Shown here: positions 1 to 64,000 of the stretch, piece after piece
Layout: every line of letters begins with the position of its first letter
How positions within the stretch are numbered: position 1 is the first letter of the stretch
Assembly (NCBI GenBank): GCA_019636285.1
Contig: JAHBXV010000001.1
Coordinates: 248,001 to 312,000, forward strand
From: Planctomycetaceae bacterium
GTDB taxonomy: Bacteria > Planctomycetota > Planctomycetia > Planctomycetales > Planctomycetaceae
Length of the DNA: 64,000 nucleotides
Direction: 5' to 3'
Notes under the pieces: generated by a model
What the model was told of the DNA's origin: nothing
What the model saw: only the letters and a program-made list of their open reading frames with translations
Database searches by the model: none
Program-made: the position numbers and the translations under genes

Positions 1-2
1 GT

Positions 3-1679
3 CCCCTACTGGTGTTGCTGGCGGTCACCTTGTTGACCGGCTGCGGCTCGGACGACGCCGCTTCCAACCGTCCGCTCCAGGTGTCGGTAGCCGCACCGTC
101 CGGACCTTCGGATTCTGAACCATCGTCGACTTCCTCCGGGACAGTCCTGCCTGCTCCTCGCTCGCGGGGCGACGTCCACCTCACGCTAGTCGGGCGGTTT
201 CATCACGGAAAGTTCACCACTTCCGCGGCGGAAATCTGTGCCTACGACGCGGCGTCGAAACGCCTCTTCGTCGTGAACGGCGAGACTCTGGCGATCGATG
301 TTCTCGACATCACCGATCCTTCCCAGCCATCGCTCGTGAAAACGGCGACCGTGGGAGAACGCGGCTGGAAACCCAATTCCATTGCGAGTCGTGGAGGCGT
401 GATTGTCGCCGCGTTTTCCGCGTACCCCAAGCAAGACCCCGGCGCGGCTGTTTTTCTGGACACCGACGGCAATACGCTGAAGACGATCCGCGTCGGCTCC
501 GAGCCGGACATGGTGACCATCTCTCCCGATGGACGGTGGGTCCTGACGGCCAATGAAGGAGAGCCAACCGACGACTATTCGCGCGACCCGGAAGGAAGTG
601 TCTCGCTAATCGATCTCAGCGCCGGAATCGAGAGTCTTACCGACGAACACGTGACGACCCTCGGATTCGATGCTTTCAACGCCCCCTTGTCGCGCGATGC
701 CAGGATTCGGGTTTTCGGCCCGAGCGCCACGGCCGACCAGGACTTCGAGCCGGAGTACATCGCCGTGTCGCCCGATTCGAAGCGGGCCTGGGTGGCCTTG
801 CAGGAAGCCAATGCGTTCGCCGTGATCGACCTGGAAACTCGTTCGATCAAGTCAATCGTCAGCCTTGGGTTCAAGGATTATTCGCTGCCCGAAAATGGCT
901 TCGACGCCAGCGACAAACGCGACGAAGTCAACATTCGACCGTGGCCGGTCAAGGGGATGTACCAACCCGATGCCATCGCCGCCTTCGATCACAACGGCGA
1001 GACATTCCTCATCTCGGCCAACGAGGGCGATCACAGAAACTTCGCGGGGTTCCAGGAAGAAGCGAGAGTCAGCGACCTGAAACTTGATCCCAAGGCTTTT
1101 CCGAACGCGGCGGAACTCCAGCGAAAAGAGAACCTTGGGCGGTTGATGGTGACGAAGACGCTCGGCGACGCCAATGGCGACGGCGAGTACGAAGAGTTGT
1201 ACAGCTTCGGCGGACGGTCCTTCTCGATCTGGAGCGCGGCCGGCGAACTCGTGTTCGACAGCGGCAGCGAGTTCGAACGCATCATCGCCGAACGCCATCC
1301 CGGCACTTTGAATGCCGATCATGAATCCAACGACGCCAAGAACCGCAGCGACAACAAGGGTCCCGAGCCGGAAGGTTTGACGATTGGCCGGGTTGGCGAT
1401 CGCCTTCTCGCTTTCATCGGACTGGAGCGGCATAGCGGCATCATGATTTACGACCTGGCCGACCCTCGCCAGCCCACCTTCGTGGACTATGTGATCACTC
1501 GCGATTTTTCGCGGCCCCCCAACAGTCCCGATGCGGGAGACCTGGGTCCAGAGGGGCTCACTTTCATTCCCGCCGAGCAGAGTCCCACGGGCAAGCCGCT
1601 ACTGGCGGTTTCCTACGAGGTGAGCAGTACGACCTCGCTCTTTGAAGTCTCGGTGGATGCAAACGAACGGTCTCCATGA
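3..1679 (+). CDS. Choice-of-anchor I family beta-propeller lipoprotein (5' end outside window)
   Basis: Exported protein of about 558 visible residues. The reading frame is open to the window edge and a GTG lies at position 12, but the signal peptide already looks under way, so the true start is probably just upstream. The N-terminus ends in a lipobox (LTGC), followed by a Ser/Pro-rich linker and then YncE/phytase-like propeller blades (SPDGRWVLTANEGEP, SPDSKRAWVALQEANA). The late segment PEPEGLTIGRVGDRLLAFI is typical of the choice-of-anchor I family, whose members are secreted or surface-anchored and often annotated as alkaline-phosphatase-like without proof. Substrate is unknown. Family assignment is fairly sure; function is not. 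Confidence 0.8.
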   Translation, partial: PLLVLLAVTLLTGCGSDDAASNRPLQVSVAAPSGPSDSEPSSTSSGTVLPAPRSRGDVHLTLVGRFHHGKFTTSAAEICAYDAASKRLFVVNGETLAIDVLDITDPSQPSLVKTATVGERGWKPNSIASRGGVIVAAFSAYPKQDPGAAVFLDTDGNTLKTIRVGSEPDMVTISPDGRWVLTANEGEPTDDYSRDPEGSVSLIDLSAGIESLTDEHVTTLGFDAFNAPLSRDARIRVFGPSATADQDFEPEYIAVSPDSKRAWVALQEANAFAVIDLETRSIKSIVSLGFKDYSLPENGFDASDKRDEVNIRPWPVKGMYQPDAIAAFDHNGETFLISANEGDHRNFAGFQEEARVSDLKLDPKAFPNAAELQRKENLGRLMVTKTLGDANGDGEYEELYSFGGRSFSIWSAAGELVFDSGSEFERIIAERHPGTLNADHESNDAKNRSDNKGPEPEGLTIGRVGDRLLAFIGLERHSGIMIYDLADPRQPTFVDYVITRDFSRPPNSPDAGDLGPEGLTFIPAEQSPTGKPLLAVSYEVSSTTSLFEVSVDANERSP

Positions 1680-1753
1680 ACGGAAGCGGCAGACTTCCGT
1701 CGAGCGACCCGCGTTTTCCGTGTTAACACAATCGTTATTGATTCCTTTTTTTC

Positions 1754-1759
1754 GAGGAG
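1754..1759 (+). promoter_or_regulatory. Shine-Dalgarno that fixes a TTG start
   Basis: GAGGAG lies 8 nt before a TTG at 1768, in frame with the pseudopilin signature. Earlier in-frame starts from 1642 would overlap the preceding gene and place a long non-hydrophobic tail before the cleavage motif. Confidence 0.6.
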
Positions 1760-1767
1760 CCCACATC

Positions 1768-2745
1768 TTGACCAGTTCTGTCTCGCCAAACCGTCGCGGT
1801 TTCACGCTCATCGAGCTGCTGGTGGTGATCGCCATCATCGCCATCCTGATCGCCCTTTTGCTGCCGGCCGTCCAGCAGGCGCGTGAAGCGGCGCGGATGA
1901 CCCAGTGCCGCAACAACCTGAAGCAAGTCGGCCTGGCCCTCCACAATTATCACGACACGCATAACATCTTCCCGATCGGCGTCGTGACGATTCTGAAGAC
2001 CGGGCAGGCGGTGGCGCCGACCGATCCACTCCCAAGTCGCACGGCGGTCGACGGTGGCTGGGCCTGGAGCACGTTCATTCTGCCGTTCCTCGATCAGGCG
2101 CCGCTCTATAACCTGCTTGCCCCCAACGGCCAGAATTTTCCCACGGCTCCAAATCAGTACACTCGCACGGTTCTGTCGGGCTACCAGTGCCCGTCGGAGG
2201 CCAGTCCGGTCCTGCATTGGGCTTACCCGCTGGGAGGAAACGGCTCGAGCGACGGCCACGCCCGCTCGTCCTACAGCGCGGTTTCCGGAAGCGGCGACAA
2301 TGCCGACTACGCGAATAAGACTCCCATGAACACGCGCGGAATTCTCTGGTACAACAGCAATGTTCGTATCCGCGATGTGACCGACGGCACGAGCAACTCG
2401 ATGATCGCGGTCGAACGCTTCTGGGACGGCGGCGACTCCGAGAAACGCCGCGGCGGGGTCTGGGTCGGCAAGTGTCCCGGCGGGGCTAATGATGCCGGCA
2501 ACAAGTATTCGAACTTCGTCCGTGTCGAGAATTCCCCCAACTGGGTCATTAACGGCCTGAACAACAATGCGGCCGCCAGCATGCACGGGGGACAGGGAAA
2601 TACCGGCACCGTCAAGAAGGGGGGCTACGGCGTCAACGCCCTCATGGGAGACGGCTCCGTCCGCTTCCTGAGCGAGAACATGCACGGCGGCACCTGGCAG
2701 CTTCTCGGGCAGATTGCCGACGGACAGGTGGTCGGCGAATTCTAG
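1768..2745 (+). CDS. DUF1559 domain-containing protein (type II pseudopilin-like)
   Basis: 325 residues from a TTG start chosen for its SD and for the position of the leader. The N-terminus carries a prepilin-type signal, [19 protein letters not shown], followed by the planctomycete hallmark [13 protein letters not shown] and CRNNLKQVGLALHNYHD. The C-terminus has the DUF1559 H-x-DG type ending ([19 protein letters not shown]). Members of this expanded planctomycete family are thought to be processed by prepilin peptidase and exported, but their function is unknown. The gene follows the propeller lipoprotein on the same strand after 88 nt and has a distant paralogue at 8275. Confidence 0.9.
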   Translation: MTSSVSPNRRGFTLIELLVVIAIIAILIALLLPAVQQAREAARMTQCRNNLKQVGLALHNYHDTHNIFPIGVVTILKTGQAVAPTDPLPSRTAVDGGWAWSTFILPFLDQAPLYNLLAPNGQNFPTAPNQYTRTVLSGYQCPSEASPVLHWAYPLGGNGSSDGHARSSYSAVSGSGDNADYANKTPMNTRGILWYNSNVRIRDVTDGTSNSMIAVERFWDGGDSEKRRGGVWVGKCPGGANDAGNKYSNFVRVENSPNWVINGLNNNAAASMHGGQGNTGTVKKGGYGVNALMGDGSVRFLSENMHGGTWQLLGQIADGQVVGEF

Positions 2746-3060
2746 TGCCGCAAGCGAACTGCCATCCGGGCTCGAGGAATTCGTGGCGGGGCAGCCTGAA
2801 GCGGTCGACCCCGACCACACCGAACCAGCCTCGACCGGTCTGATTTAGTACCGTCAAAACCCTCTGGACGTCGCAGACGGCCCTGAATTAGTCGACTTTG
2901 TCTGAGCCGCCAACCGGGTTTTGACGGAGGCTCATGGTACGCCATGGGTATTCGATCGCTGACGACGACTTGATTGTCTTTCCATTTCAACCTCGGCGGC
3001 TCGGGCTTCTTCCCGCGAAGAATCCTCTGCCGCGGCGAGCAGCGTTCAGGAACACTCTTC
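2746..3060. other. Gene-poor spacer with a perfect 12-bp inverted repeat
   Basis: No credible coding region was seen. Arms CCGTCAAAACCC (2851-2862) and GGGTTTTGACGG (2916-2927) are perfect complements 53 nt apart. They could form a stem downstream of the DUF1559 gene or flank a small element. There is no T-run, so a simple intrinsic terminator is not supported. Confidence 0.5.
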
Positions 3061-3522
3061 ATGCCATCCAATTTCACTCACAATCTCTGGTCGTTCACGC
3101 TCGGTCTGGTTCCTCTTCTCCTGATCGGGTGCGGCAACGATCAGGCTCTGGTTCCCGTGACTGGAACGGTCTTTCTCGACAGCCGACCGCTCGCCAATGC
3201 GACCGTGATTTTCCACCCCGCCGATGGCCGGCCCTCCATTGGGAAAACCGACGAGATGGGGGATTTCGAGCTGTCTTATATCCGCGAAGAAAGAGGGGCG
3301 CTGATCGGCAAGCACACGGTCTCCATCAGCACCTACCAGGAAGCCGATCCGGACTCCGAGAATGAGGCCATTCGGCAAGGGGCTCCCGAAGTTGTCCCCT
3401 CACGGTACAACGTCCGGACGACGCTGACCGCCGAAGTGGTGCCGGGAGACACTGCCCGGTTCGATTTCCTGCTCGATTCCGACGAGCCGAGAGATGTCGC
3501 TCAAAACAACACCTCTCGCTAG
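3061..3522 (+). CDS. Small secreted lipoprotein with carboxypeptidase-regulatory-like (transthyretin-like) fold
   Basis: 153 residues from an ATG with CAGGAA about 8 nt upstream. The signal peptide ends in a lipobox (LLLIGC). The body reads VPVTGTVFLDSRPLANATVIFHP with later TDEMGDFELSYI and GKHTVSIST, which is the repeated beta pattern of carboxypeptidase-regulatory-like domains found in many small planctomycete lipoproteins. These are usually encoded beside DUF1559 genes, as here. No catalytic motif is visible. Role unknown, probably structural or binding in the periplasm. Confidence 0.75.
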   Translation: MPSNFTHNLWSFTLGLVPLLLIGCGNDQALVPVTGTVFLDSRPLANATVIFHPADGRPSIGKTDEMGDFELSYIREERGALIGKHTVSISTYQEADPDSENEAIRQGAPEVVPSRYNVRTTLTAEVVPGDTARFDFLLDSDEPRDVAQNNTSR

Positions 3523-3569
3523 CGAGGCAAGTCGGTAGTGTTCTTCGTTTGCGACGCCGTCGGACCGTG

Positions 3570-3938
3570 CTACGCCTGCCGCATCGGGAGCTCGAGCCGG
3601 CAGCATTGCAGGTCCAACAGTTCTTTGCCGTGCGACGAACGGACCAGGATCTTGCCATCAAGACTGTAGTTCACGAAGCGCCCGCGCTTCGAGCGGCGAA
3701 CAATCCCCGCGTGGTACAACACTCCCAGGTGGTGCGAGACCGTCACGATCGTCGCGTCGAGAGACTCGGCGAGATCGCCCACGTTCTTGGCCCCTCGGCG
3801 CAACAGATCGATTATCCGCAGGCGAATCGGATCGGCGATCGCCTTCAGGGTTTCGGCACAATCTTCGGGCTTCCAGCCGGTAGACCGCATGGTTCCGCAA
3901 CCAGATTCGAGCGACGGGGGATCGGAGCGTTTTGTCAT
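3570..3938 (-). CDS. arsR: ArsR/SmtB-family transcriptional repressor
   Basis: 122 residues. A winged-helix core is clear: LKAIADPIRLRIIDLL, NVGDLAESL, TVSHHLGVLYHAGIV (recognition helix) and RRSKRGRFVNYSL (wing). The classical ELCVCDL metal-binding motif of alpha-3 ArsR proteins is replaced by NVGDLAESL, which has no cysteine. Cysteines instead lie at C14, C27 and a vicinal pair C112-C113 near the C-terminus. Some ArsR proteins sense As(III) or methylarsenite through C-terminal cysteines, so that arrangement is a plausible inference here. It is the last gene of the minus-strand cluster, 48 nt after the VOC fusion. Family assignment is strong, ligand inferred. Confidence 0.85.
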   Translation of the reverse strand: MTKRSDPPSLESGCGTMRSTGWKPEDCAETLKAIADPIRLRIIDLLRRGAKNVGDLAESLDATIVTVSHHLGVLYHAGIVRRSKRGRFVNYSLDGKILVRSSHGKELLDLQCCRLELPMRQA

Positions 3939-3986
3939 AAACTTTCTGTATGAATTAACACGCCATCACCGTGCTTGTACAGCCCG

Positions 3987-4958
3987 TCACGCGTCTCGGG
4001 CTGGAAAGCAGGTAAAAGCGGTCGCGTAATCGGCTGTCCCGAACAGGTTCCAGGTCTCCCGGTCGACCGAGACGCGCTCTCCCCGTCGAAAAACCTGCCC
4101 GTCGGCCAGTTCCACCTGCCGCGCGCACCCGAGGTACATCACTTCGAACCGGGTCGCGGTGCCCCTGGAGTCGGGCTTGATCGCGGAAAGCTGAATCCGC
4201 CAGATTGTCGATTGTCGCGCGTCGTCGAGCGGGGATATCTGATCGATCCGGACGCCAAGAAATCCGGCGCTGGCCACGGTCGCGATGCTGGCCGGGAGCT
4301 CGTCGATCCCGGTCGACAGTTCCACCCCAAGGCTTCCGCCGGGTTTCAGCGCGCGCAAGACCTCCGCGAGTCGCGCTCGCTGGACGATCTTATCCGAGAC
4401 TTCCTCAAGCGTCCCGTGCAGGTAGATCTCGTCCGCTTCGCTATCGGCAAACGGGAGATTTTCCGGCCAGGGTTCGCCATGCCGATGGCCCCAGGCAACC
4501 GGCAATTCGTCGTCGTGCGGGGAAGTCACTTGCGAATCATCCGCTGGATGCTCGTGGTCTTCGTCGTCGAGCGAGTAAATCTCCCAGATGTTCCCCTCGG
4601 GATCCGAAACCCAGAACTTGGTCTGGAGGGAATAGCAGCACTCAACCCCGTCTTCCCGCTGGGTCGTGATCCCGGCCGATTCCAGTCGATGCTGAATCTC
4701 GATCAGTCGGTCGGCATCTTCCAGGCGGTATCCAATGTGATTGAGCGAGCCACTCGCTTGAGCTGGTCTAACTTGTGCTGATCCGGCGCGGAGGGTGAGA
4801 ACGAGTGGCGGATCGTCCACTTCAAATCGCGCGAAGTCATCGACTCGCCGCACCGGAGCCGCTCCCAACAGCGTAGTGTAGAACTCGATCGCGGCGTCGA
4901 GCCGTGAAACCGCCAGCCCCAGTTCCAGCTTGAGCGACGTTTCGCTGATGGCGGTCAT
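3987..4958 (-). CDS. ArsI/CadI-like VOC domain fused to a C-terminal half of an ArsM-like methyltransferase (fusion 1)
   Basis: 323 residues. Residues 1-135 form a vicinal-oxygen-chelate domain resembling ArsI, the Fe(II)-dependent C-As lyase: a vicinal pair C107-C108 (VECCYSLQTKFW), H74 (LNHIGY) and E126 (DPEGNIWEIY). The first metal-ligand position is E12 where ArsI has His. Residues 165-320 resemble the second half of a class I methyltransferase (LPFADSEADEIYLHG, LAEVLRALKPGGSLGV) followed by a cap (DGQVFRRGERVSVD) like that after the ArsM core. The SAM-binding GxGxG motif is absent, so methylation by itself is unlikely. Its start overlaps the stop of the preceding gene by one base (TGATG). 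Organoarsenical function is inferred. Confidence 0.7.
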   Translation of the reverse strand: MTAISETSLKLELGLAVSRLDAAIEFYTTLLGAAPVRRVDDFARFEVDDPPLVLTLRAGSAQVRPAQASGSLNHIGYRLEDADRLIEIQHRLESAGITTQREDGVECCYSLQTKFWVSDPEGNIWEIYSLDDEDHEHPADDSQVTSPHDDELPVAWGHRHGEPWPENLPFADSEADEIYLHGTLEEVSDKIVQRARLAEVLRALKPGGSLGVELSTGIDELPASIATVASAGFLGVRIDQISPLDDARQSTIWRIQLSAIKPDSRGTATRFEVMYLGCARQVELADGQVFRRGERVSVDRETWNLFGTADYATAFTCFPARDA

Positions 4959-6103
4959 CAGGCATGCTCCTCGACGGTTCGGCGGGATGCCGACCGTGTC
5001 GCGCAGTCGGGAGTATCGTTATCGGCTTCCGCCTCCCAGAGCGCGAGAAACTGGCCCTCCCAGGGCTCCGAGCGCAGGCGAGCAGCGGTCGTTAAATCGA
5101 CGAGCGTCGGCACGCCGCGTTCGAAGGAACGACCATCATCCATCGTGAGCCGCGCGAACGGTCCCCGGTAGAGAATCAACCGCTTCTCGCTCCCTGGCTC
5201 CATGGGCTTCCAGGCCGACAGCTTCAGCTCCCGCAGCTCGACTTCGCCCCACCGGAAGGCTGCTTTCGCCGGAAGCTTCGTCATCCGCAGGTCGCGGAGA
5301 CCAGCGCGCCATAATTCCGACAAAATTTCGCGTTCCGTGGGGACATGGCGCACGAGGGCGGCAACGCCGGGAAGAGCTGGGCAGCCCGGTAGCTCCCGAT
5401 TGGCCACCAGTCCGTGGATGTGGACCACTCCGCCCGCCTTGAGAACGCGCATGGCCTCGGTGAGCAAATTGAATCGCTGTTCGCCGGTCAAATCCGCATT
5501 GAACGTCCCCTCGAGACGCACGAAGTCCACGCTATTGTCGGCATGAGGAATCCGAGATGGACAGGGCGAGACAATGCGATGCTCCCAACCGATGGAAGCG
5601 TCGGCTGGTGACTGGTCCGGCTCGCGTATCGAGACCGATCGGCCACCGGAATCCAGTGATTCAAGATTCCCCAGGCGGCAGGCAATTCGCCAGCAATTGC
5701 CATCGGGATCGTTGACGACAGCCGCGTGTTGTCGCGCGTCATCGAACGGTTCGTCGCGTTTCCAGTCAACATGCAGTCCCGCCACTTCGAGTCGAGTCCC
5801 AACCGCCTCCACCTCCGCGGGATGATGAACGGGAAAGGCAAAGTATCGCGAGTTGTCGCCTCGCCCCGGTGAATGAGGAATCAATGAGAGAATCAGGGGC
5901 GGACGCGTCAGCTCGAACTTGGCATAGTCGTCGTGCTGCCTCGCGGGACGAGTCCCAAACAGGATTCGGTAAAACTGGACCGAACGTCCCAGGTCCGAGG
6001 CGTTCAGGGCCACATGAAATCGCGTGCCGTGGAACTCCGGCTCGGCCGAACAGCACACCGGCGCCTGAAGCATTTCCAAACGTGTTGTTACGGAATCGCT
6101 CAT
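4958..6103 (-). CDS. VOC domain fused to half of an ArsM-like methyltransferase, degenerate paralogue (fusion 2)
   Basis: 381 residues from the ATG at 6103; longer upstream reading would overlap the transporter. It has the same architecture as its neighbour: VOC domain (RFHVALNASDLGRSVQFY, NDPDGNCWRI), methyltransferase second half (MRVLKAGGVVHIHG) and a cap (LYRGPFARLTMDDGRSF). The VOC site is eroded: H30 is kept, but the other ligand positions align to Y87 and R139, and the vicinal cysteine pair of fusion 1 is missing. A different CC pair sits at residues 17-18 (PVCCSAE). The start overlaps the MFS stop as ATGA. It is probably a non-catalytic partner or binding subunit, which is inference. 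Confidence 0.65.
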   Translation of the reverse strand: MSDSVTTRLEMLQAPVCCSAEPEFHGTRFHVALNASDLGRSVQFYRILFGTRPARQHDDYAKFELTRPPLILSLIPHSPGRGDNSRYFAFPVHHPAEVEAVGTRLEVAGLHVDWKRDEPFDDARQHAAVVNDPDGNCWRIACRLGNLESLDSGGRSVSIREPDQSPADASIGWEHRIVSPCPSRIPHADNSVDFVRLEGTFNADLTGEQRFNLLTEAMRVLKAGGVVHIHGLVANRELPGCPALPGVAALVRHVPTEREILSELWRAGLRDLRMTKLPAKAAFRWGEVELRELKLSAWKPMEPGSEKRLILYRGPFARLTMDDGRSFERGVPTLVDLTTAARLRSEPWEGQFLALWEAEADNDTPDCATRSASRRTVEEHA

Positions 6104-7368
6104 GGTTTCGGCGAATCTCCCGCGATGCGGGGCGTGGCTCTGATGGTGGTTGCGGCAACCGCGGCCACGATGGCCGCCACCGCCAAACCCCGCATCACCC
6201 AGGCATATCCGCCCAGAAGAATCTGGCCTTCCGCGAACACCATCGGTCCCAGCGCGGAAGCCACCACGGTCGCCCCCTGTGCCGCTCCCTGAATTTTCCC
6301 CAGATGAGTCTGGCCAAAAAGTTGACCCCAGCCCGCGAAGAAGACAACAGTGATGACGCCGCCAGCCACACCCAGTGCTGCCGCGTAGAGGCGAAGTGCC
6401 AGGAGCGACGAAAGTTGCGGATAACTCGCCAGGCTTCCTGCGAGAAGCGCGAGACCTCCTGCCAGCCACCAGCTCAGCCGCTCGCGCCGCAGGAAGGCAC
6501 CGCACAGCAGATTGGCGAGTAGCCCAGTCCCCGTCAGAATCGACAACAGTTCAATGGCCTGAGGTCTCTCAAAGCCTTGCTCGGCGACAATCGACTCATT
6601 GAACAGCGTCAGCCCCGACCAGACGAGATTGAACAGCGAAATCCCCAGGGCCAGAGTCCAGAATGACGGAGTACGCAGCGCCTCGCGAAGTGTCCGCCCC
6701 GGCTGCTCCATGACGAGCGATGCCGCGACCCTGTGGTCCGTGACAACACTGCCTGGCCGGTCGCGCGCCACCAGCCAGGCCAGTGGCGCCAGTCCGACAA
6801 CAAGCATCACCCCCATTTGGCTCCACGCAGATCGCCAGCCGTATTTCGTGCTCAACTCGCCAAATGCCAGAATGCTCGCGATGAATCCGAACGTCAGCAG
6901 CACGGCGAAGACTCCCATTGCCGCTCCCGATCGGCGGGGAAACCACTTTCCGACCATGGTCAGGCTGACGACGGAGAGCGCGCTTTGACCAAGTCCGCGA
7001 ACCAGAACCAATGCCAGAAACAGGGCAATCGGTCCGTTGGCCGCCGCCATCGCGAAGACGGAAATGCCCAGCGCGAGAACGACGCCGGTCAATGTTGAAC
7101 GCACGCCACGCGTATCCAGCCAGCGGCCGACCGGAAAGCAGAACAGGCTGCCGATCAGGCAGGCGGCGAAGTTCATCTGGCCGAACAGGGGGCGATCGAT
7201 GTGCAGGTCGGCAATGAGGGGCTCGGTAATGAGCCCCAATCCGTGCGTGCGACCGGGCAACGTCGCCGTCATGGCCACGGATGCCAGCACCACTTGCCCC
7301 CAACTGACCAAATAGGTTCGCGGTCGAACCGAAGTCCGTAGCGCCGAAGTCTCGCCATGAATCAACAA
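6100..7368 (-). CDS. MFS transporter, 12-TM, in the ArsR/VOC cluster
   Basis: 422 residues with about twelve hydrophobic segments. The loop 2-3 signature GRWLDTRGVRSTLTG and the motif LVRGLGQSALSVVSLTMVGKW point to the major facilitator superfamily, most like oxalate/formate-antiporter-type or monocarboxylate-type members. It sits 28 nt after the PhyH gene, and its stop overlaps the start of fusion 2 (ATGA), so expression is probably coupled. Context suggests export or uptake of the compound handled by the cluster. It does not obviously match ArsB, Acr3 or ArsP. Superfamily is certain; substrate is unknown. Confidence 0.85.
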   Translation of the reverse strand: MLIHGETSALRTSVRPRTYLVSWGQVVLASVAMTATLPGRTHGLGLITEPLIADLHIDRPLFGQMNFAACLIGSLFCFPVGRWLDTRGVRSTLTGVVLALGISVFAMAAANGPIALFLALVLVRGLGQSALSVVSLTMVGKWFPRRSGAAMGVFAVLLTFGFIASILAFGELSTKYGWRSAWSQMGVMLVVGLAPLAWLVARDRPGSVVTDHRVAASLVMEQPGRTLREALRTPSFWTLALGISLFNLVWSGLTLFNESIVAEQGFERPQAIELLSILTGTGLLANLLCGAFLRRERLSWWLAGGLALLAGSLASYPQLSSLLALRLYAAALGVAGGVITVVFFAGWGQLFGQTHLGKIQGAAQGATVVASALGPMVFAEGQILLGGYAWVMRGLAVAAIVAAVAATTIRATPRIAGDSPKP

Positions 7369-7396
7369 ACTGCCGCTCCGCCACGGGTCGACTGGT

Positions 7397-8170
7397 TCAG
7401 TCGAAATAAGTTTCTGGCCGATCGAATTGGCTGTATTTCTCTTTCAGCCAGCCTAGGAATACGCGCTGGTGGTCCAAACGCCGGTCGCCGCCATCCGACA
7501 GCGCGTTGTAGCTGAAATAAAGCTGCCGCCGCCAGCGATCGGACCGATTCGCATCGGATCGGTGCGGCAGAAAGCCGCTGAAAACAGCGATATCTCCGGG
7601 TTCCAGTTCCAGGGAGACGGCTGTTGATTCGTCCACGCACGACATTGGCAACTGGTGGTAATCGCCGTCAGCCGTCGACAGACAACCCTCGTGATGCCGC
7701 CCCGGATAGACGATCGTGCATCCGCTCTCAACGGAAGCGACGTCGAGCGGCATGACCAGCGAGACGAAGCTCGTCGGAAAATCAGACCAGGCGATGTAGT
7801 CTTGGTGCAGGCCGTAACCGCTCGCCCCCGGCGGCTTGTAAATCAGCTTGTCCTTGAACAGGCACGCTGGCTCACCAAGAATCGCCTGAAGAATTCCCAT
7901 CACCCGAGAATCGCGCGCCATCCTTTCAATTGGGGGGCTGAGATCGGTGATTGGGTCGAAGCCATCGAACCGACATTCGCCCGTTTCGCAGTGACCCTGC
8001 CAGCGGCAACGCAGGTTATTGATGTCGATCAGATCGCGTCGCGCGAGCAGCCGCTCCGACTCGGCCAGCAGCGGAGCCAGTTCGTCAGGCGAAATCAACT
8101 CGCGAATGACGACATATCCGTCCCGGGTGAACTGTTCCTGCAAATCGACACGGTGGACAACAGACGACAT
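7397..8170 (-). CDS. Phytanoyl-CoA dioxygenase (PhyH) family Fe(II)/2-oxoglutarate oxygenase
   Basis: 257 residues from the ATG at 8170; 13 more upstream codons are open but carry no better signal. The facial-triad motif HxD is seen in GYGLHQDYIAWSDF. The distal His lies in FLPHRSDANRS, with R of RWRRQLYF as the likely 2-oxoglutarate anchor. PhyH proteins hydroxylate or oxidatively cleave small molecules and are abundant in planctomycetes, often not acting on phytanoyl-CoA. It is the first gene of the tightly packed run leading to the transporter, and may oxidise the substrate or product of the VOC proteins. Family is sure; substrate unknown. Confidence 0.85.
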   Translation of the reverse strand: MSSVVHRVDLQEQFTRDGYVVIRELISPDELAPLLAESERLLARRDLIDINNLRCRWQGHCETGECRFDGFDPITDLSPPIERMARDSRVMGILQAILGEPACLFKDKLIYKPPGASGYGLHQDYIAWSDFPTSFVSLVMPLDVASVESGCTIVYPGRHHEGCLSTADGDYHQLPMSCVDESTAVSLELEPGDIAVFSGFLPHRSDANRSDRWRRQLYFSYNALSDGGDRRLDHQRVFLGWLKEKYSQFDRPETYFD

Positions 8171-8274
8171 ATGCTGACTTTCTCGCGCGACCTTGCGCAT
8201 CCGGCGCACTGTAGGCTCGCTGCAAGACGATCGTCAATCGGAGGCCCTCCGCTGTCATCCACGACGGCCCGCGA

Positions 8275-9201
8275 TCAGAATTCGCCAAGAACTTCCCCAC
8301 CGTTTCGCGAAACCAGTCCGTCATACAGGACAACATCCAGATTTTCGGAGAGGAACCGGACCGAACCGTCGCCCATCAGGTGATGCGCGCCCCCTTCGTG
8401 CTGGCTGGATGGGCCGTACTCCTGCCCGATTGAGTTGGGGAAGACGCCTCCCTGGAAATAGGGCCTGTAGTTGATCGAGACCGAGGGACCGGCATAGTTC
8501 GGCGGGATCAGCGCCATGTACCGCGCTGCGACCGAGGCACTCGTCCCGTCGATCCACACCGCCGCCTTTTCCTCGCGCGTTTCGGCGATCACCGCCGTGT
8601 TTGAAGTTCCGTCGGTAATATCGCGGAAGCCGACCTTCGACTGGGGATACATCACCCCCTCGGCGGGGATCGCTCCCGACAGACCGAGGACAGTCTTCGC
8701 CCCCAGGGCCACGTAATTGCGGACCGCGAACTGGGAATAACCGACCGTCGTCACGTACAGCGGATCTTCGCTGTACGTCTTCCCGGAGTAACTGGGGCAC
8801 TTGTAGAACGACAGAACCTGTGAAGCCACGGTGCGATTCGCCGGTCCCAGCGCGGACGTATTGTAGTCGATCGTGTTGTAAAGATTGGCCCCGTCCAGAT
8901 ACGGAAGAATGAGGCTGGCGAAGCTGTGCAGACGGATGGTCGGATCGTTCGGTCCCGTTCCCGGCCAGTTCCAGACACCGCGACCGAAACCGCTGATACT
9001 GCTCGGAGGAAAGACGGTGAACGACGACTCATAGTTGTGAACCGCGAGGCCAATTTGTTTGAGGTTGTTGCGGCACTGCGTCCGGCGGGCCGCCTCGCGG
9101 GCCTGTTGCACGGCCGGCAGCAACAGCGCGATCAGGATCGCGATGATCGCGATCACCACGAGAAGTTCAATCAGCGTAAATCCTCGGCGGCGGGTGGGCA
9201 T
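8275..9201 (-). CDS. DUF1559 domain-containing protein (type II pseudopilin-like)
   Basis: 308 residues, ATG with AGGAA about 9 nt upstream. The leader starts at once with [20 protein letters not shown] and continues [17 protein letters not shown], then [18 protein letters not shown]. The C-terminus [17 protein letters not shown] completes the DUF1559 pattern. Its upstream region carries the 24-bp inverted repeat shared with the propeller operon. The gene is 104 nt ahead of the PhyH gene on the same strand and could be the first gene of a transcript running into the ArsR cluster, although the gap also leaves room for a separate promoter. Confidence 0.9.
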
Positions 9202-9257
9202 GGTCGGAGGTTCCTGTGCAGGAGGAAGGCAGGTTGAGGGCGGCGGATATTGCTGTC

Positions 9258-9281
9258 ATATTCTGACATACGTCAGAGTGT
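9258..9281 (-). promoter_or_regulatory. 24-bp inverted-repeat operator, copy 1
   Basis: On the plus strand the site reads ATATTCTGAC, a 4-nt spacer ATAC, then GTCAGAGTGT. The arms match at 8 of 10 positions, with a perfect inner CTGAC/GTCAG. It lies 57 nt before the DUF1559 start. Read on the minus strand, weak -35 (ATGACA) and -10 (GAATAT) elements with a 17-nt spacer would overlap it. A near-identical site is at 13775. Dyad symmetry over a promoter suggests a repressor site; the repressor is not identified. Confidence 0.55.
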
Positions 9282-9365
9282 GTCATCCTAACGGGCCGTC
9301 GTTTCAACGGCAACTCGCGGGATAGCGACACTGCTCACCGTGCGCGGCAGCCCGAATCCTCCCAT

Positions 9366-10691
9366 TCAGGCTGGAGACTCGGTGAGAATCTCGGCGATCG
9401 GCTTCGCATCCGGGTCGGCCAGTCGAATCGGCCGCGCCACATTCGACATATTTTGTTTGCGCGGGTCGATCCCCAAGGCGACGAAAATTGTTGCCAGCAG
9501 ATCGGGCGTCGAAACCTGTCGATCGTCGACGACGAGCCCGCTGGCATCGGTTCGTCCGACGACTTGCCCACCACGAATCCCGCCGCCGCCAAGGACCACG
9601 CTCCAGGCCTTCGGATAATGATCGCGGCCCTGTCGTGGGTTGATGACCGGTGTCCGGCCGAATTCTCCCATCCAGACCACGAGAGTCGTTTCAAGCAACC
9701 CCCGTTCAGACAAATCCCGCATCAGGGCTGACCAGGCCGTGTCGAGGGTACCACACAGGCTTTGCACACGGGGAAAATTCGCCTCGTGGGTATCCCAACC
9801 GCCGAGGGAGACTTCGACAAACGGGACGTTCCGCTCCACCAGTCGCCGGGCCAGCAAACATCCCTGGCCGAACTGCCCGCGGCCATAGCGGTCCCGAACG
9901 TCGGCAGGTTCATGGTCCAGAGAAAAGGCTTTCGCAGCGGCCGGGCTCATCAGCCGATTCGCCTTCCGGTACGCCTCGCGATGACTCTCTGCGGCTGCCC
10001 CGGGTCGCGCGGCCAGGAATGGCTGTTCGAGCGCTGAAAGCAGCCGTAATCGTTCGTCTACCTGCTCGGGAGAAATGCCCCGAGCGACCGCGAGATTTTC
10101 GACACTCAGCGGTGGACCCGCCATCTGGTCATCCGATTCCCGCCCGACCACCAGCGGCGCATACGACGGTCCGAGAAATCCCCCCGGAGGCATGCCCGGA
10201 CTGAACAACCCTCGTGAGAAAACGCTCACGTAGTTCGGCAGATCACCGGTCTGCTCACCCGCTTCCTTCGCGACGAGCGATCCCAGCACGGGAAATTGAA
10301 TCGAGGCCTGCGGAAAGTACCCGGTCCGCAAATTGTCGCGGGCACGACCGTGGTCCCCCTCTTTCGTCGACATCGAGCGAACCACCGCCAGGTGCTCGGA
10401 CCATTTCGCGATCTCGGGCAAATGCTCCGAGAACTGAATCCCCGGAGTTCGCGTTTCGATCGGCCGAAAAGGGCCGCCATTCGCATGGTCGGGTTTGAGA
10501 TCGAACGTATCGGTCTGGCTGGGCCCGCCATTCATCCACAGCAGGATGCACGACCGCTTCGGACGTGGCGAACCCTCAACGGCCGCCGCAACCGCGGGCA
10601 TCCAGCACCGCAACGACGCCCCAAAGGCCAAGGCAGCCGTCGAGCCCAGCCATAGACGACGCGGCAGCATCGAATCGCGTTGTGTGAACAT
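9366..10691 (-). CDS. DUF1501 domain-containing protein (sulfatase-like fold, exported)
   Basis: 441 residues. The N-terminus (MLPRRLWLGSTAALAFGASL) looks like a signal peptide, possibly Tat-type with an RR pair. The DUF1501 hallmarks are CILLWMNGGPSQTDTFDLKP, STKEGDHGRARDNLRTGY, FVEVSLGGWDTHEANF and VVWMGEFGRTPVINPRQGRDHYP. These proteins are related to alkaline phosphatase/sulfatase folds and are nearly always encoded next to DUF1549/DUF1553 proteins, as here. Their reaction is not established. The gene follows the DUF1549 gene after 149 nt holding a palindromic element. A second ATG at 10670 is an alternative start. Confidence 0.9.
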   Translation of the reverse strand: MFTQRDSMLPRRLWLGSTAALAFGASLRCWMPAVAAAVEGSPRPKRSCILLWMNGGPSQTDTFDLKPDHANGGPFRPIETRTPGIQFSEHLPEIAKWSEHLAVVRSMSTKEGDHGRARDNLRTGYFPQASIQFPVLGSLVAKEAGEQTGDLPNYVSVFSRGLFSPGMPPGGFLGPSYAPLVVGRESDDQMAGPPLSVENLAVARGISPEQVDERLRLLSALEQPFLAARPGAAAESHREAYRKANRLMSPAAAKAFSLDHEPADVRDRYGRGQFGQGCLLARRLVERNVPFVEVSLGGWDTHEANFPRVQSLCGTLDTAWSALMRDLSERGLLETTLVVWMGEFGRTPVINPRQGRDHYPKAWSVVLGGGGIRGGQVVGRTDASGLVVDDRQVSTPDLLATIFVALGIDPRKQNMSNVARPIRLADPDAKPIAEILTESPA

Positions 10692-10734
10692 GATGAGCAG
10701 AAGCCTTCACGTGTTCTGTCAAGATTCGGTTTTC

Positions 10735-10812
10735 GTGTGCCACTGGCTCCGCCCGCGTGCCTCAAGTCATTCGCGCATAACCTCTAAGACACTGGCAAAG
10801 CCAGGGGCACAC
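10735..10812. repeat. Palindromic element between DUF1549 and DUF1501 genes
   Basis: Outer arms GTGTGCCACTGGCT (10735-10748) and AGCCAGGGGCACAC (10799-10812) match at 13 of 14 positions. A smaller hairpin, CTGGC-AAA-GCCAG, lies inside the right side. The GTGCCACTGGC core resembles palindromes dispersed in planctomycete genomes. It may attenuate transcription between the two genes or be a small non-autonomous element. Confidence 0.5.
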
Positions 10813-10840
10813 ATTCCTTATCCTGAACTGTGTAATACCC

Positions 10841-12406
10841 CTAATGGTTCCACCGGAACTCGGGTGAGTTCAAAAGCGCCCACAAGAGATTCCCCAGCCG
10901 ATCGCCACGCTCCTGATTCGCGTGTTCCGTCTTCAGCGTCGTAGCGATCGAGTCGCGCTCGGCATCGGTCGGAAGCCGACTCAACGTCGCGAGAAACAGC
11001 TCATCGATCTGCCGGTCCAGCTCATCTGGAAACTCATCGAGAATTCGCTGCAACCTTGCGCCGGTTGCGAGCTTCGTGGCCCGGTCGACAATTCTCCCGT
11101 TCATGAACGCCAGCGCCTGCGTCACGCTGGTTGCCGGATCGGTCGCGCTCCCCTCGGCCTGGAGCAAATTGAGAATCCTCCGGCGATCGAGTTCCTCAAC
11201 GTCATCACCAGCCACGCGCTCGTCGGCAGGCTGAACCTGGACCGCGAGCACCAGACTGTCTGCAAACTGATCCGGCGACATCGGCCGAATCGCCATCCGC
11301 GCGAAGAGTTCCGGCTGCGACTGATTGTCATGGGTGAGCCGACTGGTCCGCCGATATGCCTCAGACCGGCAGATGGCGCGCAGGAGGAACGAGACATCGT
11401 ATCGCGATGCCCGAAACGCCGCCGCGATTTCATCCAGCAGCTCCGGATGTGACGGCGGATTCGCCGCACTGTAGTCATCGACCGGTTCCGTCAATCCAGT
11501 CCCCAGCAACTGGCTCCAGACCCGATTGACGATCGCTTTCGCGAAGTAGGGATTTGATGGCGATGTCATCCAGGCCGCGAACTCGACTCGTGGCGACTGC
11601 GTTCCCGCAGGTCGCGGTTTCGCTTCATCCAAAAATTGAACCGGAACCATCCGTTCCGTATTCATCAGTGAGATTTCTTTCCGATCGGCCACTTCTACGA
11701 GCGGAGCAAACGGCCCCTTGCCGCGTCGTTCGATGCCCGCAAAAAAGGCGGCTTGGCTCCAGAACTGCTCCCGCGTCCAAGGATCGAACGGGTGATTGTG
11801 GCACTCGGCACATTCGAGCCGCAGCCCGAGAAAGGTCCGAATCGAACTCGACGCAATCTTCGCCGGATCGGCGTTCTTCGACGCGATGAACGCGATGGGA
11901 TTGGGTTGATTGAGATCGCGCAACACGAATTCCGGCGTCTGGTCCGGGCTCGCGATCGGAACCGTCAGCAAGTCCCGCACGATGACATCGAACCCTGCAT
12001 TCTCCAGTCGTCGTTGCTCGAGAAACTTCTCGAAGCCCGGTTGCAAGTAGCGCAATTGCGGTTCAGTTTCGATCTCCGGCAGAAGCAGCGCTCGCCAGGT
12101 CCGCGCGAAATGTCGTGCGTGCCGCACGTCTGCGATCAAGCGGTCGACAAGCTTCGACCGCTTGTCGAGATCGCTGTCGGCCAGGAAAGCGCGAACCTCA
12201 TCGGCCGTCGGGATGCAGCCAATCAGGTCGAGACTGGCTCGTCGCAGGAATTCGGCATCGTCCGCCGGTGGCGCCGGTTCCACCGACTCGATGCTCAGAT
12301 GCTCGGCAATCCGGGTATCGATAGCCCGTGCCAGGGCATCCTGATCGCCACTGTAGGCGGGAGGGACACCAATCAGGCCGAGAAGGATCCACGGTATCAC
12401 GTTCAT
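10841..12406 (-). CDS. DUF1549/DUF1553 domain-containing secreted protein
   Basis: 521 residues with a signal peptide (MNVIPWILLGLIGVPPAYSG). The DUF1549 half contains FLRRASLDLIGCIPTADEV and CAECHNHPFDPWTREQFW, the latter a CxxCH-containing motif characteristic of the family. The DUF1553 half contains YFAKAIVNRVWSQLLG and FLLRAICRSEAYRRTS. This is the short form without an N-terminal cytochrome (PSD1) domain. Such proteins pair with DUF1501 proteins in planctomycetes; the biochemical role is unproven. It lies 36 nt after the PQQ propeller gene and so is almost certainly co-transcribed with it. Confidence 0.9.
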   Translation of the reverse strand: MNVIPWILLGLIGVPPAYSGDQDALARAIDTRIAEHLSIESVEPAPPADDAEFLRRASLDLIGCIPTADEVRAFLADSDLDKRSKLVDRLIADVRHARHFARTWRALLLPEIETEPQLRYLQPGFEKFLEQRRLENAGFDVIVRDLLTVPIASPDQTPEFVLRDLNQPNPIAFIASKNADPAKIASSSIRTFLGLRLECAECHNHPFDPWTREQFWSQAAFFAGIERRGKGPFAPLVEVADRKEISLMNTERMVPVQFLDEAKPRPAGTQSPRVEFAAWMTSPSNPYFAKAIVNRVWSQLLGTGLTEPVDDYSAANPPSHPELLDEIAAAFRASRYDVSFLLRAICRSEAYRRTSRLTHDNQSQPELFARMAIRPMSPDQFADSLVLAVQVQPADERVAGDDVEELDRRRILNLLQAEGSATDPATSVTQALAFMNGRIVDRATKLATGARLQRILDEFPDELDRQIDELFLATLSRLPTDAERDSIATTLKTEHANQERGDRLGNLLWALLNSPEFRWNH

Positions 12407-12442
12407 GCCTCGCGGTCTGGATCAGGAAAGTGGCGGTCGCGA

Positions 12443-13732
12443 CTATTTCGACTGTGCGTCCGCGTTCGGCGACAATTCCAGGCACGTCAATTCCTTGTCG
12501 TCCCGGACGTAGACCCGCCCGTTCGCGAGCGCCGGATTGCTGAGTGTTCCCCGCGAGACCTGCGACTTCGCGAGTTGCTTGAACCCTTCGCGCGTCACGT
12601 CGGCCAGCACGAGGTTCCCGGCATCATCGAGAAACAACAGCTTGCCGTCTCCCGTTCCAATTAACCCGGCGTGATAGTAGCCCACGCCTTCCTGCTTCCA
12701 AAGCTCTTCGCCACCCGCCAGATCGAAACATGTCAGATCGGTGCGCGGCAGCGGCGAAAGGACGTTCGTCACGATCAACACGCTTCCCTTCGGCCCCATC
12801 GTTCCGGTGGAAAAGTAGCTGCTCGCATCCTGATTCCACCATGCCGCTTTGAGGGCTGATTTCTCCTGGCCATCGGGTAACACCAGCGACATGGTCCCGG
12901 TGTCCTGAGTCGTGACGACCAGCGACGAATCCATCGCCAGTGGAGTGGGTGAAACTCCCGCCGGCTGAAACACCAGCGGATGTTCCCACTTCACTTGGCC
13001 ATCCGCCGGTGAAAGCCCCACGACCCGCAATGTCGTCTGCACGACGATTTCCTGCTGTGAAGTACCTCCACGATCGCGCGTCAGCAGAATGGGTGAAGCC
13101 GAACTCGCCGGCTCGTCCAGCCCTTTCCACGCCACTTCGCCCGACTCCAGACGATAAGCGACGACAGCGCTGCCCCCCGCGCCGACCATCGCGATCACGT
13201 TCTCACCCACGATCAATGGCGAACTGCAAACGCCGAATCGCGGCAGCGATCCCTTGAACTCTTCGTACGGATTCGTCTGCCACAGCCGCTTTCCCGTCTT
13301 CAGGTCGTAGCACGACAGGACGCCCGTGATGCCGTAGGTCACGAGTTTCCCGTTCGCGATTGTCGGCGTCGTCCGCGGCCCGGCTCCGAACATGCTGCGA
13401 TAGCGTGTGCGGGGATAGCGGTCGCTCCACAATTCCGTGCCCGTCGCCGCGTCCAGTGCCAGAACCTCTTCGGCGTCCTCGCCTTCCACCGCCGAGTGAA
13501 TAACCGTTGCTCCGCCAGCAACGATCGGCGACGTGTAGGCCAGTGTCACCGGCCGCTTCCAGGCCACCCTGGGCGCGTCATTCCAGGCGGCGACGACTTC
13601 GTCCGTCACCCCGTTTCGATTCGGTCCCAGCCACTGGGGCCAGTCTCCGGCGAAGGCGGCACCGCTCACGAAGAACAGCCACGCCCCGACAACTCGCACG
13701 GTCGTCGGGACTTGCACAGACTTGGGGACCAT
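12443..13732 (-). CDS. Secreted PQQ-binding-like beta-propeller repeat protein
   Basis: 429 residues from the ATG at 13732, which has GGAG about 8 nt upstream; a start at 13786 would run through the operator. The signal peptide is followed by the planctomycete start of this family (AGDWPQWLGPNRNGV) and by blades such as VLALDAATGTELWSDRYP and LSCYDLKTGKRLWQTNPYE, the A-x-D-x-x-T-G-x-x-x-W repeats of PQQ-type propellers. Conserved dehydrogenase active-site motifs were not seen, so it is probably a scaffold or binding protein. It is first in the operon with DUF1549/1553 and DUF1501. Confidence 0.88.
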   Translation of the reverse strand: MVPKSVQVPTTVRVVGAWLFFVSGAAFAGDWPQWLGPNRNGVTDEVVAAWNDAPRVAWKRPVTLAYTSPIVAGGATVIHSAVEGEDAEEVLALDAATGTELWSDRYPRTRYRSMFGAGPRTTPTIANGKLVTYGITGVLSCYDLKTGKRLWQTNPYEEFKGSLPRFGVCSSPLIVGENVIAMVGAGGSAVVAYRLESGEVAWKGLDEPASSASPILLTRDRGGTSQQEIVVQTTLRVVGLSPADGQVKWEHPLVFQPAGVSPTPLAMDSSLVVTTQDTGTMSLVLPDGQEKSALKAAWWNQDASSYFSTGTMGPKGSVLIVTNVLSPLPRTDLTCFDLAGGEELWKQEGVGYYHAGLIGTGDGKLLFLDDAGNLVLADVTREGFKQLAKSQVSRGTLSNPALANGRVYVRDDKELTCLELSPNADAQSK

Positions 13733-13774
13733 CTCGCACGCTCCAGCGGGATCCACGGCCGTTGCACACACTGA

Positions 13775-13798
13775 ATATTCTGACACACGTCATAGTGT
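13775..13798 (-). promoter_or_regulatory. 24-bp inverted-repeat operator, copy 2
   Basis: The left arm ATATTCTGAC is identical to copy 1 at 9258; the spacer is ACAC and the right arm GTCATAGTGT differs by one base from copy 1. It sits 43 nt before the propeller start at 13732, at a distance like that of copy 1. On the minus strand, GGACAA and GAATAT flank it as weak promoter elements. Two copies before two neighbouring operons make a shared regulator likely. Confidence 0.55.
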
Positions 13799-13969
13799 TT
13801 GTCCGTACGAGAATCAATCTCGGACCGGTAACACGGTCATTCGTGTCGGCCGTGCAAGACCGGATCGCATCGCATTGATTCTCGCCGATGCGTCGACGAT
13901 ACTTCCTGTTCATGAGTCGCTCCGGGCCACCTCCGACCCGGACTCGCGCACTGCCTGGGAGTCGTCATC

Positions 13970-15697
13970 GTGTCTATTGTCGCGCTGCTTGGACTGTCTA
14001 GCGGATTGGCCTCGATCGCTCTCGCACAGTCGCCGACTCCACCGGACCTCATTCTTCACAACGGCAAAGTCGTCACGGTCGATCCGGAGTTCCGCATCGT
14101 CGAAGCACTGGCCGTCGGCGGTGGGAAAATCCTCGCGGTCGGAACAAATGACGATGTCCGAAAACTCGCGGGTTCTGAAACCCGTTTGATCGACCTGGCT
14201 GGGAAAACGGTCATTCCCGGCCTCGCCGACACCCACGTCCACGCGACCGGAGCCGCGCTGTATGAGTTCGATCATCCCATCCCCGAAATGGATACCGTCG
14301 CGGACGTTCTGAAGTACGTCGCCGCACGGGCCGACGCCCTCGAGGACGGCGAGTGGATCCTCATCAGCCAGGTCTTCATCACCCGCCTGCGCGACCAGCG
14401 GTATCCCACGCGGAAGGAACTCGACCTGGTCGCTCCCAAAAACCCGGTCGCCTTTCGCACTGGCCCCGATTGCGCCCTCAATTCCCTGGCGCTCCAACTG
14501 AGCGGCATCGACAAAGACTTCAAAATCCCCGAAGGCGAAAGCGGGCTCATCGAGCGCGACGCCAATGGCGAACCGACAGGCATCCTCCGCAATGCGGGCC
14601 GCTTCGTGAAATCGAAGTCCCCCGAGAAATCCGCCTCCCGCGACGAGCGACGCGAACGCCTGCGGCAACTGCTCGCAGACTACAACGCCGTCGGCATCAC
14701 CAGCATTGCCGACCGGTCCGCCAGCGAGGACGCCGTCAATCTCTACAAGGAACTGAAAGACCGGGGAGAACTCGGCTGCCGAGTGTTCCTGTCCTATGGA
14801 GTCAACGGACAAGGAAAGATTGAAGACGTCAAAGCCGCCATCCAGAAGGCGGCTGACCATCCTCTCCATCAATATGACGAATGGCTGTGGCTGCGCGGAA
14901 TCAAAGTCTTTCTGGACGGCGGCATGCTCACCGGCAGCGCCTACATGAAACAACCCTGGGGCGTCAGCCAGATCTATTCGATCACCGATCCCGACTATCG
15001 CGGCTTGCTCTTTATCCCCGAAGACCGTCTGGAGCAGATGGCCCGGTACGCCCTCGAACGCGATCTCCAGTTCACGGCTCATTCGGTCGGAGACGGGGCC
15101 GTCGAAGCCCTCGTCGCCGCCTATGCCGCCATCAACCGCGATCTCCCGCTGCGCGATCGGCGGCCCTGCGTCACGCACTGCAATTTCATGTCGCCAGACG
15201 CCATCGCCACGATGAAGGATGTTGGGATTGTCGCCGATCTCCAACCGGCCTGGCTGTGGCTCGATGGCGCGACTCTGACAAAACAATTCGGCGACGAGCG
15301 GCTCGCTTACTTTCAGCCCTATCGCACCCTCGCCGAACAAGGCGTCATCGTGGGTGGTGGTTCCGATCACATGCAGAAGATCGGCAGCAAACGCTCGGTG
15401 AATCCCTACAACCCGTTTCTCGGAATGTGGATCACGATCGCCCGCCAACCGCGGCGAATGGACGGCCCCTTGCATCCGGAACAGTGCATCACGCGCGAGC
15501 AGGCGCTGCGGCTCTATACGATCCAGAACGCGTACCTGACATTCGAAGAAAAGCTCAAAGGTTCACTTGAAGCCGGCAAGTACGCCGATTTCGTGGTCCT
15601 CAAGACCGATCTTCTCACCTGCCCCGAAGACGAGATCGCCAACATCGACGTGGAGGCGACCTACGTCGGGGGCAAGCAGGTCTATCCGCGACCGTAG
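13970..15697 (+). CDS. Amidohydrolase family protein (Amidohydrolase_3, YtcJ-like), exported
   Basis: 575 residues from a GTG with GGGAG 8 nt upstream. A short signal peptide (LLGLSSGLASIALAQS) precedes DLILHNGKVVTVDPEF, which starts the urease-like composite beta domain. The metal-binding HxH is in PGLADTHVHATG, and later ligands probably lie in DLQFTAHSVGDGAV and GGGSDHMQKIG. The length and ending (KYADFVVLKTDLL) fit YtcJ/AepA-type metal-dependent hydrolases of the N-acyl or amide type. Substrate is unknown. It diverges from the propeller operon; the 237-nt gap holds the operator. Confidence 0.88.
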   Translation: MSIVALLGLSSGLASIALAQSPTPPDLILHNGKVVTVDPEFRIVEALAVGGGKILAVGTNDDVRKLAGSETRLIDLAGKTVIPGLADTHVHATGAALYEFDHPIPEMDTVADVLKYVAARADALEDGEWILISQVFITRLRDQRYPTRKELDLVAPKNPVAFRTGPDCALNSLALQLSGIDKDFKIPEGESGLIERDANGEPTGILRNAGRFVKSKSPEKSASRDERRERLRQLLADYNAVGITSIADRSASEDAVNLYKELKDRGELGCRVFLSYGVNGQGKIEDVKAAIQKAADHPLHQYDEWLWLRGIKVFLDGGMLTGSAYMKQPWGVSQIYSITDPDYRGLLFIPEDRLEQMARYALERDLQFTAHSVGDGAVEALVAAYAAINRDLPLRDRRPCVTHCNFMSPDAIATMKDVGIVADLQPAWLWLDGATLTKQFGDERLAYFQPYRTLAEQGVIVGGGSDHMQKIGSKRSVNPYNPFLGMWITIARQPRRMDGPLHPEQCITREQALRLYTIQNAYLTFEEKLKGSLEAGKYADFVVLKTDLLTCPEDEIANIDVEATYVGGKQVYPRP

Positions 15698-15715
15698 CGG
15701 TCTTGTCGAGGCGGC

Positions 15716-16657
15716 TCAATCTTCCAGCTTGATGAACGCCACGGCGTTGTTGTTGTTCATCGGAATGACAAGCTGCTTCTGCTTCGAGTCATACCCCATC
15801 GATGCGGCGCTGGGGATACCGGAGGCAATCATCTTCGCGGGCTGACCGGGAACGATCTTCGAAACGCTGCCGAACCGGACACTGCTGACGTACTTGGTTC
15901 CGTCAGACATAATCACCAGCCCGTCGTTCCCCGCTTCAACCGCGTGCTCTGTACGAATCAGTTTGCCGCTGGGGTCGAACGTCAGGACGGCATTGTCGCC
16001 GATGTTCACGACGACGATATTGCCTTCCGGATCGATCGCCACGCCGTTCGGAGTCACCAGCGGCTTGCCGTCGACAAAAATTGATACCACTCCTTCGGCC
16101 GTGATCTTGTAAACCCGCTCCGGCGGCCGCGTATTGGAGACAAAGATCGTTCCTTCCTTGGTGACGCCAATTCCGTTGAGGAACGTGGCCCCTTCGACGG
16201 GGAAAGCCGGCCCCGGAGTTCCCGTCGCAAGATCGAATGTGCGGACGACGTCGATATCGGCCGTATAGAGCACGCCGTTCCGGATAGCGCTCCCCAGGGG
16301 ATGGTTCAGAGTCAGCCCATCGCGCGTGGCGCCAATCCACTTCGCCGTATGCACGCTTCCATCGGGATTCAGCAGCGAAACATAGCCATCGTTGGCTTCC
16401 ACCATCTGCGGATTGCCCGCGTTCATGACGACGATCAGGTTTCGTTCGGGGTCATAGGTGCAGCTCTCGGCAAAGCGGAAACTTCCGTAAACTTTGACGT
16501 TGCTGGAGATCGGCACGAACTCGCCGGCTTCGTTCACGGAGCCCAATGGCTTGCCGACTTCGAACTTCTTCTCCTGGGCCACTGCCCGAGTCGGCGCGAA
16601 GGCCATGCCACCGAGAACCAGCATCATCCCGGCGGAAACGGTCAACAGATTCTTCAT
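15716..16657 (-). CDS. Secreted NHL/SMP-30-like beta-propeller protein
   Basis: 313 residues from the ATG at 16657 with an AGAGAGAA ribosome site; the open frame extends upstream but that stretch is not signal-like. The signal peptide is MKNLLTVSAGMMLVLGGMAF with cleavage near AVAQ. Blades include VTPNGVAIDPEGNIVVVNI and FLNGIGVTKEGTIFVSN, typical of NHL or gluconolactonase-type propellers. No clear lactonase metal site could be assigned. It converges with the amidohydrolase, only 18 nt away, and diverges from the aldehyde dehydrogenase. Confidence 0.8.
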   Translation of the reverse strand: MKNLLTVSAGMMLVLGGMAFAPTRAVAQEKKFEVGKPLGSVNEAGEFVPISSNVKVYGSFRFAESCTYDPERNLIVVMNAGNPQMVEANDGYVSLLNPDGSVHTAKWIGATRDGLTLNHPLGSAIRNGVLYTADIDVVRTFDLATGTPGPAFPVEGATFLNGIGVTKEGTIFVSNTRPPERVYKITAEGVVSIFVDGKPLVTPNGVAIDPEGNIVVVNIGDNAVLTFDPSGKLIRTEHAVEAGNDGLVIMSDGTKYVSSVRFGSVSKIVPGQPAKMIASGIPSAASMGYDSKQKQLVIPMNNNNAVAFIKLED

Positions 16658-16933
16658 GAGCGGAGTTCTCTCTGCGTCGATGGTTGTACGATCACCACTT
16701 CTGAAACAGCCACGGACCGGCCCGCGCCCGATCGACGGACCCGCTTTAGGTGTCGGACCGGTGGCAGAGTCGGCTAGAGGGATGATATCGTTGGGGAAAC
16801 CATCGTCCAAGATTCGCACGATGGTCGTCGTCAGGTTCCATTCTCATGAGCCGATTCTTGGGGTTCGGCTGTCGACATCTCGTGCATCCGGGCAAAGCTC
16901 CCTTCAACCGTGACCTCGCAACAGGACTGTTCC

Positions 16934-18490
16934 ATGGCAACTGCATCCGCTGAGATTTCCGCGCTCACCGCTGCTGCTTTCCGCACGCCCGAAAAGTTCG
17001 TCGAGTTCTGCCGCAACGGCGGCATGCCACTGGGCGGAATCATCGACGGCGAACAGGTCGCTGGCTCGATGAATGCGACCTTTCAGACGGTCGATCCCGG
17101 CTCGCAGGAAGTGCTCGCAACCGTCTGTGAAATGGGCGAAGCCGAAGTCGCGCGGGCCGTCGCCGCCGCGCAGCGGGCATTCGATGGCGATGGCGGCAGC
17201 AGTTGGCGAAACGCCGACGTCGAAGAACGGATCGAACTGGTCCAACGCCTCGTCGAACTCTGCGAGCGCGATCGCGATGTTCTGCTGGCGTGCGAAATCC
17301 GCGATGGCGGCAAGGTCTCGGAACTTGCCGAGGGAGACTTCCAGCAGATTCGCGGATGTGCCGAGTATTTCATGGGTGTCGCCCGGCGCATTGCCATGGG
17401 GGACAGCCCCTCCGTGCAGGTGGCTGATGGCGTGAATGCCTTCACCTACCGTGAACCGTGGGGCGTCGTCGCCGGCATCATTCCCTGGAACTACCCGATC
17501 GTCCTGACGTCGTGGTTCATGTTCCCGGCTCTCCTGTCGGGCAACACGATTCTCATTAAGCCCGCCGAAGATACGCCTCTCTCCGCCCTCTACCTCGGCA
17601 AGCTTGCTCAAGAAGCCGGCTTCCCGCCCGGTGTCATTAACATTCTGCCGGGGCGGGGAGAAATCACCGGCCACTGCATCGCCGAGCATCCCGGCGTCCG
17701 CTTCATTTCCTTCACGGGTTCGCCCGGCGTCGGTCAGGCTATTCTGCGGACTTGCGACCGCCACGGAACCCGCATGAAGCGGGAAATGGGCGGCAACGGG
17801 GCCGCGATTGTTCTCGGCGATGCCGATCCGGCGGTCGTCGCGCGTCTCATTGGCCGTTATGCCAACCAGCACTATGGCCAGACCTGCTGCACCATTCACC
17901 GGATCTTTGTCGATCGCAAGATCGCCGATGACTTCATCGACGCGGAGACCGAGTTCTTTAAGAATCTCAAGATCGGCTATCAAGCCGATTCCGGAACGCA
18001 GGTCGGTGCGGTCATCAACCCGACTCAGCGCCACCGGATTCTGCAGGCCCAGCAAGAGACGATTGCCCGCGGAGCCAAGCCCATCCTGCCGGGGGGCGAA
18101 GCCTCGGTCTCGGGCAAGAATGGTTACTATGTGAAACCAGCTCTGTTCCGCACGGAACCGGGCCTGACCGTCAACCCGCTCGAAGTCTTCCACACCTACG
18201 CGACGATTTGCCCGGTCTCATCCGCCGAGGAAGCGCTGCGACTGGCTAACAGCTCACCGTATGGTCTGGGCTCCAGCGTCTGGACGAAAGACGTCGAACG
18301 CGGTGTGGCCCTCGCCAAGCAGTTCCGCGACGGAACGGGACAGGTCAACTGCCACAACTCGATCGCCTACGGCCTCCCCTATGGCGGGCAGGGAATCTCC
18401 GGCGGCCCCGGCGGCGGCGTGAATTGCGAAGAGACCTTCCTCGACTACACGCAGGTCAAAGCGGTCTACGTCTCCGAGTATCCCGGCTAG
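16934..18490 (+). CDS. NAD(P)-dependent aldehyde dehydrogenase
   Basis: 518 residues from the ATG at 16934 with AGGA upstream; a GTG at 16910 is a weaker alternative. Motifs: VVAGIIPWNYPIVLTSW (cofactor-binding loop), FTGSPGVGQAIL, KREMGGNGAAIVLGDADP (general base Glu), and the nucleophile in HYGQTCCTIHRIF (C318 aligning with the catalytic Cys). It resembles betaine-aldehyde or retinal-type ALDHs. The gene converges with the biosynthetic cluster at 18605-24825, separated by a hairpin. It might oxidise an aldehyde of that pathway, but it is on the other strand and may be independent. Confidence 0.9.
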   Translation: MATASAEISALTAAAFRTPEKFVEFCRNGGMPLGGIIDGEQVAGSMNATFQTVDPGSQEVLATVCEMGEAEVARAVAAAQRAFDGDGGSSWRNADVEERIELVQRLVELCERDRDVLLACEIRDGGKVSELAEGDFQQIRGCAEYFMGVARRIAMGDSPSVQVADGVNAFTYREPWGVVAGIIPWNYPIVLTSWFMFPALLSGNTILIKPAEDTPLSALYLGKLAQEAGFPPGVINILPGRGEITGHCIAEHPGVRFISFTGSPGVGQAILRTCDRHGTRMKREMGGNGAAIVLGDADPAVVARLIGRYANQHYGQTCCTIHRIFVDRKIADDFIDAETEFFKNLKIGYQADSGTQVGAVINPTQRHRILQAQQETIARGAKPILPGGEASVSGKNGYYVKPALFRTEPGLTVNPLEVFHTYATICPVSSAEEALRLANSSPYGLGSSVWTKDVERGVALAKQFRDGTGQVNCHNSIAYGLPYGGQGISGGPGGGVNCEETFLDYTQVKAVYVSEYPG

Positions 18491-18524
18491 GCAGCTTCGA
18501 GCGCCTCGCTCAAGCACTCGCGAC

Positions 18525-18567
18525 ACGTCGGGAATGGCCCAGGACAATCCACTGGCCATCCCGACGT
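18525..18567. terminator. Hairpin between convergent genes (probable bidirectional terminator)
   Basis: Left arm ACGTCGGGAATGGCC (18525-18539) and right arm GGCCATCCCGACGT (18554-18567) pair with a single bulged A. It lies in the 114-nt gap between the ends of the aldehyde dehydrogenase and the P450. No T-run is present on either side. Confidence 0.5.
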
Positions 18568-18604
18568 CGGCCGGGTTCCGGTGTTGAAATACGATCGACA
18601 GACT

Positions 18605-20014
18605 TCAGGCGACAGTCGTCCCGAGAAATCGCAGCGGGACTCCGTTGTGCGGCACAACAATAATGCCGCGCAGCCGTGCCAGGGGAGGCGGAGCGCCGCA
18701 CGACTCAAACCGGGCGGCGGCCAGCAGCGTTCCCAGAACGACTCGCAATTCAAACGCTCCGAACGCGGCCCCCACGCAGCGACGGCCTCCCCCTCCGAAT
18801 GGAGCATACTCCCAGGGAGCATATGTTCGCCCCAGGAATCGCTCCGGCCGAAACTCAACCCCGTCCTGCCAGACCTCGGGCGCCGTATGCAACAGCCGTA
18901 GGGAAACCGCGACGTTTTCACCCGGTTGAATCGTCCATCCTCCCAGCGACATCGCCTCTTTGACCTGCCGGACCGACAATTGAATGGGAGGATGAAGCCG
19001 CAGTGCTTCCTGACAGACCGCGTCCAGGTAAGTGAGCTGATTCAGTTGCTGGGGGGTCGGTATGGCCCCGAGCGGGGCGATTTCATCGGATAGCGACTGC
19101 GAGATCTCCGCTCGATGATGAATGAAGTACAAAGCCCACGCCATGGTCGAGGCCGTCGTATCGTGCCCGGCAATCAGCATCGTCCGGAGTTCGTCCCGCA
19201 GTTCGCTGTTGTCGAGTTGCCGCCCTTCCTCATCGCGGGCATGAATCAACTGGCTGAGGATGTCGATCTCAGGCACGGCTTTCGCGCGCTTCGCCTCAAT
19301 CTGAATGTCCAGCAGGCGGTCGAGTTCTTCGCGAGCCTTCAGAAAACGGGTCCACTGACCCAGGCTGGGGATGGAATGCCGGAACATGGGCATCAGCATC
19401 AGAATCGGCGTGTAGGCCTGCAGAAACCGGATGACCGCTGACTCCATCGCAGTCGCCGCGGCCGGCTCCGTCACACCAAAAATCGCGCGGATAATGATGT
19501 GCAGCGTAATCACCTGAGCGAGATGATGCGTCCTGCAAATGGTACCCGGCTCAAGCCGCCTGAGTGCTTCGAGGGTGATCTCCTGCATCAGGTCCCCGAA
19601 GAGCTCCATGCGATCGCGTCGAAAGGCTGGCAGCACCAGGCCGCGCGAACGACGATGTGTCTCGCCGGAATTCAGCACGATCGAGTGCTGCCCAAAAACG
19701 GGCTCCAACGGCTGGCCGCGTGGAGCATCGAACGCATGCACGGGCTGCTGATAAATCTGCCGGACTTCCTCCGGAATTCCCGTCAGCAATGTCGGATCGA
19801 CTCCTGGCAGCCACAGCCAGAAATTTCCACCGAGACGCGCCCGCTGCCGTTCGAGAAACCCTTCCGGATCGCGCGCCAGCCCAACCGCGCCGCGCAGCCG
19901 GCTGGCAGCAATTCCCGCGAGCGCGGGCCATGACCGTGGACCTCGCTCGCGCCACCGAGTGGCGCGAACATCGCCTGTTCCGTTTGGTGGTTCCGTGAGA
20001 GAGACAGTTGCCAT
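18605..20014 (-). CDS. Cytochrome P450
   Basis: 469 residues from the ATG at 20014. The I-helix oxygen motif AGHDTTAS, the ExxR of CQEALRLHPP, and the heme loop PFGGGGRRCVGAAFG (Cys ligand C413) are all intact. The order and length suit a class I bacterial P450 needing a separate ferredoxin and reductase; none is encoded nearby. It is last in the minus-strand biosynthetic run, 31 nt after the O-methyltransferase, and probably hydroxylates or couples the product. Substrate cannot be deduced. Confidence 0.92.
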   Translation of the reverse strand: MATVSLTEPPNGTGDVRATRWRERGPRSWPALAGIAASRLRGAVGLARDPEGFLERQRARLGGNFWLWLPGVDPTLLTGIPEEVRQIYQQPVHAFDAPRGQPLEPVFGQHSIVLNSGETHRRSRGLVLPAFRRDRMELFGDLMQEITLEALRRLEPGTICRTHHLAQVITLHIIIRAIFGVTEPAAATAMESAVIRFLQAYTPILMLMPMFRHSIPSLGQWTRFLKAREELDRLLDIQIEAKRAKAVPEIDILSQLIHARDEEGRQLDNSELRDELRTMLIAGHDTTASTMAWALYFIHHRAEISQSLSDEIAPLGAIPTPQQLNQLTYLDAVCQEALRLHPPIQLSVRQVKEAMSLGGWTIQPGENVAVSLRLLHTAPEVWQDGVEFRPERFLGRTYAPWEYAPFGGGGRRCVGAAFGAFELRVVLGTLLAAARFESCGAPPPLARLRGIIVVPHNGVPLRFLGTTVA

Positions 20015-20045
20015 GGCCCGAAAGATTCCCTCGTCGACAAGCCGT

Positions 20046-21194
20046 CTACCGGGGAAGCACGCGCCGGGAGGGCTTATTTCCGTACACCATCGTGGTGGGT
20101 CCAATCACATGACGATGGCGGACGTCGACAAAACCAGCCTCTTCAAACCAGCGACGACACGACGCAATCGGAGCCTCGAACCCGTCGCGGGTTTCCAGCA
20201 TGATGTTCAAACTTGAAAGCATCCCCACCATGTTCGTGCGGGCATCATCGATCATGGCGTCATACACAATCAGCGCACCCCCTTCCGGCAGTGCGTCGAA
20301 TGCTTTGCCGATCAATTCGCGACGTTTCGCTTCGCCGTACCCGTGCAGCAGGTGCCCCATGGTGATGACATCCGCCGTCGGGAACGGCCCGACGTTCATA
20401 TCACCCGGAACAAACCGTAGACGGTCGGACAGGCCAAAGGACGCAACATACTTCTCATAAATTGGCTGAACGGGTGCCAAGTCGTAGCTGAGCCCCGTCA
20501 CATGAGGATGCGTCATGGCGACGCGAACCGACAGCGCCCCCTGGGCTCCGCCAATATCCGCGAACGTCTGGTAGTTCTTCCACGGAAACAGCGACGCGAT
20601 CAGGATCGTCTCGCCCGTGGAAATCCCCGTCATGCCCGAGAGAAACCGCTCGAGTTCAACGGGGTTCTGGTACAGCGTCGAAAAGAACTCGTTCTGCCCC
20701 TGCTCTTCGATGGCGGCGGGTTCGCCGGTCTTGAGCAGGTGCCCCAGTTGATTCCACAGGGCGTACAGCCGCGTGCTCGACAGTTCCATCAGCCCGCCAA
20801 TGTAACTCGGCTGATTGCGATCGAGAAACAACCCCGCCGCCTGCGAATTGCGATAGCAGCCCGCCCGATCGCGCTTGAGCAGCCGCATCGCGACAAGCGC
20901 GTCGAGGAAAACAGTCGCGGCCCGCTCATGCCAGCCAAACTTCTGGCGAAGTTGCTCCGCCGTCATCCGCCCTTTCGCCAATTCCGTGAAGACTCCCGCT
21001 TCGACGGCGGTCAGCACCACCCGCGACTGCCAGAACGACATCCCAAGGTGCAGAATGTCCTGGGGATCGATGAACTGACGCACGGCTGTTCCCAGAACCG
21101 GGTTCTGCAGAATCCGCATCAGCCGCCGCTCGCGACGCAGATCAAGCCTCTCGGACTCGGGTTTCGGAGGAGCCGGGTTGAGCGTGGTTGACAT
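20046..21194 (-). CDS. SAM-dependent O-methyltransferase (Methyltransf_2 / CrtF-like)
   Basis: 382 residues from the ATG at 21194 (GAGAG 8 nt upstream). An N-terminal winged-helix dimerisation region (FWQSRVVLTAVEAGVFTEL, MTAEQLRQKFGWHERA) precedes the SAM fold: FADIGGAQGALSVRVAM (motif I), FVPGDMNVGPFPTADVI, and MGHLLHGYGEAKRRELI (catalytic region). This is the layout of small-molecule O-methyltransferases such as tetracenomycin or hydroxyneurosporene methyltransferases. It lies between the ThDP enzyme (48 nt) and the P450 (31 nt), implying methylation of a hydroxyl on the cluster's product. Confidence 0.88.
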   Translation of the reverse strand: MSTTLNPAPPKPESERLDLRRERRLMRILQNPVLGTAVRQFIDPQDILHLGMSFWQSRVVLTAVEAGVFTELAKGRMTAEQLRQKFGWHERAATVFLDALVAMRLLKRDRAGCYRNSQAAGLFLDRNQPSYIGGLMELSSTRLYALWNQLGHLLKTGEPAAIEEQGQNEFFSTLYQNPVELERFLSGMTGISTGETILIASLFPWKNYQTFADIGGAQGALSVRVAMTHPHVTGLSYDLAPVQPIYEKYVASFGLSDRLRFVPGDMNVGPFPTADVITMGHLLHGYGEAKRRELIGKAFDALPEGGALIVYDAMIDDARTNMVGMLSSLNIMLETRDGFEAPIASCRRWFEEAGFVDVRHRHVIGPTTMVYGNKPSRRVLPR

Positions 21195-21242
21195 CGGAAA
21201 AACTCTCACTTTGTTCGTGGAACATGCCTCGCGGCGTGAATG

Positions 21243-23093
21243 TCAGGACTGCCAGATCGTCGGGCCGGATTCCGTCTTCCGGCTTTCACCGACGCGGTAG
21301 GTTTCGGCATCATTCGGCAGGAACGGAGTGAACGGCGGAATCTCCTCGCGGCCGAGCATCAGTTCCAGAACTCCAGGCCCTTCCGAAAACGCCTGGTCGT
21401 ACTCGTGCAGCGCGTCGGTCAGTTCAAAGGGGCTGGCCACCGTCCGCGTCCAGAGAACGGCTTCGGGATCCAGTCCGCGAGCCACGCCGGCAGCCGAGAA
21501 TGGCGGATACTGCGAGCACTCGATTCGCCCCTCGAAGTAGAGTTGCTGACGAGTCACGCACATGCCGTGCATGCCATTGTTGAAGACGACGTAGAGAATC
21601 GGCAGCCGATATTCGATCGCCGTGTGAATCTCCATTCCCTGCATCAGGTACGCGCCGTCGCCACACAGCACAACTGTCCGCGCCCCGGCGGCTGAACCCA
21701 ATTGCGCCCCAACCGCTGCCGCGATGGCATATCCCATTCCTCCCATCCCCAGCGCGATCGTCGCTGTCACGTCGGAAGGGATTCGCAGGGCATGCAGCCC
21801 CGCCGCCGCGCAATTCCCGGCATCGAACAACACGTGTCCGCGCGACGGAAGATACGACTGAAGGATTTCAACGGCCGTGCTTTGAAGCAGTTCGTTCGCT
21901 GCGACCGCCACGGAAGCCCGGGAATGCGGCGCGCGAAACGGTTTTTCGTCCGACTCGCCGTTTTCGGTCGCGGCACGCCGGGAACTGGTCCGAATGGGAG
22001 CGGCCAGCCGGGGAACATATCGTTCGACGGGCCGTTCAATGGGCTCGCGCTGCCGGAACGTGCGCGTCCGCAACATCTCCAGCATCTCTTCAAACACGTG
22101 CCCCGCATCGCCGGGAACCAGCACATCGGGCGCCTTCGGCCATAGGTTCTGATCCACGTCGATCCCGACAACCGCGAGCGAAATCTGCTCCAACGACGCC
22201 GCGATCGGGTGTCGCGTCATCACGTCCAGCGACGTCCCCACCGCGACCAGAAGATCCGCCTCCTCCGCCAGATACCGATGCGCTGACGGTTCTCCCGCGA
22301 CGCCGATCAGCCCCAGGTAAAGCGGATCCGTGTTCGGAAACGCCCCCTTGCTCGAAAGGGTGGTGCAGACGGGAATATTCGCGGCGCGCGCGAACTGGAC
22401 CGCCGCCCCCCCGTGGTGGCTACGTTCAACCCCTGCCCCGAACAAGAACACTGGTGCATCGGCGGCCATCACATATTCATACAGCCGCTCGATATCGCGG
22501 TTCGCCGCCAGCGCCGGTTGCACGCATTCCCTCAGCGGGCGATCGAGATCCCCGGGACGGGCATCGACCGGTTGATCGTAAAGATCGCGAGGAATCAGCA
22601 GCACCGACGGGCCCGGACGACCCGACATCGCCACGCGCACAGCCTGACGAAGCGCCGGCCAGAACTCCGCTGGATCCGTGATCTTCACGCAGAATTTTGA
22701 AATGCTCGACCAGAGACGAACGCCATCCACTGTCCCAGGATTTCCGGACGAATCCTGAAACGCGCCACGCCCCTCGAGGGTTCTGGGCGGCTGACCCACG
22801 ATGGCCAGTACCGGAACGCCATCGGCGAACGATTCGGCCACCCCGACGGCCAGGTTCATCATGCCGCCGCCCGACGTGGCACAGCAGACACCCAAGGTCT
22901 TATGCACGCGCGCCCGGCAGTCGGCCATGAACGACGCGCCGATCTCGCTCTTGGCGAGCACCGATTTCAGCCGCCCCTGCCCCAGCCGATGGATCGAGTC
23001 GTGCAGGTGCTCAATATTGGCACCGCTTACGCCGAAGACGTAGCGCAGTTCCCAGTCCCGTAAGAGCGTCGTCAACTCGTCCACGAGTTTCAT
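21243..23093 (-). CDS. Thiamine-diphosphate-dependent enzyme (acetolactate synthase/benzoylformate decarboxylase-like)
   Basis: 616 residues with the three ThDP-enzyme domains. The N-terminal domain carries the activating Glu (E50 in AKSEIGASFMADCRA), the middle domain reads APVFLFGAGVERSHHG, and the C-terminal domain has the ThDP motif GDGAYLMQGMEIH ending in VVFNNGMHG. A charged Arg/Ser-rich linker (around residues 365-395) between the middle and C-terminal domains is longer than usual. Such enzymes form or break C-C bonds through an acyl anion. Placed between a KAS III-like enzyme and an O-methyltransferase, it probably builds an alpha-hydroxy-ketone-type intermediate rather than branched amino acids. 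That role is inferred. Confidence 0.85.
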   Translation of the reverse strand: MKLVDELTTLLRDWELRYVFGVSGANIEHLHDSIHRLGQGRLKSVLAKSEIGASFMADCRARVHKTLGVCCATSGGGMMNLAVGVAESFADGVPVLAIVGQPPRTLEGRGAFQDSSGNPGTVDGVRLWSSISKFCVKITDPAEFWPALRQAVRVAMSGRPGPSVLLIPRDLYDQPVDARPGDLDRPLRECVQPALAANRDIERLYEYVMAADAPVFLFGAGVERSHHGGAAVQFARAANIPVCTTLSSKGAFPNTDPLYLGLIGVAGEPSAHRYLAEEADLLVAVGTSLDVMTRHPIAASLEQISLAVVGIDVDQNLWPKAPDVLVPGDAGHVFEEMLEMLRTRTFRQREPIERPVERYVPRLAAPIRTSSRRAATENGESDEKPFRAPHSRASVAVAANELLQSTAVEILQSYLPSRGHVLFDAGNCAAAGLHALRIPSDVTATIALGMGGMGYAIAAAVGAQLGSAAGARTVVLCGDGAYLMQGMEIHTAIEYRLPILYVVFNNGMHGMCVTRQQLYFEGRIECSQYPPFSAAGVARGLDPEAVLWTRTVASPFELTDALHEYDQAFSEGPGVLELMLGREEIPPFTPFLPNDAETYRVGESRKTESGPTIWQS

Positions 23094-23161
23094 CGTTCGT
23101 CTGTTCTACGGTTCCAACCGAATTGAAATCCCTGGATACGCCTGCACGTAGAAGGCCGAGG

Positions 23162-24184
23162 TTATGCGGCGACATTCTCTCCTGCTCGCCAGTGCACCAC
23201 TGCTGCTGCCGCGTAATCACCCGCATGAGAAAATCCGCCGAGCAGCAGCCAGTCTTTTGGCTTCAGCTGACCCGTGGAAACCGCTTCCTCCAGGCAGATT
23301 GGAAGCGCCGCACCGAACAGGTTGCCGTGTCGCTCGAACGTCTGCACATGGCGACTCGCCGGAAGCTGGAGCGCCTCGCGCCAATTCCGCAGAAAGAGCC
23401 GGTTCGGTTGATTGGTGATGAGCGTCCCGACCCGGTCAACCGGCACCTCAGCCTGTTGGCATGCGGCTTTCAGAACATCGGGCACGATCCGATTGGCGCG
23501 ATTGGTAATCACCGCGATCTTGGTTTCGTTGAAGTCGACATAGCCGGCTCGCTCGCTTGGCTCCCACCAGCAACTGCCGTCGTCCCGGACAATGCTCATG
23601 TCGTCCGCGTATTCGCCGTAGTTTCGCACGATGATCGACCGAACCGGCGACTCCGCGTTCGCCACCACGTAACCCACGCCGCAGCCATCGCCCGGAATGC
23701 GTGCCTGCTTGCGAACCCGGTTTTCGCCCTGCGAAAACAACCGCCCCCCCGCGTTCTGCACATTGCAGAGCAAGGCCGACTGATAGCCGTGCGTTGTCAT
23801 CAACGAACGGACCAGGTCCAGCATCACCACGAACGAGACGCAACCGCCGTTATGCAGATCGAAAACGGCCTTCGGCTTCAGCCCCAGGGCATTGGCCAGT
23901 GACGCTCCGCAACCCATGAAGGGCATGTCGGGAACCGTGACATTCGTGAGCAGCACGTCCACGTCGCGTGCCAGGTTCAAATTGAGCTGATCCGCCAACT
24001 TGCCGGAGGCCCGACGAATCATCTCGACCGCCGTCTCACTGGGACCGACATGATGCCGCTGCTTCACCCCGCGAAACATGAGCGGAACATCCCCTTCGCG
24101 TTCTCCCTCCGCGAGAAAGAATTCGTTCGTCACGATTCGTTCCGGCATATAGCTTGCCGCCCCGACCAGACTGATGACCGTCAT
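23162..24184 (-). CDS. 3-oxoacyl-ACP synthase III-like enzyme with altered catalytic triad
   Basis: 340 residues. The thiolase fold is clear: ISLVGAASYMPERIVTN at the start, catalytic Cys C115 in DLHNGGCVSFVVML, and GNLFGAALP with Asn N288. The His of the usual PHQAN motif is replaced: the segment reads TLITNQPNRLF, putting N258 at the His position. Since His and Asn together drive decarboxylation of malonyl-ACP, a C-N-N triad suggests acyl transfer without decarboxylation. The start overlaps the SRPBCC gene's stop by four bases (ATGA). The ThDP gene follows after 68 nt. Fold certain, chemistry inferred. Confidence 0.85.
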   Translation of the reverse strand: MTVISLVGAASYMPERIVTNEFFLAEGEREGDVPLMFRGVKQRHHVGPSETAVEMIRRASGKLADQLNLNLARDVDVLLTNVTVPDMPFMGCGASLANALGLKPKAVFDLHNGGCVSFVVMLDLVRSLMTTHGYQSALLCNVQNAGGRLFSQGENRVRKQARIPGDGCGVGYVVANAESPVRSIIVRNYGEYADDMSIVRDDGSCWWEPSERAGYVDFNETKIAVITNRANRIVPDVLKAACQQAEVPVDRVGTLITNQPNRLFLRNWREALQLPASRHVQTFERHGNLFGAALPICLEEAVSTGQLKPKDWLLLGGFSHAGDYAAAAVVHWRAGENVAA

Positions 24185-24825
24185 TGCGGTCCTCCCAGCG
24201 TCATCGGCAGCTCCGACCGGTGACGGTATTCGAGAATCTGTTTCAGGTTCTCCAGTTCAATCGCATGGCCCGCATAGAAGAACGGCCACATGTCCCCGAC
24301 CCACACCTTACGACCCGGCGGGCCTTTCTCAGGGAACGGATTGTTGAGGTAATATGGATGCCGGCAATTGGTCCAGAGAATGACGCAACCCGGCTTCTTG
24401 AAGACGAGTTGCGCGGGAACAACCCGCATCAGGTAAATCATCCACAACTCGTCCCCCTGGTCCCACGAGCAATGGAAGTCGACCGTTCCCGCCTGTTCGT
24501 TGGATTCAACTCGTGTGAAGATCTTCGTTTGTCCGCCGATCTTATCGGTGGCAATCACCATTCCCGTTTCGTCGGGCAACGTGAAGTCCCGGAGACTATA
24601 AGTCCACTCCTGCAGCGTATAGACGTCGGCCAGATACTCGAACGCCTTATCAGGCGGACAATCGACGTAGGTCTCGACCGTGCAGAATTCCCCGTACACT
24701 TCGTCATGGGGATAGACCGCATGAGTCATCTCCATGGCGAGCGCCGTCATGTCTTCCTTCGAACAGTTTTCGATGCGATGAACGCCGGGCAGCGCGTCAA
24801 TCTCCGAACAGACCGAAACTGACAT
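24181..24825 (-). CDS. SRPBCC (START-like) family protein, possible cyclase or binding protein
   Basis: 214 residues. VETYVDCPPDKAFEYLADV and the following YTLQEWTYSLRDF are the beginning of a SRPBCC/START helix-grip fold, continued by FHCSWDQGDELWMIYLMRVV. The C-terminal third (VGDMWPFFYAGHAIELENL) extends past the usual domain. SRPBCC proteins in polyketide-like clusters act as aromatases, cyclases or ligand carriers. It is first in the minus-strand cluster and overlaps the KAS III gene, so the two proteins are probably made in equal amounts. Specific role unknown. Confidence 0.75.
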   Translation of the reverse strand: MSVSVCSEIDALPGVHRIENCSKEDMTALAMEMTHAVYPHDEVYGEFCTVETYVDCPPDKAFEYLADVYTLQEWTYSLRDFTLPDETGMVIATDKIGGQTKIFTRVESNEQAGTVDFHCSWDQGDELWMIYLMRVVPAQLVFKKPGCVILWTNCRHPYYLNNPFPEKGPPGRKVWVGDMWPFFYAGHAIELENLKQILEYRHRSELPMTLGGPQ

Positions 24826-25357
24826 GACGGGCCTTCTCTCGAACAGGACTCTCTTGGAGGGCTTCCGGCGAGAGGGAAGAGTTTGCTCTCGGAAACTCGT
24901 ACAGACTCGCCGTCGACATCGAAACGATCACGGCAAACAACAAGCACTTCTCGGAGCAGCGAGTTCGACTAATTACTCCGCGCACGACAATTGTTCAATT
25001 GCCTTGCGCCGAAATTCTTGAGAACTCGAACAAACTTCATCGGGTGCAGGCGCCCACTTAACGCCGCTTCTCAAAACGACTCGTAGGCGAAATCGCTAGC
25101 CCTTACGTGATTTCGCGTACAGAATTCATAGCAGATTCCCGGCGGCTAACTGGTATAAACACCACCACCGCTCGGCAACGCGACGTATTTGCCCAGGAAA
25201 TGGGCACGACTGACTGCAGGACTTCTAGCTGCAAAGGCGACAGACGCTGCATCCGCCACGTGCCGGCAATCGCGCGTCCGACAATAGCGGTCGGATTTCG
25301 AATGATGGGAACACAAGGCTTCCCGTATCTCGTCGGGTCGCTTGATGACTCCCCCGA
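24826..25357. other. Gene-free region upstream of the biosynthetic cluster
   Basis: 532 nt with no convincing reading frame on either strand; small open frames lack family motifs. Relatively AT-rich around 24940-25010, where a promoter for the minus-strand cluster is proposed. Nothing else recognised. Confidence 0.6.
24970..24998 (-). promoter_or_regulatory. Candidate sigma-70 promoter for the biosynthetic cluster
   Basis: On the minus strand, TTGAAC (24998-24993) and TAATTA (24975-24970) are separated by exactly 17 nt. This would start transcription near 24963 and leave a leader of about 140 nt before the SRPBCC start. It is the best -35/-10 pair seen in the gap; planctomycete promoters often diverge from this consensus. 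Confidence 0.35.
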
Positions 25358-26479
25358 TCACGCGTATCGCAACAGCTCAATAGTATCCCAATCGACATTG
25401 AGCCCCAGTCCGGGACCATCAGGCACTGTCACAAAGCCCGGGGATTGAGAGAGGGCCGGAGTCGTCGCGTGGCGCGTCTGAAAAATCGGACCAATGATAT
25501 CGGCTCCGTAACGCTCGACCTGGATGTTGGGAATCGCCACCGAGGCATGCGCCATCGCCGCCGATCCGACATCCCACTCCAGATTGCTCCCAATCGCGCA
25601 ATGCACGCCCGCTGCCTCCGCGAGCTGGGCGATCGTCTGCGTATTGACTAGCCCGCCGTTCTTGCCGGGATAAACGCTGATGATGTCGGCTGCTCTCAGT
25701 TCGAGGCAGCGCAGAGCATCCTGGACCGTGAAAACTGACTCATCGGCCATGACTGGCAGACGAATTCGTCGTCGAACCTCCGCGAGACCTTCCAGGTCCA
25801 GCCGATGAACAGGCTGCTCCACGAAGGCAATGCCATAATCTTCCAGTGGCCCGGCCGCGCGGATCGCATCATTGACCGTCCAACCTCCGTTCGCATCGAC
25901 AGTCAGGCGAATGTCGCTCCCCACCGCTTCGCGAACCACGCGAATGCGTTCCAGATCGTACGCGAGCGGATCATGCCCGACCTTCAACTTCAGAGTTCGA
26001 AAGCCCTCGGCAACCATGCGTTTCGCGACATCGGCCGACTCGGCTGGTCCCACCGGCATAATGGGAAACCGCAGCGGCAAGTTCGTGTCGCGAGCTGCCC
26101 CACCAAGAAGCTGGTAGACGGGCGTTCGCAGGTGCTTTCCCACTAGGTCAAAGAGGGCCATCTCGAGGCCCGCCTTCGCGAACGGATTGGCAAAGGTCTT
26201 GGCAAGTCGATCCATGCACGCCCGAAGCCGACGCGGATCTTCGCCGATCAACCGCGGCGCCAGATGGCTGTCAATCAGTGCCTTCGCACCCAAACAGGTT
26301 TCGCCGCTCCAGTCCGGCGACGCCGTCACTTCCCCCACGCCGGTCTCGTCGCCATCCGTCGCGATCACCACCAGCAAGATCTGCGATGTGAACCGGAACC
26401 CCTTGGCGTCGCGCACGGTCCCCACGCCGCGATCGACCGGGATCTGAATCGGAATGGTGTCGATGTGGGTAATCCGCAT
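25358..26479 (-). CDS. Enolase-superfamily enzyme (mandelate racemase/muconate lactonizing type)
   Basis: 373 residues. The capping domain is at the N-terminus. The barrel shows FRTLKLKVGHDP (catalytic KxK), RLTVDANGGW, AFVEQPVH and PVMADESVF (three metal ligands Asp, Glu, Asp) and SVYPGKNGGL (general base Lys on the sixth strand). This Lys/Lys pattern matches the MLE subgroup, which includes muconate cycloisomerases, dipeptide epimerases and N-acylamino-acid racemases. Substrate cannot be chosen from sequence. The Kelch-like protein gene is 62 nt upstream on the same strand and may be co-transcribed. Confidence 0.88.
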   Translation of the reverse strand: MRITHIDTIPIQIPVDRGVGTVRDAKGFRFTSQILLVVIATDGDETGVGEVTASPDWSGETCLGAKALIDSHLAPRLIGEDPRRLRACMDRLAKTFANPFAKAGLEMALFDLVGKHLRTPVYQLLGGAARDTNLPLRFPIMPVGPAESADVAKRMVAEGFRTLKLKVGHDPLAYDLERIRVVREAVGSDIRLTVDANGGWTVNDAIRAAGPLEDYGIAFVEQPVHRLDLEGLAEVRRRIRLPVMADESVFTVQDALRCLELRAADIISVYPGKNGGLVNTQTIAQLAEAAGVHCAIGSNLEWDVGSAAMAHASVAIPNIQVERYGADIIGPIFQTRHATTPALSQSPGFVTVPDGPGLGLNVDWDTIELLRYA

Positions 26480-26541
26480 GCGCGAGTGTCCTCAGTCCCG
26501 TGAGACTCAGCCCAGACGACGCCAAAATGCAAAGACCGCGA

Positions 26542-27597
26542 TTAACGTTTCTTCAGCTTCCACACATCCGGCTGCATGTTGTTCCCCGCGATCATCCAGA
26601 GGTTGCCATCATGCACGATCAGGCTCGCCGCGTGTCGCGGCCGCCACGGAGTGTTCGTAAGTTCCGTCCAGTCGCGCCCGTTTGGCGAATACCACACATC
26701 GTTCCGGTTTCCGCCGTTCTGGTGGTAACCCTCCATCACCCACAGCTTGCCATCCCACGCGGCCACGTCGTGGTATTGCCGGGGATGCCAGGGAGCGGCG
26801 GCCGTCTCTTCGGTCCACGTCACGCCATCTTCGCTGGACCAGACATCGTTGAAGAAGAGCCGTGAGGGCGTTGTCGGCGTATCATACGTTCCGCCCCCCA
26901 GAATCCAGATGCGTCCATTCATCACAGCCGCGCCGCCGATCATGCCCCGAGGCGACCAGTAGGGTTCCCGGGGTTTGACTTCCTCCCAGTCCTTCCCGTT
27001 CGTGGACGTCCAGATGTCGCGGTAGAACTTCTCCGGCGCGCCTGGGGCAAAGCCCGGCATCGTCTGCCCGCCAATCACCCATAACTTGTCGCGATGCACC
27101 ACCGTGTAGTGCAAGACGCGCGGCGCCCACGGCGGTTCCGTCCCTTTGCTGACGAACTCCCACGTCTTCCCGTCGGTCGAACTCCAGACATCGTTTTGAT
27201 AGTGATGCTGGTTCGCATCGCCGCCAACGATCCACATCCGGTCCTTGAAGACTGCATAGCCAGCCGTATGGCGGCCTTCCCAATCGGCTGTCGCGTCGAA
27301 TGTCGCGTCCGTGAACGAGTTGGGTTTCACCAGCGTCCAGTCGAGACCATTCGCACTCGACCAGACTTCATTGTTACAGATGCGCGGGAAGAACTTGCGA
27401 TCGGCGGGATTCGGGTTCCACCCACCCAGCAGCCACATCTGACCGCGATAGCTGACAATCCCGGCCCCATCGCGCGGAGCGAAGGGTGCCGTCAGCGTCA
27501 CGAGTTCCCACTCGTAGGGAGGCTCATCCCCGCGAACCGAATCTTCCAGGGAGCCAAACAAGACGGCTGCCATCATCATCAGCCACGCGATTCGCAT
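26542..27597 (-). CDS. Secreted Kelch-like / galactose-oxidase-like propeller protein
   Basis: 351 residues with a signal peptide (MRIAWLMMMAAVLFGSL). Repeats of the type LWLLGGW / NDVWSSxDGxxW recur about every 55-60 residues: NEVWSSANGLDWTLV, NDVWSSTDGKTWEFV, RDIWTSTNGKDWEEV, NDVWSSEDGVTWTEE and NDVWYSPNGRDWTEL, each preceded by a R-x-x-W-I-x-G-G strand. This is a regular five- or six-bladed Kelch/sialidase-like propeller. No catalytic residues were identified, so binding or structural use in the periplasm or outside the cell is likely. Confidence 0.82.
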   Translation of the reverse strand: MRIAWLMMMAAVLFGSLEDSVRGDEPPYEWELVTLTAPFAPRDGAGIVSYRGQMWLLGGWNPNPADRKFFPRICNNEVWSSANGLDWTLVKPNSFTDATFDATADWEGRHTAGYAVFKDRMWIVGGDANQHHYQNDVWSSTDGKTWEFVSKGTEPPWAPRVLHYTVVHRDKLWVIGGQTMPGFAPGAPEKFYRDIWTSTNGKDWEEVKPREPYWSPRGMIGGAAVMNGRIWILGGGTYDTPTTPSRLFFNDVWSSEDGVTWTEETAAAPWHPRQYHDVAAWDGKLWVMEGYHQNGGNRNDVWYSPNGRDWTELTNTPWRPRHAASLIVHDGNLWMIAGNNMQPDVWKLKKR

Positions 27598-27706
27598 GCG
27601 GTCGGCCCTTCGCTCGATGGGGAAGAACGAAAATCACGTCGCTGTGATGATCCCGTTTTCCCGGTTCCATCGCGAGCGATGTCGACCGGAATTTCGCGAG
27701 CCGCGG

Positions 27707-28954
27707 TCAGTCGGCCGCGGAACCGGCCTTCGCCCATTCCTGGGCGAGTTGCACCAGCACCCGCGCGGCGGCCTCCATTTCATCCAGGCTGGCCCATTCC
27801 AGCGGCGAATGCGGATTATGTTGGCCCGTCGAAAGGTTGGGGGTGGGCAGCCCCTTTTCCGTCAGCAGCGATCCATCAGTTCCGCCGCGAATGATTCCCA
27901 ATTTGGGCTCCACGCCCAGCGCCCGATAGGCGGCCACGGCACACGAAACCGCGCGCGGTTCCTTCGCCAGACCTTCCCGCATGTTGCGATACTGACGGCG
28001 GATCTGAATCTCGATCCGCGCTCGCGGATGTTCGGCTCGCAGCGGCGCGGCGATTGCTTCCAGTAATTTGGCCTGCTCGTCGAGGGCAGCCGTCTCGAAA
28101 TCGCGCAAAATCAGTCGGGCCGACGCCTCCGCGACTCCCCCTTCCACGTGGTAGGGATGAATGAAACCGGCACGCCCATCGGTTGTTTCGGGCGAAAGCG
28201 TCGCAGTCGGAAGCCTCGCCAGAAACGCACTCAAGATCCGCACGGCATTGACCATGGAGTCCTTGCCGATCGACGGATGCGTGTTGATCCCCCGCACCGT
28301 CACCACGGCCTGGTCGGCCGAGAACGTCTCCAGATCGATTTCACCCTGTCCGCCGCCGTCGAGGGTGTAGGCCGCTATCGCTCCCAGTTCGCCAAGATCC
28401 AGATGATCGGTCCCGCGTCCGATTTCTTCGTCGCAGGTGAAGCAGAGCCGAATGGGACCATGCTGGAGAGAGCGATTCGCCAGCAATTGCGCAGCGGCTT
28501 CCATGATGGCCGCAACTCCGGCCTTGTCGTCGGCTCCCAGCAATGTCGTCCCATCGGTCGTGATGAGCGTATGTCCGATCACCGTTCGCAATTCGGGAAA
28601 CACATCGGGATCGAGCACCCGCGAAGGATCGCCCGGCAAGACCAGTTTCTCACCCTGGTAGTTCGCATGGATGACCGGTTTGACATGCGAGGAATTGAAT
28701 TCAGGAGACGTGTCGACATGGGCCACCCATGCGGTTGTGGGCACGTGATGCGGGACGGTCGCTGGGACGGTCGCCATCACGACCCCGGCCGGCGATAGGG
28801 ACACATCCACGCAGCCCATCGCCCGGCATTCCTCGGCCAGCATCCGCGACAGCACAAGCTGTTTCTCGGTGCTCGGAACCGACGAACTGGTTTCATCGGC
28901 TTGCGTATCAAGGCGAACATAACGCAGAAATCGGTCCAACAGCGGCGATGTCAT
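27707..28954 (-). CDS. pepT: Peptidase T (tripeptide aminopeptidase), M20 family
   Basis: 415 residues, the normal length for PepT. Zinc-site motifs are in order: WVAHVDTSPEF (His and Asp), TTLLGADDKAGVAAIM (bridging Asp), TCDEEIGRGTDHLDL (base Glu and metal Glu), YTLDGGGQGEI and QHNPHSPLEWASL (last His). The dimerisation domain contains IHPYHVEGGVAEA. PepT is cytoplasmic and releases the N-terminal residue from tripeptides. The gene stands alone, with 109 nt to the Kelch gene and 107 nt to the phosphatase. Confidence 0.93.
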   Translation of the reverse strand: MTSPLLDRFLRYVRLDTQADETSSSVPSTEKQLVLSRMLAEECRAMGCVDVSLSPAGVVMATVPATVPHHVPTTAWVAHVDTSPEFNSSHVKPVIHANYQGEKLVLPGDPSRVLDPDVFPELRTVIGHTLITTDGTTLLGADDKAGVAAIMEAAAQLLANRSLQHGPIRLCFTCDEEIGRGTDHLDLGELGAIAAYTLDGGGQGEIDLETFSADQAVVTVRGINTHPSIGKDSMVNAVRILSAFLARLPTATLSPETTDGRAGFIHPYHVEGGVAEASARLILRDFETAALDEQAKLLEAIAAPLRAEHPRARIEIQIRRQYRNMREGLAKEPRAVSCAVAAYRALGVEPKLGIIRGGTDGSLLTEKGLPTPNLSTGQHNPHSPLEWASLDEMEAAARVLVQLAQEWAKAGSAAD

Positions 28955-29061
28955 TCAGGCAGATTTCCCGATGAAAAGATGGTTGGCCCTGGCGAAATCC
29001 GTGGGACTGGCATTCGCGTTTCGAGTCACGATCGTCCTGGACGGTTCGTTCCCGTGGGCCG

Positions 29062-30855
29062 TTAATGGGTCGTGATTCGACTGGCTTTGTGTTTCACGTC
29101 AGGAAGACCTTGCTCGCCCGCCGGGCGGCGCCCGAAGACCACGACGCACAGATCGTCCCGCTGGGTACTGGAGCCACAGTAGCTTTCCACTTCCTCCACC
29201 AGCGACGAAACAATGTTCTGTGCATTCGTGGGCGCGGTTCGCAGGAAATCCATCAGCCGCTGCCGCCCGAAAATCTGCATCTTTTCGTTCATCGCCTCGG
29301 TGACACCGTCGGTATAGAGCAGCAGCGTGTCGTTCTCCCGCAGAGGGTATTCGATCTCCTGAAACTGCTGATCGGTCGCGATCCCGAGCGGCATCCCGGA
29401 CTCGGCTTGACCGATGTAATCCACCGATCCGTCCGCGTGACGCAAGAGCGGTGGGAGATGGCCGGCGTTGACGAGGCGGATCGTGTGCCGGACGGGGTCG
29501 AGGACGATCATCGCCAGCGTCACGAACCGATAGCCCAGCCCGCTGGTCCCCATGTCGTAATTCAGGCTGCTCAGTGCTCCAGCCACCGTCGCCTGACTCA
29601 ACAGGTGGAACCGGGCCGCCGCGTGCAGCCGCGCCATCAACAGGGCCGCCGAAACACCTTTACCGGCCACGTCGCCAATCGCGATCGCGATCTCACCGCT
29701 CGGAAGGCGGACATAGTCAAAGTAGTCGCCTCCCACGCGATTGGCGGCTTCGTAGTAATCGGCGAACTGGTATCCGCTCACTTCGGGGGGTTTGCTTGGC
29801 AGAAACCCCAGTTGGACCTGCATCGCGAATTCAAGGTCGCGTTCGACCTCGCGCTGCTTGAGCAGCGATTCGTGCAGCGTCGCGTTCTCGATCGCCAGCG
29901 CCCCCTGCGTGATGACGCTTGCCAGCAGTTCCAGATCGTCCTTCGTGAACTGCTGGTCCAGGTTCCGCGTGCTGATCTGGACGACGCCTAGCGATTCCCC
30001 AACCTGGTTGATGAGCGGCGCGCACATGACCGAACGAATCTGCAGCGCGGCGACGCTCTCACTGCTCTCGAACCGCTGGTCCTGCCGCGCGTCCGCACTC
30101 AGAATTGCCGTTCCCCCTTCCATCGCCTGCCGGACGATCGTCTGGCTGATGGTGGGAGCTTTCGTTTCGTCGGTACGTCCGACTGCCGATCGAATTTCCA
30201 GCCGCTCGGTCGCTGGATCGCGCAGCAGTACGAACGCGGTGTCTGCGGCCGGGAAGACCTTCAACAGCGCGTTCAGCATCACGGGAAGCAGGTCGTCCAG
30301 CTTCAACATGCGGCCGACGGCGTTCCCGATCTCCAGAATCGCCCGTAGCTTCACCTCGGGCTGGGCATTCAGGCGGATTCCGGTCGACGAGCGGGCCTCG
30401 AGCGTCCCCAGAATCGACGACCCCGAGGGGCTTCCCACATCGACCAGCGGCGAACGCAGAAACTGACCGCCGAGAACTTCGTCGACGTCGACCGTTTCCC
30501 GAATTCGGCGGTTGCCGACGTGCGTGACGCCGACCGATCCCCGAACCGGCGACGCAACCTTGGTCGGACGCAGCAGGAATTCAAACGTGTAGTCGCAGAG
30601 TTTGACTTCGTCCCCGTCGTTCAATTCGACGCGGCCGGAAATCGTATCGCCGTTGATCTGCGTCCCGTTGCGGCTGCGCAGATCCTCGATGAAATAGTTG
30701 CCGTGGCTTTCCAGAATCTGGGCGTGATGCCGGCTGACGGAGGCATTGTCCAGAACGATTTGGCAATTGGGGTGTCGACCCAGAACGGTCCGCTCCCCGT
30801 GAAGCTCCAGGAGCTGCCCCGTCGTATTGCCGCGGATCACCTTGAGAACCGCCAT
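29062..30855 (-). CDS. FHA-GAF-SpoIIE serine phosphatase (RsbU-like)
   Basis: 597 residues from the ATG at 30855; the open frame extends 34 codons upstream without a better signal. Residues 1-100 are an FHA domain (GERTVLGRHPNCQIVLDN, SVSRHHAQIL, DLRSRNGTQING) that binds phosphothreonine. Residues about 170-345 form a GAF domain (MCAPLINQVGESLGVVQIS). The C-terminal half is a PP2C/SpoIIE phosphatase: GGDYFDYVRLPSGEIAIAIGD, GKGVSAALLMARL, LLLYTDGVTEAMNE and QRDDLCVVVFGR. Proteins of this layout switch partner anti-sigma or STAS proteins after sensing a signal. No partner-switch gene is adjacent. Confidence 0.92.
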   Translation of the reverse strand: MAVLKVIRGNTTGQLLELHGERTVLGRHPNCQIVLDNASVSRHHAQILESHGNYFIEDLRSRNGTQINGDTISGRVELNDGDEVKLCDYTFEFLLRPTKVASPVRGSVGVTHVGNRRIRETVDVDEVLGGQFLRSPLVDVGSPSGSSILGTLEARSSTGIRLNAQPEVKLRAILEIGNAVGRMLKLDDLLPVMLNALLKVFPAADTAFVLLRDPATERLEIRSAVGRTDETKAPTISQTIVRQAMEGGTAILSADARQDQRFESSESVAALQIRSVMCAPLINQVGESLGVVQISTRNLDQQFTKDDLELLASVITQGALAIENATLHESLLKQREVERDLEFAMQVQLGFLPSKPPEVSGYQFADYYEAANRVGGDYFDYVRLPSGEIAIAIGDVAGKGVSAALLMARLHAAARFHLLSQATVAGALSSLNYDMGTSGLGYRFVTLAMIVLDPVRHTIRLVNAGHLPPLLRHADGSVDYIGQAESGMPLGIATDQQFQEIEYPLRENDTLLLYTDGVTEAMNEKMQIFGRQRLMDFLRTAPTNAQNIVSSLVEEVESYCGSSTQRDDLCVVVFGRRPAGEQGLPDVKHKASRITTH

Positions 30856-31160
30856 CACCACCCCCAGCCGCGCCGAACCCCCACCGTCAGAGTCTATCGG
30901 AGCCGATTCGCCACCGCCACAAGTCGCGACGACCAGCTCGCCGAACGCTCCCGTCAAGCGAAATCAGAAAAAATAGCCAATCAGGACAATGTGAGGCGTT
31001 TGGGGTGATTTTCGGTTCCGAGAACTTCCAAGAAAGTTACCCGGCAAAGTTGCCGGAACCAGAAAAGATCGCCAACGTGGTGCGGTCTACAGGTCGGGCC
31101 CCACCGGTAGACCTTGAACGGAATTGGTGCCAACCCATGGACGAATAGGCAAATCTACTG
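30856..31160. other. Divergent intergenic region with nested hairpins
   Basis: 305 nt between the FHA phosphatase and the thioredoxin-like gene. GGTTCCG (31014-31020) pairs with CGGAACC (31054-31060), enclosing a perfect hairpin CCGGCA-AAGT-TGCCGG (31041-31056). This lies about 100 nt before the thioredoxin start and could be a structured leader. An A/T-rich patch at 30960-30980 may hold promoters. No small gene recognised. Confidence 0.45.
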
Positions 31161-31742
31161 ATGCGTTTGACCTCACTTTCAGTGCTCACCTTTGTTTCCC
31201 TGACCCTTCCCGTAACCTTCTCGTTCATGGCCCGAGCTGACGAGCCAACTCAAACGAGCGATCAAGTCGCCCTGGTCGAAGATGAATTGGGGATGTCCCC
31301 CTTCCAACTGATTCATGCAGTCGAAGAGACGCCAGCCGTCAATGCGCCGATCGCCCTCCCGGAAGGAACGCAATGGCTGGTCTTCCAAACCGACTGGTGC
31401 GGACCCTGCCGCGCCGCGAAAGCCGACTTCGTGGGCTGGATGCAGGCCAGTGGCTGGCAGGTTGACGAATCGGAATTAGCGCACGTTCGTCTGGTCAATG
31501 GCGACCGCAATCCTCAACTGGTGGCGGCGTACCGAGTCTCGGCTTATCCGACGTTTGTCCTCATTCAGCAGGGCAAGGAAATCGAACGGTACTCGCCTTA
31601 TCCCGGTCGCTGGACGCTCGCCAAAAATTACATCGCGGCCGTGGAGCGATCGCGCACGCGAACCATGATGAGCTGGGTGGCCCCCGTGTGGGGTTGGCTG
31701 ACCACGGCCCGGGAATCACGGACCCCGACGCCCGCGAGCTGA
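31161..31742 (+). CDS. Exported thioredoxin-like protein
   Basis: 193 residues with a signal peptide (SVLTFVSLTLPVTFSFMARA). The redox motif is intact: WLVFQTDWCGPCRAAKADF, and the cis-Pro loop is VSAYPTFVLIQQGKEI. About 50 residues precede the thioredoxin fold, and the short C-terminal tail (TRTMMSWVAPVWGW) is hydrophobic. Likely a periplasmic disulfide reductase or cytochrome-c-maturation-like helper. It is a single gene converging on TolC. Fold sure, partner unknown. Confidence 0.85.
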   Translation: MRLTSLSVLTFVSLTLPVTFSFMARADEPTQTSDQVALVEDELGMSPFQLIHAVEETPAVNAPIALPEGTQWLVFQTDWCGPCRAAKADFVGWMQASGWQVDESELAHVRLVNGDRNPQLVAAYRVSAYPTFVLIQQGKEIERYSPYPGRWTLAKNYIAAVERSRTRTMMSWVAPVWGWLTTARESRTPTPAS

Positions 31743-31791
31743 TTCGGTCGTTCGGACCGCGAATCGGGCTTGCCGACTCGCCCGTCGCCGA

Positions 31792-33870
31792 TCAGGGCAA
31801 TTCAGCCGGCTGGCCGGTCGCATTGAACGGCTGGCCAGTCGTGTTGGATGGCCCGCTCTCGGATGCTGGCTCGTTCGGAACTTCGAGGGTAAGTTCCGGA
31901 GTCACCGGGAGCGGCGGACCAACGGGCGAACTCTGCTCGTAGACGCCCTGGCTGACCGGAACCGGCGCGCGTCCCGGCGGGTCGTGCGGACCTGGCGGAC
32001 GGCGAATCTGCTCGCGATTCCACGCGTCGATATACGCCTTTGTCGGCGACGGACCTTCCGCGAGCTGAACGCCGCAGTAGTCCAGAAGCGTCCCTTTTTC
32101 GAACTGCAAATTCTTCAGCGACAACTGGTACTCGACCAGCGCCCGGTAGTAGGCCGTGTCGGCCTCCGCCAGTCGTCGCTGGGCTTCGAGCACCAGGTCG
32201 AGCGGAGCATTGTCGGCGTCATAAGCGGCCTGGGAAGCCTGCACTTGTTCCGCCGCCGCGATGCGCCGATTCAAGCCGATTTCGAGCGACTGGTACGCGC
32301 GGTCGACTTCGGCGACCGCGTTGCTGAGATCATGAACGACGCTCCGTTCCTGCTCGGCCAACATCGCCCGCTCGCGTGTCAGCATCAGTTCGGCGTTCCG
32401 CACCCCCGCATAGGCTTTCCGGAAGCCAATCGGCATGCTGAACTCCATGCCGAGCTGCCACTCCTGGAAATCTCCCGAGAACAGGTCGCCATACGCGTTG
32501 TTGAAACGCCCTTCGCGACCGTCCGGCATGAGATCCTTGCCGAAGCCTCGGAATCGATACCGGGCCACGGCGTCGAGTTGGGGCAGGAGGAAGTTCTTCG
32601 CGGCTTCGTACTCGAGTTCCCGCTGTTTAATCATCCACTTCTGACGGCGCAACTCGACCCGACGCGTCAGCGCCTCGGTCAGCGTCACTTCCCAGTCGAG
32701 CGCGTACTGCACGGGAACCGGTTCATCGGCCGGACGAATCATCCGGTTGTCGGAAATCGGCAGTCCAATTAACAGACGTAGCCGACGCTCGGTGACCAGC
32801 ACGCCCCCTGTCCCGCGAAATGTTCCGCCCGAGGATCCGTTATTGGTGCGCGTGCCATCGATCAGCCGTCCCTGCAAGGCCGACTGAACGTCTTCTTCAA
32901 AGCGGTAGTACTGCTCGCGCGCCTGCGCCTCTTTCTCGGCTTCGCCGCCACGCCGTCCTTCCGCGTAAAGGGCCTGAATGCGTCGCCAGGTCTCCAACGC
33001 CGCGTCGCGAGCGCGAATCTTCGCGTCCAGATCGCGATACGCGAAGTAGAGATCCCAATAGGCATTCTCCACGTCGCTGACGAAATTCCGCACGCCGACC
33101 TCGAATTCGGTGAGGCCGACATCGGTCTTCAACCGCGCCAGGACCACGCCGCCGTACTGTCCGGGAACCGCGTTGGGGCCGGCAATCCGGTTGAAGTTCG
33201 TCCCGCCTCCCTGCAACAGCGGGTGCCGGGCTTCCAGATCAAACCACGTCGTCCAGGCACTCGGGAACTGATTACCGGGTGCATTGTTGTTGTCGTAGGC
33301 AGTGTAGTTCTTGAGGGCGAACTGACTGCCCGTCGCCGATCGCTTCGCCAATTGCGATTCGTAAACGTGGAAATCCTGTTCCAGCAGACGCGTTCCACCG
33401 CCGAAGAAGACGTTGTTGAGCGCCCGATCGTTTCGCTCGAACGATGCCGTCGTGCTGAACGACGCATCGAACGCCGACAGCGCGGCTTCCACCCCGACTC
33501 GGGGATCCGATTCCACGATTGCCGGATCGTTCTCGGTGCGAACCCCTTCCGGTGCCCGTAGCACCAGCCCACCCAGATCGCGAAGTACCGGCGAATTGGC
33601 AAGCGCCAATTGCATTGTGTCGTCGAGTGTCAGCTCAAGGTATTCCGTCGGATCTGCGGACAAGACCGAGCGAGGCGATTCCAGCGATAGCAGATCAGGA
33701 TTCGCGGGCGTAGGTCCGTCGGGATACTCAATCTTGCGCGTCAGTTGCTGGTAATGGACATGGTCGAGACTATCGGACAGGTGCGGCGTGCCGGCGTAAC
33801 GGAGACAGCCCGACAAGAGCAGGCTCCCCGTCGCCAGTTTCCAGACCCGTGACGGCTTGCCAGTCGCCAT
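31792..33870 (-). CDS. TolC-family outer-membrane efflux lipoprotein
   Basis: 692 residues from the ATG at 33870. A lipobox is present (SLLLSGCLRY). Two TolC-type helical repeats are recognisable: LTLDDTMQLALANSPVLRD ... RNFVSDVENAYWDLYFAYRDL and VTLTEALTRRVELRRQKW ... DLSNAVAEVDRAYQSLEI. It is longer than E. coli TolC because of an acidic/Pro-rich N-terminal stretch and a Pro-rich C-terminal tail (residues about 630-692). It diverges from the GAF-HlyD adaptor gene, giving an outer-membrane channel plus adaptor pair with no inner-membrane pump encoded here. Confidence 0.9.
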   Translation of the reverse strand: MATGKPSRVWKLATGSLLLSGCLRYAGTPHLSDSLDHVHYQQLTRKIEYPDGPTPANPDLLSLESPRSVLSADPTEYLELTLDDTMQLALANSPVLRDLGGLVLRAPEGVRTENDPAIVESDPRVGVEAALSAFDASFSTTASFERNDRALNNVFFGGGTRLLEQDFHVYESQLAKRSATGSQFALKNYTAYDNNNAPGNQFPSAWTTWFDLEARHPLLQGGGTNFNRIAGPNAVPGQYGGVVLARLKTDVGLTEFEVGVRNFVSDVENAYWDLYFAYRDLDAKIRARDAALETWRRIQALYAEGRRGGEAEKEAQAREQYYRFEEDVQSALQGRLIDGTRTNNGSSGGTFRGTGGVLVTERRLRLLIGLPISDNRMIRPADEPVPVQYALDWEVTLTEALTRRVELRRQKWMIKQRELEYEAAKNFLLPQLDAVARYRFRGFGKDLMPDGREGRFNNAYGDLFSGDFQEWQLGMEFSMPIGFRKAYAGVRNAELMLTRERAMLAEQERSVVHDLSNAVAEVDRAYQSLEIGLNRRIAAAEQVQASQAAYDADNAPLDLVLEAQRRLAEADTAYYRALVEYQLSLKNLQFEKGTLLDYCGVQLAEGPSPTKAYIDAWNREQIRRPPGPHDPPGRAPVPVSQGVYEQSSPVGPPLPVTPELTLEVPNEPASESGPSNTTGQPFNATGQPAELP

Positions 33871-34224
33871 GTTCGTCCGACTCACTCACGAAACACCGTG
33901 AAGCCCGCCTCGCTCCGCAAATCGCGGAACCAGCGCGGGAACCGCGTGTACACCACGACTTGTCATCGGATGCCGGTCGAGTCGGGGCAAACGAAAAGGT
34001 TGGAATCTTCCTCAAAACCGTCAAAGTCGACTCGCAATCTCGCCGCACTCGCCCCATATCTCCCATGTCACGCATCCCTCGCCGAGGTCATCCACCGCCC
34101 ACTGTAGAAAAAGTTTTGACGTTCGGACGATCGACGCGTCCAGAAGACCTCTCAATGACTTCAATTTCTCCGATAATCGCGACGATCCGGCTCTCTCCCC
34201 ATTTGTGCCGCATGAATCGACGTC
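33871..34224. other. Divergent promoter region between tolC-like and GAF-HlyD genes
   Basis: 354 nt without a credible gene. A TTGACG-like sequence near 34115 is a possible -35 for the rightward gene but lacks a good -10. No strong operator or repeat recognised. Confidence 0.5.
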
Positions 34225-36126
34225 ATGGCCGCTAACCCTCCGCGCGAAGTCTCGCCCGCGACCGCGAGCCCCACCGCCGACCAGCGGTTGGAGGGACTCG
34301 CCGAGCTTGTACGCGATGACGTTCCTCCCGCTCGCTTCTTCGCGGAGTTTCTGCAAACCGCCTCGGAACTGGCCCGGGCCGAGTCGGTCCGCCTGTGGCT
34401 GGTCTCTCCCGACCAGTCATTTCGCATCGCGGCCGAACATCCCACTGGCGATTCGGCCCAACCCGCGAACGCCGACCCGAATTCGCTCGCGGAGGTGGCA
34501 CGCTCCGGCCAGGCGATGGTCCGGGCCGGCCCGGACACCACTGGCGATGCGCGACCGCGTCTGCTCTGTCCCGTCATTCACAACCAGCAGACGCTCGCCA
34601 TTTGCGAGTCGATCGCGCCAGAAGGAAGTTCAAGGGCATGGCTCGAAAAGGAAGCCCTCCCCTGGCTGCTGGTTCTGGGCGACCTGGCGGGAGACTATCT
34701 GGCGTGGCAGGAACTCCGGCATCTCCGCGCGGCGTCACGCCAATCGGCGGCGTGGGATCAATGGTCCTGCGATCTTCAGGAGTCACGCGACTGGCTGTCG
34801 GTCGCCGAAGTCATTGCTCAGGACGGTCGCGTCCTGCTCGATGCCGACCGCGTCGCCGTCTTGCGTCGCAAGAATCTGGGTTGGCAAGTTCTCTCCGTAA
34901 GTGGAGTGACCGAGCCGGATCGACAGGCACCGCTTCTCGCGCAACTCGAGCGATTCGCCGCGGCAATGTCGAAAGCGCGCGCCACGAGCTTTGACAGCGA
35001 CCTCACGAGCACGCAAGCTCTTCACGACGCCTGGGACGAATATTGCCGCCAGTCCGGAGCCATTCGCCTGCTCGCTGCCATCTGTCCCGAGATCGGCGAA
35101 TCGAGTGGTTCCCTCCTGGTGACGGCGGAATGGCTGTCATCACCAGTTCCCGACGAAGTCGCCGCTCGGTGGGCACGATTGACTCGTCATGTCAGTCTGA
35201 CCTCTCTTCGCCTGCGAGGTCGTCGCTCGCGAGTCACGCGGGTTGTCGGCCGCTGGCGTCCGTGGGCCATGGCGACGGTGGGAATCGCGGCAATCGTCGC
35301 GATCGCGATGCTGCCGGTCGAATTGAATGTCGTCGCGCACGGCTCGCTGGTTCCGGTGACGCAACAGGATCTGTTCGCTCCACGTGATGGAGTCGTAGTC
35401 GAAACACGGGTCGAACATGGCGACCGCGTCGTCATCGGCCAGCCCATCCTGCGTCTTCGCGATCCTGCCTTGCAGCTCGAACTGGCACGCGTCACCGGCG
35501 AACTTCAGACCGTGCAGTCCCGAATCGACAGCGTGCAGGCGTCGCGCGTCACGAATCCGCTGACGGGAACCGATGGCGTCAATCGCGCGCGGCTGCTCGC
35601 CGCCGAGGAAGAAGAACTGCGGGAACGTCAAAACTCGCTCGCGCGGCAACTTGAACTCCTCCGTGCCGAGGAACAGGAACTCGAAGTCCTGGCCCCCATC
35701 GCGGGAGAAGTCCTCACGTGGGACGTCGGTCGCCGGCTCGACGCGCGGACTGTTTCCCGAGGCCAAGTCCTGCTCACGATTGGTCGAGTCGATGGCGACT
35801 GGATGGCCGATCTGCGAGTCCGCGACCGGGATATCGGACATGTCCTCTCGGCCGATCCCGAGACGATGTCAATCAGCTTCGTGCGAACCGCCGACCCCGG
35901 CCGACCCGTATCTGCCCGTTTGCGCCGTGTCTCGGATGTCATCGAGACGGGCCCGGAAGGGCCGGCCTTGTCGCTGGAAGCCGATTTTCAGAACAGTGAT
36001 TTCCAGCCCACCGCCGGAGCACGCGTCATTGGGCGCATTTCCTGCGGCCGGACGACGCTCGCATACGCGTGGTTGCGCGACCTGATCGAATCCGTTCGCC
36101 TCTGGGGTTGGAGCTGGCTCGGCTAG
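34225..36126 (+). CDS. GAF-domain/HlyD fusion membrane adaptor
   Basis: 633 residues. Residues 1-330 look cytoplasmic, with two GAF-like segments (about 30-160 and 180-310; ESVRLWLVSPDQSF, GRVLLDADRVAVLRR). A transmembrane helix lies at about 347-365 (PWAMATVGIAAIVAIAML). The rest is an HlyD-type adaptor: first biotinyl-lipoyl half (VTQQDLFAPRDGVVVETRV, EHGDRVVIGQPILRLRD), a coiled-coil hairpin (residues about 425-490), the second half (LEVLAPIAGEVLTWDVG) and a beta-barrel. The coupling of a cytoplasmic sensor to a periplasmic adaptor suggests ligand-regulated secretion with the divergent TolC homologue. The ribosome site is weak. Confidence 0.82.
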   Translation: MAANPPREVSPATASPTADQRLEGLAELVRDDVPPARFFAEFLQTASELARAESVRLWLVSPDQSFRIAAEHPTGDSAQPANADPNSLAEVARSGQAMVRAGPDTTGDARPRLLCPVIHNQQTLAICESIAPEGSSRAWLEKEALPWLLVLGDLAGDYLAWQELRHLRAASRQSAAWDQWSCDLQESRDWLSVAEVIAQDGRVLLDADRVAVLRRKNLGWQVLSVSGVTEPDRQAPLLAQLERFAAAMSKARATSFDSDLTSTQALHDAWDEYCRQSGAIRLLAAICPEIGESSGSLLVTAEWLSSPVPDEVAARWARLTRHVSLTSLRLRGRRSRVTRVVGRWRPWAMATVGIAAIVAIAMLPVELNVVAHGSLVPVTQQDLFAPRDGVVVETRVEHGDRVVIGQPILRLRDPALQLELARVTGELQTVQSRIDSVQASRVTNPLTGTDGVNRARLLAAEEEELRERQNSLARQLELLRAEEQELEVLAPIAGEVLTWDVGRRLDARTVSRGQVLLTIGRVDGDWMADLRVRDRDIGHVLSADPETMSISFVRTADPGRPVSARLRRVSDVIETGPEGPALSLEADFQNSDFQPTAGARVIGRISCGRTTLAYAWLRDLIESVRLWGWSWLG

Positions 36127-36140
36127 TCCCGATTATTCAA

Positions 36141-36199
36141 TAACCCGAAGCGTCAGCGAGGGCATTCCTCTTCTCTCCCTCGCTAACGCTTCGAGGTTA
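36141..36199. repeat. Long palindrome, TAACCCGA family, copy 1 (convergent junction)
   Basis: Left arm TAACCCGAAGCGTCAGCGAG (36141-36160, continuing GG) pairs with the right arm ending AACGCTTCGAGGTTA (36177-36199) around a 14-nt loop. It fills the gap between the 3' ends of the GAF-HlyD and propeller genes and so can terminate both transcripts. It is the same family as 40045, a type widely dispersed in planctomycetes. Confidence 0.7.
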
Positions 36200-36246
36200 G
36201 AACGCCAACAAGCTCGTTTGCGGTTCCGACTTTCGCGACTCCAGAA

Positions 36247-37611
36247 CTATTTATCCTTGCGATCAATCCGGTAGACGTGCGTCTCGGATCGCAGGATCAG
36301 GGCATCACCGGCAACAGCCGGCGAGGCATTGAAGAAGCCTTCGAGCTTACTTTCCCCGACCAGTTCAAATTCCCGCGCGGCTTTGAAGACGGGGACGCTT
36401 CCCGACTGCGACACGCCATGGATCAGCCCGTTCGCAAGAATGGGTGATGCCCAGTAGTCGCCGCCCAGGCGCGTTGTCCAGAGCGCTTCCCCCGTCTTGG
36501 CGTCCAGGCAGGAGGCCACGCTGCTGTCGTTAATGAAGAACAACAGATCGTCCGCCAGCAGGAACGACGGCCGCTTCGGGGTCCCCTTCCCCGTGCGCCA
36601 CGCAATCTGCTCGGTCAGGTCGCCCAGACCATTCGGTCGCACGGCGACCAGAGGATCCTTGCCGTCCGCCGCGCTGAGGTAAACCAGGCCATTTCCCATC
36701 ACCGGTCGGCTGGCAGCGTTCATCCCGCCGTGTGTCACCTTCCAGATCGTTTCGCCGGTCAGCGGATCGTAGGCAATAGTGGCCGAGGCAAACGGGCTGA
36801 TAAGTTGCGTGCGGCCATCGATCTCGAACAGCGATGGTGTCGAATACGCCTTGCGATGGTCGCCATCGAGCGTCCCGAAATCGACATCGCGATCCTTCTT
36901 CCACACCGTGGCACCGGTCTTCTTGTCGAGAGCGGCCAGGTACTGGTAATCGAATCCATCCATTGTTAGATACAGCAGGTCGCCATAAACCACCGGCGAT
37001 GAGCCCGCGCCGCGAAAATGATCGCAGGGAAGATCATTCCGTTTCCACAACACGTCCCCCGTCGACGTGTCGAGACAAGCCGTCCCGTTGCTGCCGAAAT
37101 GGACATAGACCCGTCCGGCCTCGATGTACGGCGTGGGCGAAGCATAACTGTTCGTCGGATGCACGAACTGCGGACTGTAAACCTCGAACAAGACCACATC
37201 GTGCAGCACGGCTCCCGATGCCAGATCGAGACAGACCACTGACAAACGAACCGGCTTTTCGAGTTTCTCCTGACCTTCGTCCAGATTTTGAAGCTGAGGT
37301 GCATTCGTCAGCCAGACCTGGTTTCCCCAGATGACGGGCGACGACCACGCTCGTCCCGCGACCGGAACTTTCCAGGTGATCTCGGGTGAGCCTTCGCCAA
37401 ACGTCACCGGCAATTTTGTCGACAGTGACGTGCCATCACCCCGCGGCCCGCGAAACTGATTCCAGGGAGCGTCCTCCGCGACCAGCGCTGCACTTTGCAG
37501 GAAAGCCATCGCCGCCCAGACGAATGCCATTTGAGACGCGGACAAAGTCCAACGAGTCCGTTTCCAAATGAAGCCGGCTTCGTGCGACAAACGGCAATTC
37601 GAATGAACCAT
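36247..37611 (-). CDS. Secreted PQQ-binding-like beta-propeller repeat protein
   Basis: 454 residues from the ATG at 37611, preferred for its AGGAA 7 nt upstream; an internal ATG at 37530 would start closer to the signal peptide (MAFVWAAMAFLQSAALVAED) but has no ribosome site. The mature start APWNQFRGPRGDGTS is the common opening of this planctomycete family. Blades include ACLDTSTGDVLWKRNDLP, AALDKKTGATVWKKD and SCLDAKTGEALWTTRL. No dehydrogenase-specific residues identified. It is paralogous to 12443 and 50674. Function unknown, periplasmic. Confidence 0.88.
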   Translation of the reverse strand: MVHSNCRLSHEAGFIWKRTRWTLSASQMAFVWAAMAFLQSAALVAEDAPWNQFRGPRGDGTSLSTKLPVTFGEGSPEITWKVPVAGRAWSSPVIWGNQVWLTNAPQLQNLDEGQEKLEKPVRLSVVCLDLASGAVLHDVVLFEVYSPQFVHPTNSYASPTPYIEAGRVYVHFGSNGTACLDTSTGDVLWKRNDLPCDHFRGAGSSPVVYGDLLYLTMDGFDYQYLAALDKKTGATVWKKDRDVDFGTLDGDHRKAYSTPSLFEIDGRTQLISPFASATIAYDPLTGETIWKVTHGGMNAASRPVMGNGLVYLSAADGKDPLVAVRPNGLGDLTEQIAWRTGKGTPKRPSFLLADDLLFFINDSSVASCLDAKTGEALWTTRLGGDYWASPILANGLIHGVSQSGSVPVFKAAREFELVGESKLEGFFNASPAVAGDALILRSETHVYRIDRKDK

Positions 37612-37719
37612 GGCGGATTCCTGGCAGGAGCGTTGGGAGGGCACGAGCGTGGATCATTCCGAACGGAGCCGATTTCAGGGCTATAAAGACTCAGGTCCCG
37701 TCCGTTCAGTCTCATTCGC

Positions 37720-37749
37720 ATCCGCCACACCAGCGCTGGCGGGGCGGAT
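37720..37749 (-). terminator. GC-rich hairpin downstream of the small membrane protein gene
   Basis: Imperfect arms ATCCGCC... and ...GGGCGGAT enclose the perfect core CCAGCGCTGG. It lies about 60 nt past the stop of the small membrane protein gene on the minus strand. No T-run, so only a weak terminator call. Confidence 0.3.
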
Positions 37750-37810
37750 TCATTCAGAATAGCCGACCGGCTGGGGGGAGCCAACTGCCTGCGAACCCAA
37801 TTCAGCTCAA

Positions 37811-38107
37811 TCAGTCCTTCGGCCGATTGGTCCGCCACCACACCCAGGCTCCCAGCCCGAACACTCCCAAAAGACCGCCGCACGAAAATTTCCAGACGGC
37901 CAGCCACCAGGGCCGCCACCACGCGCCGGTCTGCAATTCGATCACTTCACTGATCGCCATGAGCAGCAGCAACAGTATGGCCCAGCCTGATAGCGTACGG
38001 AGCCCTCGCGGCGTCCGGCAGCGCTGAGCCCAGAGAAAGACTGCCAAGCCGGTCCACCAGACGGCCTCGACACCATTGAATATGGCGACATAGTCGAAGC
38101 TATCCAT
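37811..38107 (-). CDS. Small membrane protein of unknown function
   Basis: 98 residues from the ATG at 38107 (MDSFDYVAIFNGVEAVWW); an earlier in-frame ATG at 38191 is possible but adds a charged stretch. Three hydrophobic helices are visible: VEAVWWTGLAVFLWA, GWAILLLLLMAISEV and VWKFSCGGLLGVFGLGAWVWW, ending in a positive tail (RTNRPKD). It is Trp-rich. I do not recognise a family. It lies between the propeller protein and the YTV-like secreted protein, all on the minus strand. Confidence 0.6.
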   Translation of the reverse strand: MDSFDYVAIFNGVEAVWWTGLAVFLWAQRCRTPRGLRTLSGWAILLLLLMAISEVIELQTGAWWRPWWLAVWKFSCGGLLGVFGLGAWVWWRTNRPKD

Positions 38108-38210
38108 ATTCTTTCTGGCTCCAGCAAACGACGAAGGACGCCGGAGAGCATCCAGCGTCCTTCTCGGAATTTCCACGAGATCGATCACCACGCGGCGACC
38201 AGGGATTCGA

Positions 38211-39317
38211 TCAGCGCGTCTTGGCCAGCGAAATCTCTGGCAATTCTGGGCCCGTTGAATTCGTCGCGGTGGCGGAATTCCAGCGACTCACGGCAACGGC
38301 CGTCGGCGTGGATGTCCGGCGGACCGGAACGATCACTTCGACATCGGTGACCCGACCGCTTTCCGCCGCGCCTTGATCGGGCGAGAACGAGGTCTTCTTG
38401 GCGGGGACCGGCGTGGGAGCAATCGCGTTGCGGCTGCGGTCGGGATCGGATCGATCGAGCAGATCGCCGTTGGCCGAGCGAATCGGCCCGTTCTCCGGAA
38501 TCGGCGCCAGAACCGTGCGGGGAGCACCGTAACCATACGGGAAGAACGCCGACTGCGTACCGCCCACTCCATAGGGGGCCATGACCGTCTGCGTGCCGAT
38601 CGGAACCGTCCGCATGACGGTCACGGGTTGCAGAGCGGTCACTTCGGTGTCTTCGTAACGGACCGAGTTAACGGCCACCTGACGGGTCTTGTTCTCGGCC
38701 ACCCAGTTGGTGACGTTGTACGCGACTTCGCGTTGCGTCTGGATGGCGACCTTCCGCGTGGTGGGGATCGTCTGCGCGACCGTTCGCGGCACGTACTGCC
38801 GATTGGCGGTATAGGCCGGCGTGAACGCCGACGTGATTTCGTGGCGAGTGCGATTCATCCAGCCCATGAACCCCGGACGGCCATCGACCTGGCAGGGCGA
38901 CAGCTTGCAGTTCGGCTGGTACTGAGTCACCCAGTAACCAGCGTCGCGATAGACCGTCTGGCATTCCTGAACGTCCTGGTACGTGACGGTCGGAATCATC
39001 GCCTTGCGGGTCTCGGTGACCGGGCGATATTCGACGTAGTCTTCACTCACGTACTTCGTCTCGACGACAGGCTTTTTGACGACCTGCTTGACCTGCTGGT
39101 ATTCCGTCACCGGCACGGTCTGGTAGCAGGTCTGAACGACCGGTTGGGCACACGCCGTTGTCATGGGTGCGGCCGAAACCGTCATCGCCTGCTGTGACGA
39201 GCAATTGCACTCGCGCCCCATGGCGAAAGGGAACCATTGAGCCGAGGCGGAATTCGCTCCGACCAGGACAACCACGGCACACCACGCGGGTGCCATCCGT
39301 TGCACGAACGAAAACAT
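38211..39317 (-). CDS. Secreted repetitive protein with YTV-like Thr/Val/Tyr repeats (envelope candidate)
   Basis: 368 residues from the ATG at 39317, which has a strong AGGAAG 7 nt upstream. The signal peptide is MAPAWCAVVVLVGANSASAQ. The body is made of short alternating beta-like repeats rich in T, V, Y and charged residues (TVPVTEYQQVKQVVKKPVVE, SEDYVEYRPVTETRKAM), with scattered cysteines at the start (ECNCSS). This resembles the YTV-type domains reported in planctomycete cell-wall proteins, but the match is by eye. The C-terminal third is low-complexity and probably disordered. Role inferred as structural. Confidence 0.6.
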   Translation of the reverse strand: MFSFVQRMAPAWCAVVVLVGANSASAQWFPFAMGRECNCSSQQAMTVSAAPMTTACAQPVVQTCYQTVPVTEYQQVKQVVKKPVVETKYVSEDYVEYRPVTETRKAMIPTVTYQDVQECQTVYRDAGYWVTQYQPNCKLSPCQVDGRPGFMGWMNRTRHEITSAFTPAYTANRQYVPRTVAQTIPTTRKVAIQTQREVAYNVTNWVAENKTRQVAVNSVRYEDTEVTALQPVTVMRTVPIGTQTVMAPYGVGGTQSAFFPYGYGAPRTVLAPIPENGPIRSANGDLLDRSDPDRSRNAIAPTPVPAKKTSFSPDQGAAESGRVTDVEVIVPVRRTSTPTAVAVSRWNSATATNSTGPELPEISLAKTR

Positions 39318-39772
39318 GGGCAGCTTCCTGCTGAACGAGGAACGAACGTCGCCGAAGGGTTTTTTCACGAAGGGAGAGTTGGCCGCCGTCAAGAGCCCGC
39401 TGACGACTCAGCCACTTCGAATGGCCGGGTTTTAGGAGAATCCCAAAAATCGGTCAAGATCGCGGCAGGAATTGCCGACAGGCCCCCAAGTCAGGCATTT
39501 CCTGCCGTCACGAGGACTCGGCAGCATCGATTTAGCCGGAACATCCGCGCCGCCATGTAAAGGCCGCCGAAACTTCGGGAAATTCCCGTTCCTTTTGCCA
39601 AATCCCGACCGCTCGCGGCAATTCCTTGACCGAGATTTTCAAAGTCGGACCCGTTGCCACGCGGAAATCCGCAAAAGCGTGACAGCTTCGGCAAGTTCCG
39701 CCGCTCGTCTCCGTCCGTCACGGGCTCGTCTCATCACGGCCGCTCATCGCTGCCACCTTTCGGGGCCAATTC
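39318..39772. other. Intergenic region with a 9-bp inverted repeat
   Basis: 455 nt between divergent genes and no credible coding frame. CGGCAGGAA and TTCCTGCCG near 39463-39508 are perfect complements about 27 nt apart and could be an operator or stem for either gene. Nothing else recognised. Confidence 0.45.
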
Positions 39773-40006
39773 ATGTCCAAGCAGTACTTCACGCACCAGC
39801 CGCATTCGATGGACGAACGGTTTGAGCGTGCCCTGTTCCTGGGGCTGCTGGACCGTGGACGACGGCTGCAATGGACGGTCCGGGACGGCGAGGTCGAACT
39901 GCGCGGCCACGTGCGGAGCTACTACGAAAAGCAGCTCGCGCAGGAATCGCTCGCCGGTGTTCCAGGCGTCGAACGCGTTCGTAATCAGCTCGTCGTCGAA
40001 CGATAG
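39773..40006 (+). CDS. Small BON-domain protein
   Basis: 77 residues. The BON pattern is complete: DERFERALFLGLLDRGRRLQ, WTVRDGEVELRGHVRSYYEK, and LAGVPGVERVRNQLVVE. BON domains bind phospholipid or similar surfaces and are common in osmotic-shock and envelope proteins. No signal peptide is visible, so this one may be cytoplasmic or use another route. It stands alone and converges on the next gene across a long palindrome. Confidence 0.8.
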   Translation: MSKQYFTHQPHSMDERFERALFLGLLDRGRRLQWTVRDGEVELRGHVRSYYEKQLAQESLAGVPGVERVRNQLVVER

Positions 40007-40044
40007 ACGACTGATCTCTTCTTTGTTCCCAGACACAAGTGCAA

Positions 40045-40104
40045 GTAACCCGACGCGTGAGAGAGGGAGAACCCGTTCTCTCCCTCGCTCACGCGTCGGG
40101 TTAC
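40045..40104. repeat. Long palindrome, TAACCCGA family, copy 2 (convergent junction)
   Basis: Arms of 28 and 30 nt (GTAACCCGACGCGTGAG at the left tip, matching CTCACGCGTCGGGTTAC at the right tip) with a 2-nt bulge and a loop of only two bases. It lies between the 3' ends of the BON gene and the next minus-strand gene. Its accidental translation yields NPTRERGR-type peptides, a known source of false genes in planctomycetes. Confidence 0.75.
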
Positions 40105-40118
40105 GTGAAGATTCCGGG

Positions 40119-41699
40119 CTAACGTCCAGCGTTTCCGAACCGCAGCACGCGCAGCTCTTTGGAATCGCGCCCCTGCTCCAGAACAATAATCAGGCGTGAC
40201 TGGTTCTGTCGGCCAAACTGCCAGACTTCCGTCACCCCACGCCCGCCGATCACTCGGGTTCGTGACTGTGGCGCACCCAGAATGTCTTCCAGCGCGCGGG
40301 CAGTCATGCCAACCGCAATCGGGCTCTCCGGCATGGTTCCCGAACGTGCAAGCGGCGCTGCGGGCATTTCGGTCGGGCTTGAAGATCGCGACTTGATCCA
40401 CGAGGCGCCAATGCGCTGGTAACCCAATTCCGCGAGTCGTTGGCGAGCCGATTCCCCGCCTTCCGGTAGTTCGGCAACGGCCGTCAACTGGCGCACGGCC
40501 GCAGGCTCGTCATTGAGGAGTCGCAGGTAATCATCCGCGATTTCCAGACTGCTCGCGATGTTGTCCGGGGTCAATCGTTTTGCCCGCGCGACAACCCAGC
40601 GGCGAAGGAGCACGGGAACTTCGCCTCCGCGCTCGCGTTGCTTCAGTGTCTCACCCAGTTCCATGATTTCCGGGCGCGTCATCGTCTCGACGTGAGACAT
40701 CCGGTAGTCTAGAAACTTGGTCTCCTGCTCCTCGGCTCGTTCGGGGAAATCGGGCAGCTCTTGACGAAATCGCTTCGCGAGCGACTGTCCCGTCGATCCA
40801 TCGGAACGTCCGTCTCGCAAGATTCTCTCGGTTTGAACTTCGGCCACCAGGAACCGCTGAAGCGCCAGTCGGCGTTCCAAATCGGCCTGCTGAAATTCTG
40901 CGATCGACTGTTTCGCCACCCCCGCCAGACTTTCTCGAAGTTCCTCGGTCAGCGGCTTTTCCGCTCCTGGGAGGCGTTCTTTCAATTGCTTCAGAAACGC
41001 ATCCAATTCCTGGGTCGTGGTGTCGGCGTTCGCGCGCAGTCGATCCCATTCCAGCCGATCGGCCAGATGCTCCAGTTCCGCGAGAATGGATTCGGGCATG
41101 CCAAACTCCGCGGCCCGCGATACCAGCCGCCGATGTCCCGGAATGTCATCCTCCTTCAGACCGCGCCGCTCGAGTTGAATCGCCGAGCGATAGGCCGAAC
41201 GCGCCAGTTCGAGCAGTTCCCCATCTTCATAGAACTCCCCGCGATCGCGAGCCCAGTCTCCTAGCTTCACCCACTCATCGGGATTCTCGCGATCGATTTT
41301 CGTCTGGCGATCGCGAAAGACGCTGGCATCGTTGGGGACGGCACGAATCGAACTCGCCACGAACGAAATGCGATTCCCCGTTCCCTCGATTTTTCCCTCG
41401 GCCTCCACATTGACCGTGTTTCCCAGGCGTCGCACGTCGTCCTCGGGACACCGAAACGGAATCTCGCAATGGACGAGCCGGCAAACGTTTCCGCCGGCGG
41501 AGAGCAGTCTCCCTTCGACGCGCAAGGTCACGTCGCTGAAGCGCGCCACGTTCTTGCGAATGGCGTTCAACTGCCGAACATCCAGCGTTGCCGCTTCGGC
41601 AAGCGAACACGACAGGACGGCCAGTCCGAAGATCCCAATCATGGCGGCTCGCTGGAAGCCCGGCATCGCAGTCGTGCGATGATCGCGCATGGACATCAT
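40119..41699 (-). CDS. Large secreted protein of unknown function, coupled to the zinc-ribbon membrane protein
   Basis: 526 residues from the ATG at 41699, which overlaps the upstream gene's stop (ATGA). The signal peptide is AAMIGIFGLAVLSCSLAEA. An N-terminal beta region follows (RFSDVTLRVEGRLLSAGGNV, TVNVEAEGKIEGTGNRISF), then a long helical region, then a small C-terminal domain (IAVGMTARALEDILGAPQSR, GVTEVWQFGRQNQSRLIIV) resembling the SmpA/OmlA or BamE-like beta unit that senses outer-membrane context. The family is not recognised. It is probably periplasmic and works with its coupled neighbour. Confidence 0.65.
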   Translation of the reverse strand: MMSMRDHRTTAMPGFQRAAMIGIFGLAVLSCSLAEAATLDVRQLNAIRKNVARFSDVTLRVEGRLLSAGGNVCRLVHCEIPFRCPEDDVRRLGNTVNVEAEGKIEGTGNRISFVASSIRAVPNDASVFRDRQTKIDRENPDEWVKLGDWARDRGEFYEDGELLELARSAYRSAIQLERRGLKEDDIPGHRRLVSRAAEFGMPESILAELEHLADRLEWDRLRANADTTTQELDAFLKQLKERLPGAEKPLTEELRESLAGVAKQSIAEFQQADLERRLALQRFLVAEVQTERILRDGRSDGSTGQSLAKRFRQELPDFPERAEEQETKFLDYRMSHVETMTRPEIMELGETLKQRERGGEVPVLLRRWVVARAKRLTPDNIASSLEIADDYLRLLNDEPAAVRQLTAVAELPEGGESARQRLAELGYQRIGASWIKSRSSSPTEMPAAPLARSGTMPESPIAVGMTARALEDILGAPQSRTRVIGGRGVTEVWQFGRQNQSRLIIVLEQGRDSKELRVLRFGNAGR

Positions 41700-42823
41700 G
41701 GCACCTCCGCGGCGCGCTGAATGCGGGCGAGTTGCTGTTCGAGGACGCCGCGAGTCGGTGGATCGACTTCCCCGGAAAAGCCCGTCATCAGGTGTTGGTA
41801 AACCGTCACCGAAGTCCACGGAAACGCCGAATCGCGCCGAAACTCGAATACCAACGGATGGCCGGGCTCATCCGGGCGATGAATTCGTTCCAACTGAGCC
41901 GCCACGATCGATCGGCCAATGGTCGCCGCCGGACTTTCGGAGTCGCCAACCTGATCGGAAAACGACAATCGCGCCATGCGCGTGCCGTCTTTGAGCGGAA
42001 TCTCCAGCGACCAGTCCGACGTCAGGGCATTGTCGGCAGGAATGTCGAGCAGACACCACTGGCCGCGGTGGACTCTTTCGAACGTGGCCAGGACGTCATC
42101 GTTGGCGCCGGCTGACTCGTCGATCAGTTCGATGAGCGCCGTCGGCAGCAGGTCGCCCGCCGCGACGGACTCGCGATACCGCTGCCGCACCATGGCCGCA
42201 TCGTTGTCGGTTCTTCCAAGGACGTCGAGCGAACGAACGGCCGTGGCCAATGACCGCCGCGCTTCGGAGAAGCGGCCATCCTCAAGGGCAGCCAGACCGG
42301 CGTCGATCGCCGGCTGTAACTGGTTTCGAGCCGATTCCAGTCGATACCGTCCCGCAATCCCCCAGGCAGCCCCGAGGAGCGTCACGAAGATCAGCGCCAG
42401 TCCCAGCCGCAGCGGCGTCACGAGACGCCGTGGCGGAGAGTCGGGAAACCCCTTCGCCTGCGAGATAGGGGGCGGGACGGCTGCTCGCCCTTTCGACCGG
42501 TCGGAGGGCGCGGCGGGGCGATCGATCGTTCCCGAACTCGATTTCCGCCGCGTGGTCGACCGGACGAGTTCCGACGCCTCGTCTTCCGACTCCACTGGCT
42601 GAACCGGCCGGGAAGATCGGGTCGGTGTCGGCACGACCGTCGGATACGGATCGCGGGGAAGGATAAAATAGGCCGTCTGACAGGCCGTGCAGATGCCCCG
42701 ACGAAACGTGGACTCCCGCAAGCCGCGAACGACGGCTCCGCAGTCACATTCCAGCTCAAAAACGACCGGTTCGGCCGTTTCCGACTTTTTGCCCATGGAA
42801 GCCTTGGCAAACCAGCGGGCCAT
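41696..42823 (-). CDS. Membrane protein with N-terminal zinc-ribbon-like motif, unknown function
   Basis: 375 residues from the ATG at 42823 (AGGGA 9 nt upstream). Near the start CDCG and CTAC, 21 residues apart (ECDCGAVVRGL ... GICTACQTAYFI), form a probable zinc ribbon. A Pro/Ser-rich linker leads to one transmembrane helix (LGLALIFVTLLGAAWGIAG). The outer part has a helical repeat (AALEDGRFSEARRSLATAV) and a beta domain. It is translationally coupled to the secreted protein that follows. Family not recognised; a planctomycete envelope function is a guess. Confidence 0.65.
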   Translation of the reverse strand: MARWFAKASMGKKSETAEPVVFELECDCGAVVRGLRESTFRRGICTACQTAYFILPRDPYPTVVPTPTRSSRPVQPVESEDEASELVRSTTRRKSSSGTIDRPAAPSDRSKGRAAVPPPISQAKGFPDSPPRRLVTPLRLGLALIFVTLLGAAWGIAGRYRLESARNQLQPAIDAGLAALEDGRFSEARRSLATAVRSLDVLGRTDNDAAMVRQRYRESVAAGDLLPTALIELIDESAGANDDVLATFERVHRGQWCLLDIPADNALTSDWSLEIPLKDGTRMARLSFSDQVGDSESPAATIGRSIVAAQLERIHRPDEPGHPLVFEFRRDSAFPWTSVTVYQHLMTGFSGEVDPPTRGVLEQQLARIQRAAEVP

Positions 42824-43407
42824 CGCTGCGATTCCCTTGGCGCGTGGACAACTTCGACGGGAAAGTAAGAATTTCAAGCGCGGACGGTCGGTTCACCGGT
42901 CGGCATCACTCGATTATTTCGGCACAGGGCCGATCGGTCAACCGGCCATGCCGACGGAGCCGCCTTGCTTGCAGGCCAAAGACCCTTTCCTGGATGAGTC
43001 GCGGTTTTCGGAAAGCTGTGCGGGTTCTTCCAAAGTTGTCGACGAGCGGATAGCAGTCTGGATCAACGGAAGTAGGGGTTTTCACAATCCGCCGAAGAAA
43101 CCCGTCAAGAAATCGGATCGCCACCGGGGATTGACCGTCTCGCGGTTCCCATTCGGTCGAAATCGAAACGAGGGATTTGGGGCGTCTCGACGTCCCGAAG
43201 CGCTCGATTTCGCGCGTCCGGAAAGTTTCTGTGATTTCACTTGAGTCATTGGTCAACCGGGAATTTCTCACGCAACCTCATTGTGCAAGAAAGTGTTCGC
43301 CGGGTTTTTCCGCAGGCTTCTGACAGGCACAACCGGTTGTCTCAGGGATACTTAAAAGACGTTGACGGACTCGAGTTCCAACGAGTCCGCGATCAAGGTC
43401 GGGCCTG
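42824..43407. other. Upstream region of the FHA/coiled-coil gene
   Basis: 584 nt between divergent genes. It holds the 84-nt repeat at 43270-43355 and a hairpin GGACTCG / CGAGTCC (43367-43373 and 43382-43388) ending 19 nt before the ATG at 43408. The rest shows no credible gene. Confidence 0.5.
43270..43355 (+). repeat. 84-nt dispersed noncoding repeat with 12-bp palindrome, copy 1
   Basis: Homologous to 57799-57880 along its full length with three gapped bases. The most conserved part is TTCTGACAGGCACAACCGG followed by TTGT; it contains the perfect palindrome ACAACCGGTTGT, and both copies end in AGGG-A/T-T/A-CTTA. Here it lies just upstream of the FHA gene on the same strand, as expected of a promoter or operator. 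Confidence 0.6.
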
Positions 43408-46400
43408 ATGTCGCTTACGGCGGTCGCAGCCAGAGTTCCGCCGACAGGGCCAGAAGAGGAAACTCTTCTGCTGCTGGCGAATCCTTCATTTCTACCGTCC
43501 GACGGCATCCTCCTGACTCCCGGTCGCTGGAGCTTCGGGTCGGATCCCTCGAATGACGTCGTGCTGACCCAGACCGGGGTGCAGGCGCGCCACCTGCAAA
43601 TCCTGGTCGGTCGCCGCCACGTCATCGTGAAAGCCTGGGATCGCCGGACGTGGCTCAACGACTCACCCGTTCAGGAAGCCTCTTTACGTCCGGGAGACCA
43701 GATTACCCTTGGTCCCGTGACGCTGCGCTGCGAGCGCGCGGCCGTCGACGACCTGCTCCGGCAGGTTCCGTCCGCGACGACGAACGACGTGCGGCAGGCC
43801 CCCCCGATTGACAGTTTGTCGACGAAGGCGTCCCAATCGTCCGCGGCGACGGTCCCGACACCCAATGTAGCACCCGCCGCTGCGGAAAGTCGGCCTCGAA
43901 CAGTCGCGCCGTCGGAGACACCAGCGGAAGAGACGCCGGGCGCCACGCGCGATCCGATCGAGCAGACGGCCCCTTCGCTGCAACTCGCCAGCGCGATTCG
44001 TGAATTGGACGATCGCGAAGCCGCGCTCCGAAAGCTGGCTCACGAACTCGCGGCGACCGAGGCGCGGCTGAACCGGGAACGTGATCTCTTCTGGGAGGAA
44101 TCGCTCGCCTGGGAGTCGACCGTCAAGCACACTCGGGACGAATTGAATCGATCGAGCAGCGATCTGGAGGAACGGGCGCGACGCCTGCAAGAGTCCGAAA
44201 TCGAGGCGGACCGACGAGCGGAAGACCGCGCTCGTCAATTTGCCCTGCTGGCATCCCGCGACGATGAATTTCGCGAAATTCGCGACCAGGCCGCCGACCT
44301 CGCACAACGGCGCCAGAAACTGGACCAGTTGGAAGACGATCTCTCGACCCGCGCGATCAGTCTGCGGACACGGGAAGAGCATCTCGAACGGGCTCGAATC
44401 GACCTCGACGAACGAATGCGGGTCTTTGAGTCGCGGCAGCGCGAACTCGAACGGCAATGGTCCGAGGACGAGCACCGGTTGAAGTCGGCCCGCATCGCCG
44501 TCGACGAATTGATCGACGCCCTGGAATCCGAGCTTCTCCAGCAGCAGGCCCAGTCCGAACAGTTGACCGAGTCCCAACGGGAACAGGCCCGCATTGAAAG
44601 CGACCGAGCGGAACAGGATCGACTGTTCGCGACGCGCGAGGCCGAACTGCGTGAGCAAGCCCGGCGGCAGGAGGACGAGCAGAGCCGCTTACAGCAAATC
44701 TCGCGCGAGACCGAGGAGGCCGCCAGGCGTCACCGTGACGAACAGACCCTGCTGGAGGCGGAACGGGTTTGGATTCGCCAGGAAGCCGACCAGTTGGCGA
44801 GCGAGCGAGCCGACTGGGAGCAGGCACGCCGACAGTGGGCCATCGAGACCGAGCAGCATGCCGCGGCGCGACGTTCGCTCGATGCGCGTGCCGCCGAACT
44901 TTCGACGCTGCGCGATACGCTCGAGCGCCGCGAGGCATCTCTGGCAACCCGGGAAAACTGGACGTCCTGCCGCGAAGCCGAACTGACTCGGGCTGCCGAG
45001 GAACTCGACCAGGCGCAAACCGAGCGCGAGACCCTGACGGCTGAGATCGCGGATCGGCAACACCAACTCGTGAAACGCGAAGCCGAGCTCGAGCGCCGTC
45101 GCGAACACCTCGAAGGGGAACTCGCCCGCCGTGCCGAGCGCCAGGCCGAACTCGAGCAGCAACTGGCCGAGCGAATCGCGCGACAAACCGAAGAGCAGTC
45201 TCTCGGTCAGGCTCGGCTGATCGAGGAACGCGACCGCCTCGCCGACCAGCAGGGCGAAATTGAGGAACTTCGCGCGAAGTTGGCTCGAAACGAGCAGTCG
45301 CTTCTCGCCCGCGAGAAAACCACCGAGCAGGAACTCGGCCGACTGCGGGAACAACTCGAAGCGGAACGGGCAGCGCGACAGGTTCTTGAGGCCCGTCTGG
45401 AAGAAGTCGCCGCCGAACGATCGTCGCTCGAGGCCCGACTTGCCGATCTCGCCACGCGGGAACACGAGCAAGACGCGCCCCTCTCGGAAACAGAGACAAC
45501 GGGACACGCGGCGGAAATCACCGAACTCGAAGCGCGGCAGACCTCGCTCCTCCAGCGCCAGGCGGAACTCGATGCGTCGCGACAGGCGCTCGACCAGCGC
45601 GACGAGGCCCTGGCGCAACAGTCGCGTTTGCTGCAAGATGAGCAACGGAAACTGGAAGAAGAACGAGCCGAGTTCGAACGGGCGAACGCCGAACTCGGCG
45701 AACGCAACGCGCGATTGGAAAATCTCGCGAGCGAACTGACCGCGCGCGAGCACGTCCTGGCCGAACAGACCGCGGAACTCGACGCCGCGCGAGAGGGGCT
45801 GGAAGCCTCGCGACTGGAAATCGAAGCGCTGATTCGATCCGTCGAACTCGATCGACGGATCACCGATGCCGAGAACCAGCAGCGCGAGCAGGAGCTTCGC
45901 CAGCGCGAGACCGAACTCGCCTACCAGCAACAGAAGCTTGAAGAAGCAACCTGGGATCTGAGCGGCAGCCAGGCCCTTCTCGAATGGCGAGAAGAACTGG
46001 AAACACCTGACGTGTCCTCCGCGCCGGTCGAACCGTCTCATGCCTGGCCGGAGCCCTGGAACTGGACACCGGAAGCCGCTCCTTCGTTGCCCGGCCAGAG
46101 AATTCTGTTCCAAGACGAGTTCCCGACGGAAGCGCGCGACCTCCCCTTCGACGTCGAGTCGCTCTTGATAACCAGAGCGCCGGTCGACGATGACAAACCG
46201 GCAACCCTGCCGCGGCAGGAAGCCGACGAAAGCGACTCGGTGGAAGCGGTCGGCAGTCTGCGCGCCGAACTCGCGAAGATGTTCGACCTGCCGGGAAGCC
46301 CCTTCGACAAACAGCCGGATACGAGCAGCCATGAGCTGATTCGCGACTCCCTGGCGGTCGACGACGATTCGTTTGCCAAGGAATTGAATTCGGAAACTGG

Positions 46401-47103
46401 CACACCCGTCGAGCCTGCGGACGAGTTGCCAGTCAGGCCCGTCGTGGCTTATGAAGCCCCGGAGGCGGAACCGACCTCGGGTGAAGACGATCAATCGGTC
46501 TCGGCCTATATGAACCGGTTGCTCAATCGGCTTAATCGTGGTGGCAGCGTTCCGCCCGAATCCGTCGCGAGTAAACCGGTTCCCGCCCCGATAACGCGTC
46601 CGCAAGTTTCGGAAGCGATTCCCGAAACGGTCTCTCCATCGTCCATTTCGCAATCGCCCATTTCGGAGGAACCGCCCCCTCCAACGCCACCGCCGAGAAA
46701 ACCAATCGACCGGACGAGCGACCGCTTGCAGGTCAGCTCGTTCCGGGAAGTGGCAAATCTGTCGGCACGCACGGCCGTGGCCCGTCATCAATGGCAGCGG
46801 CTGCGATCCGTCGTCACGGTGAAGGCCATTCTCGCCACTGCCTGCCTGCTGACCGGAGCAATCCTGTCGTTTGGTCCCTTGATCGGTGGCCAACGCATGT
46901 GGCTGCAAGGGGCGGCCTGCCTGATTCTCGGAATCTTTGCCGGATACGACCTCTACCGCACTCTGGTCAAGTCGCGCGTCCTCATCCCGCGCCCCCTTGC
47001 TTCCACGGCGGCGGCGGATCGCTTTTCCGAACTTACCACTTCGGAGCCACCGGCGGAGAATCCCCTGGAACAGCAGGCCGGGGATAACGCCTCGAACGAT
47101 TGA
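43408..47103 (+). CDS. Giant FHA / coiled-coil / membrane-anchored protein
   Basis: 1231 residues. Residues 20-115 are an FHA domain, though a weak one (RWSFGSDPSNDVVLTQ, VQARHLQILV, WLNDSPVQ). A Pro/Ala-rich linker leads to roughly 675 residues of nearly continuous coiled coil (about 190-865), rich in E, R, Q, L and A (RREHLEGELARRAERQAELE). An acidic, probably disordered region follows (870-1110), then two hydrophobic helices near the C-terminus (about 1135-1180; ILATACLLTGAILSFG, LQGAACLILGIFAGY). If extended, the coil would be around 100 nm. It is most likely an inner-membrane-anchored scaffold reading phosphothreonine; function unknown. Confidence 0.75.
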   Translation: MSLTAVAARVPPTGPEEETLLLLANPSFLPSDGILLTPGRWSFGSDPSNDVVLTQTGVQARHLQILVGRRHVIVKAWDRRTWLNDSPVQEASLRPGDQITLGPVTLRCERAAVDDLLRQVPSATTNDVRQAPPIDSLSTKASQSSAATVPTPNVAPAAAESRPRTVAPSETPAEETPGATRDPIEQTAPSLQLASAIRELDDREAALRKLAHELAATEARLNRERDLFWEESLAWESTVKHTRDELNRSSSDLEERARRLQESEIEADRRAEDRARQFALLASRDDEFREIRDQAADLAQRRQKLDQLEDDLSTRAISLRTREEHLERARIDLDERMRVFESRQRELERQWSEDEHRLKSARIAVDELIDALESELLQQQAQSEQLTESQREQARIESDRAEQDRLFATREAELREQARRQEDEQSRLQQISRETEEAARRHRDEQTLLEAERVWIRQEADQLASERADWEQARRQWAIETEQHAAARRSLDARAAELSTLRDTLERREASLATRENWTSCREAELTRAAEELDQAQTERETLTAEIADRQHQLVKREAELERRREHLEGELARRAERQAELEQQLAERIARQTEEQSLGQARLIEERDRLADQQGEIEELRAKLARNEQSLLAREKTTEQELGRLREQLEAERAARQVLEARLEEVAAERSSLEARLADLATREHEQDAPLSETETTGHAAEITELEARQTSLLQRQAELDASRQALDQRDEALAQQSRLLQDEQRKLEEERAEFERANAELGERNARLENLASELTAREHVLAEQTAELDAAREGLEASRLEIEALIRSVELDRRITDAENQQREQELRQRETELAYQQQKLEEATWDLSGSQALLEWREELETPDVSSAPVEPSHAWPEPWNWTPEAAPSLPGQRILFQDEFPTEARDLPFDVESLLITRAPVDDDKPATLPRQEADESDSVEAVGSLRAELAKMFDLPGSPFDKQPDTSSHELIRDSLAVDDDSFAKELNSETGTPVEPADELPVRPVVAYEAPEAEPTSGEDDQSVSAYMNRLLNRLNRGGSVPPESVASKPVPAPITRPQVSEAIPETVSPSSISQSPISEEPPPPTPPPRKPIDRTSDRLQVSSFREVANLSARTAVARHQWQRLRSVVTVKAILATACLLTGAILSFGPLIGGQRMWLQGAACLILGIFAGYDLYRTLVKSRVLIPRPLASTAAADRFSELTTSEPPAENPLEQQAGDNASND

Positions 47104-47320
47104 CGGATTCCTGCACGAAATCCGTCTCGACTCTCCCCGAACGCAGTTTTCAAGTGGCGACGGCAGTGGGTACGATGATCTCTCACGACAGTTTCGCACG
47201 AGCACCGGCCGCTGCTGCTCGACGCACGTGACCACGACCGGTCGCCGACTCGCCCCGTTCCAGGGCATGAGCTGGCGATCACGGTTGCCGAGCGGCTCCT
47301 ATTTTTTCGGATCACGATCG

Positions 47321-47770
47321 ATGCCATTGTTTGAGTCGCGGACGGAGCTTCCCGCCAAGCCCGACCAGGTGTTTGATTTCATAGTTCGTCCGGCGAATCT
47401 TCAGGCGATCGCCCCTCCCGAAATCCAGATGGTCTTCGTCGACCCGCCCGAGGTGATTGAGCTCGGAAGCAAGCTCGTCTGCCGAGTGGTGGCTTACGGC
47501 CAGGTGCAGGAACTGGCCTACGAGATCGTCGAGTTCGTCCCGGACCAGCGCCGCTTTCGCGAGCAGGCAGTGGGGGGGCCGCTCCCGAAATGGATTCACG
47601 ACTACCAGGTCGAGACGGCCGAAAACGACCTGACCGTGCTCCTCAACAAAATTGAGTTCGAGCCGCCGGGCGGACTTCTCGGGTACCTGGTGACCAAGGA
47701 GAAAATCCTCGATCATCTGGATGATGGCTTTGCCTACCGCCGATCGGCCATTCAGAAACACTTCAGTTGA
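47321..47770 (+). CDS. SRPBCC family protein
   Basis: 149 residues from the ATG at 47321; the open frame continues upstream but overlaps the end of the coiled-coil gene in another frame. The pattern ESRTELPAKPDQVFDFIVRP ... NLQAIAPPEIQM followed by IELGSKLVCRVVAYG and WIHDYQVE is a standard START-like ligand-binding fold. Similar small proteins are annotated as cyclase/dehydrase or CoxG-like without function. The ribosome site is poor. It precedes the HisE-like gene by 40 nt on the same strand. Confidence 0.75.
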   Translation: MPLFESRTELPAKPDQVFDFIVRPANLQAIAPPEIQMVFVDPPEVIELGSKLVCRVVAYGQVQELAYEIVEFVPDQRRFREQAVGGPLPKWIHDYQVETAENDLTVLLNKIEFEPPGGLLGYLVTKEKILDHLDDGFAYRRSAIQKHFS

Positions 47771-47810
47771 TATTGATGACTGTCATCCAGCCGAAGTCGT
47801 GGACATTTTG

Positions 47811-48122
47811 ATGGTCTCCAGCACTCCCCTCGGCGCGCTTCAACGGGTCGCCAACGAGATCGACGAACGCAAGACATCGCGGCCGGCCGGTTCGACCGTG
47901 GTCGCCCTGCTGAACGCCGGGCCCGAGGTCATCGGCGCTCGGCTTGTCGAAGAAGTTTACGACCTGGTCCATGCGGCCTCGGAACCGGAAGCCGATCGCA
48001 TGGACCTGACCCATCATGCCGCCGACGTCCTGTTGCACCTGTTGGTGCTGCTAAGCTCGCAGGGCGTTGACGTGAAGACCGTTGAACGCGAACTGCTCAG
48101 CCGGTTCGGGATCTCTCCATAA
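47811..48122 (+). CDS. hisE: Phosphoribosyl-ATP diphosphatase-like protein (HisE / MazG-type)
   Basis: 103 residues from ATG at 47811 (a TTG just before it is possible). The helical pyrophosphatase signature is clear: GARLVEEVYDLVHAASE and DLTHHAADVLLHLLVLLSSQ, with EE and xxAAD metal-binding acids, and the tail VDVKTVERELLSRFG typical of HisE. HisE hydrolyses phosphoribosyl-ATP in histidine synthesis. No other his gene is adjacent, which is normal for planctomycetes. Because MazG-type enzymes share these motifs, a nucleotide-cleansing role cannot be excluded. Confidence 0.65.
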   Translation: MVSSTPLGALQRVANEIDERKTSRPAGSTVVALLNAGPEVIGARLVEEVYDLVHAASEPEADRMDLTHHAADVLLHLLVLLSSQGVDVKTVERELLSRFGISP

Positions 48123-48142
48123 TCCAGAAAGAGAGAGCCGAG

Positions 48143-48907
48143 ATGATCGACGTCAATGCGTCGCTCGGGCAATGGCCCTTCCGCCGGGTCAGCGGCGATG
48201 AGTCCGCCGCGTCCCTGGTCGCGCGGCTGCGACGAGTGAGAATCACCTCGGCCTGGGTCAGCAGCTACGAGGGCCTGCTGCACCGTGACATTGCCGCCGT
48301 CAATGAACGACTCGCAGGTGCCTGTCGTGGTCAGCCGCTCGTCCCCTTCGGCGTGGTGAACCCGTCATTGCCCGATTGGCAGGACGATGTCCGCCGTTGT
48401 CGCGAAGTCTGGAACATGCCGGGCATTCGGCTGTTTCCCAACTATCACGGCTATTCGCTCGGCAACCCGGTTTTCGCGGAACTCATTTCCCTGTGCGATC
48501 GCCACGGCCTGATCGTCCAACTGGCCGCGAAGATGGAAGATGAGCGAACGCATCATCCGCTGGTCAAGGTTCCCCCGGTCGATCTGACACCGCTACAGAA
48601 AGTGCTCGCAGCAAACCCGAAGCTTCGCCTGATCCTGCTCAATGCCATGGCGGTCATACGCGGCGAAGCCCTAGCGCGACTCGTCGAGTCCCGCCAAGTC
48701 TGGGTCGAAACCGCCACGCTCGAAGGGGCCGCTGGCATTGAGGGAACCCTGAAATCGATCCCCTCCAATCGGCTGCTCCTGGGAACACACGCCCCACTGT
48801 TCCTGCCGGAATCCGCCGTCGCGAAGCTCGACGAATCGAACCTCGGCGAAACCCTGCGACGACAAATCTCCCTCGAAAACGCCGCTGCCCTCATTCCGCC
48901 CCGCTGA
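48143..48907 (+). CDS. Amidohydrolase-like TIM-barrel protein with degenerate metal site
   Basis: 254 residues with AGAGAGAG upstream. Overall layout is Amidohydrolase_2-like: MIDVNASLGQWPFRR at the first strand, NMPGIRLFPNYHGYSL, HGLIVQLAAKMEDERTHHP, and RLLLGTHAPLFLPESA near the end. The usual HxH after strand 1 is replaced by N-A-S and the final Asp region reads GTHAPL, so a catalytic binuclear metal centre is doubtful. It lies 20 nt after the HisE-like gene and is probably co-transcribed. Possibly a non-metal or inactive member; substrate unknown. Confidence 0.65.
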   Translation: MIDVNASLGQWPFRRVSGDESAASLVARLRRVRITSAWVSSYEGLLHRDIAAVNERLAGACRGQPLVPFGVVNPSLPDWQDDVRRCREVWNMPGIRLFPNYHGYSLGNPVFAELISLCDRHGLIVQLAAKMEDERTHHPLVKVPPVDLTPLQKVLAANPKLRLILLNAMAVIRGEALARLVESRQVWVETATLEGAAGIEGTLKSIPSNRLLLGTHAPLFLPESAVAKLDESNLGETLRRQISLENAAALIPPR

Positions 48908-49215
48908 CGCCGAACGCCGTTGTATCGAGCAAGCTCCACGAGGGTTGCCGGTTCTCAGGGTGGCCCCGGTTGCTCCGCAACCGTTGGGGACCGAAGGCCC
49001 AAGAGGTGACCGTTGGCGAACCGATAAACGTCCAGCAAACCACAAAGCGTGAATTCTCACGAAGCCACCAAGCCACGGAGAAAGCCAATCGCGAAATTGC
49101 GACCGCCCTACTCAACTCTTTCAAGTATTCCTTCGCCTTACTCCGTGCCTCTGCGGTTCCGTGAGATAACCCTCTTGAAAGCGGCTCAAGGAATAGAGAG
49201 CGAAGAGCGGCCGCG
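48908..49215. other. Convergent intergenic region holding a MITE-like palindrome
   Basis: 308 nt between convergent genes, no credible gene. A hairpin around CGGTTGC-TCC-GCAACCG (about 48967-48983) lies near the first gene's end, and a larger palindromic element occupies 49056-49165. Confidence 0.55.
49056..49165. repeat. MITE-like palindromic element, CTCACGAAG family, copy 1
   Basis: Terminal arms of 25 nt: left starts CTCACGAAGCCACCAAG and ends CACGGAG (49056-49080); right starts CTCCGTG and ends CCGTGAG (49141-49165). The arms agree at about 19 of 25 positions around a 60-nt unrelated centre. A related copy is at 56984-57083. Accidental peptides like SHEATKPRRKP arise from it. No target-site duplication could be fixed by eye. 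Confidence 0.6.
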
Positions 49216-50481
49216 TCAGTGCGCGTGCACGGGAATCAGGTTACCGCTCGCATCAAAGGCCATGTCGCGTGCAGGTTCTATCACCTCCAGATCCTCGCGG
49301 ACGGCAACATCTTGCTGGTACGCCTCGCTGACGCGGACTTCCGCGAGGTGCAGCGTATTCGCGATCTGAATGACGCGCGCCGCAGGCGGTTCGACAAGGC
49401 CAATGGTCTGCAGCGCCGCGGTAATCACTTCTTGATCGGTCTCGAAGGCCATTGGCAGCATCGCCGCCGTCGGATGCAGCCCCGTGATGCAGTTGATGGC
49501 CGTGATCTTCCGATCGACGGCGTCGATGGTCCGCTGATTGGTAAATTCCGACATCCCAATGCCGGTCGCGTTGCCATGCGTTTCATGCGTCAGACCGCGC
49601 ACAAAAATCCGGCGGCAGCGAACGGTATCGCGATCGGTCGCGGCGTGATCGTTGTACTTGCGGCCGATGACGTTGGTATCCATCCCCGTCCCGCTGATGT
49701 TCTTGCCGATCTCGTCGATAATCAGCAAGTCGCAACTGGTGAACGGCAATCGCGGCAGCCAGGCCACGGCTTTCTTTAGCAGTTCCTGTTCACGCAGAAA
49801 GAAATCTTCGGGGGCCACCGCTTCGACGAGTGCGGTTTCGTCGTACGCGTTCTCGACAATCGCCACCCCCGCCAGCACCTTGCACTTACGAATCACCGAT
49901 TCGCCCACCGCGAGGATAATCTCCATGAAGCTGTGATCCGCGATGGCGCGATGGTAGATCTTCGCCCCTTCGTGCTTGCCCAGCCCGATCAGCATCATCT
50001 TGTGCAGACCCGACTCGATCTCGCCCACGAAGCCGGTGTGCGGCTTCACGCGATTGCACACGATGACATGATCGGCCTGCGAAGCATGCTTGTCGAAGTG
50101 AACCGGAATCCCCTGCGGCGTTCGATCGACAATCACGGTTTCCATGGACGAGCGAACGTCGCACCCCATTGTTTCGGGAGTGATGCCGTAACCCGCAAGA
50201 ATTCCGGCCTGGCCTTCCGCGGTTCCGCCGCCATGCGAGCCCATCGCCGGCACGATAAATGGAACTCCCCCCAGCGCGCGCACATGATCGACAATTGCCC
50301 GAACCACGACCGCGACGTTCCGAATGCCACGGCTGCCCGCCGTGATCGCGACGGTCTGGCCCGGTTTCAGACGCTTTTCGAGCGAGAGCTTCGTTAACTG
50401 AGCCGAGGTTTCGGCCGCGACATTCTCGACGCGTGTCGCGTCAAAGTGCTGTTTGACGCGCAACATCCGCGGAAACGACAT
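49216..50481 (-). CDS. LarA-like / DUF2088 domain protein
   Basis: 421 residues. The N-terminal half matches the DUF2088 (lactate racemase N-terminal) fold: KPGQTVAITAGSRGIRN, IVPAMGSHGGGTAEGQ and VIVCNRVKPHTGFVGEIESG, followed by GLHKMMLIGLGKHEGA. LarA racemises D/L-lactate with a nickel-pincer cofactor. This protein lacks obvious larB, larC or larE neighbours, and its histidines differ from those I recall for LarA, so the substrate is uncertain. It is a single gene converging on the amidohydrolase-like gene across a palindromic element. Confidence 0.75.
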   Translation of the reverse strand: MSFPRMLRVKQHFDATRVENVAAETSAQLTKLSLEKRLKPGQTVAITAGSRGIRNVAVVVRAIVDHVRALGGVPFIVPAMGSHGGGTAEGQAGILAGYGITPETMGCDVRSSMETVIVDRTPQGIPVHFDKHASQADHVIVCNRVKPHTGFVGEIESGLHKMMLIGLGKHEGAKIYHRAIADHSFMEIILAVGESVIRKCKVLAGVAIVENAYDETALVEAVAPEDFFLREQELLKKAVAWLPRLPFTSCDLLIIDEIGKNISGTGMDTNVIGRKYNDHAATDRDTVRCRRIFVRGLTHETHGNATGIGMSEFTNQRTIDAVDRKITAINCITGLHPTAAMLPMAFETDQEVITAALQTIGLVEPPAARVIQIANTLHLAEVRVSEAYQQDVAVREDLEVIEPARDMAFDASGNLIPVHAH

Positions 50482-50673
50482 GTTGAGGATTCCAAAGGCA
50501 ACTTCTGGCGGAATTCCGGCATCATGACCAAGAATTGAAGGTTCCGCCAGATCGACTCGGTCGCGAGATTTCCTGGACCAGCACCGCGTGAGTTCCGATG
50601 ACGGCCGTCGCTTCCATGGTTAGAGTAATGCCCAAGAGATGCACCCACGATGAACCGCCGACCGGGAGCCGAC

Positions 50674-51924
50674 ATGCGATTATCTGTTGCCATCCTCCTC
50701 TACAGCGCGATGGGATTGTCCGCGAGTGCCCATGCCGAGAATTGGCCGGGTTTTCGCGGTTTGTCGAGTCAGGGCCTGTCATCGGAAACCGGGATTCCGG
50801 TCCGCTGGTCGGCGACCGAAAACGTTACTTGGAAAGCGCCGGTTCCCGGTCTCGGCTGGTCATCGCCGATTGTCTGGGGAAACTCCATCTTCGTGACGAC
50901 GGCTGACGATGAGGGACAGTCGTTCCGGATTCTGGCGTTCAACGCGGAAAACGGATCGCCACTGTGGTCGACCGAAGTTGGCCGGCAGACTCCCGGTCGC
51001 AAGGAAGACCAGAATTCGTACGCCACCCCGACGCCGGTCTGCGATGGCAAGCAGGTCTATGCCGTCTTCGCGGACGGCCTGATCGCCGCCGTCGACGCGG
51101 AAACCGGGACCATCGCCTGGAGAAACCACGACACCCGTTTCTACAGCAAGCATGGCTTGGGAGCGTCGCCCATTCTGTACGAGGATCTGCTCATCATGCC
51201 GTTTGACGGCAGCAGTTCCGGGGAAGAACGCGAAATTGGCTGGAAAAAGCCCTGGGATCAGGCGTTCCTGACGGCCATCGACACCGCCACCGGGAAAGAA
51301 CGCTGGCGCGGCCGCCGGGGGATGTCGCGCATCGCCCACGTCACCCCCGGCCTGATGAAGGTGGGAGACAACTGGCAGCTTATCAGCGGCGCGGGCGATT
51401 GCATCCAGGGCTTTGACCCCGCGAACGGCGAACGATTGTGGTCGGTCTTCAGTCAGGGCGAAGGCGTCACGCCGTCCATCGTTCTGGGAGACGACGGCCT
51501 CGTCTTCACCTGTTCTGGATTCGAAGCCCCCACCATTCGGACCGTGCGCGTGAAGGGGGGCGACTCGGCTGAGATTGCCTGGGAACAGACGCGCAACGTG
51601 CCGTCCCTCTCTTCGCTCATTCACGTTGACGGCCTGGTTTACGCCGTGACCGACAAGGGAGTCGCCAGTTGCCTCGACGCCGCGACCGGCGAAGTCGTCT
51701 GGCAGGAGCGTCTCGGCGGCAATCACTCGGCGTCGCCAGTCCATGCCGACGGACACCTGTACTTCCTCTCGGAACAGGGTGAGACGACGGTCATCAAGGC
51801 CGGCAAGACGTTCGAGATCGTCTCGCGCAACCGGATTGAGGAAGTCTGCAAGGCGTCTCTGGCCATTTCCAATGGGCGCATTTACTTGCGGAGCCAGAAT
51901 CACCTGTTTGCCATCGGCAAATGA
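50674..51924 (+). CDS. Secreted PQQ-binding-like beta-propeller repeat protein
   Basis: 416 residues from the ATG at 50674, preferred over 50650 because GGGAG lies 5 nt upstream and the signal peptide (MRLSVAILLYSAMGLSASAH) then begins at once. The mature start ENWPGFRGLSSQGLSSETGI is typical of the family. Blades include AAVDAETGTIAWRNHDTR, GFDPANGERLWSVFSQ and SCLDAATGEVVWQERL. Like its paralogues at 12443 and 36247 it shows no dehydrogenase active-site motif. Its stop is only 3 nt from the end of the convergent GGCT gene. Confidence 0.88.
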   Translation: MRLSVAILLYSAMGLSASAHAENWPGFRGLSSQGLSSETGIPVRWSATENVTWKAPVPGLGWSSPIVWGNSIFVTTADDEGQSFRILAFNAENGSPLWSTEVGRQTPGRKEDQNSYATPTPVCDGKQVYAVFADGLIAAVDAETGTIAWRNHDTRFYSKHGLGASPILYEDLLIMPFDGSSSGEEREIGWKKPWDQAFLTAIDTATGKERWRGRRGMSRIAHVTPGLMKVGDNWQLISGAGDCIQGFDPANGERLWSVFSQGEGVTPSIVLGDDGLVFTCSGFEAPTIRTVRVKGGDSAEIAWEQTRNVPSLSSLIHVDGLVYAVTDKGVASCLDAATGEVVWQERLGGNHSASPVHADGHLYFLSEQGETTVIKAGKTFEIVSRNRIEEVCKASLAISNGRIYLRSQNHLFAIGK

Positions 51925-51927
51925 GAA

Positions 51928-52269
51928 TCAGGAACCGGTCGGCCGCACATAGGCCCAGGCCCTGAACTCCCCCTCCGGCGTCTGCACGGTGACTTCGCGC
52001 CGCTCGTACTCGTGTCCAACGAGTTGGCCGATGGGAATCTCTTCGAGTTCGTCGCAGCCGGCGAGCGTTTCGTCGTATCGCGATGACTCGAGAAAGAAGA
52101 GTTGTCCGTCGACTGCCTCACCTCGTGCCACATCAATCATCAACGGTTCGACCCGCTGATAGTCCCGCAAGACGGCTGGCAGCCAGCGGTCAAAACGGCC
52201 TGCAAGATAGTGGTGGTTCTCGTGCCCCAGCCGCAAAGTGCCGAAAACGAACAGCGGCCGCCCCTCCAT
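51928..52269 (-). CDS. Gamma-glutamylcyclotransferase-fold protein (GGCT/AIG2-like)
   Basis: 113 residues from the ATG at 52269; upstream open frame is Arg-rich and not conserved-looking. The GGCT loop is present as PLFVFGTLRLGHENHHYLAG, the catalytic acid region as GCDELEEIPIG, and the last strand as WAYVRPTGS. Family members release 5-oxoproline from gamma-glutamyl amines or amino acids. With FGTLRxG the fold is secure, but the exact substrate is open. The gene stands alone between two convergent or co-oriented genes. Confidence 0.78.
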   Translation of the reverse strand: MEGRPLFVFGTLRLGHENHHYLAGRFDRWLPAVLRDYQRVEPLMIDVARGEAVDGQLFFLESSRYDETLAGCDELEEIPIGQLVGHEYERREVTVQTPEGEFRAWAYVRPTGS

Positions 52270-52403
52270 CCCCCGTCTCCACTCGGAATTACGCCGTCTG
52301 TGGTCGACGCATATGGAGGTCGACCGCAACGACGGCGGCGGGAGCGCGCTCGCAGTCGTTCGCAATTTGAAATGCACTGGTTCAGGCGTTCCAGCCGACT
52401 CGC

Positions 52404-53480
52404 TTAGGCCGCTCGAAGTGCCGCCACCACCAGATCGCCCATTTCGGTCGTCGATTTGGGAGCCGAGGTTCCCATCAGGTCTGCCGTGCGGTGACCATCC
52501 GAAAGCACCTTGTTGACGGCGGCTTCGATGGCTGCCGCTTCGGTCTCCAGGTTCAGCGAGTGACGCAACAACATCGCCGCGGCCAGGATGGTCGCGAGCG
52601 GGTTGGCGATCCCCTTGCCGGCAATATCGGGAGCCGAACCGTGGATCGGTTCGTACAGGCCGGGGCCGGGATCACCCAGAGACGCAGAGGGCAGCAACCC
52701 CAGCGAACCGGGGAGCATTGACCCTTCGTCCGTCAGAATGTCGCCAAACATGTTTTCGGTGACGACGACATCGAACTTCGTGGGCTTAGAAATCAGGTAC
52801 ATGGCCATTGCGTCGACCAGCACATGTTCGTAGGCGACGTCCGGGAATTCTTCCTTCATCACCCGTTCAACGACTTGCCGCCACAACCGTGAAACTTCCA
52901 GCACGTTGGCCTTGTCGACGCTCGTGACTTTCTTCTTCCGTCCACGAGCCGCCTGGGCTGCGAGACGCACGATCCGCTCCACTTCATGGGTGCTGTAAAT
53001 CATCGTGTTGTAGGCGACTTCGCCGGACGCATCTTTCTCGCGGGCCGACTTGCCGAAATACAGTCCTCCGGTCAGCTCGCGGAAAAACAGAATGTCGGTT
53101 CCGGAAACGATTTCCGCCTTCAAAGGCGACGCCGCGACCAGTTGCGGCAGCACCTGAATCGGCCGCAGGTTCGCGAACAGGCCCAGCGCTTTGCGGATGC
53201 CCAGCAGACCAGCTTCCGGGCGTGTCTTGGCCGTGGGATCATCCCACTTCGGCCCACCGACCGCTCCCAGCAGAATTCCCTGGGCGGTTCGGCATGCCGC
53301 GACGGTGCTGTTCGGCAGTGCGGTCCCGAATTCGTCGATCGCACACCCCCCAATGGGGTGCGACTCAAACACAAATTGGTGTCCGAACCGCCCGGCAATC
53401 GCCTCCAGCGTCTTGCGCCCTTCGGCAATCACTTCCGGCCCAATCCCGTCGCCGGGCAACAACACAATCCGCGCGTCCAC
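52404..53480 (-). CDS. leuB: 3-isopropylmalate dehydrogenase
   Basis: 358 residues from a GTG at 53480 with GAAAGG about 9 nt upstream; another GTG at 53504 is possible. Motifs: [13 protein letters not shown] at the start, [38 protein letters not shown], substrate Arg/Lys/Tyr positions ([24 protein letters not shown]), [16 protein letters not shown], and [20 protein letters not shown]. It oxidises and decarboxylates 3-isopropylmalate with NAD in leucine synthesis, in the cytoplasm. The ending [16 protein letters not shown] is standard. No other leu gene is adjacent. Confidence 0.95.
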
Positions 53481-53582
53481 GACTGCCAACCTTTCGATTT
53501 CCACGCCATTTCACAGGTGTCAACCGGCACACTTTAAAGGGGCGTTCCCGCCATGGAAAGTGACCGGTCGACTTCCAAACGG

Positions 53583-53615
53583 AAAAGGCCCGGCCGACAA
53601 ACTGCCGACCGGGCC
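53583..53615 (-). terminator. Rho-independent terminator of the Cys-rich secreted protein gene
   Basis: Read on the minus strand: a GC-rich stem GGCCCGG ... CCGGGCC with inner pairs around an AGTTT loop, followed by TTTT. It lies 75 nt past the stop at 53690 and upstream of leuB, separating the two transcripts. Confidence 0.65.
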
Positions 53616-53689
53616 ATTTCGATTTTGTGTCAGAATCCCCGTCCGTACTCGCTCTCACGCGGGAGCCCGGGAACGAAGAACCTCATCAA

Positions 53690-54148
53690 TCAATCGTCGT
53701 AGTCAACAATCACCTTGCCACGAGCCGACAGAATCGACACCGAGTACTTGCCGTAGTCGAGGATCAGCTTGTTGCCGCTACGGCGGCACTTCACCTCGGG
53801 ACAATCACACGGCGGCACGCAGACTTTGACGTTCACGCAGGCCGGAGCGCAGCACGAGGCCTTGTCCTGACAGGGGTCGGGCACCTGGACGATCATGGGG
53901 ACCGCGCACGGGTGAATGTTCCGCAGATCCTTGTACTTGACACACTCGAAGAGTGGCAGGGCGGCCGACTCCGGCATCGGCGTGATGTACCCTTCCACCA
54001 TCGGCTCTTCATAGGCAAGACCGGGCGCCGGGGGCACTTCCAGAGCCGCTGCCAGTTGGGGTGAAAGTCCCAACAGGCGCGGACCGTCCGCCGCCGTCGC
54101 CGCGCTGGCCGATGCCAGGACCAGCAATACCGCAAGACTTCGCATCAT
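53690..54148 (-). CDS. Cysteine-rich secreted protein of unknown function
   Basis: 152 residues with a signal peptide (SLAVLLVLASASAATAADG). The middle carries a dense cysteine block, DPCQDKASCCAPACVNV followed by KVCVPPCDCPEVKCRRS, about ten cysteines in 35 residues, then a short beta tail (NKLILDYGKYSVSILSARGK). This could bind metal or form disulfide cross-links in the periplasm or cell wall; planctomycete envelopes are rich in Cys proteins. Family not recognised. It is followed by a good terminator and so forms its own transcript. Confidence 0.65.
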   Translation of the reverse strand: MMRSLAVLLVLASASAATAADGPRLLGLSPQLAAALEVPPAPGLAYEEPMVEGYITPMPESAALPLFECVKYKDLRNIHPCAVPMIVQVPDPCQDKASCCAPACVNVKVCVPPCDCPEVKCRRSGNKLILDYGKYSVSILSARGKVIVDYDD

Positions 54149-54759
54149 TGTGTCTCCTCTTCTTCGAACCAGTCTTCAGACTCCGGACACTTGCCAGAGT
54201 CGCGACGGCGGCCGCTGGGCCACAACCATCGCCAAATTTGTCTGTTTCAACTTCCCAAGACGCCGGGCGACCCCATCGTGTTAGTCCGGCGACTCGAGCC
54301 CATTTCCTGATTCGGTCGCCACGGCACGCGAACCGGCAGAAAATGCCGATTCATAATGCGGCAGCCGCCAATTCCTCACCGTTCTGACTACTGCGCAAAG
54401 TCTCTGGATGCAACAGGCGGCAAAAAACTCATCGCAATTGGGAAGGTTCGGTCTGTCCACCAATTTCACGCAGAACCCCTATTACACCAAATCAACACTT
54501 TCTCGGAGATAGCAATCAGCGTACCAAGATCGTCGCTTTGACGGAGAAATTGATTCACGGGCGAGGATCCGAAAGTTCGGTTCCGGAAGGGTGTTGGGAA
54601 ATCTTGCTCCAAAAGCCGCGAGCGCGTGGTTACGATAGCGGAAGGGCCAGACAGCGACCCGGAGTACACCTGAACCGGTCTCTGATCCGCGCCCGCGACA
54701 GGTTGCCGTCAAATCGATGACGGCCGGAATTTCACCGTCAGCAACACAGGGCCGTCTTC
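54149..54759. other. Long divergent intergenic region
   Basis: 611 nt. Short frames on both strands show no motif or signal peptide, and part of the region (54370-54560) is AT-richer than average, as for promoters. No RNA gene was recognised. The last 55 nt carry the alternative hairpins listed separately. Confidence 0.5.
54705..54740 (+). promoter_or_regulatory. Three mutually exclusive hairpin arms upstream of the CxxCH lipoprotein
   Basis: GCCGTCA (54705-54711), TGACGGC (54718-54724) and CCGTCA (54735-54740) lie in a row, ending 19 nt before the GTG start. The middle arm can pair with either neighbour, so two alternative stems are possible in the leader. Function not shown; it may simply be coincidence in GC-rich DNA. 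Confidence 0.3.
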
Positions 54760-55815
54760 GTGGATATCCGGCATTTAGCGGCAGGAATCGGTCTTGGCGT
54801 TTTGATCGCGACGGGCCTTCCCGGTTGCGGTGGGTCCACCACTCCGCAGGCTCCGGCGGCATCGGGTGGTTCCTCCGCGTCGCCAGCGAGGGGTCCGACC
54901 ACACCGGCCACCTCGGCCACGGCGAATGCCGTCCCGGCGGACGGGCCGAAATCGATCGGCGGCGTTCCCTACGATGTCTGGTTTGATGATCCGTTGGGAA
55001 CAGTTGCCGACACGCAGTCCGTCGCGGCCGCTCCGAACCCCTCTCCGGCTGTGCCGAAAGAGGAAATGCCGGCTGCTGTTACCCCGAGCGCGCCGACGGC
55101 TTCTGCCGACAATGGCGGGTCGGAGTGGGGGCAATACATTTCGATGGACCAGATACAGGAAGAAACGAAGCAGCTTCGCAACCGGTTGACCGCTTCCATG
55201 CAGTCGCTCGCCAAGTTCAATTCAGATTTCAAGGAAATTCAGGCCGACGCAGCTGTGCTGGCCGCCATGGCCGTCATCGTCGAACAGCACCCCGAATCGG
55301 CCACTTGGAAACCGAACAGCCGTTTTGTGCAGGAATTCGCGGCGAAAATGCAGCAGACCTCCGCGGCTCTCGGCCGCGAATCCTACGACAAGACGCAGGT
55401 GGAATTTGAGCGCGTCTCGGCCGTTCTGAACGGAAATGTCCCCGCCGACGCTGGCGCGCTCCCCGCCCAGCGCCCGCCGGCCGAGATTGCCAGTCGCTGG
55501 GGCGCCATGAAGAAAATGGAAAAGGTCCGCGACTGGATGAAGGCCAACCTCACGACCGAGGCCAACTTCAAGGCGGACCTGCCCCGGATTCAGCAGGACG
55601 GCTCCATCCTTGTCGCGCTTTCCGCGCTCGTGGCCGACCATAGCTACGAATCGGCCGATGAAGAGGACTACCAGAAATATGCCCAGCAACTGATCGATGC
55701 GTCGAAAGCGGCTGTCGCGGCCGGCAAAGCCGAAGACTTCGCCGCCTTCACCACGTCCATCCAAGCGATTCAGAAGGCCTGCGGTGACTGCCACAATGAC
55801 TATGGAACAAATTGA
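54760..55815 (+). CDS. Lipoprotein with C-terminal CxxCH (cytochrome c'-like candidate)
   Basis: 351 residues from a GTG start with AGGG 8 nt upstream. The signal peptide ends in a lipobox (GLPGCGG), followed by a long Ala/Pro/Ser linker to about residue 125. The rest is helical, with two similar segments: a first ([39 protein letters not shown]) and a second ([38 protein letters not shown]). It ends in [14 protein letters not shown], a single heme-c site at the extreme C-terminus as in cytochrome c' proteins. Predicted periplasmic or outer-membrane-attached heme protein. It overlaps the protease gene by 20 nt. Confidence 0.75.
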
Positions 55816-56779
55816 TTCACGCCGTTCATTCGCGTTTCGCCCGCTGATCAGCGCGCTGATGGCCCTCGTCGCTTTGTACGCGACAGCCACGGTCGAGGCC
55901 GACTTGATTGAATTGAAGTCCGGCCACCGTATCGACGGCGACGTGCTGAAAGAGCATCCCGATGCGATCCTGGTCGATATCGGCATCGAAGTCATCCGTA
56001 TCCCCCGGTCGGCCATTCAGTCGCGGTCGAAGTCGGATGGCACCGCGCCCGCTGAAATCGGTGACAACGACCAGAAACTCTATCGTGTCGCCTCTCTCCC
56101 GCGCAAAAGCATTCGCGAACTGGCCGAACGCTTCGGCGAAGGTGTCGTGTTGATTCAAACCCCGGGAGGACTCGGATCGGGCTTTCTATTAAACAAGGAC
56201 GGCTACGCGGTCACGAATCAGCACGTGATCGAGAAAGAGACACGCATCAGCGCGACGGTTTTTTCGCGAAGCACGACCGGTGAGTTCCGTCGCCGCCGGA
56301 TCGATGACGTGCGGATCGTGGCCCTCAACCCCTACTTCGATCTGGCCCTGTTGCAGATTCCCGTGCAGGAAGATCTTCCGTTTCAGCCGGTCTACCTGGC
56401 CGCTGACAGCGACCTGAAAGATGGCGACGAAGTCTTCGCAATCGGCAATCCGCTGGGCCTCGAGCGCTCGGTTTCACAGGGGATCGTCAGCACGCGCAAC
56501 CGCAACTACGAAGGCATGGTCTACATCCAGACGACCACCCAGATCAATCCGGGCAACAGCGGCGGACCGCTGTTCAATGCCCGCGGCGAAGTCGTCGGCG
56601 TGACCAACATGAAGCTGCTGTTTGCCGAGGGCCTGGGCTTCGCGATTCCCGTCGCCTATTTGAAACTGTTCCTCGACAATCACGAGGCCTTCGCGTACGA
56701 CCGCAACAACCCCAACAGCGGTCACCGCTACCTGGACGCGCCCCGAAAGCAGGCCGCGACAACAACCGCGACGCCTTGA
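55796..56779 (+). CDS. Trypsin-like serine protease (S1C, HtrA/Deg-type without PDZ)
   Basis: 327 residues from the ATG at 55796 (ATG at 55802 also possible), inside the end of the lipoprotein gene. An N-terminal hydrophobic segment ([19 protein letters not shown]) gives export or anchoring. A small beta unit follows ([20 protein letters not shown]). The catalytic triad is complete: His in [11 protein letters not shown], Asp in [11 protein letters not shown] and Ser in [12 protein letters not shown]. The fold ends at [11 protein letters not shown] with no PDZ domain, so it is a short Deg-type protease, probably periplasmic. The overlap suggests translational coupling to the heme lipoprotein. 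Confidence 0.88.
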
Positions 56780-56859
56780 ACGCCTGTCAGAGCATGACAG
56801 CTTTCGTTCCCAGGCACCCGTCTACGAACATGGAACGGCGTTCGATGAGTTGCCATGAG

Positions 56860-56941
56860 GGTGGCACGCCCTGACGGCTTTGCGGAAGGGCGTGGGAGTG
56901 GTTCATTCGCCACGCCCTTCGAAGACTCAGGGCGTGCCACC
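56860..56941. repeat. Nested palindrome, GGTGGCACGCCC family
   Basis: The outer arms GGTGGCACGCCCTGA (56860-56874) and TCAGGGCGTGCCACC (56927-56941) are perfect complements. Inside them, GAAGGGCGTGG (56885-56895) pairs perfectly with CCACGCCCTTC (56910-56920). The result is a strong two-tier cruciform or hairpin between convergent genes, of a type dispersed in planctomycete genomes. Confidence 0.7.
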
Positions 56942-56983
56942 GACCGGATCCTGACGCATTTGTTGCGAGGGAAGGCGATGACC

Positions 56984-57083
56984 CTCACAGAGGCACGAAG
57001 GCACGGAGAGATACCAAGACGAGCATGATGCGCGGACGGGATTTGTCCGACTGGCTTTCTCCGTGCCTTAGTGGCTTCGTGAG
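56984..57083. repeat. MITE-like palindromic element, CTCACGAAG family, copy 2
   Basis: Left arm CTCACAGAGGCACGAAGG ending CACGGAG (56984-57008); right arm CTCCGTGCC... ending CTTCGTGAG (57059-57083). It pairs with the same family as 49056. The centre differs between the two copies, so only the arms are conserved. Confidence 0.6.
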
Positions 57084-57157
57084 AGCCCAATCAGTCAACT
57101 GCTATTTCGCGCGCCACCCCACCGCGACAGCGAAGCCTTGAACTCAGCTTCGGAGTC

Positions 57158-57763
57158 TCAGACCGGAGTGAGAACGCTGGCCAGTTCCAGAAAGTTGCGC
57201 AACAACTGAATGCCGTTGCGATCCGTCAGAAAACTTTCCGGGTGAAACTGAACGCCATGAATGGGGAAGTCGCGGTGGGCGATCCCCATCACTTCCCGCT
57301 CGGAATCTGAGTTCTCGACCCACGCGGTCAGGCGAAGTTCCGGCGGCAGCGATCGCTCGGGGACGATCAGGCTGTGGTAACGCGTCGCGGGAAACGGATT
57401 GGGGAGCCCGCGAAAGACGCCTTCGTTCGTGTGGAAGACGTCGGACACCTTGCCGTGCATGAGTCGCGGCGCCAGGACAACCTGCGCGCCAAAGACTTCA
57501 GCCATCGACTGATGACCCAGGCAGACTCCAAGCGTTGGAATGGTGGGGCCCAGTCGACGGATCAGTTCCATCGAGATCCCGGCTTCATGCGGCGTGCAGG
57601 GGCCAGGCGAAACCACGATGGCGGTCGGTGCTAGAGCCGCGATCTCATCGACCGTGATCTGATTGTTGCGCGCGACGCGGATATCGAGCCCCGCATCGAT
57701 CTCGCCGAACCGCTGTACGAGGTTGTAGGTGAACGAATCGTAGTTATCGAGAACGAACAGCAT
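57158..57763 (-). CDS. pabA/trpG: Glutamine amidotransferase of anthranilate/aminodeoxychorismate synthase
   Basis: 201 residues from the ATG at 57763 (AGGGG 6 nt upstream). Class I glutamine amidotransferase: MLFVLDNYDSFTYNLVQ, VVSPGPCTPHEAG, nucleophile Cys in LGVCLGHQSMAE, and His/Glu in HGVQFHPESFLT. It supplies ammonia to TrpE or PabB for anthranilate or aminodeoxychorismate. The two roles cannot be told apart by sequence, and no trpE or pabB is nearby. The region upstream on this strand holds copy 2 of the 84-nt repeat. Confidence 0.92.
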   Translation of the reverse strand: MLFVLDNYDSFTYNLVQRFGEIDAGLDIRVARNNQITVDEIAALAPTAIVVSPGPCTPHEAGISMELIRRLGPTIPTLGVCLGHQSMAEVFGAQVVLAPRLMHGKVSDVFHTNEGVFRGLPNPFPATRYHSLIVPERSLPPELRLTAWVENSDSEREVMGIAHRDFPIHGVQFHPESFLTDRNGIQLLRNFLELASVLTPV

Positions 57764-57798
57764 CGAAGCCCCTGACGAAACGTCTCTTAGAGATTCTA

Positions 57799-57880
57799 AC
57801 ACAACCTCTGTGCGATAGAGTGTTTGCCCGATATTCAGCAGGTTTCTGACAGGCACAACCGGTTGTGTTAGGGTTTCTTA
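57799..57880 (+). repeat. 84-nt dispersed noncoding repeat with 12-bp palindrome, copy 2
   Basis: Aligned with 43270-43355 along its length. It keeps TTCTGACAGGCACAACCGG plus TTGT and the palindrome ACAACCGGTTGT, and ends GTTAGGGTTTCTTA over the gmd stop codon. Relative to copy 1 the downstream gene here is on the opposite strand, so a fixed promoter orientation does not fit both copies. Confidence 0.6.
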
Positions 57881-58846
57881 TTCCATCGCCTCGAGGTCAT
57901 GGTCCACCATCATGTCGACCAGTTCCTGGAATGTCACTCGGGGCGCCCAGCCCAGTTCCTCCCGCGCCTTTCGAGCATCTCCCAGCAGAGTGTGGACCTC
58001 CGCCGGCCGGTAGAAGTTCGGGTCGGTGGTCACATAGTCTTCCCAATTCAGATTCGCGCGGGCAAAGGCGAGTTCGCAAAACTCCCGAACCGTGTGCGTT
58101 TCGCCCGTCGCCACGACGTAGTCCCGCGGCTCGGATTGTTGCAGCATCAGCCACATTGCCTGCACGTAGTCCCCCGCGAATCCCCAATCTCGCTGGGCAT
58201 CGAGATTTCCCAGGCGCAATTCTTTGGTGCGGCCGTGGACGATCCCGGCCACGTGCGAACTGATCTTGCGCGTCACGAACTCGAATCCCCGTCGGGGAGA
58301 CTCGTGGTTGAAGAGAATCCCCGACGAGACGAACATTCCGTAGGCTTCGCGATAATTGCGGGCCAGTTCGTACCCCGTCACCTTGGAAATTCCGTACGGC
58401 GACCGCGGCGAGAACCGTGTCGTTTCGCTTTGAGGCGACTCAGCCGCATTCCCGAACATTTCGCTGGAACCGGCGAAGTAAACCCGGCACTGCGGATGCG
58501 TCTGCCGGACCGCTTCCAGAACGAAATGGGTTCCGTCGATATTCGTCTGGAACGTCGAGAAAGCGTCCTCGAACGAATACGACACAAAACTTTGTGCCGC
58601 AAGATGATACAACTCATCGGGCGCAACGGTTTCGATCGCCTTGTAAAGACTCGCGAACGATTCCAGGCTGGCCGCATGGAGCGTCAGGCGGTCCAGACAT
58701 CCGTGCAGCCGGGCCAGTCGATGGCGCGAATCTTCGAGGGCGACGCGGCGCACCAGCCCGTGCACCTCATATCCGCGTTCCAGAAGCTCTTCGGCGAGAT
58801 AGGATCCGTCCTGTCCCGTGATACCGGTAATCAGCGCGCGAGGCAT
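57878..58846 (-). CDS. gmd: GDP-mannose 4,6-dehydratase
   Basis: 322 residues. NAD(P)-binding TGITGQDGSYLAEELL at the start, HLAAQSFVSYSFEDAF, substrate-site FAGSSEMFGNAAESPQ, catalytic Tyr/Lys in SPYGISKVTGYELAR, and the GMD ending RPAEVHTLLGDARKAREELG. It makes GDP-4-keto-6-deoxy-mannose, the precursor of GDP-fucose, rhamnose or perosamine for surface glycans. It fits the polysaccharide genes that begin at 59953 on the other strand. Length and motifs are canonical. Confidence 0.94.
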   Translation of the reverse strand: MPRALITGITGQDGSYLAEELLERGYEVHGLVRRVALEDSRHRLARLHGCLDRLTLHAASLESFASLYKAIETVAPDELYHLAAQSFVSYSFEDAFSTFQTNIDGTHFVLEAVRQTHPQCRVYFAGSSEMFGNAAESPQSETTRFSPRSPYGISKVTGYELARNYREAYGMFVSSGILFNHESPRRGFEFVTRKISSHVAGIVHGRTKELRLGNLDAQRDWGFAGDYVQAMWLMLQQSEPRDYVVATGETHTVREFCELAFARANLNWEDYVTTDPNFYRPAEVHTLLGDARKAREELGWAPRVTFQELVDMMVDHDLEAME

Positions 58847-59253
58847 GAGGCAATTCTTCCGCTATCGCGAACTCGCGACCTCCAGATGTCACCCGGGCCG
58901 TCGAACTCAGCTTGGTCGATGCAATCGTTAAGTTGATCTTAGAAACGCATTTCCGGCCCCTGTCGAATCGCCGAACTCCTGTCGCGGTGTTGACTTCCGT
59001 GGAACATACAGCGACAATTGGGGTCGGTCTTCGATGGCCGCCCACTCTTCGAGTGTCTCGCGACGCGTTGTTCGCGTCAATGGTGGTGCGGCGTTCCGTG
59101 AAGGTTCACGTTGTGAAGCGGAAAATCGTCCGCGGCTGGTCTTTAGACGGTGTGTATCAGGGGGGTCAGAGTCTGTATGACCTGACCGCGTCCTAGTTCT
59201 AGCGCCCGATCCCGGCCCTCCTGCCGGTTGACGGCTGGAAGGCGAGGGTTTTG
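58847..59253. other. Divergent promoter region between gmd and speD
   Basis: 407 nt with no credible coding frame. A candidate promoter lies at 58990-59018, leaving a leader of about 230 nt before speD. A CCCTC stretch near 59217 could pair with the GAGGG ribosome site, hinting at leader control, but no known riboswitch was recognised. Confidence 0.5.
58990..59018 (+). promoter_or_regulatory. Candidate sigma-70 promoter for speD
   Basis: TTGACT (58990-58995) and GACAAT (59013-59018) are separated by exactly 17 nt. The -35 is close to consensus; the -10 matches at four or five of six positions. Best pair seen in the gap. Confidence 0.4.
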
Positions 59254-59676
59254 ATGGAGCACTTGGGTCGGCATGTCATCATCGAGTTGTGGGGTTGCAA
59301 CGCGGGCATTAACGATGCCTCGCTCATGAAGCAGGCCATGATTGACGCGGTCAACGCGGCGAAGGCCACGCTTCTGAACATCAACGTCCACACATTCAGT
59401 CCGCACGGAGTCACCGGCGTCGCCGTGCTGTCCGAATCGCACCTCTCGGTACATACCTGGCCCGAGCACGGCTACATGGCGGCGGACGTCTTCACCTGTG
59501 GTGAAACGACCGATCCTAAAGCAGCCGTCGATGTGCTCTGCGAGTATTTCAAACCGTCGGAAGTCGATGTCGTCGAACTCGAACGGGGGCAGCTCTCGCG
59601 AGCCATCTCCTCGGGAACGCGACGCCACACCCGCCCCCAGCGTCCGGTCGACCGACTTCCCACGGCCGTCGGCTAG
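59254..59676 (+). CDS. speD: S-adenosylmethionine decarboxylase proenzyme
   Basis: 140 residues from the ATG at 59254 with GAGGG 5 nt upstream. The self-cleavage site is intact: LSESHLSVHTWPEHGYMAAD, where the Ser after Glu becomes the pyruvoyl group. Early segment GRHVIIELWGCNAGIND and the CGETTDPKAAVD loop (proton-donor Cys) fit the small prokaryotic SpeD. It makes decarboxylated SAM for spermidine. The Arg-rich tail (SGTRRHTRPQRPVDRL) is longer than usual and probably flexible. A good terminator follows. Confidence 0.93.
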   Translation: MEHLGRHVIIELWGCNAGINDASLMKQAMIDAVNAAKATLLNINVHTFSPHGVTGVAVLSESHLSVHTWPEHGYMAADVFTCGETTDPKAAVDVLCEYFKPSEVDVVELERGQLSRAISSGTRRHTRPQRPVDRLPTAVG

Positions 59677-59747
59677 ATCGAGAGAATCGCGTCCCCTGCC
59701 GGCATAGTCCGAAGGCGGGATGTCAAGCGGTTACTGTCAAATCCAGG

Positions 59748-59783
59748 AGCACTCCGGCTCGTCGTCGGGGTGCTTTTTTTATT
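59748..59783 (+). terminator. Rho-independent terminator of speD
   Basis: AGCACTCCG (59748-59756) pairs with CGGGGTGCT (59766-59774), one G-T pair, followed by TTTTTTTATT. Clear intrinsic terminator 72 nt after the speD stop. Confidence 0.85.
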
Positions 59784-59952
59784 GACGCAATCGTATCTTT
59801 CCCGTCCGTACGCCCAGAAGTCGGCTGGTCGCCCCAGACTGCGTGATTCGAACAAAGTTTCGCATTGCCGCAATCTGCGGGGACTGCTACTATCCGCGCG
59901 CCACGGAGGAAGGCTCCCGTCGCGCGACACTGCCAGTCCAGGGAAGGTGGGG

Positions 59953-61278
59953 ATGAAGACGCACGGACTCGACGAAAAGATCCGCAACAAAGAAGCGCTG
60001 ATCGGCGTGATCGGCCTGGGCTATGTCGGCCTGCCGCTGATTTCGGCATTCGCGAATGCCGGCTTCCGCACGATGGGTTTCGACGTCGACAACACGAAAG
60101 TCGAAAAGCTCAACGCCGGCAAAAGCTACATCAAGCACATCGACCCCGCATTCATGAAGGGCTTGATCGACCAGAAGCGGTTTGAGCCAACCGCCGACAT
60201 GAGCCGTCTGGGCGAACCCGATTGCGTGATCATCTGCGTTCCGACTCCACTCAACGAGAGCCGAGACCCCGACCTCAGCTACATCGAAGGGACGGCGGAC
60301 AGCATCGCCAAGACGCTCCGCAAGGGTCAGCTCGTTGTGCTGGAAAGCACGACGCACCCGACGACCACTCGCGTCAACGTCCTTCCCCGTCTCGAAGCGA
60401 CGGGACTTAAGTGCGGTGAAGACTACTTCCTCGCCTTCAGTCCGGAACGTGAAGACCCTGGCAATCCGACGTTTTCGGCTTCTACCATTCCGAAGGTCGT
60501 CGGCGGTTATGACGACACCAGCGGCGCACTCGCTGCCGAGATGTACGGCCACGCGGTAGTCAAGGTGGTGAAGGTCTCGTCAATGGAAATCGCCGAGGCG
60601 TGCAAGATTCTCGAAAACACGTATCGCGCGGTCAACATCGCCCTCGTCAACGAGCTGAAAATGCTCTACGACAAGATGGGGATCGACGTCTGGGAAGTCA
60701 TCGACGCGGCCAAGACCAAGCCGTTTGGTTTTCAGGCTTTCTATCCCGGCCCGGGACTCGGCGGCCACTGCATTCCCATCGACCCGTTCTACCTCACCTG
60801 GCTGGCCCGCAAATGGGGCGAGCCGACCCGGTTCATCGAACTGGCCGGCGAAATCAACACGCACATGCCGCAATACGTCATCACGCGGCTGGCCGAATTT
60901 CTGAACGACGCCGGCAAGCCGGTGAAGGGCAGCAAAATCTGCATCCTGGGCGCGGCATACAAGAAAGACGTCGACGATCCGCGAGAAAGCCCGTCGTTCG
61001 AGCTGATGAAAATTCTGCTCAAGCGGGGAGCGAACCTCACCTACAACGACCCCCATGTGCCAAGCCTTCCCAAGATGCGGCACTACCCGGACATGCCGGC
61101 CATGGACAGTCAGGAACTGACGCCGCAATTCCTCGCGTCGCAAGACTGCATCCTCATCAGCACCGACCATTCGGCCTACGACTACGACTTCATCGTCAAG
61201 CACGCCAGGTTCGTGCTGGACACCCGCAATGCGACCAAGAACGTCACCGAAGGGCGCGAGAAGATTCGCAAGACGTAG
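59953..61278 (+). CDS. Nucleotide-sugar dehydrogenase (UDP-GlcNAc 6-dehydrogenase, WbpA/TviB-like)
   Basis: 441 residues from the ATG at 59953. NAD site IGVIGLGYVGLPLISAFAN, substrate loop ICVPTPLNESRDPDLSY, LESTTHPTTTR, FSPEREDPGNPTFSAS (common in WbpA-type enzymes), catalytic Cys in PGLGGHCIPIDPFYL, and KILGAAYKKDVDDPRESPS-like end. It oxidises a UDP-sugar to the uronic acid for polysaccharide building blocks. It starts the plus-strand glycan genes. The exact sugar is inferred from the FSPEREDPG motif. Confidence 0.9.
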   Translation: MKTHGLDEKIRNKEALIGVIGLGYVGLPLISAFANAGFRTMGFDVDNTKVEKLNAGKSYIKHIDPAFMKGLIDQKRFEPTADMSRLGEPDCVIICVPTPLNESRDPDLSYIEGTADSIAKTLRKGQLVVLESTTHPTTTRVNVLPRLEATGLKCGEDYFLAFSPEREDPGNPTFSASTIPKVVGGYDDTSGALAAEMYGHAVVKVVKVSSMEIAEACKILENTYRAVNIALVNELKMLYDKMGIDVWEVIDAAKTKPFGFQAFYPGPGLGGHCIPIDPFYLTWLARKWGEPTRFIELAGEINTHMPQYVITRLAEFLNDAGKPVKGSKICILGAAYKKDVDDPRESPSFELMKILLKRGANLTYNDPHVPSLPKMRHYPDMPAMDSQELTPQFLASQDCILISTDHSAYDYDFIVKHARFVLDTRNATKNVTEGREKIRKT

Positions 61279-61404
61279 TCGGCGACGATTCGAGAGCGGC
61301 ACCTGACGCACCTTGGCGCGGCCTAAAATTGCCGGTCGTTTTGGCGCTCTGGTTGAATATATCACTGACGTTAGGACGAAGTGATCCACCTTCTGGCTGG
61401 TTGA

Positions 61405-62649
61405 ATGGTCACACTCACCCTTACGCTCCCGAGAACGTCGCTTCGGGCGCAGGCTGCGTTCTCCGCTGTCGGGAATGCCGCCTATCTGTTTGGCCAGGGC
61501 TTGTTGCTGGTCTTGCTGGCGAGGTGCGGAGGTGAAATCGAAGTCGGCCGGTTCACATACGGTCTGGCTGTGACGACGCCCATCTTCATGCTGCTCAATT
61601 TGCAGCTTCGGCAGGTGATCGGTTCCGCTCACGAACGCCGCTTCGAATGGTGGCACATTGTCGGTGTTCGCCTGGGCTGTCTAGCCATCGCGGCGGCAAC
61701 TGGCACTCTGATTGCCTGGACCTACGCGGGCTCGTTCGGCATCGTGATGGCCGTTGCGCTGCTCAAGTCGGTTGACGGGTTGGGCGAGATTCTCACCGCC
61801 TGGCTTCAGAAGGCCAATCGATTCGAGACAACCGCCGCCGGCGCGACCTTGCGCGCCGTCCTCTCTCTTTCCGGGGCGGGGCTGGGTGCAATGTTATATC
61901 CCACCGCGGAAACCGTCACTCTGGCCGCCGCCGCCGGGGCCGCGTTGTCGCTCATGATTTGTGAGGTCCCGATCTTTTGCCGAATCCTCCGCGATGAACC
62001 GACTGTTCAGAGAATTCCCGCAGCTAATGCCGTCCGGGAAATCTTACGTCGGGGGCTGCCACTCGGCATCGCCATGATGCTCGTTGCTTTGCTACCCAAT
62101 ATTCCGCGCTACGCCCTGCACGAGGCGTGCGGTATGGAAATCCTTGGCATTTATGCCGCCGTCGGCTTTCTCCCAACTCTCGGAACATTCGCCGCCGGTG
62201 CCGTGGCCCAGCCGGCGTTGCAGCGGTTGGCGATTCTCTATGGAACGGGGCGCCATGCAGAATACCTCCGACTTGTGTATCGGCTGATTGCCATCTCCCT
62301 CTGTCTCGGCCTGCTGATGACAGCAGGCGCCGCGCTCGTTGGGAAACCTTCGATCCGACTGGTTCTCGGCGACACATTCTCCAGCCATGCAGATCTCCTG
62401 GTCTGGCTGTGTGTTGCCGCCACGGTTGCCATCAGTACCACGCCTTTGGGGACTGCCTGTACCGCTGCCGGCCAGTCCTTTCTCCAGATTGTCGTGATGG
62501 CGATCAGTGCCAGCATTTGCCTGATCGCTTCGATGCTGCTGGTCCCCGGTTTTGGGCCGATCGGGGCGGCCGGGGCGCTCATCGCGGCCTGGCTAAGCTG
62601 TTTCGCGGGATATTTCTTCATTCTGCCACGGAAGGCCGATACGCAATGA
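61405..62649 (+). CDS. Oligosaccharide flippase (Wzx-like, MATE/MOP superfamily)
   Basis: 414 residues, about twelve membrane helices. The opening AAFSAVGNAAYLFGQGLLLVL and EVGRFTYGLAVTTPIFMLLN, later NIPRYALHEACGMEILGIYA, are the pattern of Wzx/RfbX polysaccharide flippases. It would move undecaprenyl-linked repeat units across the inner membrane. Its stop overlaps the start of the methyltransferase gene (ATGA). The 126-nt gap before it may hold a promoter; nothing certain was seen. Confidence 0.82.
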   Translation: MVTLTLTLPRTSLRAQAAFSAVGNAAYLFGQGLLLVLLARCGGEIEVGRFTYGLAVTTPIFMLLNLQLRQVIGSAHERRFEWWHIVGVRLGCLAIAAATGTLIAWTYAGSFGIVMAVALLKSVDGLGEILTAWLQKANRFETTAAGATLRAVLSLSGAGLGAMLYPTAETVTLAAAAGAALSLMICEVPIFCRILRDEPTVQRIPAANAVREILRRGLPLGIAMMLVALLPNIPRYALHEACGMEILGIYAAVGFLPTLGTFAAGAVAQPALQRLAILYGTGRHAEYLRLVYRLIAISLCLGLLMTAGAALVGKPSIRLVLGDTFSSHADLLVWLCVAATVAISTTPLGTACTAAGQSFLQIVVMAISASICLIASMLLVPGFGPIGAAGALIAAWLSCFAGYFFILPRKADTQ

Positions 62650-63635
62650 GTGCCCTCAATCAAGCCGAACGGTCTCTCGCGACGCTTGGCCCCCGCAAGC
62701 CGCTCGCCGAAATCGTGGTCACCCTCAATCTATGGTATCACGAGTATGAGGCGCAAGCCTATGACGGTCGGCATCCCGAGATCTTCGACTCTCTCCCGGA
62801 CGTCTGGCAAACGATGACCGCGCTGGCGGTTGAACGACTGGGCAGCCGTCCGTTGCGGGTTCTCGACTTCGGCTGCGGCACGGGTTTCGCGACCGGCGTG
62901 GTCCTGTCCAGTCTGAAGGATCAGGTCCGCGAAGTTGTCTGCCATGACCTCTCACCAGCGATGCTGGAGCGCTGCCGCGCCAGATTCTCGACCGAGCCGC
63001 GAGTCCGGACGGCCGCGACAGTTTCCGAACTGGCTCGGGACGGCGAACACTTCGACCTCCTCGTGACGAATTCCCTCCTGCATCATCTTCCTTCGCCTGT
63101 CGAGGTGTTCGAGCCACTGACCTCATGCCTCGCTCGGGATGCCGTCTGGATCACCGGCCACGAGCCGTCTCGGCGATTTCTCCTCAATCCGGTGTGTCAA
63201 CAACTCCTGGATGAGTATCGCGCCAGCCAGCGCTGGCAAAGGTTTCTGTCCCCTTCGCGGATTGTCCGCCGCCTTGCCCGGGCCTCGGGTTTTCACCCCA
63301 GCCCCGCGGCTCGGACCGCTGAGCGAGCCTGGAGTAGCGGTCTGTTCGACCAACGGCCGACGCCGCAAGCGATCAGCGAACTGGTGGATCTGCACGTCCC
63401 GGTTTCCAGCGAACAGGCCCTGACTGGTCGCGGATTTGATCCTACGGATGTCGGCAACTCGTGGCCCCGCGGATGGAACCGCCTCTGGCTGACCACCTAC
63501 AACTTCATGGGACCGCATCCCGAAACCGGGCTCTCCCGCCACTGGCGCGATCGCTGTGCCGACTTGCAACGGCAGTTTCCCCTTGATGGCGCGAATTTCT
63601 GTGCCGTCTGGCAGCGCGGCGGAGCTTCCGAATGA
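62646..63635 (+). CDS. Class I SAM-dependent methyltransferase in the glycan locus
   Basis: 329 residues. SAM motif I is clear (LRVLDFGCGTGFATGVVL), motif II is CHDLSPAMLERCRA, and the post-motif segment is LVTNSLLHHLPSPVEVFEPL. About 60 residues precede the fold, and the C-terminal half is not recognised. It overlaps the flippase gene (ATGA) and the following glycosyltransferase gene (ATGA), so it probably modifies a sugar or lipid-linked intermediate of the same polysaccharide. Confidence 0.85.
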   Translation: MSALNQAERSLATLGPRKPLAEIVVTLNLWYHEYEAQAYDGRHPEIFDSLPDVWQTMTALAVERLGSRPLRVLDFGCGTGFATGVVLSSLKDQVREVVCHDLSPAMLERCRARFSTEPRVRTAATVSELARDGEHFDLLVTNSLLHHLPSPVEVFEPLTSCLARDAVWITGHEPSRRFLLNPVCQQLLDEYRASQRWQRFLSPSRIVRRLARASGFHPSPAARTAERAWSSGLFDQRPTPQAISELVDLHVPVSSEQALTGRGFDPTDVGNSWPRGWNRLWLTTYNFMGPHPETGLSRHWRDRCADLQRQFPLDGANFCAVWQRGGASE

Positions 63636-64000
63636 ATCGTGATTCCGTTGGAGTCACTCAGGCTCCGTCATCGCGTCAGCCGACCCCTACTGCGCGTCCG
63701 ATCCGCGTGTTACACACTGTGGGGCGGCTCCATCGCGGAGGTGTCGAGTCCTGGCTGTTGAATCTCGCCCGCATCGCGGATCCCGCCATCGTCCAGTTCG
63801 ATATTCTGTTACAGAACCCAGCCCCCGGCGAACTGGAGCCCGACTTCGAACGGCTGGGTTGCCGGTTAATCCGTGGCGGCGGGCCTCGCCCAGCTTACAA
63901 CTATACTCGACGCATCGTTAAACTGCTGCGGGAGTATGGTCCGTACGATGTCGTGCATGCTCACAGTCATCACTTCGCCGGTCAGACGTTGGCTGCCGCA
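63632..64000 (+). CDS. Family 4 glycosyltransferase, N-terminal part (cut by window end)
   Basis: 123 residues are visible before the window ends, with no stop. The start overlaps the methyltransferase stop (ATGA). After a short polar leader, IRVLHTVGRLHRGGVESWLL is the typical N-terminal donor-fold opening of GT4 enzymes (GGxE), and YDVVHAHSHHFAGQTLAAA is the usual second strand and helix. It probably adds a sugar to the repeat unit carried by the neighbouring flippase. The catalytic C-terminal domain lies outside the window. Confidence 0.82.
   Translation, partial: MNRDSVGVTQAPSSRQPTPTARPIRVLHTVGRLHRGGVESWLLNLARIADPAIVQFDILLQNPAPGELEPDFERLGCRLIRGGGPRPAYNYTRRIVKLLREYGPYDVVHAHSHHFAGQTLAAA

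Follow-up and report, generated by a model that had tools for sequence, protein, structure and literature searches.

What use would a carbon–arsenic lyase have for half of a methyltransferase? The question is raised by two adjacent genes at positions 3987 to 6103 of the window (the whole 64,000-nucleotide stretch of Planctomycetaceae DNA analysed here), in each of whose products a VOC domain is followed by the second half of an ArsM-like methyltransferase and its cap. Arsenic-demethylating enzymes close the natural arsenic cycle, and to our knowledge little is known of them beyond ArsI acting on methylarsenite. As of 2023, the mechanism of dimethylarsenate demethylation was still unclear, according to the available part of the source (PMC10579292). 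Both lie in a cassette that recurs, often together with ArsR, and combines an ArsI-type lyase with an oxygenase and a transporter; this cassette forms a testable demethylation candidate and suggests an undescribed route of organic-arsenic breakdown. The genes also show clearly how a methyltransferase fold can be halved and still be retained after the loss of its cofactor site, and how two paralogues appear to have divided the two jobs of one protein.

Domain make-up of the paired proteins

Both genes lie on the minus strand and, as originally predicted, both products consist of a VOC domain, the C-terminal ArsM half and the cap. F2 (fusion A; 4958..6103) encodes 381 aa from an ATG at 6103, with the VOC domain at about residues 28–142, the half-ArsM at about 173–300 and the cap at about 306–356. 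F1 (fusion B; 3987..4958) encodes 323 aa, with the VOC domain at about 11–141, a decayed half-ArsM at about 156–260 and the cap at about 270–318. The genes overlap each other, and F2 also overlaps the neighbouring MFS transporter gene, the stop of which shares an ATGA with the F2 start codon. F1 and F2 are non-equivalent proteins: the VOC domain of F1 is of the ArsI type, and F2 has a well conserved half-ArsM and a VOC domain that has lost its active site.

Both VOC domains match the Pfam Glyoxalase family (E 4e-13 for F1 and 3e-9 for F2) and solved C–As lyases (E 4e-20 and 3e-11, respectively). Against the NCBIfam ArsI_CadI_VOC model (cut-off 116 bits), F1 stands at the threshold, with 114.6 or 116.5 bits in two runs, whereas F2 falls far below it (74.9–77.4 bits). 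The known ArsI lyase (NF041414; 5c4p, 5v0f) shares its VOC fold, CC..Q.K.W motif and metal triad with F1, the other B proteins and the single-copy fusions, but is a stand-alone protein with a family model of 147 positions, while the fusion VOC domain carries the half-ArsM and cap. At the Cys-pair position, F1 reads CCY and F2 reads FDD. The metal triad (Q/H, H, E) is E-H-E in F1, with Glu as the first ligand instead of His or Gln, and H-Y-R in F2. Because the F2 VOC domain has no thiols and lacks two of the three metal residues, F1 alone of the pair looks like a working lyase. The ArsI-like VOC domain first noted in both proteins is confirmed, with the ArsI site kept in F1 and lost in F2. The same division is found across the family, where the CC..Q[TSN]KFW motif occurs in 32/32 single-copy proteins, 15/15 B proteins (the second tandem gene, L059 B included) and 0/16 A proteins (the first tandem gene), with L082 B (two frames, unjoined) and the short L057/L084 pieces left out of the count. 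The A protein of L082 has a CC that is out of register.

The fused half is clearest in F2, of which residues 188–358 align to positions 168–342 of the 356 in the arsinothricin-type ArsM model (E 1e-13). F1 matches this model weakly (E 1.5e-4, residues 227–302), so that an ArsM half in both proteins, as first proposed, is well conserved in one and decayed in the other. Each of the 24 related half domains that were scanned also hits this model (best E 5e-19). In the two members whose alignment coordinates were compared, the hit begins only at model position 168 or 170, so that the half that bears GxGxG is missing, a loss that had been noted from the sequence and that agrees with the absence of GxGxG from F1 and F2. 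Searched with a profile built from the N-terminal halves of two ArsM proteins, the window ORFs gave no SAM-binding half at E 1e-3. A split methyltransferase, with its SAM half encoded nearby, was rejected for 46 fusion loci, as the same profile matched in their ORFs only the full ArsM of L085 and L086 and, weakly, a frame in L105 (25.7 bits).

Predicted structures of F1 and F2 match solved ArsM, which bears out the fold assigned to the C-terminal half from the sequence. In Foldseek searches of the PDB, the best E-values to ArsM were 1.5e-10 (F2 model) and 7.9e-9 (F1 model), and those to the C–As lyase ArsI were 9.6e-10 and 9.3e-8. The TM-scores are low (about 0.25–0.37 for ArsM; pTM of the two models 0.43 and 0.48) because the domains are poorly placed relative to each other in the models. 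In VIA-align, run with the F2 model, the half is represented only by CrArsM (Z 13.2, model residues 160–356) and one putative methyltransferase, the other matches being VOC chains; no ArsI C–As lyase chain is among the 50 matches listed, although Foldseek ranks such chains high.

The fusions thus have the C-terminal half and cap in common with ArsM/AS3MT (NF040538; 4fr0, 5evj, 8xt7), by sequence and by predicted fold, but lack the SAM half and the equivalents of C174 and C224. They cannot be methyltransferases by the known mechanism. The places of CmArsM C174 and C224 are taken in the family by Gly and a non-Cys residue. Because both cysteines are absent, arsenic binding by the half-ArsM is not supported; the recognition of methylated arsenic, for which this half had been put forward, stays hypothetical, and an arsenite-binding module was rejected as the default reading.

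Recurrence and divergence of the family

For the class to which the window organism belongs, 397 genomes were searched and the family was found in 66, its own included, with half-profile matches of at least 104 bits. Limnoglobus roseus and Zavarzinella formosa are carriers available in culture. The next-best genome scores 89 bits, a value comparable to those of ArsM-like frames (about 390–430 aa). Because the fusion recurs in this many genomes, chance is excluded. In the own genome, the family profile at 1e-9 gives one match, which is F2, the F1 half being too diverged. In a tree of VOC domains, the 63 fusion domains form one side of the branch that separates them from 6 stand-alone ArsI (96/96); the A proteins form one group (99/87) and the B proteins another (95/96), and the single-copy proteins of L085 and L086, which sit on a long branch, are placed next to the A proteins. 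This tree was built without L082 B, the short L057/L084 pieces, L044, L048, L054, L056 and L074, and the score table without L082 B and L057/L084. In one genome (G373), only a 190-aa half-domain frame was found. For the three loci L005–L007, an internal TGA that could have indicated a selenoprotein was rejected, as the alignment there runs past the gene's own terminal stop.

A viral origin gained no support, one scan of viral contigs with F1 having found no relatives. On plasmids, a single-copy fusion protein matches 113 records, none of which covers 80% of the query; of the 15 matches listed, 12 are annotated as ArsI/CadI and 3 as the arsenate reductase ArsC.

In the window and in L059, the two loci of this lineage, the paralogues have decayed in a complementary manner. 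The A proteins score 90–92 bits for the VOC domain and 129–139 bits for the half, and the B proteins 146–147 and 32–39 bits. F2 combines a destroyed lyase site with an intact half and F1 shows the opposite, which suggests a working pair; it is because the decay is complementary in the window lineage that we regard the paralogues as likely partners.

The layout of VOC domain plus half-ArsM had been thought to be new, and no prior description of it was found in the open-access literature searched, although other literature could hold one. ArsRM is reportedly a fused ars protein as well. Other known ars fusions include ArsR-ArsC, Acr3-ArsC and AqpS-ArsC (available part of PMC6205960). None of these, as far as that part of the source describes them, joins ArsI to a truncated ArsM. 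The CsdB-ArsI-like protein of SAR11 resembles the fusions in that its ArsI-like domain forms part of a longer chain, and it is up-regulated by dimethylarsenate, but is annotated as a cysteine desulfurase, and the available text mentions no ArsM half (PMC6426599).

The neighbouring genes

Neighbours were counted within 6 kb of the fusion in 46 loci from 41 of the 66 family genomes (window locus excluded), one further genome and two MAGs from another eight-locus set. The window genes described below all lie on the minus strand. The MFS transporter (6100..7368), for which no solved relative was found by sequence at E 1e-5, has counterparts in 38/46 loci; in L059, the nearest paired relative, MFS was not found in the cassette. 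A PhyH-family Fe(II)/2-oxoglutarate oxygenase with an HQD motif (7397..8209) has counterparts in 35/46 loci and none within 6 kb in the other 11. Among the PhyH proteins, HQD is present in 36/36 and the full three-part motif in 14/36. The window protein reaches 94 bits against the NCBIfam model of methylphosphonate hydroxylase (PhnY-type; cut-off 500), so that only membership of the PhyH superfamily is supported, and substrates may differ among these proteins.

On the other side of the pair lies an ArsR/SmtB-type repressor (3570..3938; 77.6 bits, family cut-off 55) with a C-terminal Cys-Cys pair. The expected recurrence beside ars-type genes was borne out: an ArsR gene occurs in 21/46 loci and is absent within 6 kb in 25/46 (some of the loci without ArsR or PhyH lie at contig ends), against about 0.8 expected by chance from the 8 ArsR-type genes in the 6.37 Mb of the own genome. 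Cys-Cys is found in the C-terminal part of 23 of the 26 ArsR proteins found, including that of the window, which shares both family and cysteine pair with SpArsR/AfArsR-like repressors. SpArsR, with two such cysteines, responds to methylarsenite (available part of PMC11868830). An acr3-arsC-arsI set adjoins the fusion in 2 loci.

Further upstream, the window carries DUF1501 (9366..10691; 9/46 loci), DUF1549/DUF1553 (10841..12406; 10/46) and PQQ_2/BamB-like beta-propeller (12443..13786; 9/46) proteins. The immediate upstream neighbour (8275..9201) is a prepilin-like protein that, from its sequence type, we take to be DUF1559; it has relatives in 22/46 loci, a weaker link given the presumed abundance of this family in planctomycetes. 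No arsenic role is evident for these DUF and PQQ neighbours. TonB receptors and CobW GTPases stand beside the cassette in 6/46 loci each.

A possible pathway and its alternatives

We give an even chance to the reading that the locus is an ArsR-controlled cassette for oxidative organoarsenical breakdown, in which the half-ArsM serves as a SAM-less binding or partner/assembly module. We infer a substrate, an order of reactions and a direction of transport as follows. The ArsI-type Fe(II) lyase domain would bind a trivalent organoarsenical through its Cys-Cys pair and cut the C–As bond, a predicted activity. The fused part would be a pseudo-methyltransferase, made of the substrate-side half of ArsM and its cap, without SAM half or arsenic-binding cysteines. 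PhyH probably oxidises a carbon bound to arsenic, whether ahead of the cleavage step or following it, and the transporter would move substrate or product. Single-copy carriers would hold both jobs in one protein, and an old duplication would have given rise to the A/B pair. In the window lineage, B (F1) would provide the lyase site and A (F2) the half-ArsM module, and because the two are divided in this way, F1 and F2 most likely form a heteromer. More speculatively, and in our view rather doubtfully, PhyH and the VOC/half-ArsM fusion could break down poly-alkylated arsenic compounds, such as dimethylarsenate or larger organoarsenicals, aerobically; PhyH would hydroxylate one arsenic-bound methyl group, and the old ArsM substrate wall of the fusion, without SAM, would position the product for C–As cleavage. 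In the window lineage, F2, with its lyase dead and its pseudo-methyltransferase live, and F1, in which it is the lyase that is live, would then have become an obligate heteromer.

The half and cap could instead be purely structural, aiding solubility or dimerisation of the VOC lyase and binding no ligand, which would leave an ordinary ArsI with an ornament. The architectures do vary: 8 proteins have VOC and half without the cap, the A copies of L077 and L078 have VOC and cap without the half, and the half of F1 is decayed. As this variation shows, loss is tolerated in some lineages. On the other hand, the half is under purifying selection, with dN/dS values of 0.025–0.32 in four close pairs (F1 and F2 not among them; two pairs from one genome), similar to those of the lyase domain. 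Its invariant or near-invariant residues (W-x-H, L-x-G-T-x-N, an H after beta-5, and R-E) include some that align with positions which we take to be the active-site wall of ArsM, and in the window lineage the half decays in one partner and is kept in the other. We consider a purely structural part unlikely, though deserving of serious weight.

It is improbable, to our mind, that the half serves regulation or docking, with a partner protein such as ArsM or PhyH bound to it so that methylated arsenic is channelled to the lyase. A full ArsM gene is convergent with and adjacent to the single fusion in two MAG loci that closely resemble each other (L085, L086), and in the own genome, where F1 and F2 are the sole ArsI-type matches, a different contig carries an arsR locus that includes an arsM-arsD fusion gene. 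By the ArsM N-terminal-half profile, however, full ArsM is found in only 2/46 loci. A precedent for docking may be seen in Anamorsin/Dre2, which we take to be a eukaryotic Fe–S protein that, unlike the fusions, is neither derived from ArsM nor joined to an oxygenase. Its N-terminal domain (4m7r), which appears among the Foldseek matches, is likewise methyltransferase-like without the SAM glycine loop and has another job (available part of PMC3440578).

Slightly less probable still is a biosynthetic role, in which the cassette would produce an organoarsenical natural product for export instead of degrading one. The set of oxygenase and MFS genes, the arsinothricin-type ArsM as best family match of the half and the tandem, diverged paralogues would fit it, but no As–C bond-forming enzyme (radical SAM, ArsL/ArsS type) was recognised by eye in the neighbourhoods viewed, and the ArsR neighbours would fit a detoxification response better. 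That the genes are decaying duplicates or a fusion artefact, as the lost VOC site of F2, the short frame of G373 and the two frames of L082 B might indicate, is highly improbable and already largely contradicted by dN/dS values well below 1 (in a set without F1 and F2), by presence in 66/397 genomes and by the paired inheritance seen in the tree.

Fusion architecture and gene arrangement

Two adjacent minus-strand genes encode the fusion proteins F1 (3987–4958, 323 aa) and F2 (4958–6103, 381 aa), both of which carry an N-terminal VOC domain of the ArsI/CadI kind. After a linker, residues 188–358 of F2 match positions 168–342 of the 356-position ArsM model (E 1e-13), F1 matches this model weakly, and all 24 half domains of relatives scanned match it as well, with a best E-value of 5e-19. 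AlphaFold2 models built on 14-sequence alignments reached a mean pLDDT of 75.5 for each protein (pTM 0.43 and 0.48; blocks of the F2 half domain 76–96). In Foldseek searches against the PDB, the top matches of the F2 model were CrArsM (E 1.5e-10), CmArsM and human AS3MT, with a C–As lyase at 9.6e-10, and the F1 model matched CmArsM best (7.9e-9) and the C–As lyase at 9.3e-8. The TM-scores were low because the alignments span domains of uncertain mutual placement. VIA-align placed residues 160–356 of F2 on CrArsM with a Z of 13.2 and an rmsd of 6.5 over 173 residues. The profile match, the Foldseek matches and this superposition argue that the C-terminal part is, in its predicted fold, the half of the ArsM sheet on the substrate side followed by the ArsM C-terminal cap, with the VOC domain in the place of the SAM-binding half. 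The original prediction of a VOC domain, a SAM-less ArsM half and a cap in both proteins is borne out, and more strongly than claimed, by the ArsM-model match and the recurrence in relatives; the structure prediction it had proposed led to both ArsM and C–As lyase. Also among the Foldseek matches was the SAM-less methyltransferase-like domain of anamorsin. Like the fusion half, anamorsin/Dre2 lacks the SAM glycine loop in such a domain, and it did not bind SAM in vitro (PMC3440578).

The PhyH gene (7397–8209) lies on the same strand just upstream of MFS–F2–F1, and an ArsR-type repressor gene (3570–3938), also on this strand, lies just downstream. The MFS stop and the F2 start overlap in ATGA, and the F2 stop shares one base with the F1 start, so that MFS, F2 and F1 look translationally coupled.

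Recurrence and divergence of the tandem pair

Members scoring at least 104 bits were found in 66 of 397 genomes of the class, the window's own genome counted in, and the next-best genome has 89 bits, a score that ArsM-like frames also reach. G373, among the carriers counted, has the half only: a minus-strand 190-aa frame (L037, ~6300–6830) with half-ArsM and cap but no VOC domain, either a remnant or a stand-alone half. Among 392 genomes drawn from the phylum, 4 beside the window's own gave a near full-length F2 match. A scan of a genome collection with two strict peptide patterns, which cannot show absence elsewhere, returned 8 loci in all, namely in Limnoglobus roseus, Zavarzinella formosa, a Schlesneria MAG, two Gemmataceae MAGs, a MAG labelled only “Bacterium” and two MAGs labelled proteobacterium.

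In a midpoint-rooted tree of 69 VOC domains (118 columns), a branch with 96/96 support splits 63 fusions from 6 stand-alone ArsI proteins. The first proteins of tandem pairs (A, n = 16) form one group (99/87), as do the second (B, n = 15; 95/96); the fusions from single-copy loci form no single group, and those of L085 and L086 sit on a long branch next to A. F2 falls in A and F1 in B, with the same relatives in both (L059, then L071). The simplest reading of these sequences is that the VOC part had a single origin and that one duplication was followed by inheritance as a pair. In four close orthologue pairs of relatives (two from one genome; F1 and F2 not among them), dN/dS was 0.249, 0.321, 0.062 and 0.025 for the methyltransferase half and, in the same order, 0.215, 0.254, 0.065 and 0.034 for VOC plus linker.

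The motif CC[YHN]xxQ[TSN]KFW is present in all 32 single-copy and all 15 B proteins, and in none of 16 A proteins. Among 17 A proteins read, the metal residues H-H-E are retained in 13, and CGY replaces CCY in 12; F2 and L059 A, its nearest relative, no longer have the thiols or a complete set of metal residues. Scored with HMMs made from 25 single-copy proteins, F2 and L059 A reach 90–92 bits for the VOC domain and 129–139 for the half, F1 and L059 B 146–147 and 32–39, and the remaining A and B proteins 118–176 and 95–151, except for the A copies of L077 (7437–8075) and L078 (7584–8225), which have lost the methyltransferase half and keep VOC and cap. Complementary decay is seen in the window/L059 lineage alone, and these two loci display the pattern expected if A and B acted together, each keeping one of two needed parts. 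On the single-copy side, fusions with VOC and half but no cap (L087–L091, L094, L095 and L062, 12106–12996) mostly sit in the same PhyH–MFS cassette.

Neighbours of the fusion genes

Neighbours within 6 kb of the fusion were called by BLAST at set thresholds, with reference proteins partly drawn from the same loci, at 46 loci other than the window's own; two of these loci come from the peptide-pattern scan, two genomes gave two loci each, and some loci end at contig ends. MFS (38/46) and PhyH (35/46) genes predominate, followed by DUF1559 (22), ArsR (21), DUF1549 (10), DUF1501 and PQQ-like (9 each), EF-hand (8), TonB receptor and CobW GTPase (6 each), arsC (3), and acr3, stand-alone arsI and arsM (2 each). 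Since the window's own genome has 8 ArsR-type genes per 6.37 Mb, about 0.8 ArsR neighbours would be expected by chance in 46 stretches of this size if other genomes are alike. A C-terminal Cys-Cys is found in 23 of 26 aligned ArsR proteins, the exceptions being one in L060 and those by acr3 and arsC in L035 and L036. SpArsR has no counterpart of the third cysteine in the C-terminal site of AfArsR, and it is reported to respond to methylarsenite and not to arsenite (PMC11868830). The cassette ArsRs have an additional conserved Cys near the N terminus, and because of it arsenite may also serve as their inducer.

All 36 PhyH proteins inspected contain HQD, but the set is not uniform, as a stricter pattern with a later His and an RRQLYxSYN stretch fits only 14. 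In L085 (416–3881) and L086 (798–3762), closely similar loci of MAGs labelled proteobacterium, PhyH is accompanied by a single fusion, and a full-length ArsM gene lies immediately next door in convergent orientation. TonB-dependent receptors near the cassette in L033, L062, L072, L073, L087 and L095 suggest outer-membrane uptake of a larger molecule. CobW/HypB-type GTPase matches occur near it in L033, L034, L072, L075, L102 and L103, in the last two immediately after fusion and ArsR.

A candidate route for C–As cleavage

When a profile of the half family is aligned to CmArsM (from residue 159), C174 lines up with the Gly in L-x-G-T-x-N, a motif of the family, and C224 with a position in LPGxAxxV, where none of 24 aligned sequences has a Cys. 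C174 and C224 are arsenic-binding cysteines of CmArsM; C224 and C72 mutants appear in PDB titles. Invariant or near-invariant in the family are W-x-H, L-x-G-T-x-N, a His after strand 5, F, R-E, G-P and R-G, and judging from the alignment some of these residues sit beside the old ArsM active site, where the half may bind a ligand. The proposal that the half is a substrate-recognition module for a lyase is upheld in part only: a SAM-less ArsM-fold half and ArsR neighbours recur, but the half is without both cysteines.

In the route we propose, the Cys pair of F1 would hold a trivalent organoarsenical beside Fe(II), and F1 would cut the C–As bond with oxygen in the manner of ArsI, the half-ArsM module of F2 would position substrate or partner, PhyH would oxidise an arsenic-bound carbon, and MFS would export or import; substrate, step order and transport direction are all inferred. 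PMC10579292 describes the way in which dimethylarsenate is demethylated as unclear. In SAR11 cells, which oxidise dimethylarsenate, a larger protein with an ArsI domain is up-regulated and is a candidate for this step (PMC6426599). The PhyH/MFS/ArsR/fusion cassette makes this open question testable. No account of a VOC/half-ArsM protein was found in the largely open-access literature searched, PMC6205960 among it. The fusions are a family of predicted ArsI-type lyases in which half of ArsM is reused, and no description of their cassette was found in this literature.

Elsewhere, at L107 (contig C62, ~8806–9752), the window's own genome has an arsR gene, a 457-aa ArsM–ArsD fusion with GxGxG motif and arsenic cysteines intact, and an ArsA-like ATPase, with ArsD and ArsA named from the sequence. 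Its only ArsI-type matches are F1 and F2. An arsenic-methylating cell with F1 as its sole ArsI-type candidate C–As lyase would fit a methylation/demethylation pair.

Within the window, a cluster at 18605–25000 has the look of a natural-product locus: going by sequence, its genes include cytochrome P450, O-methyltransferase-like, ketoacyl-synthase-III-like and thiamine-diphosphate enzyme genes.
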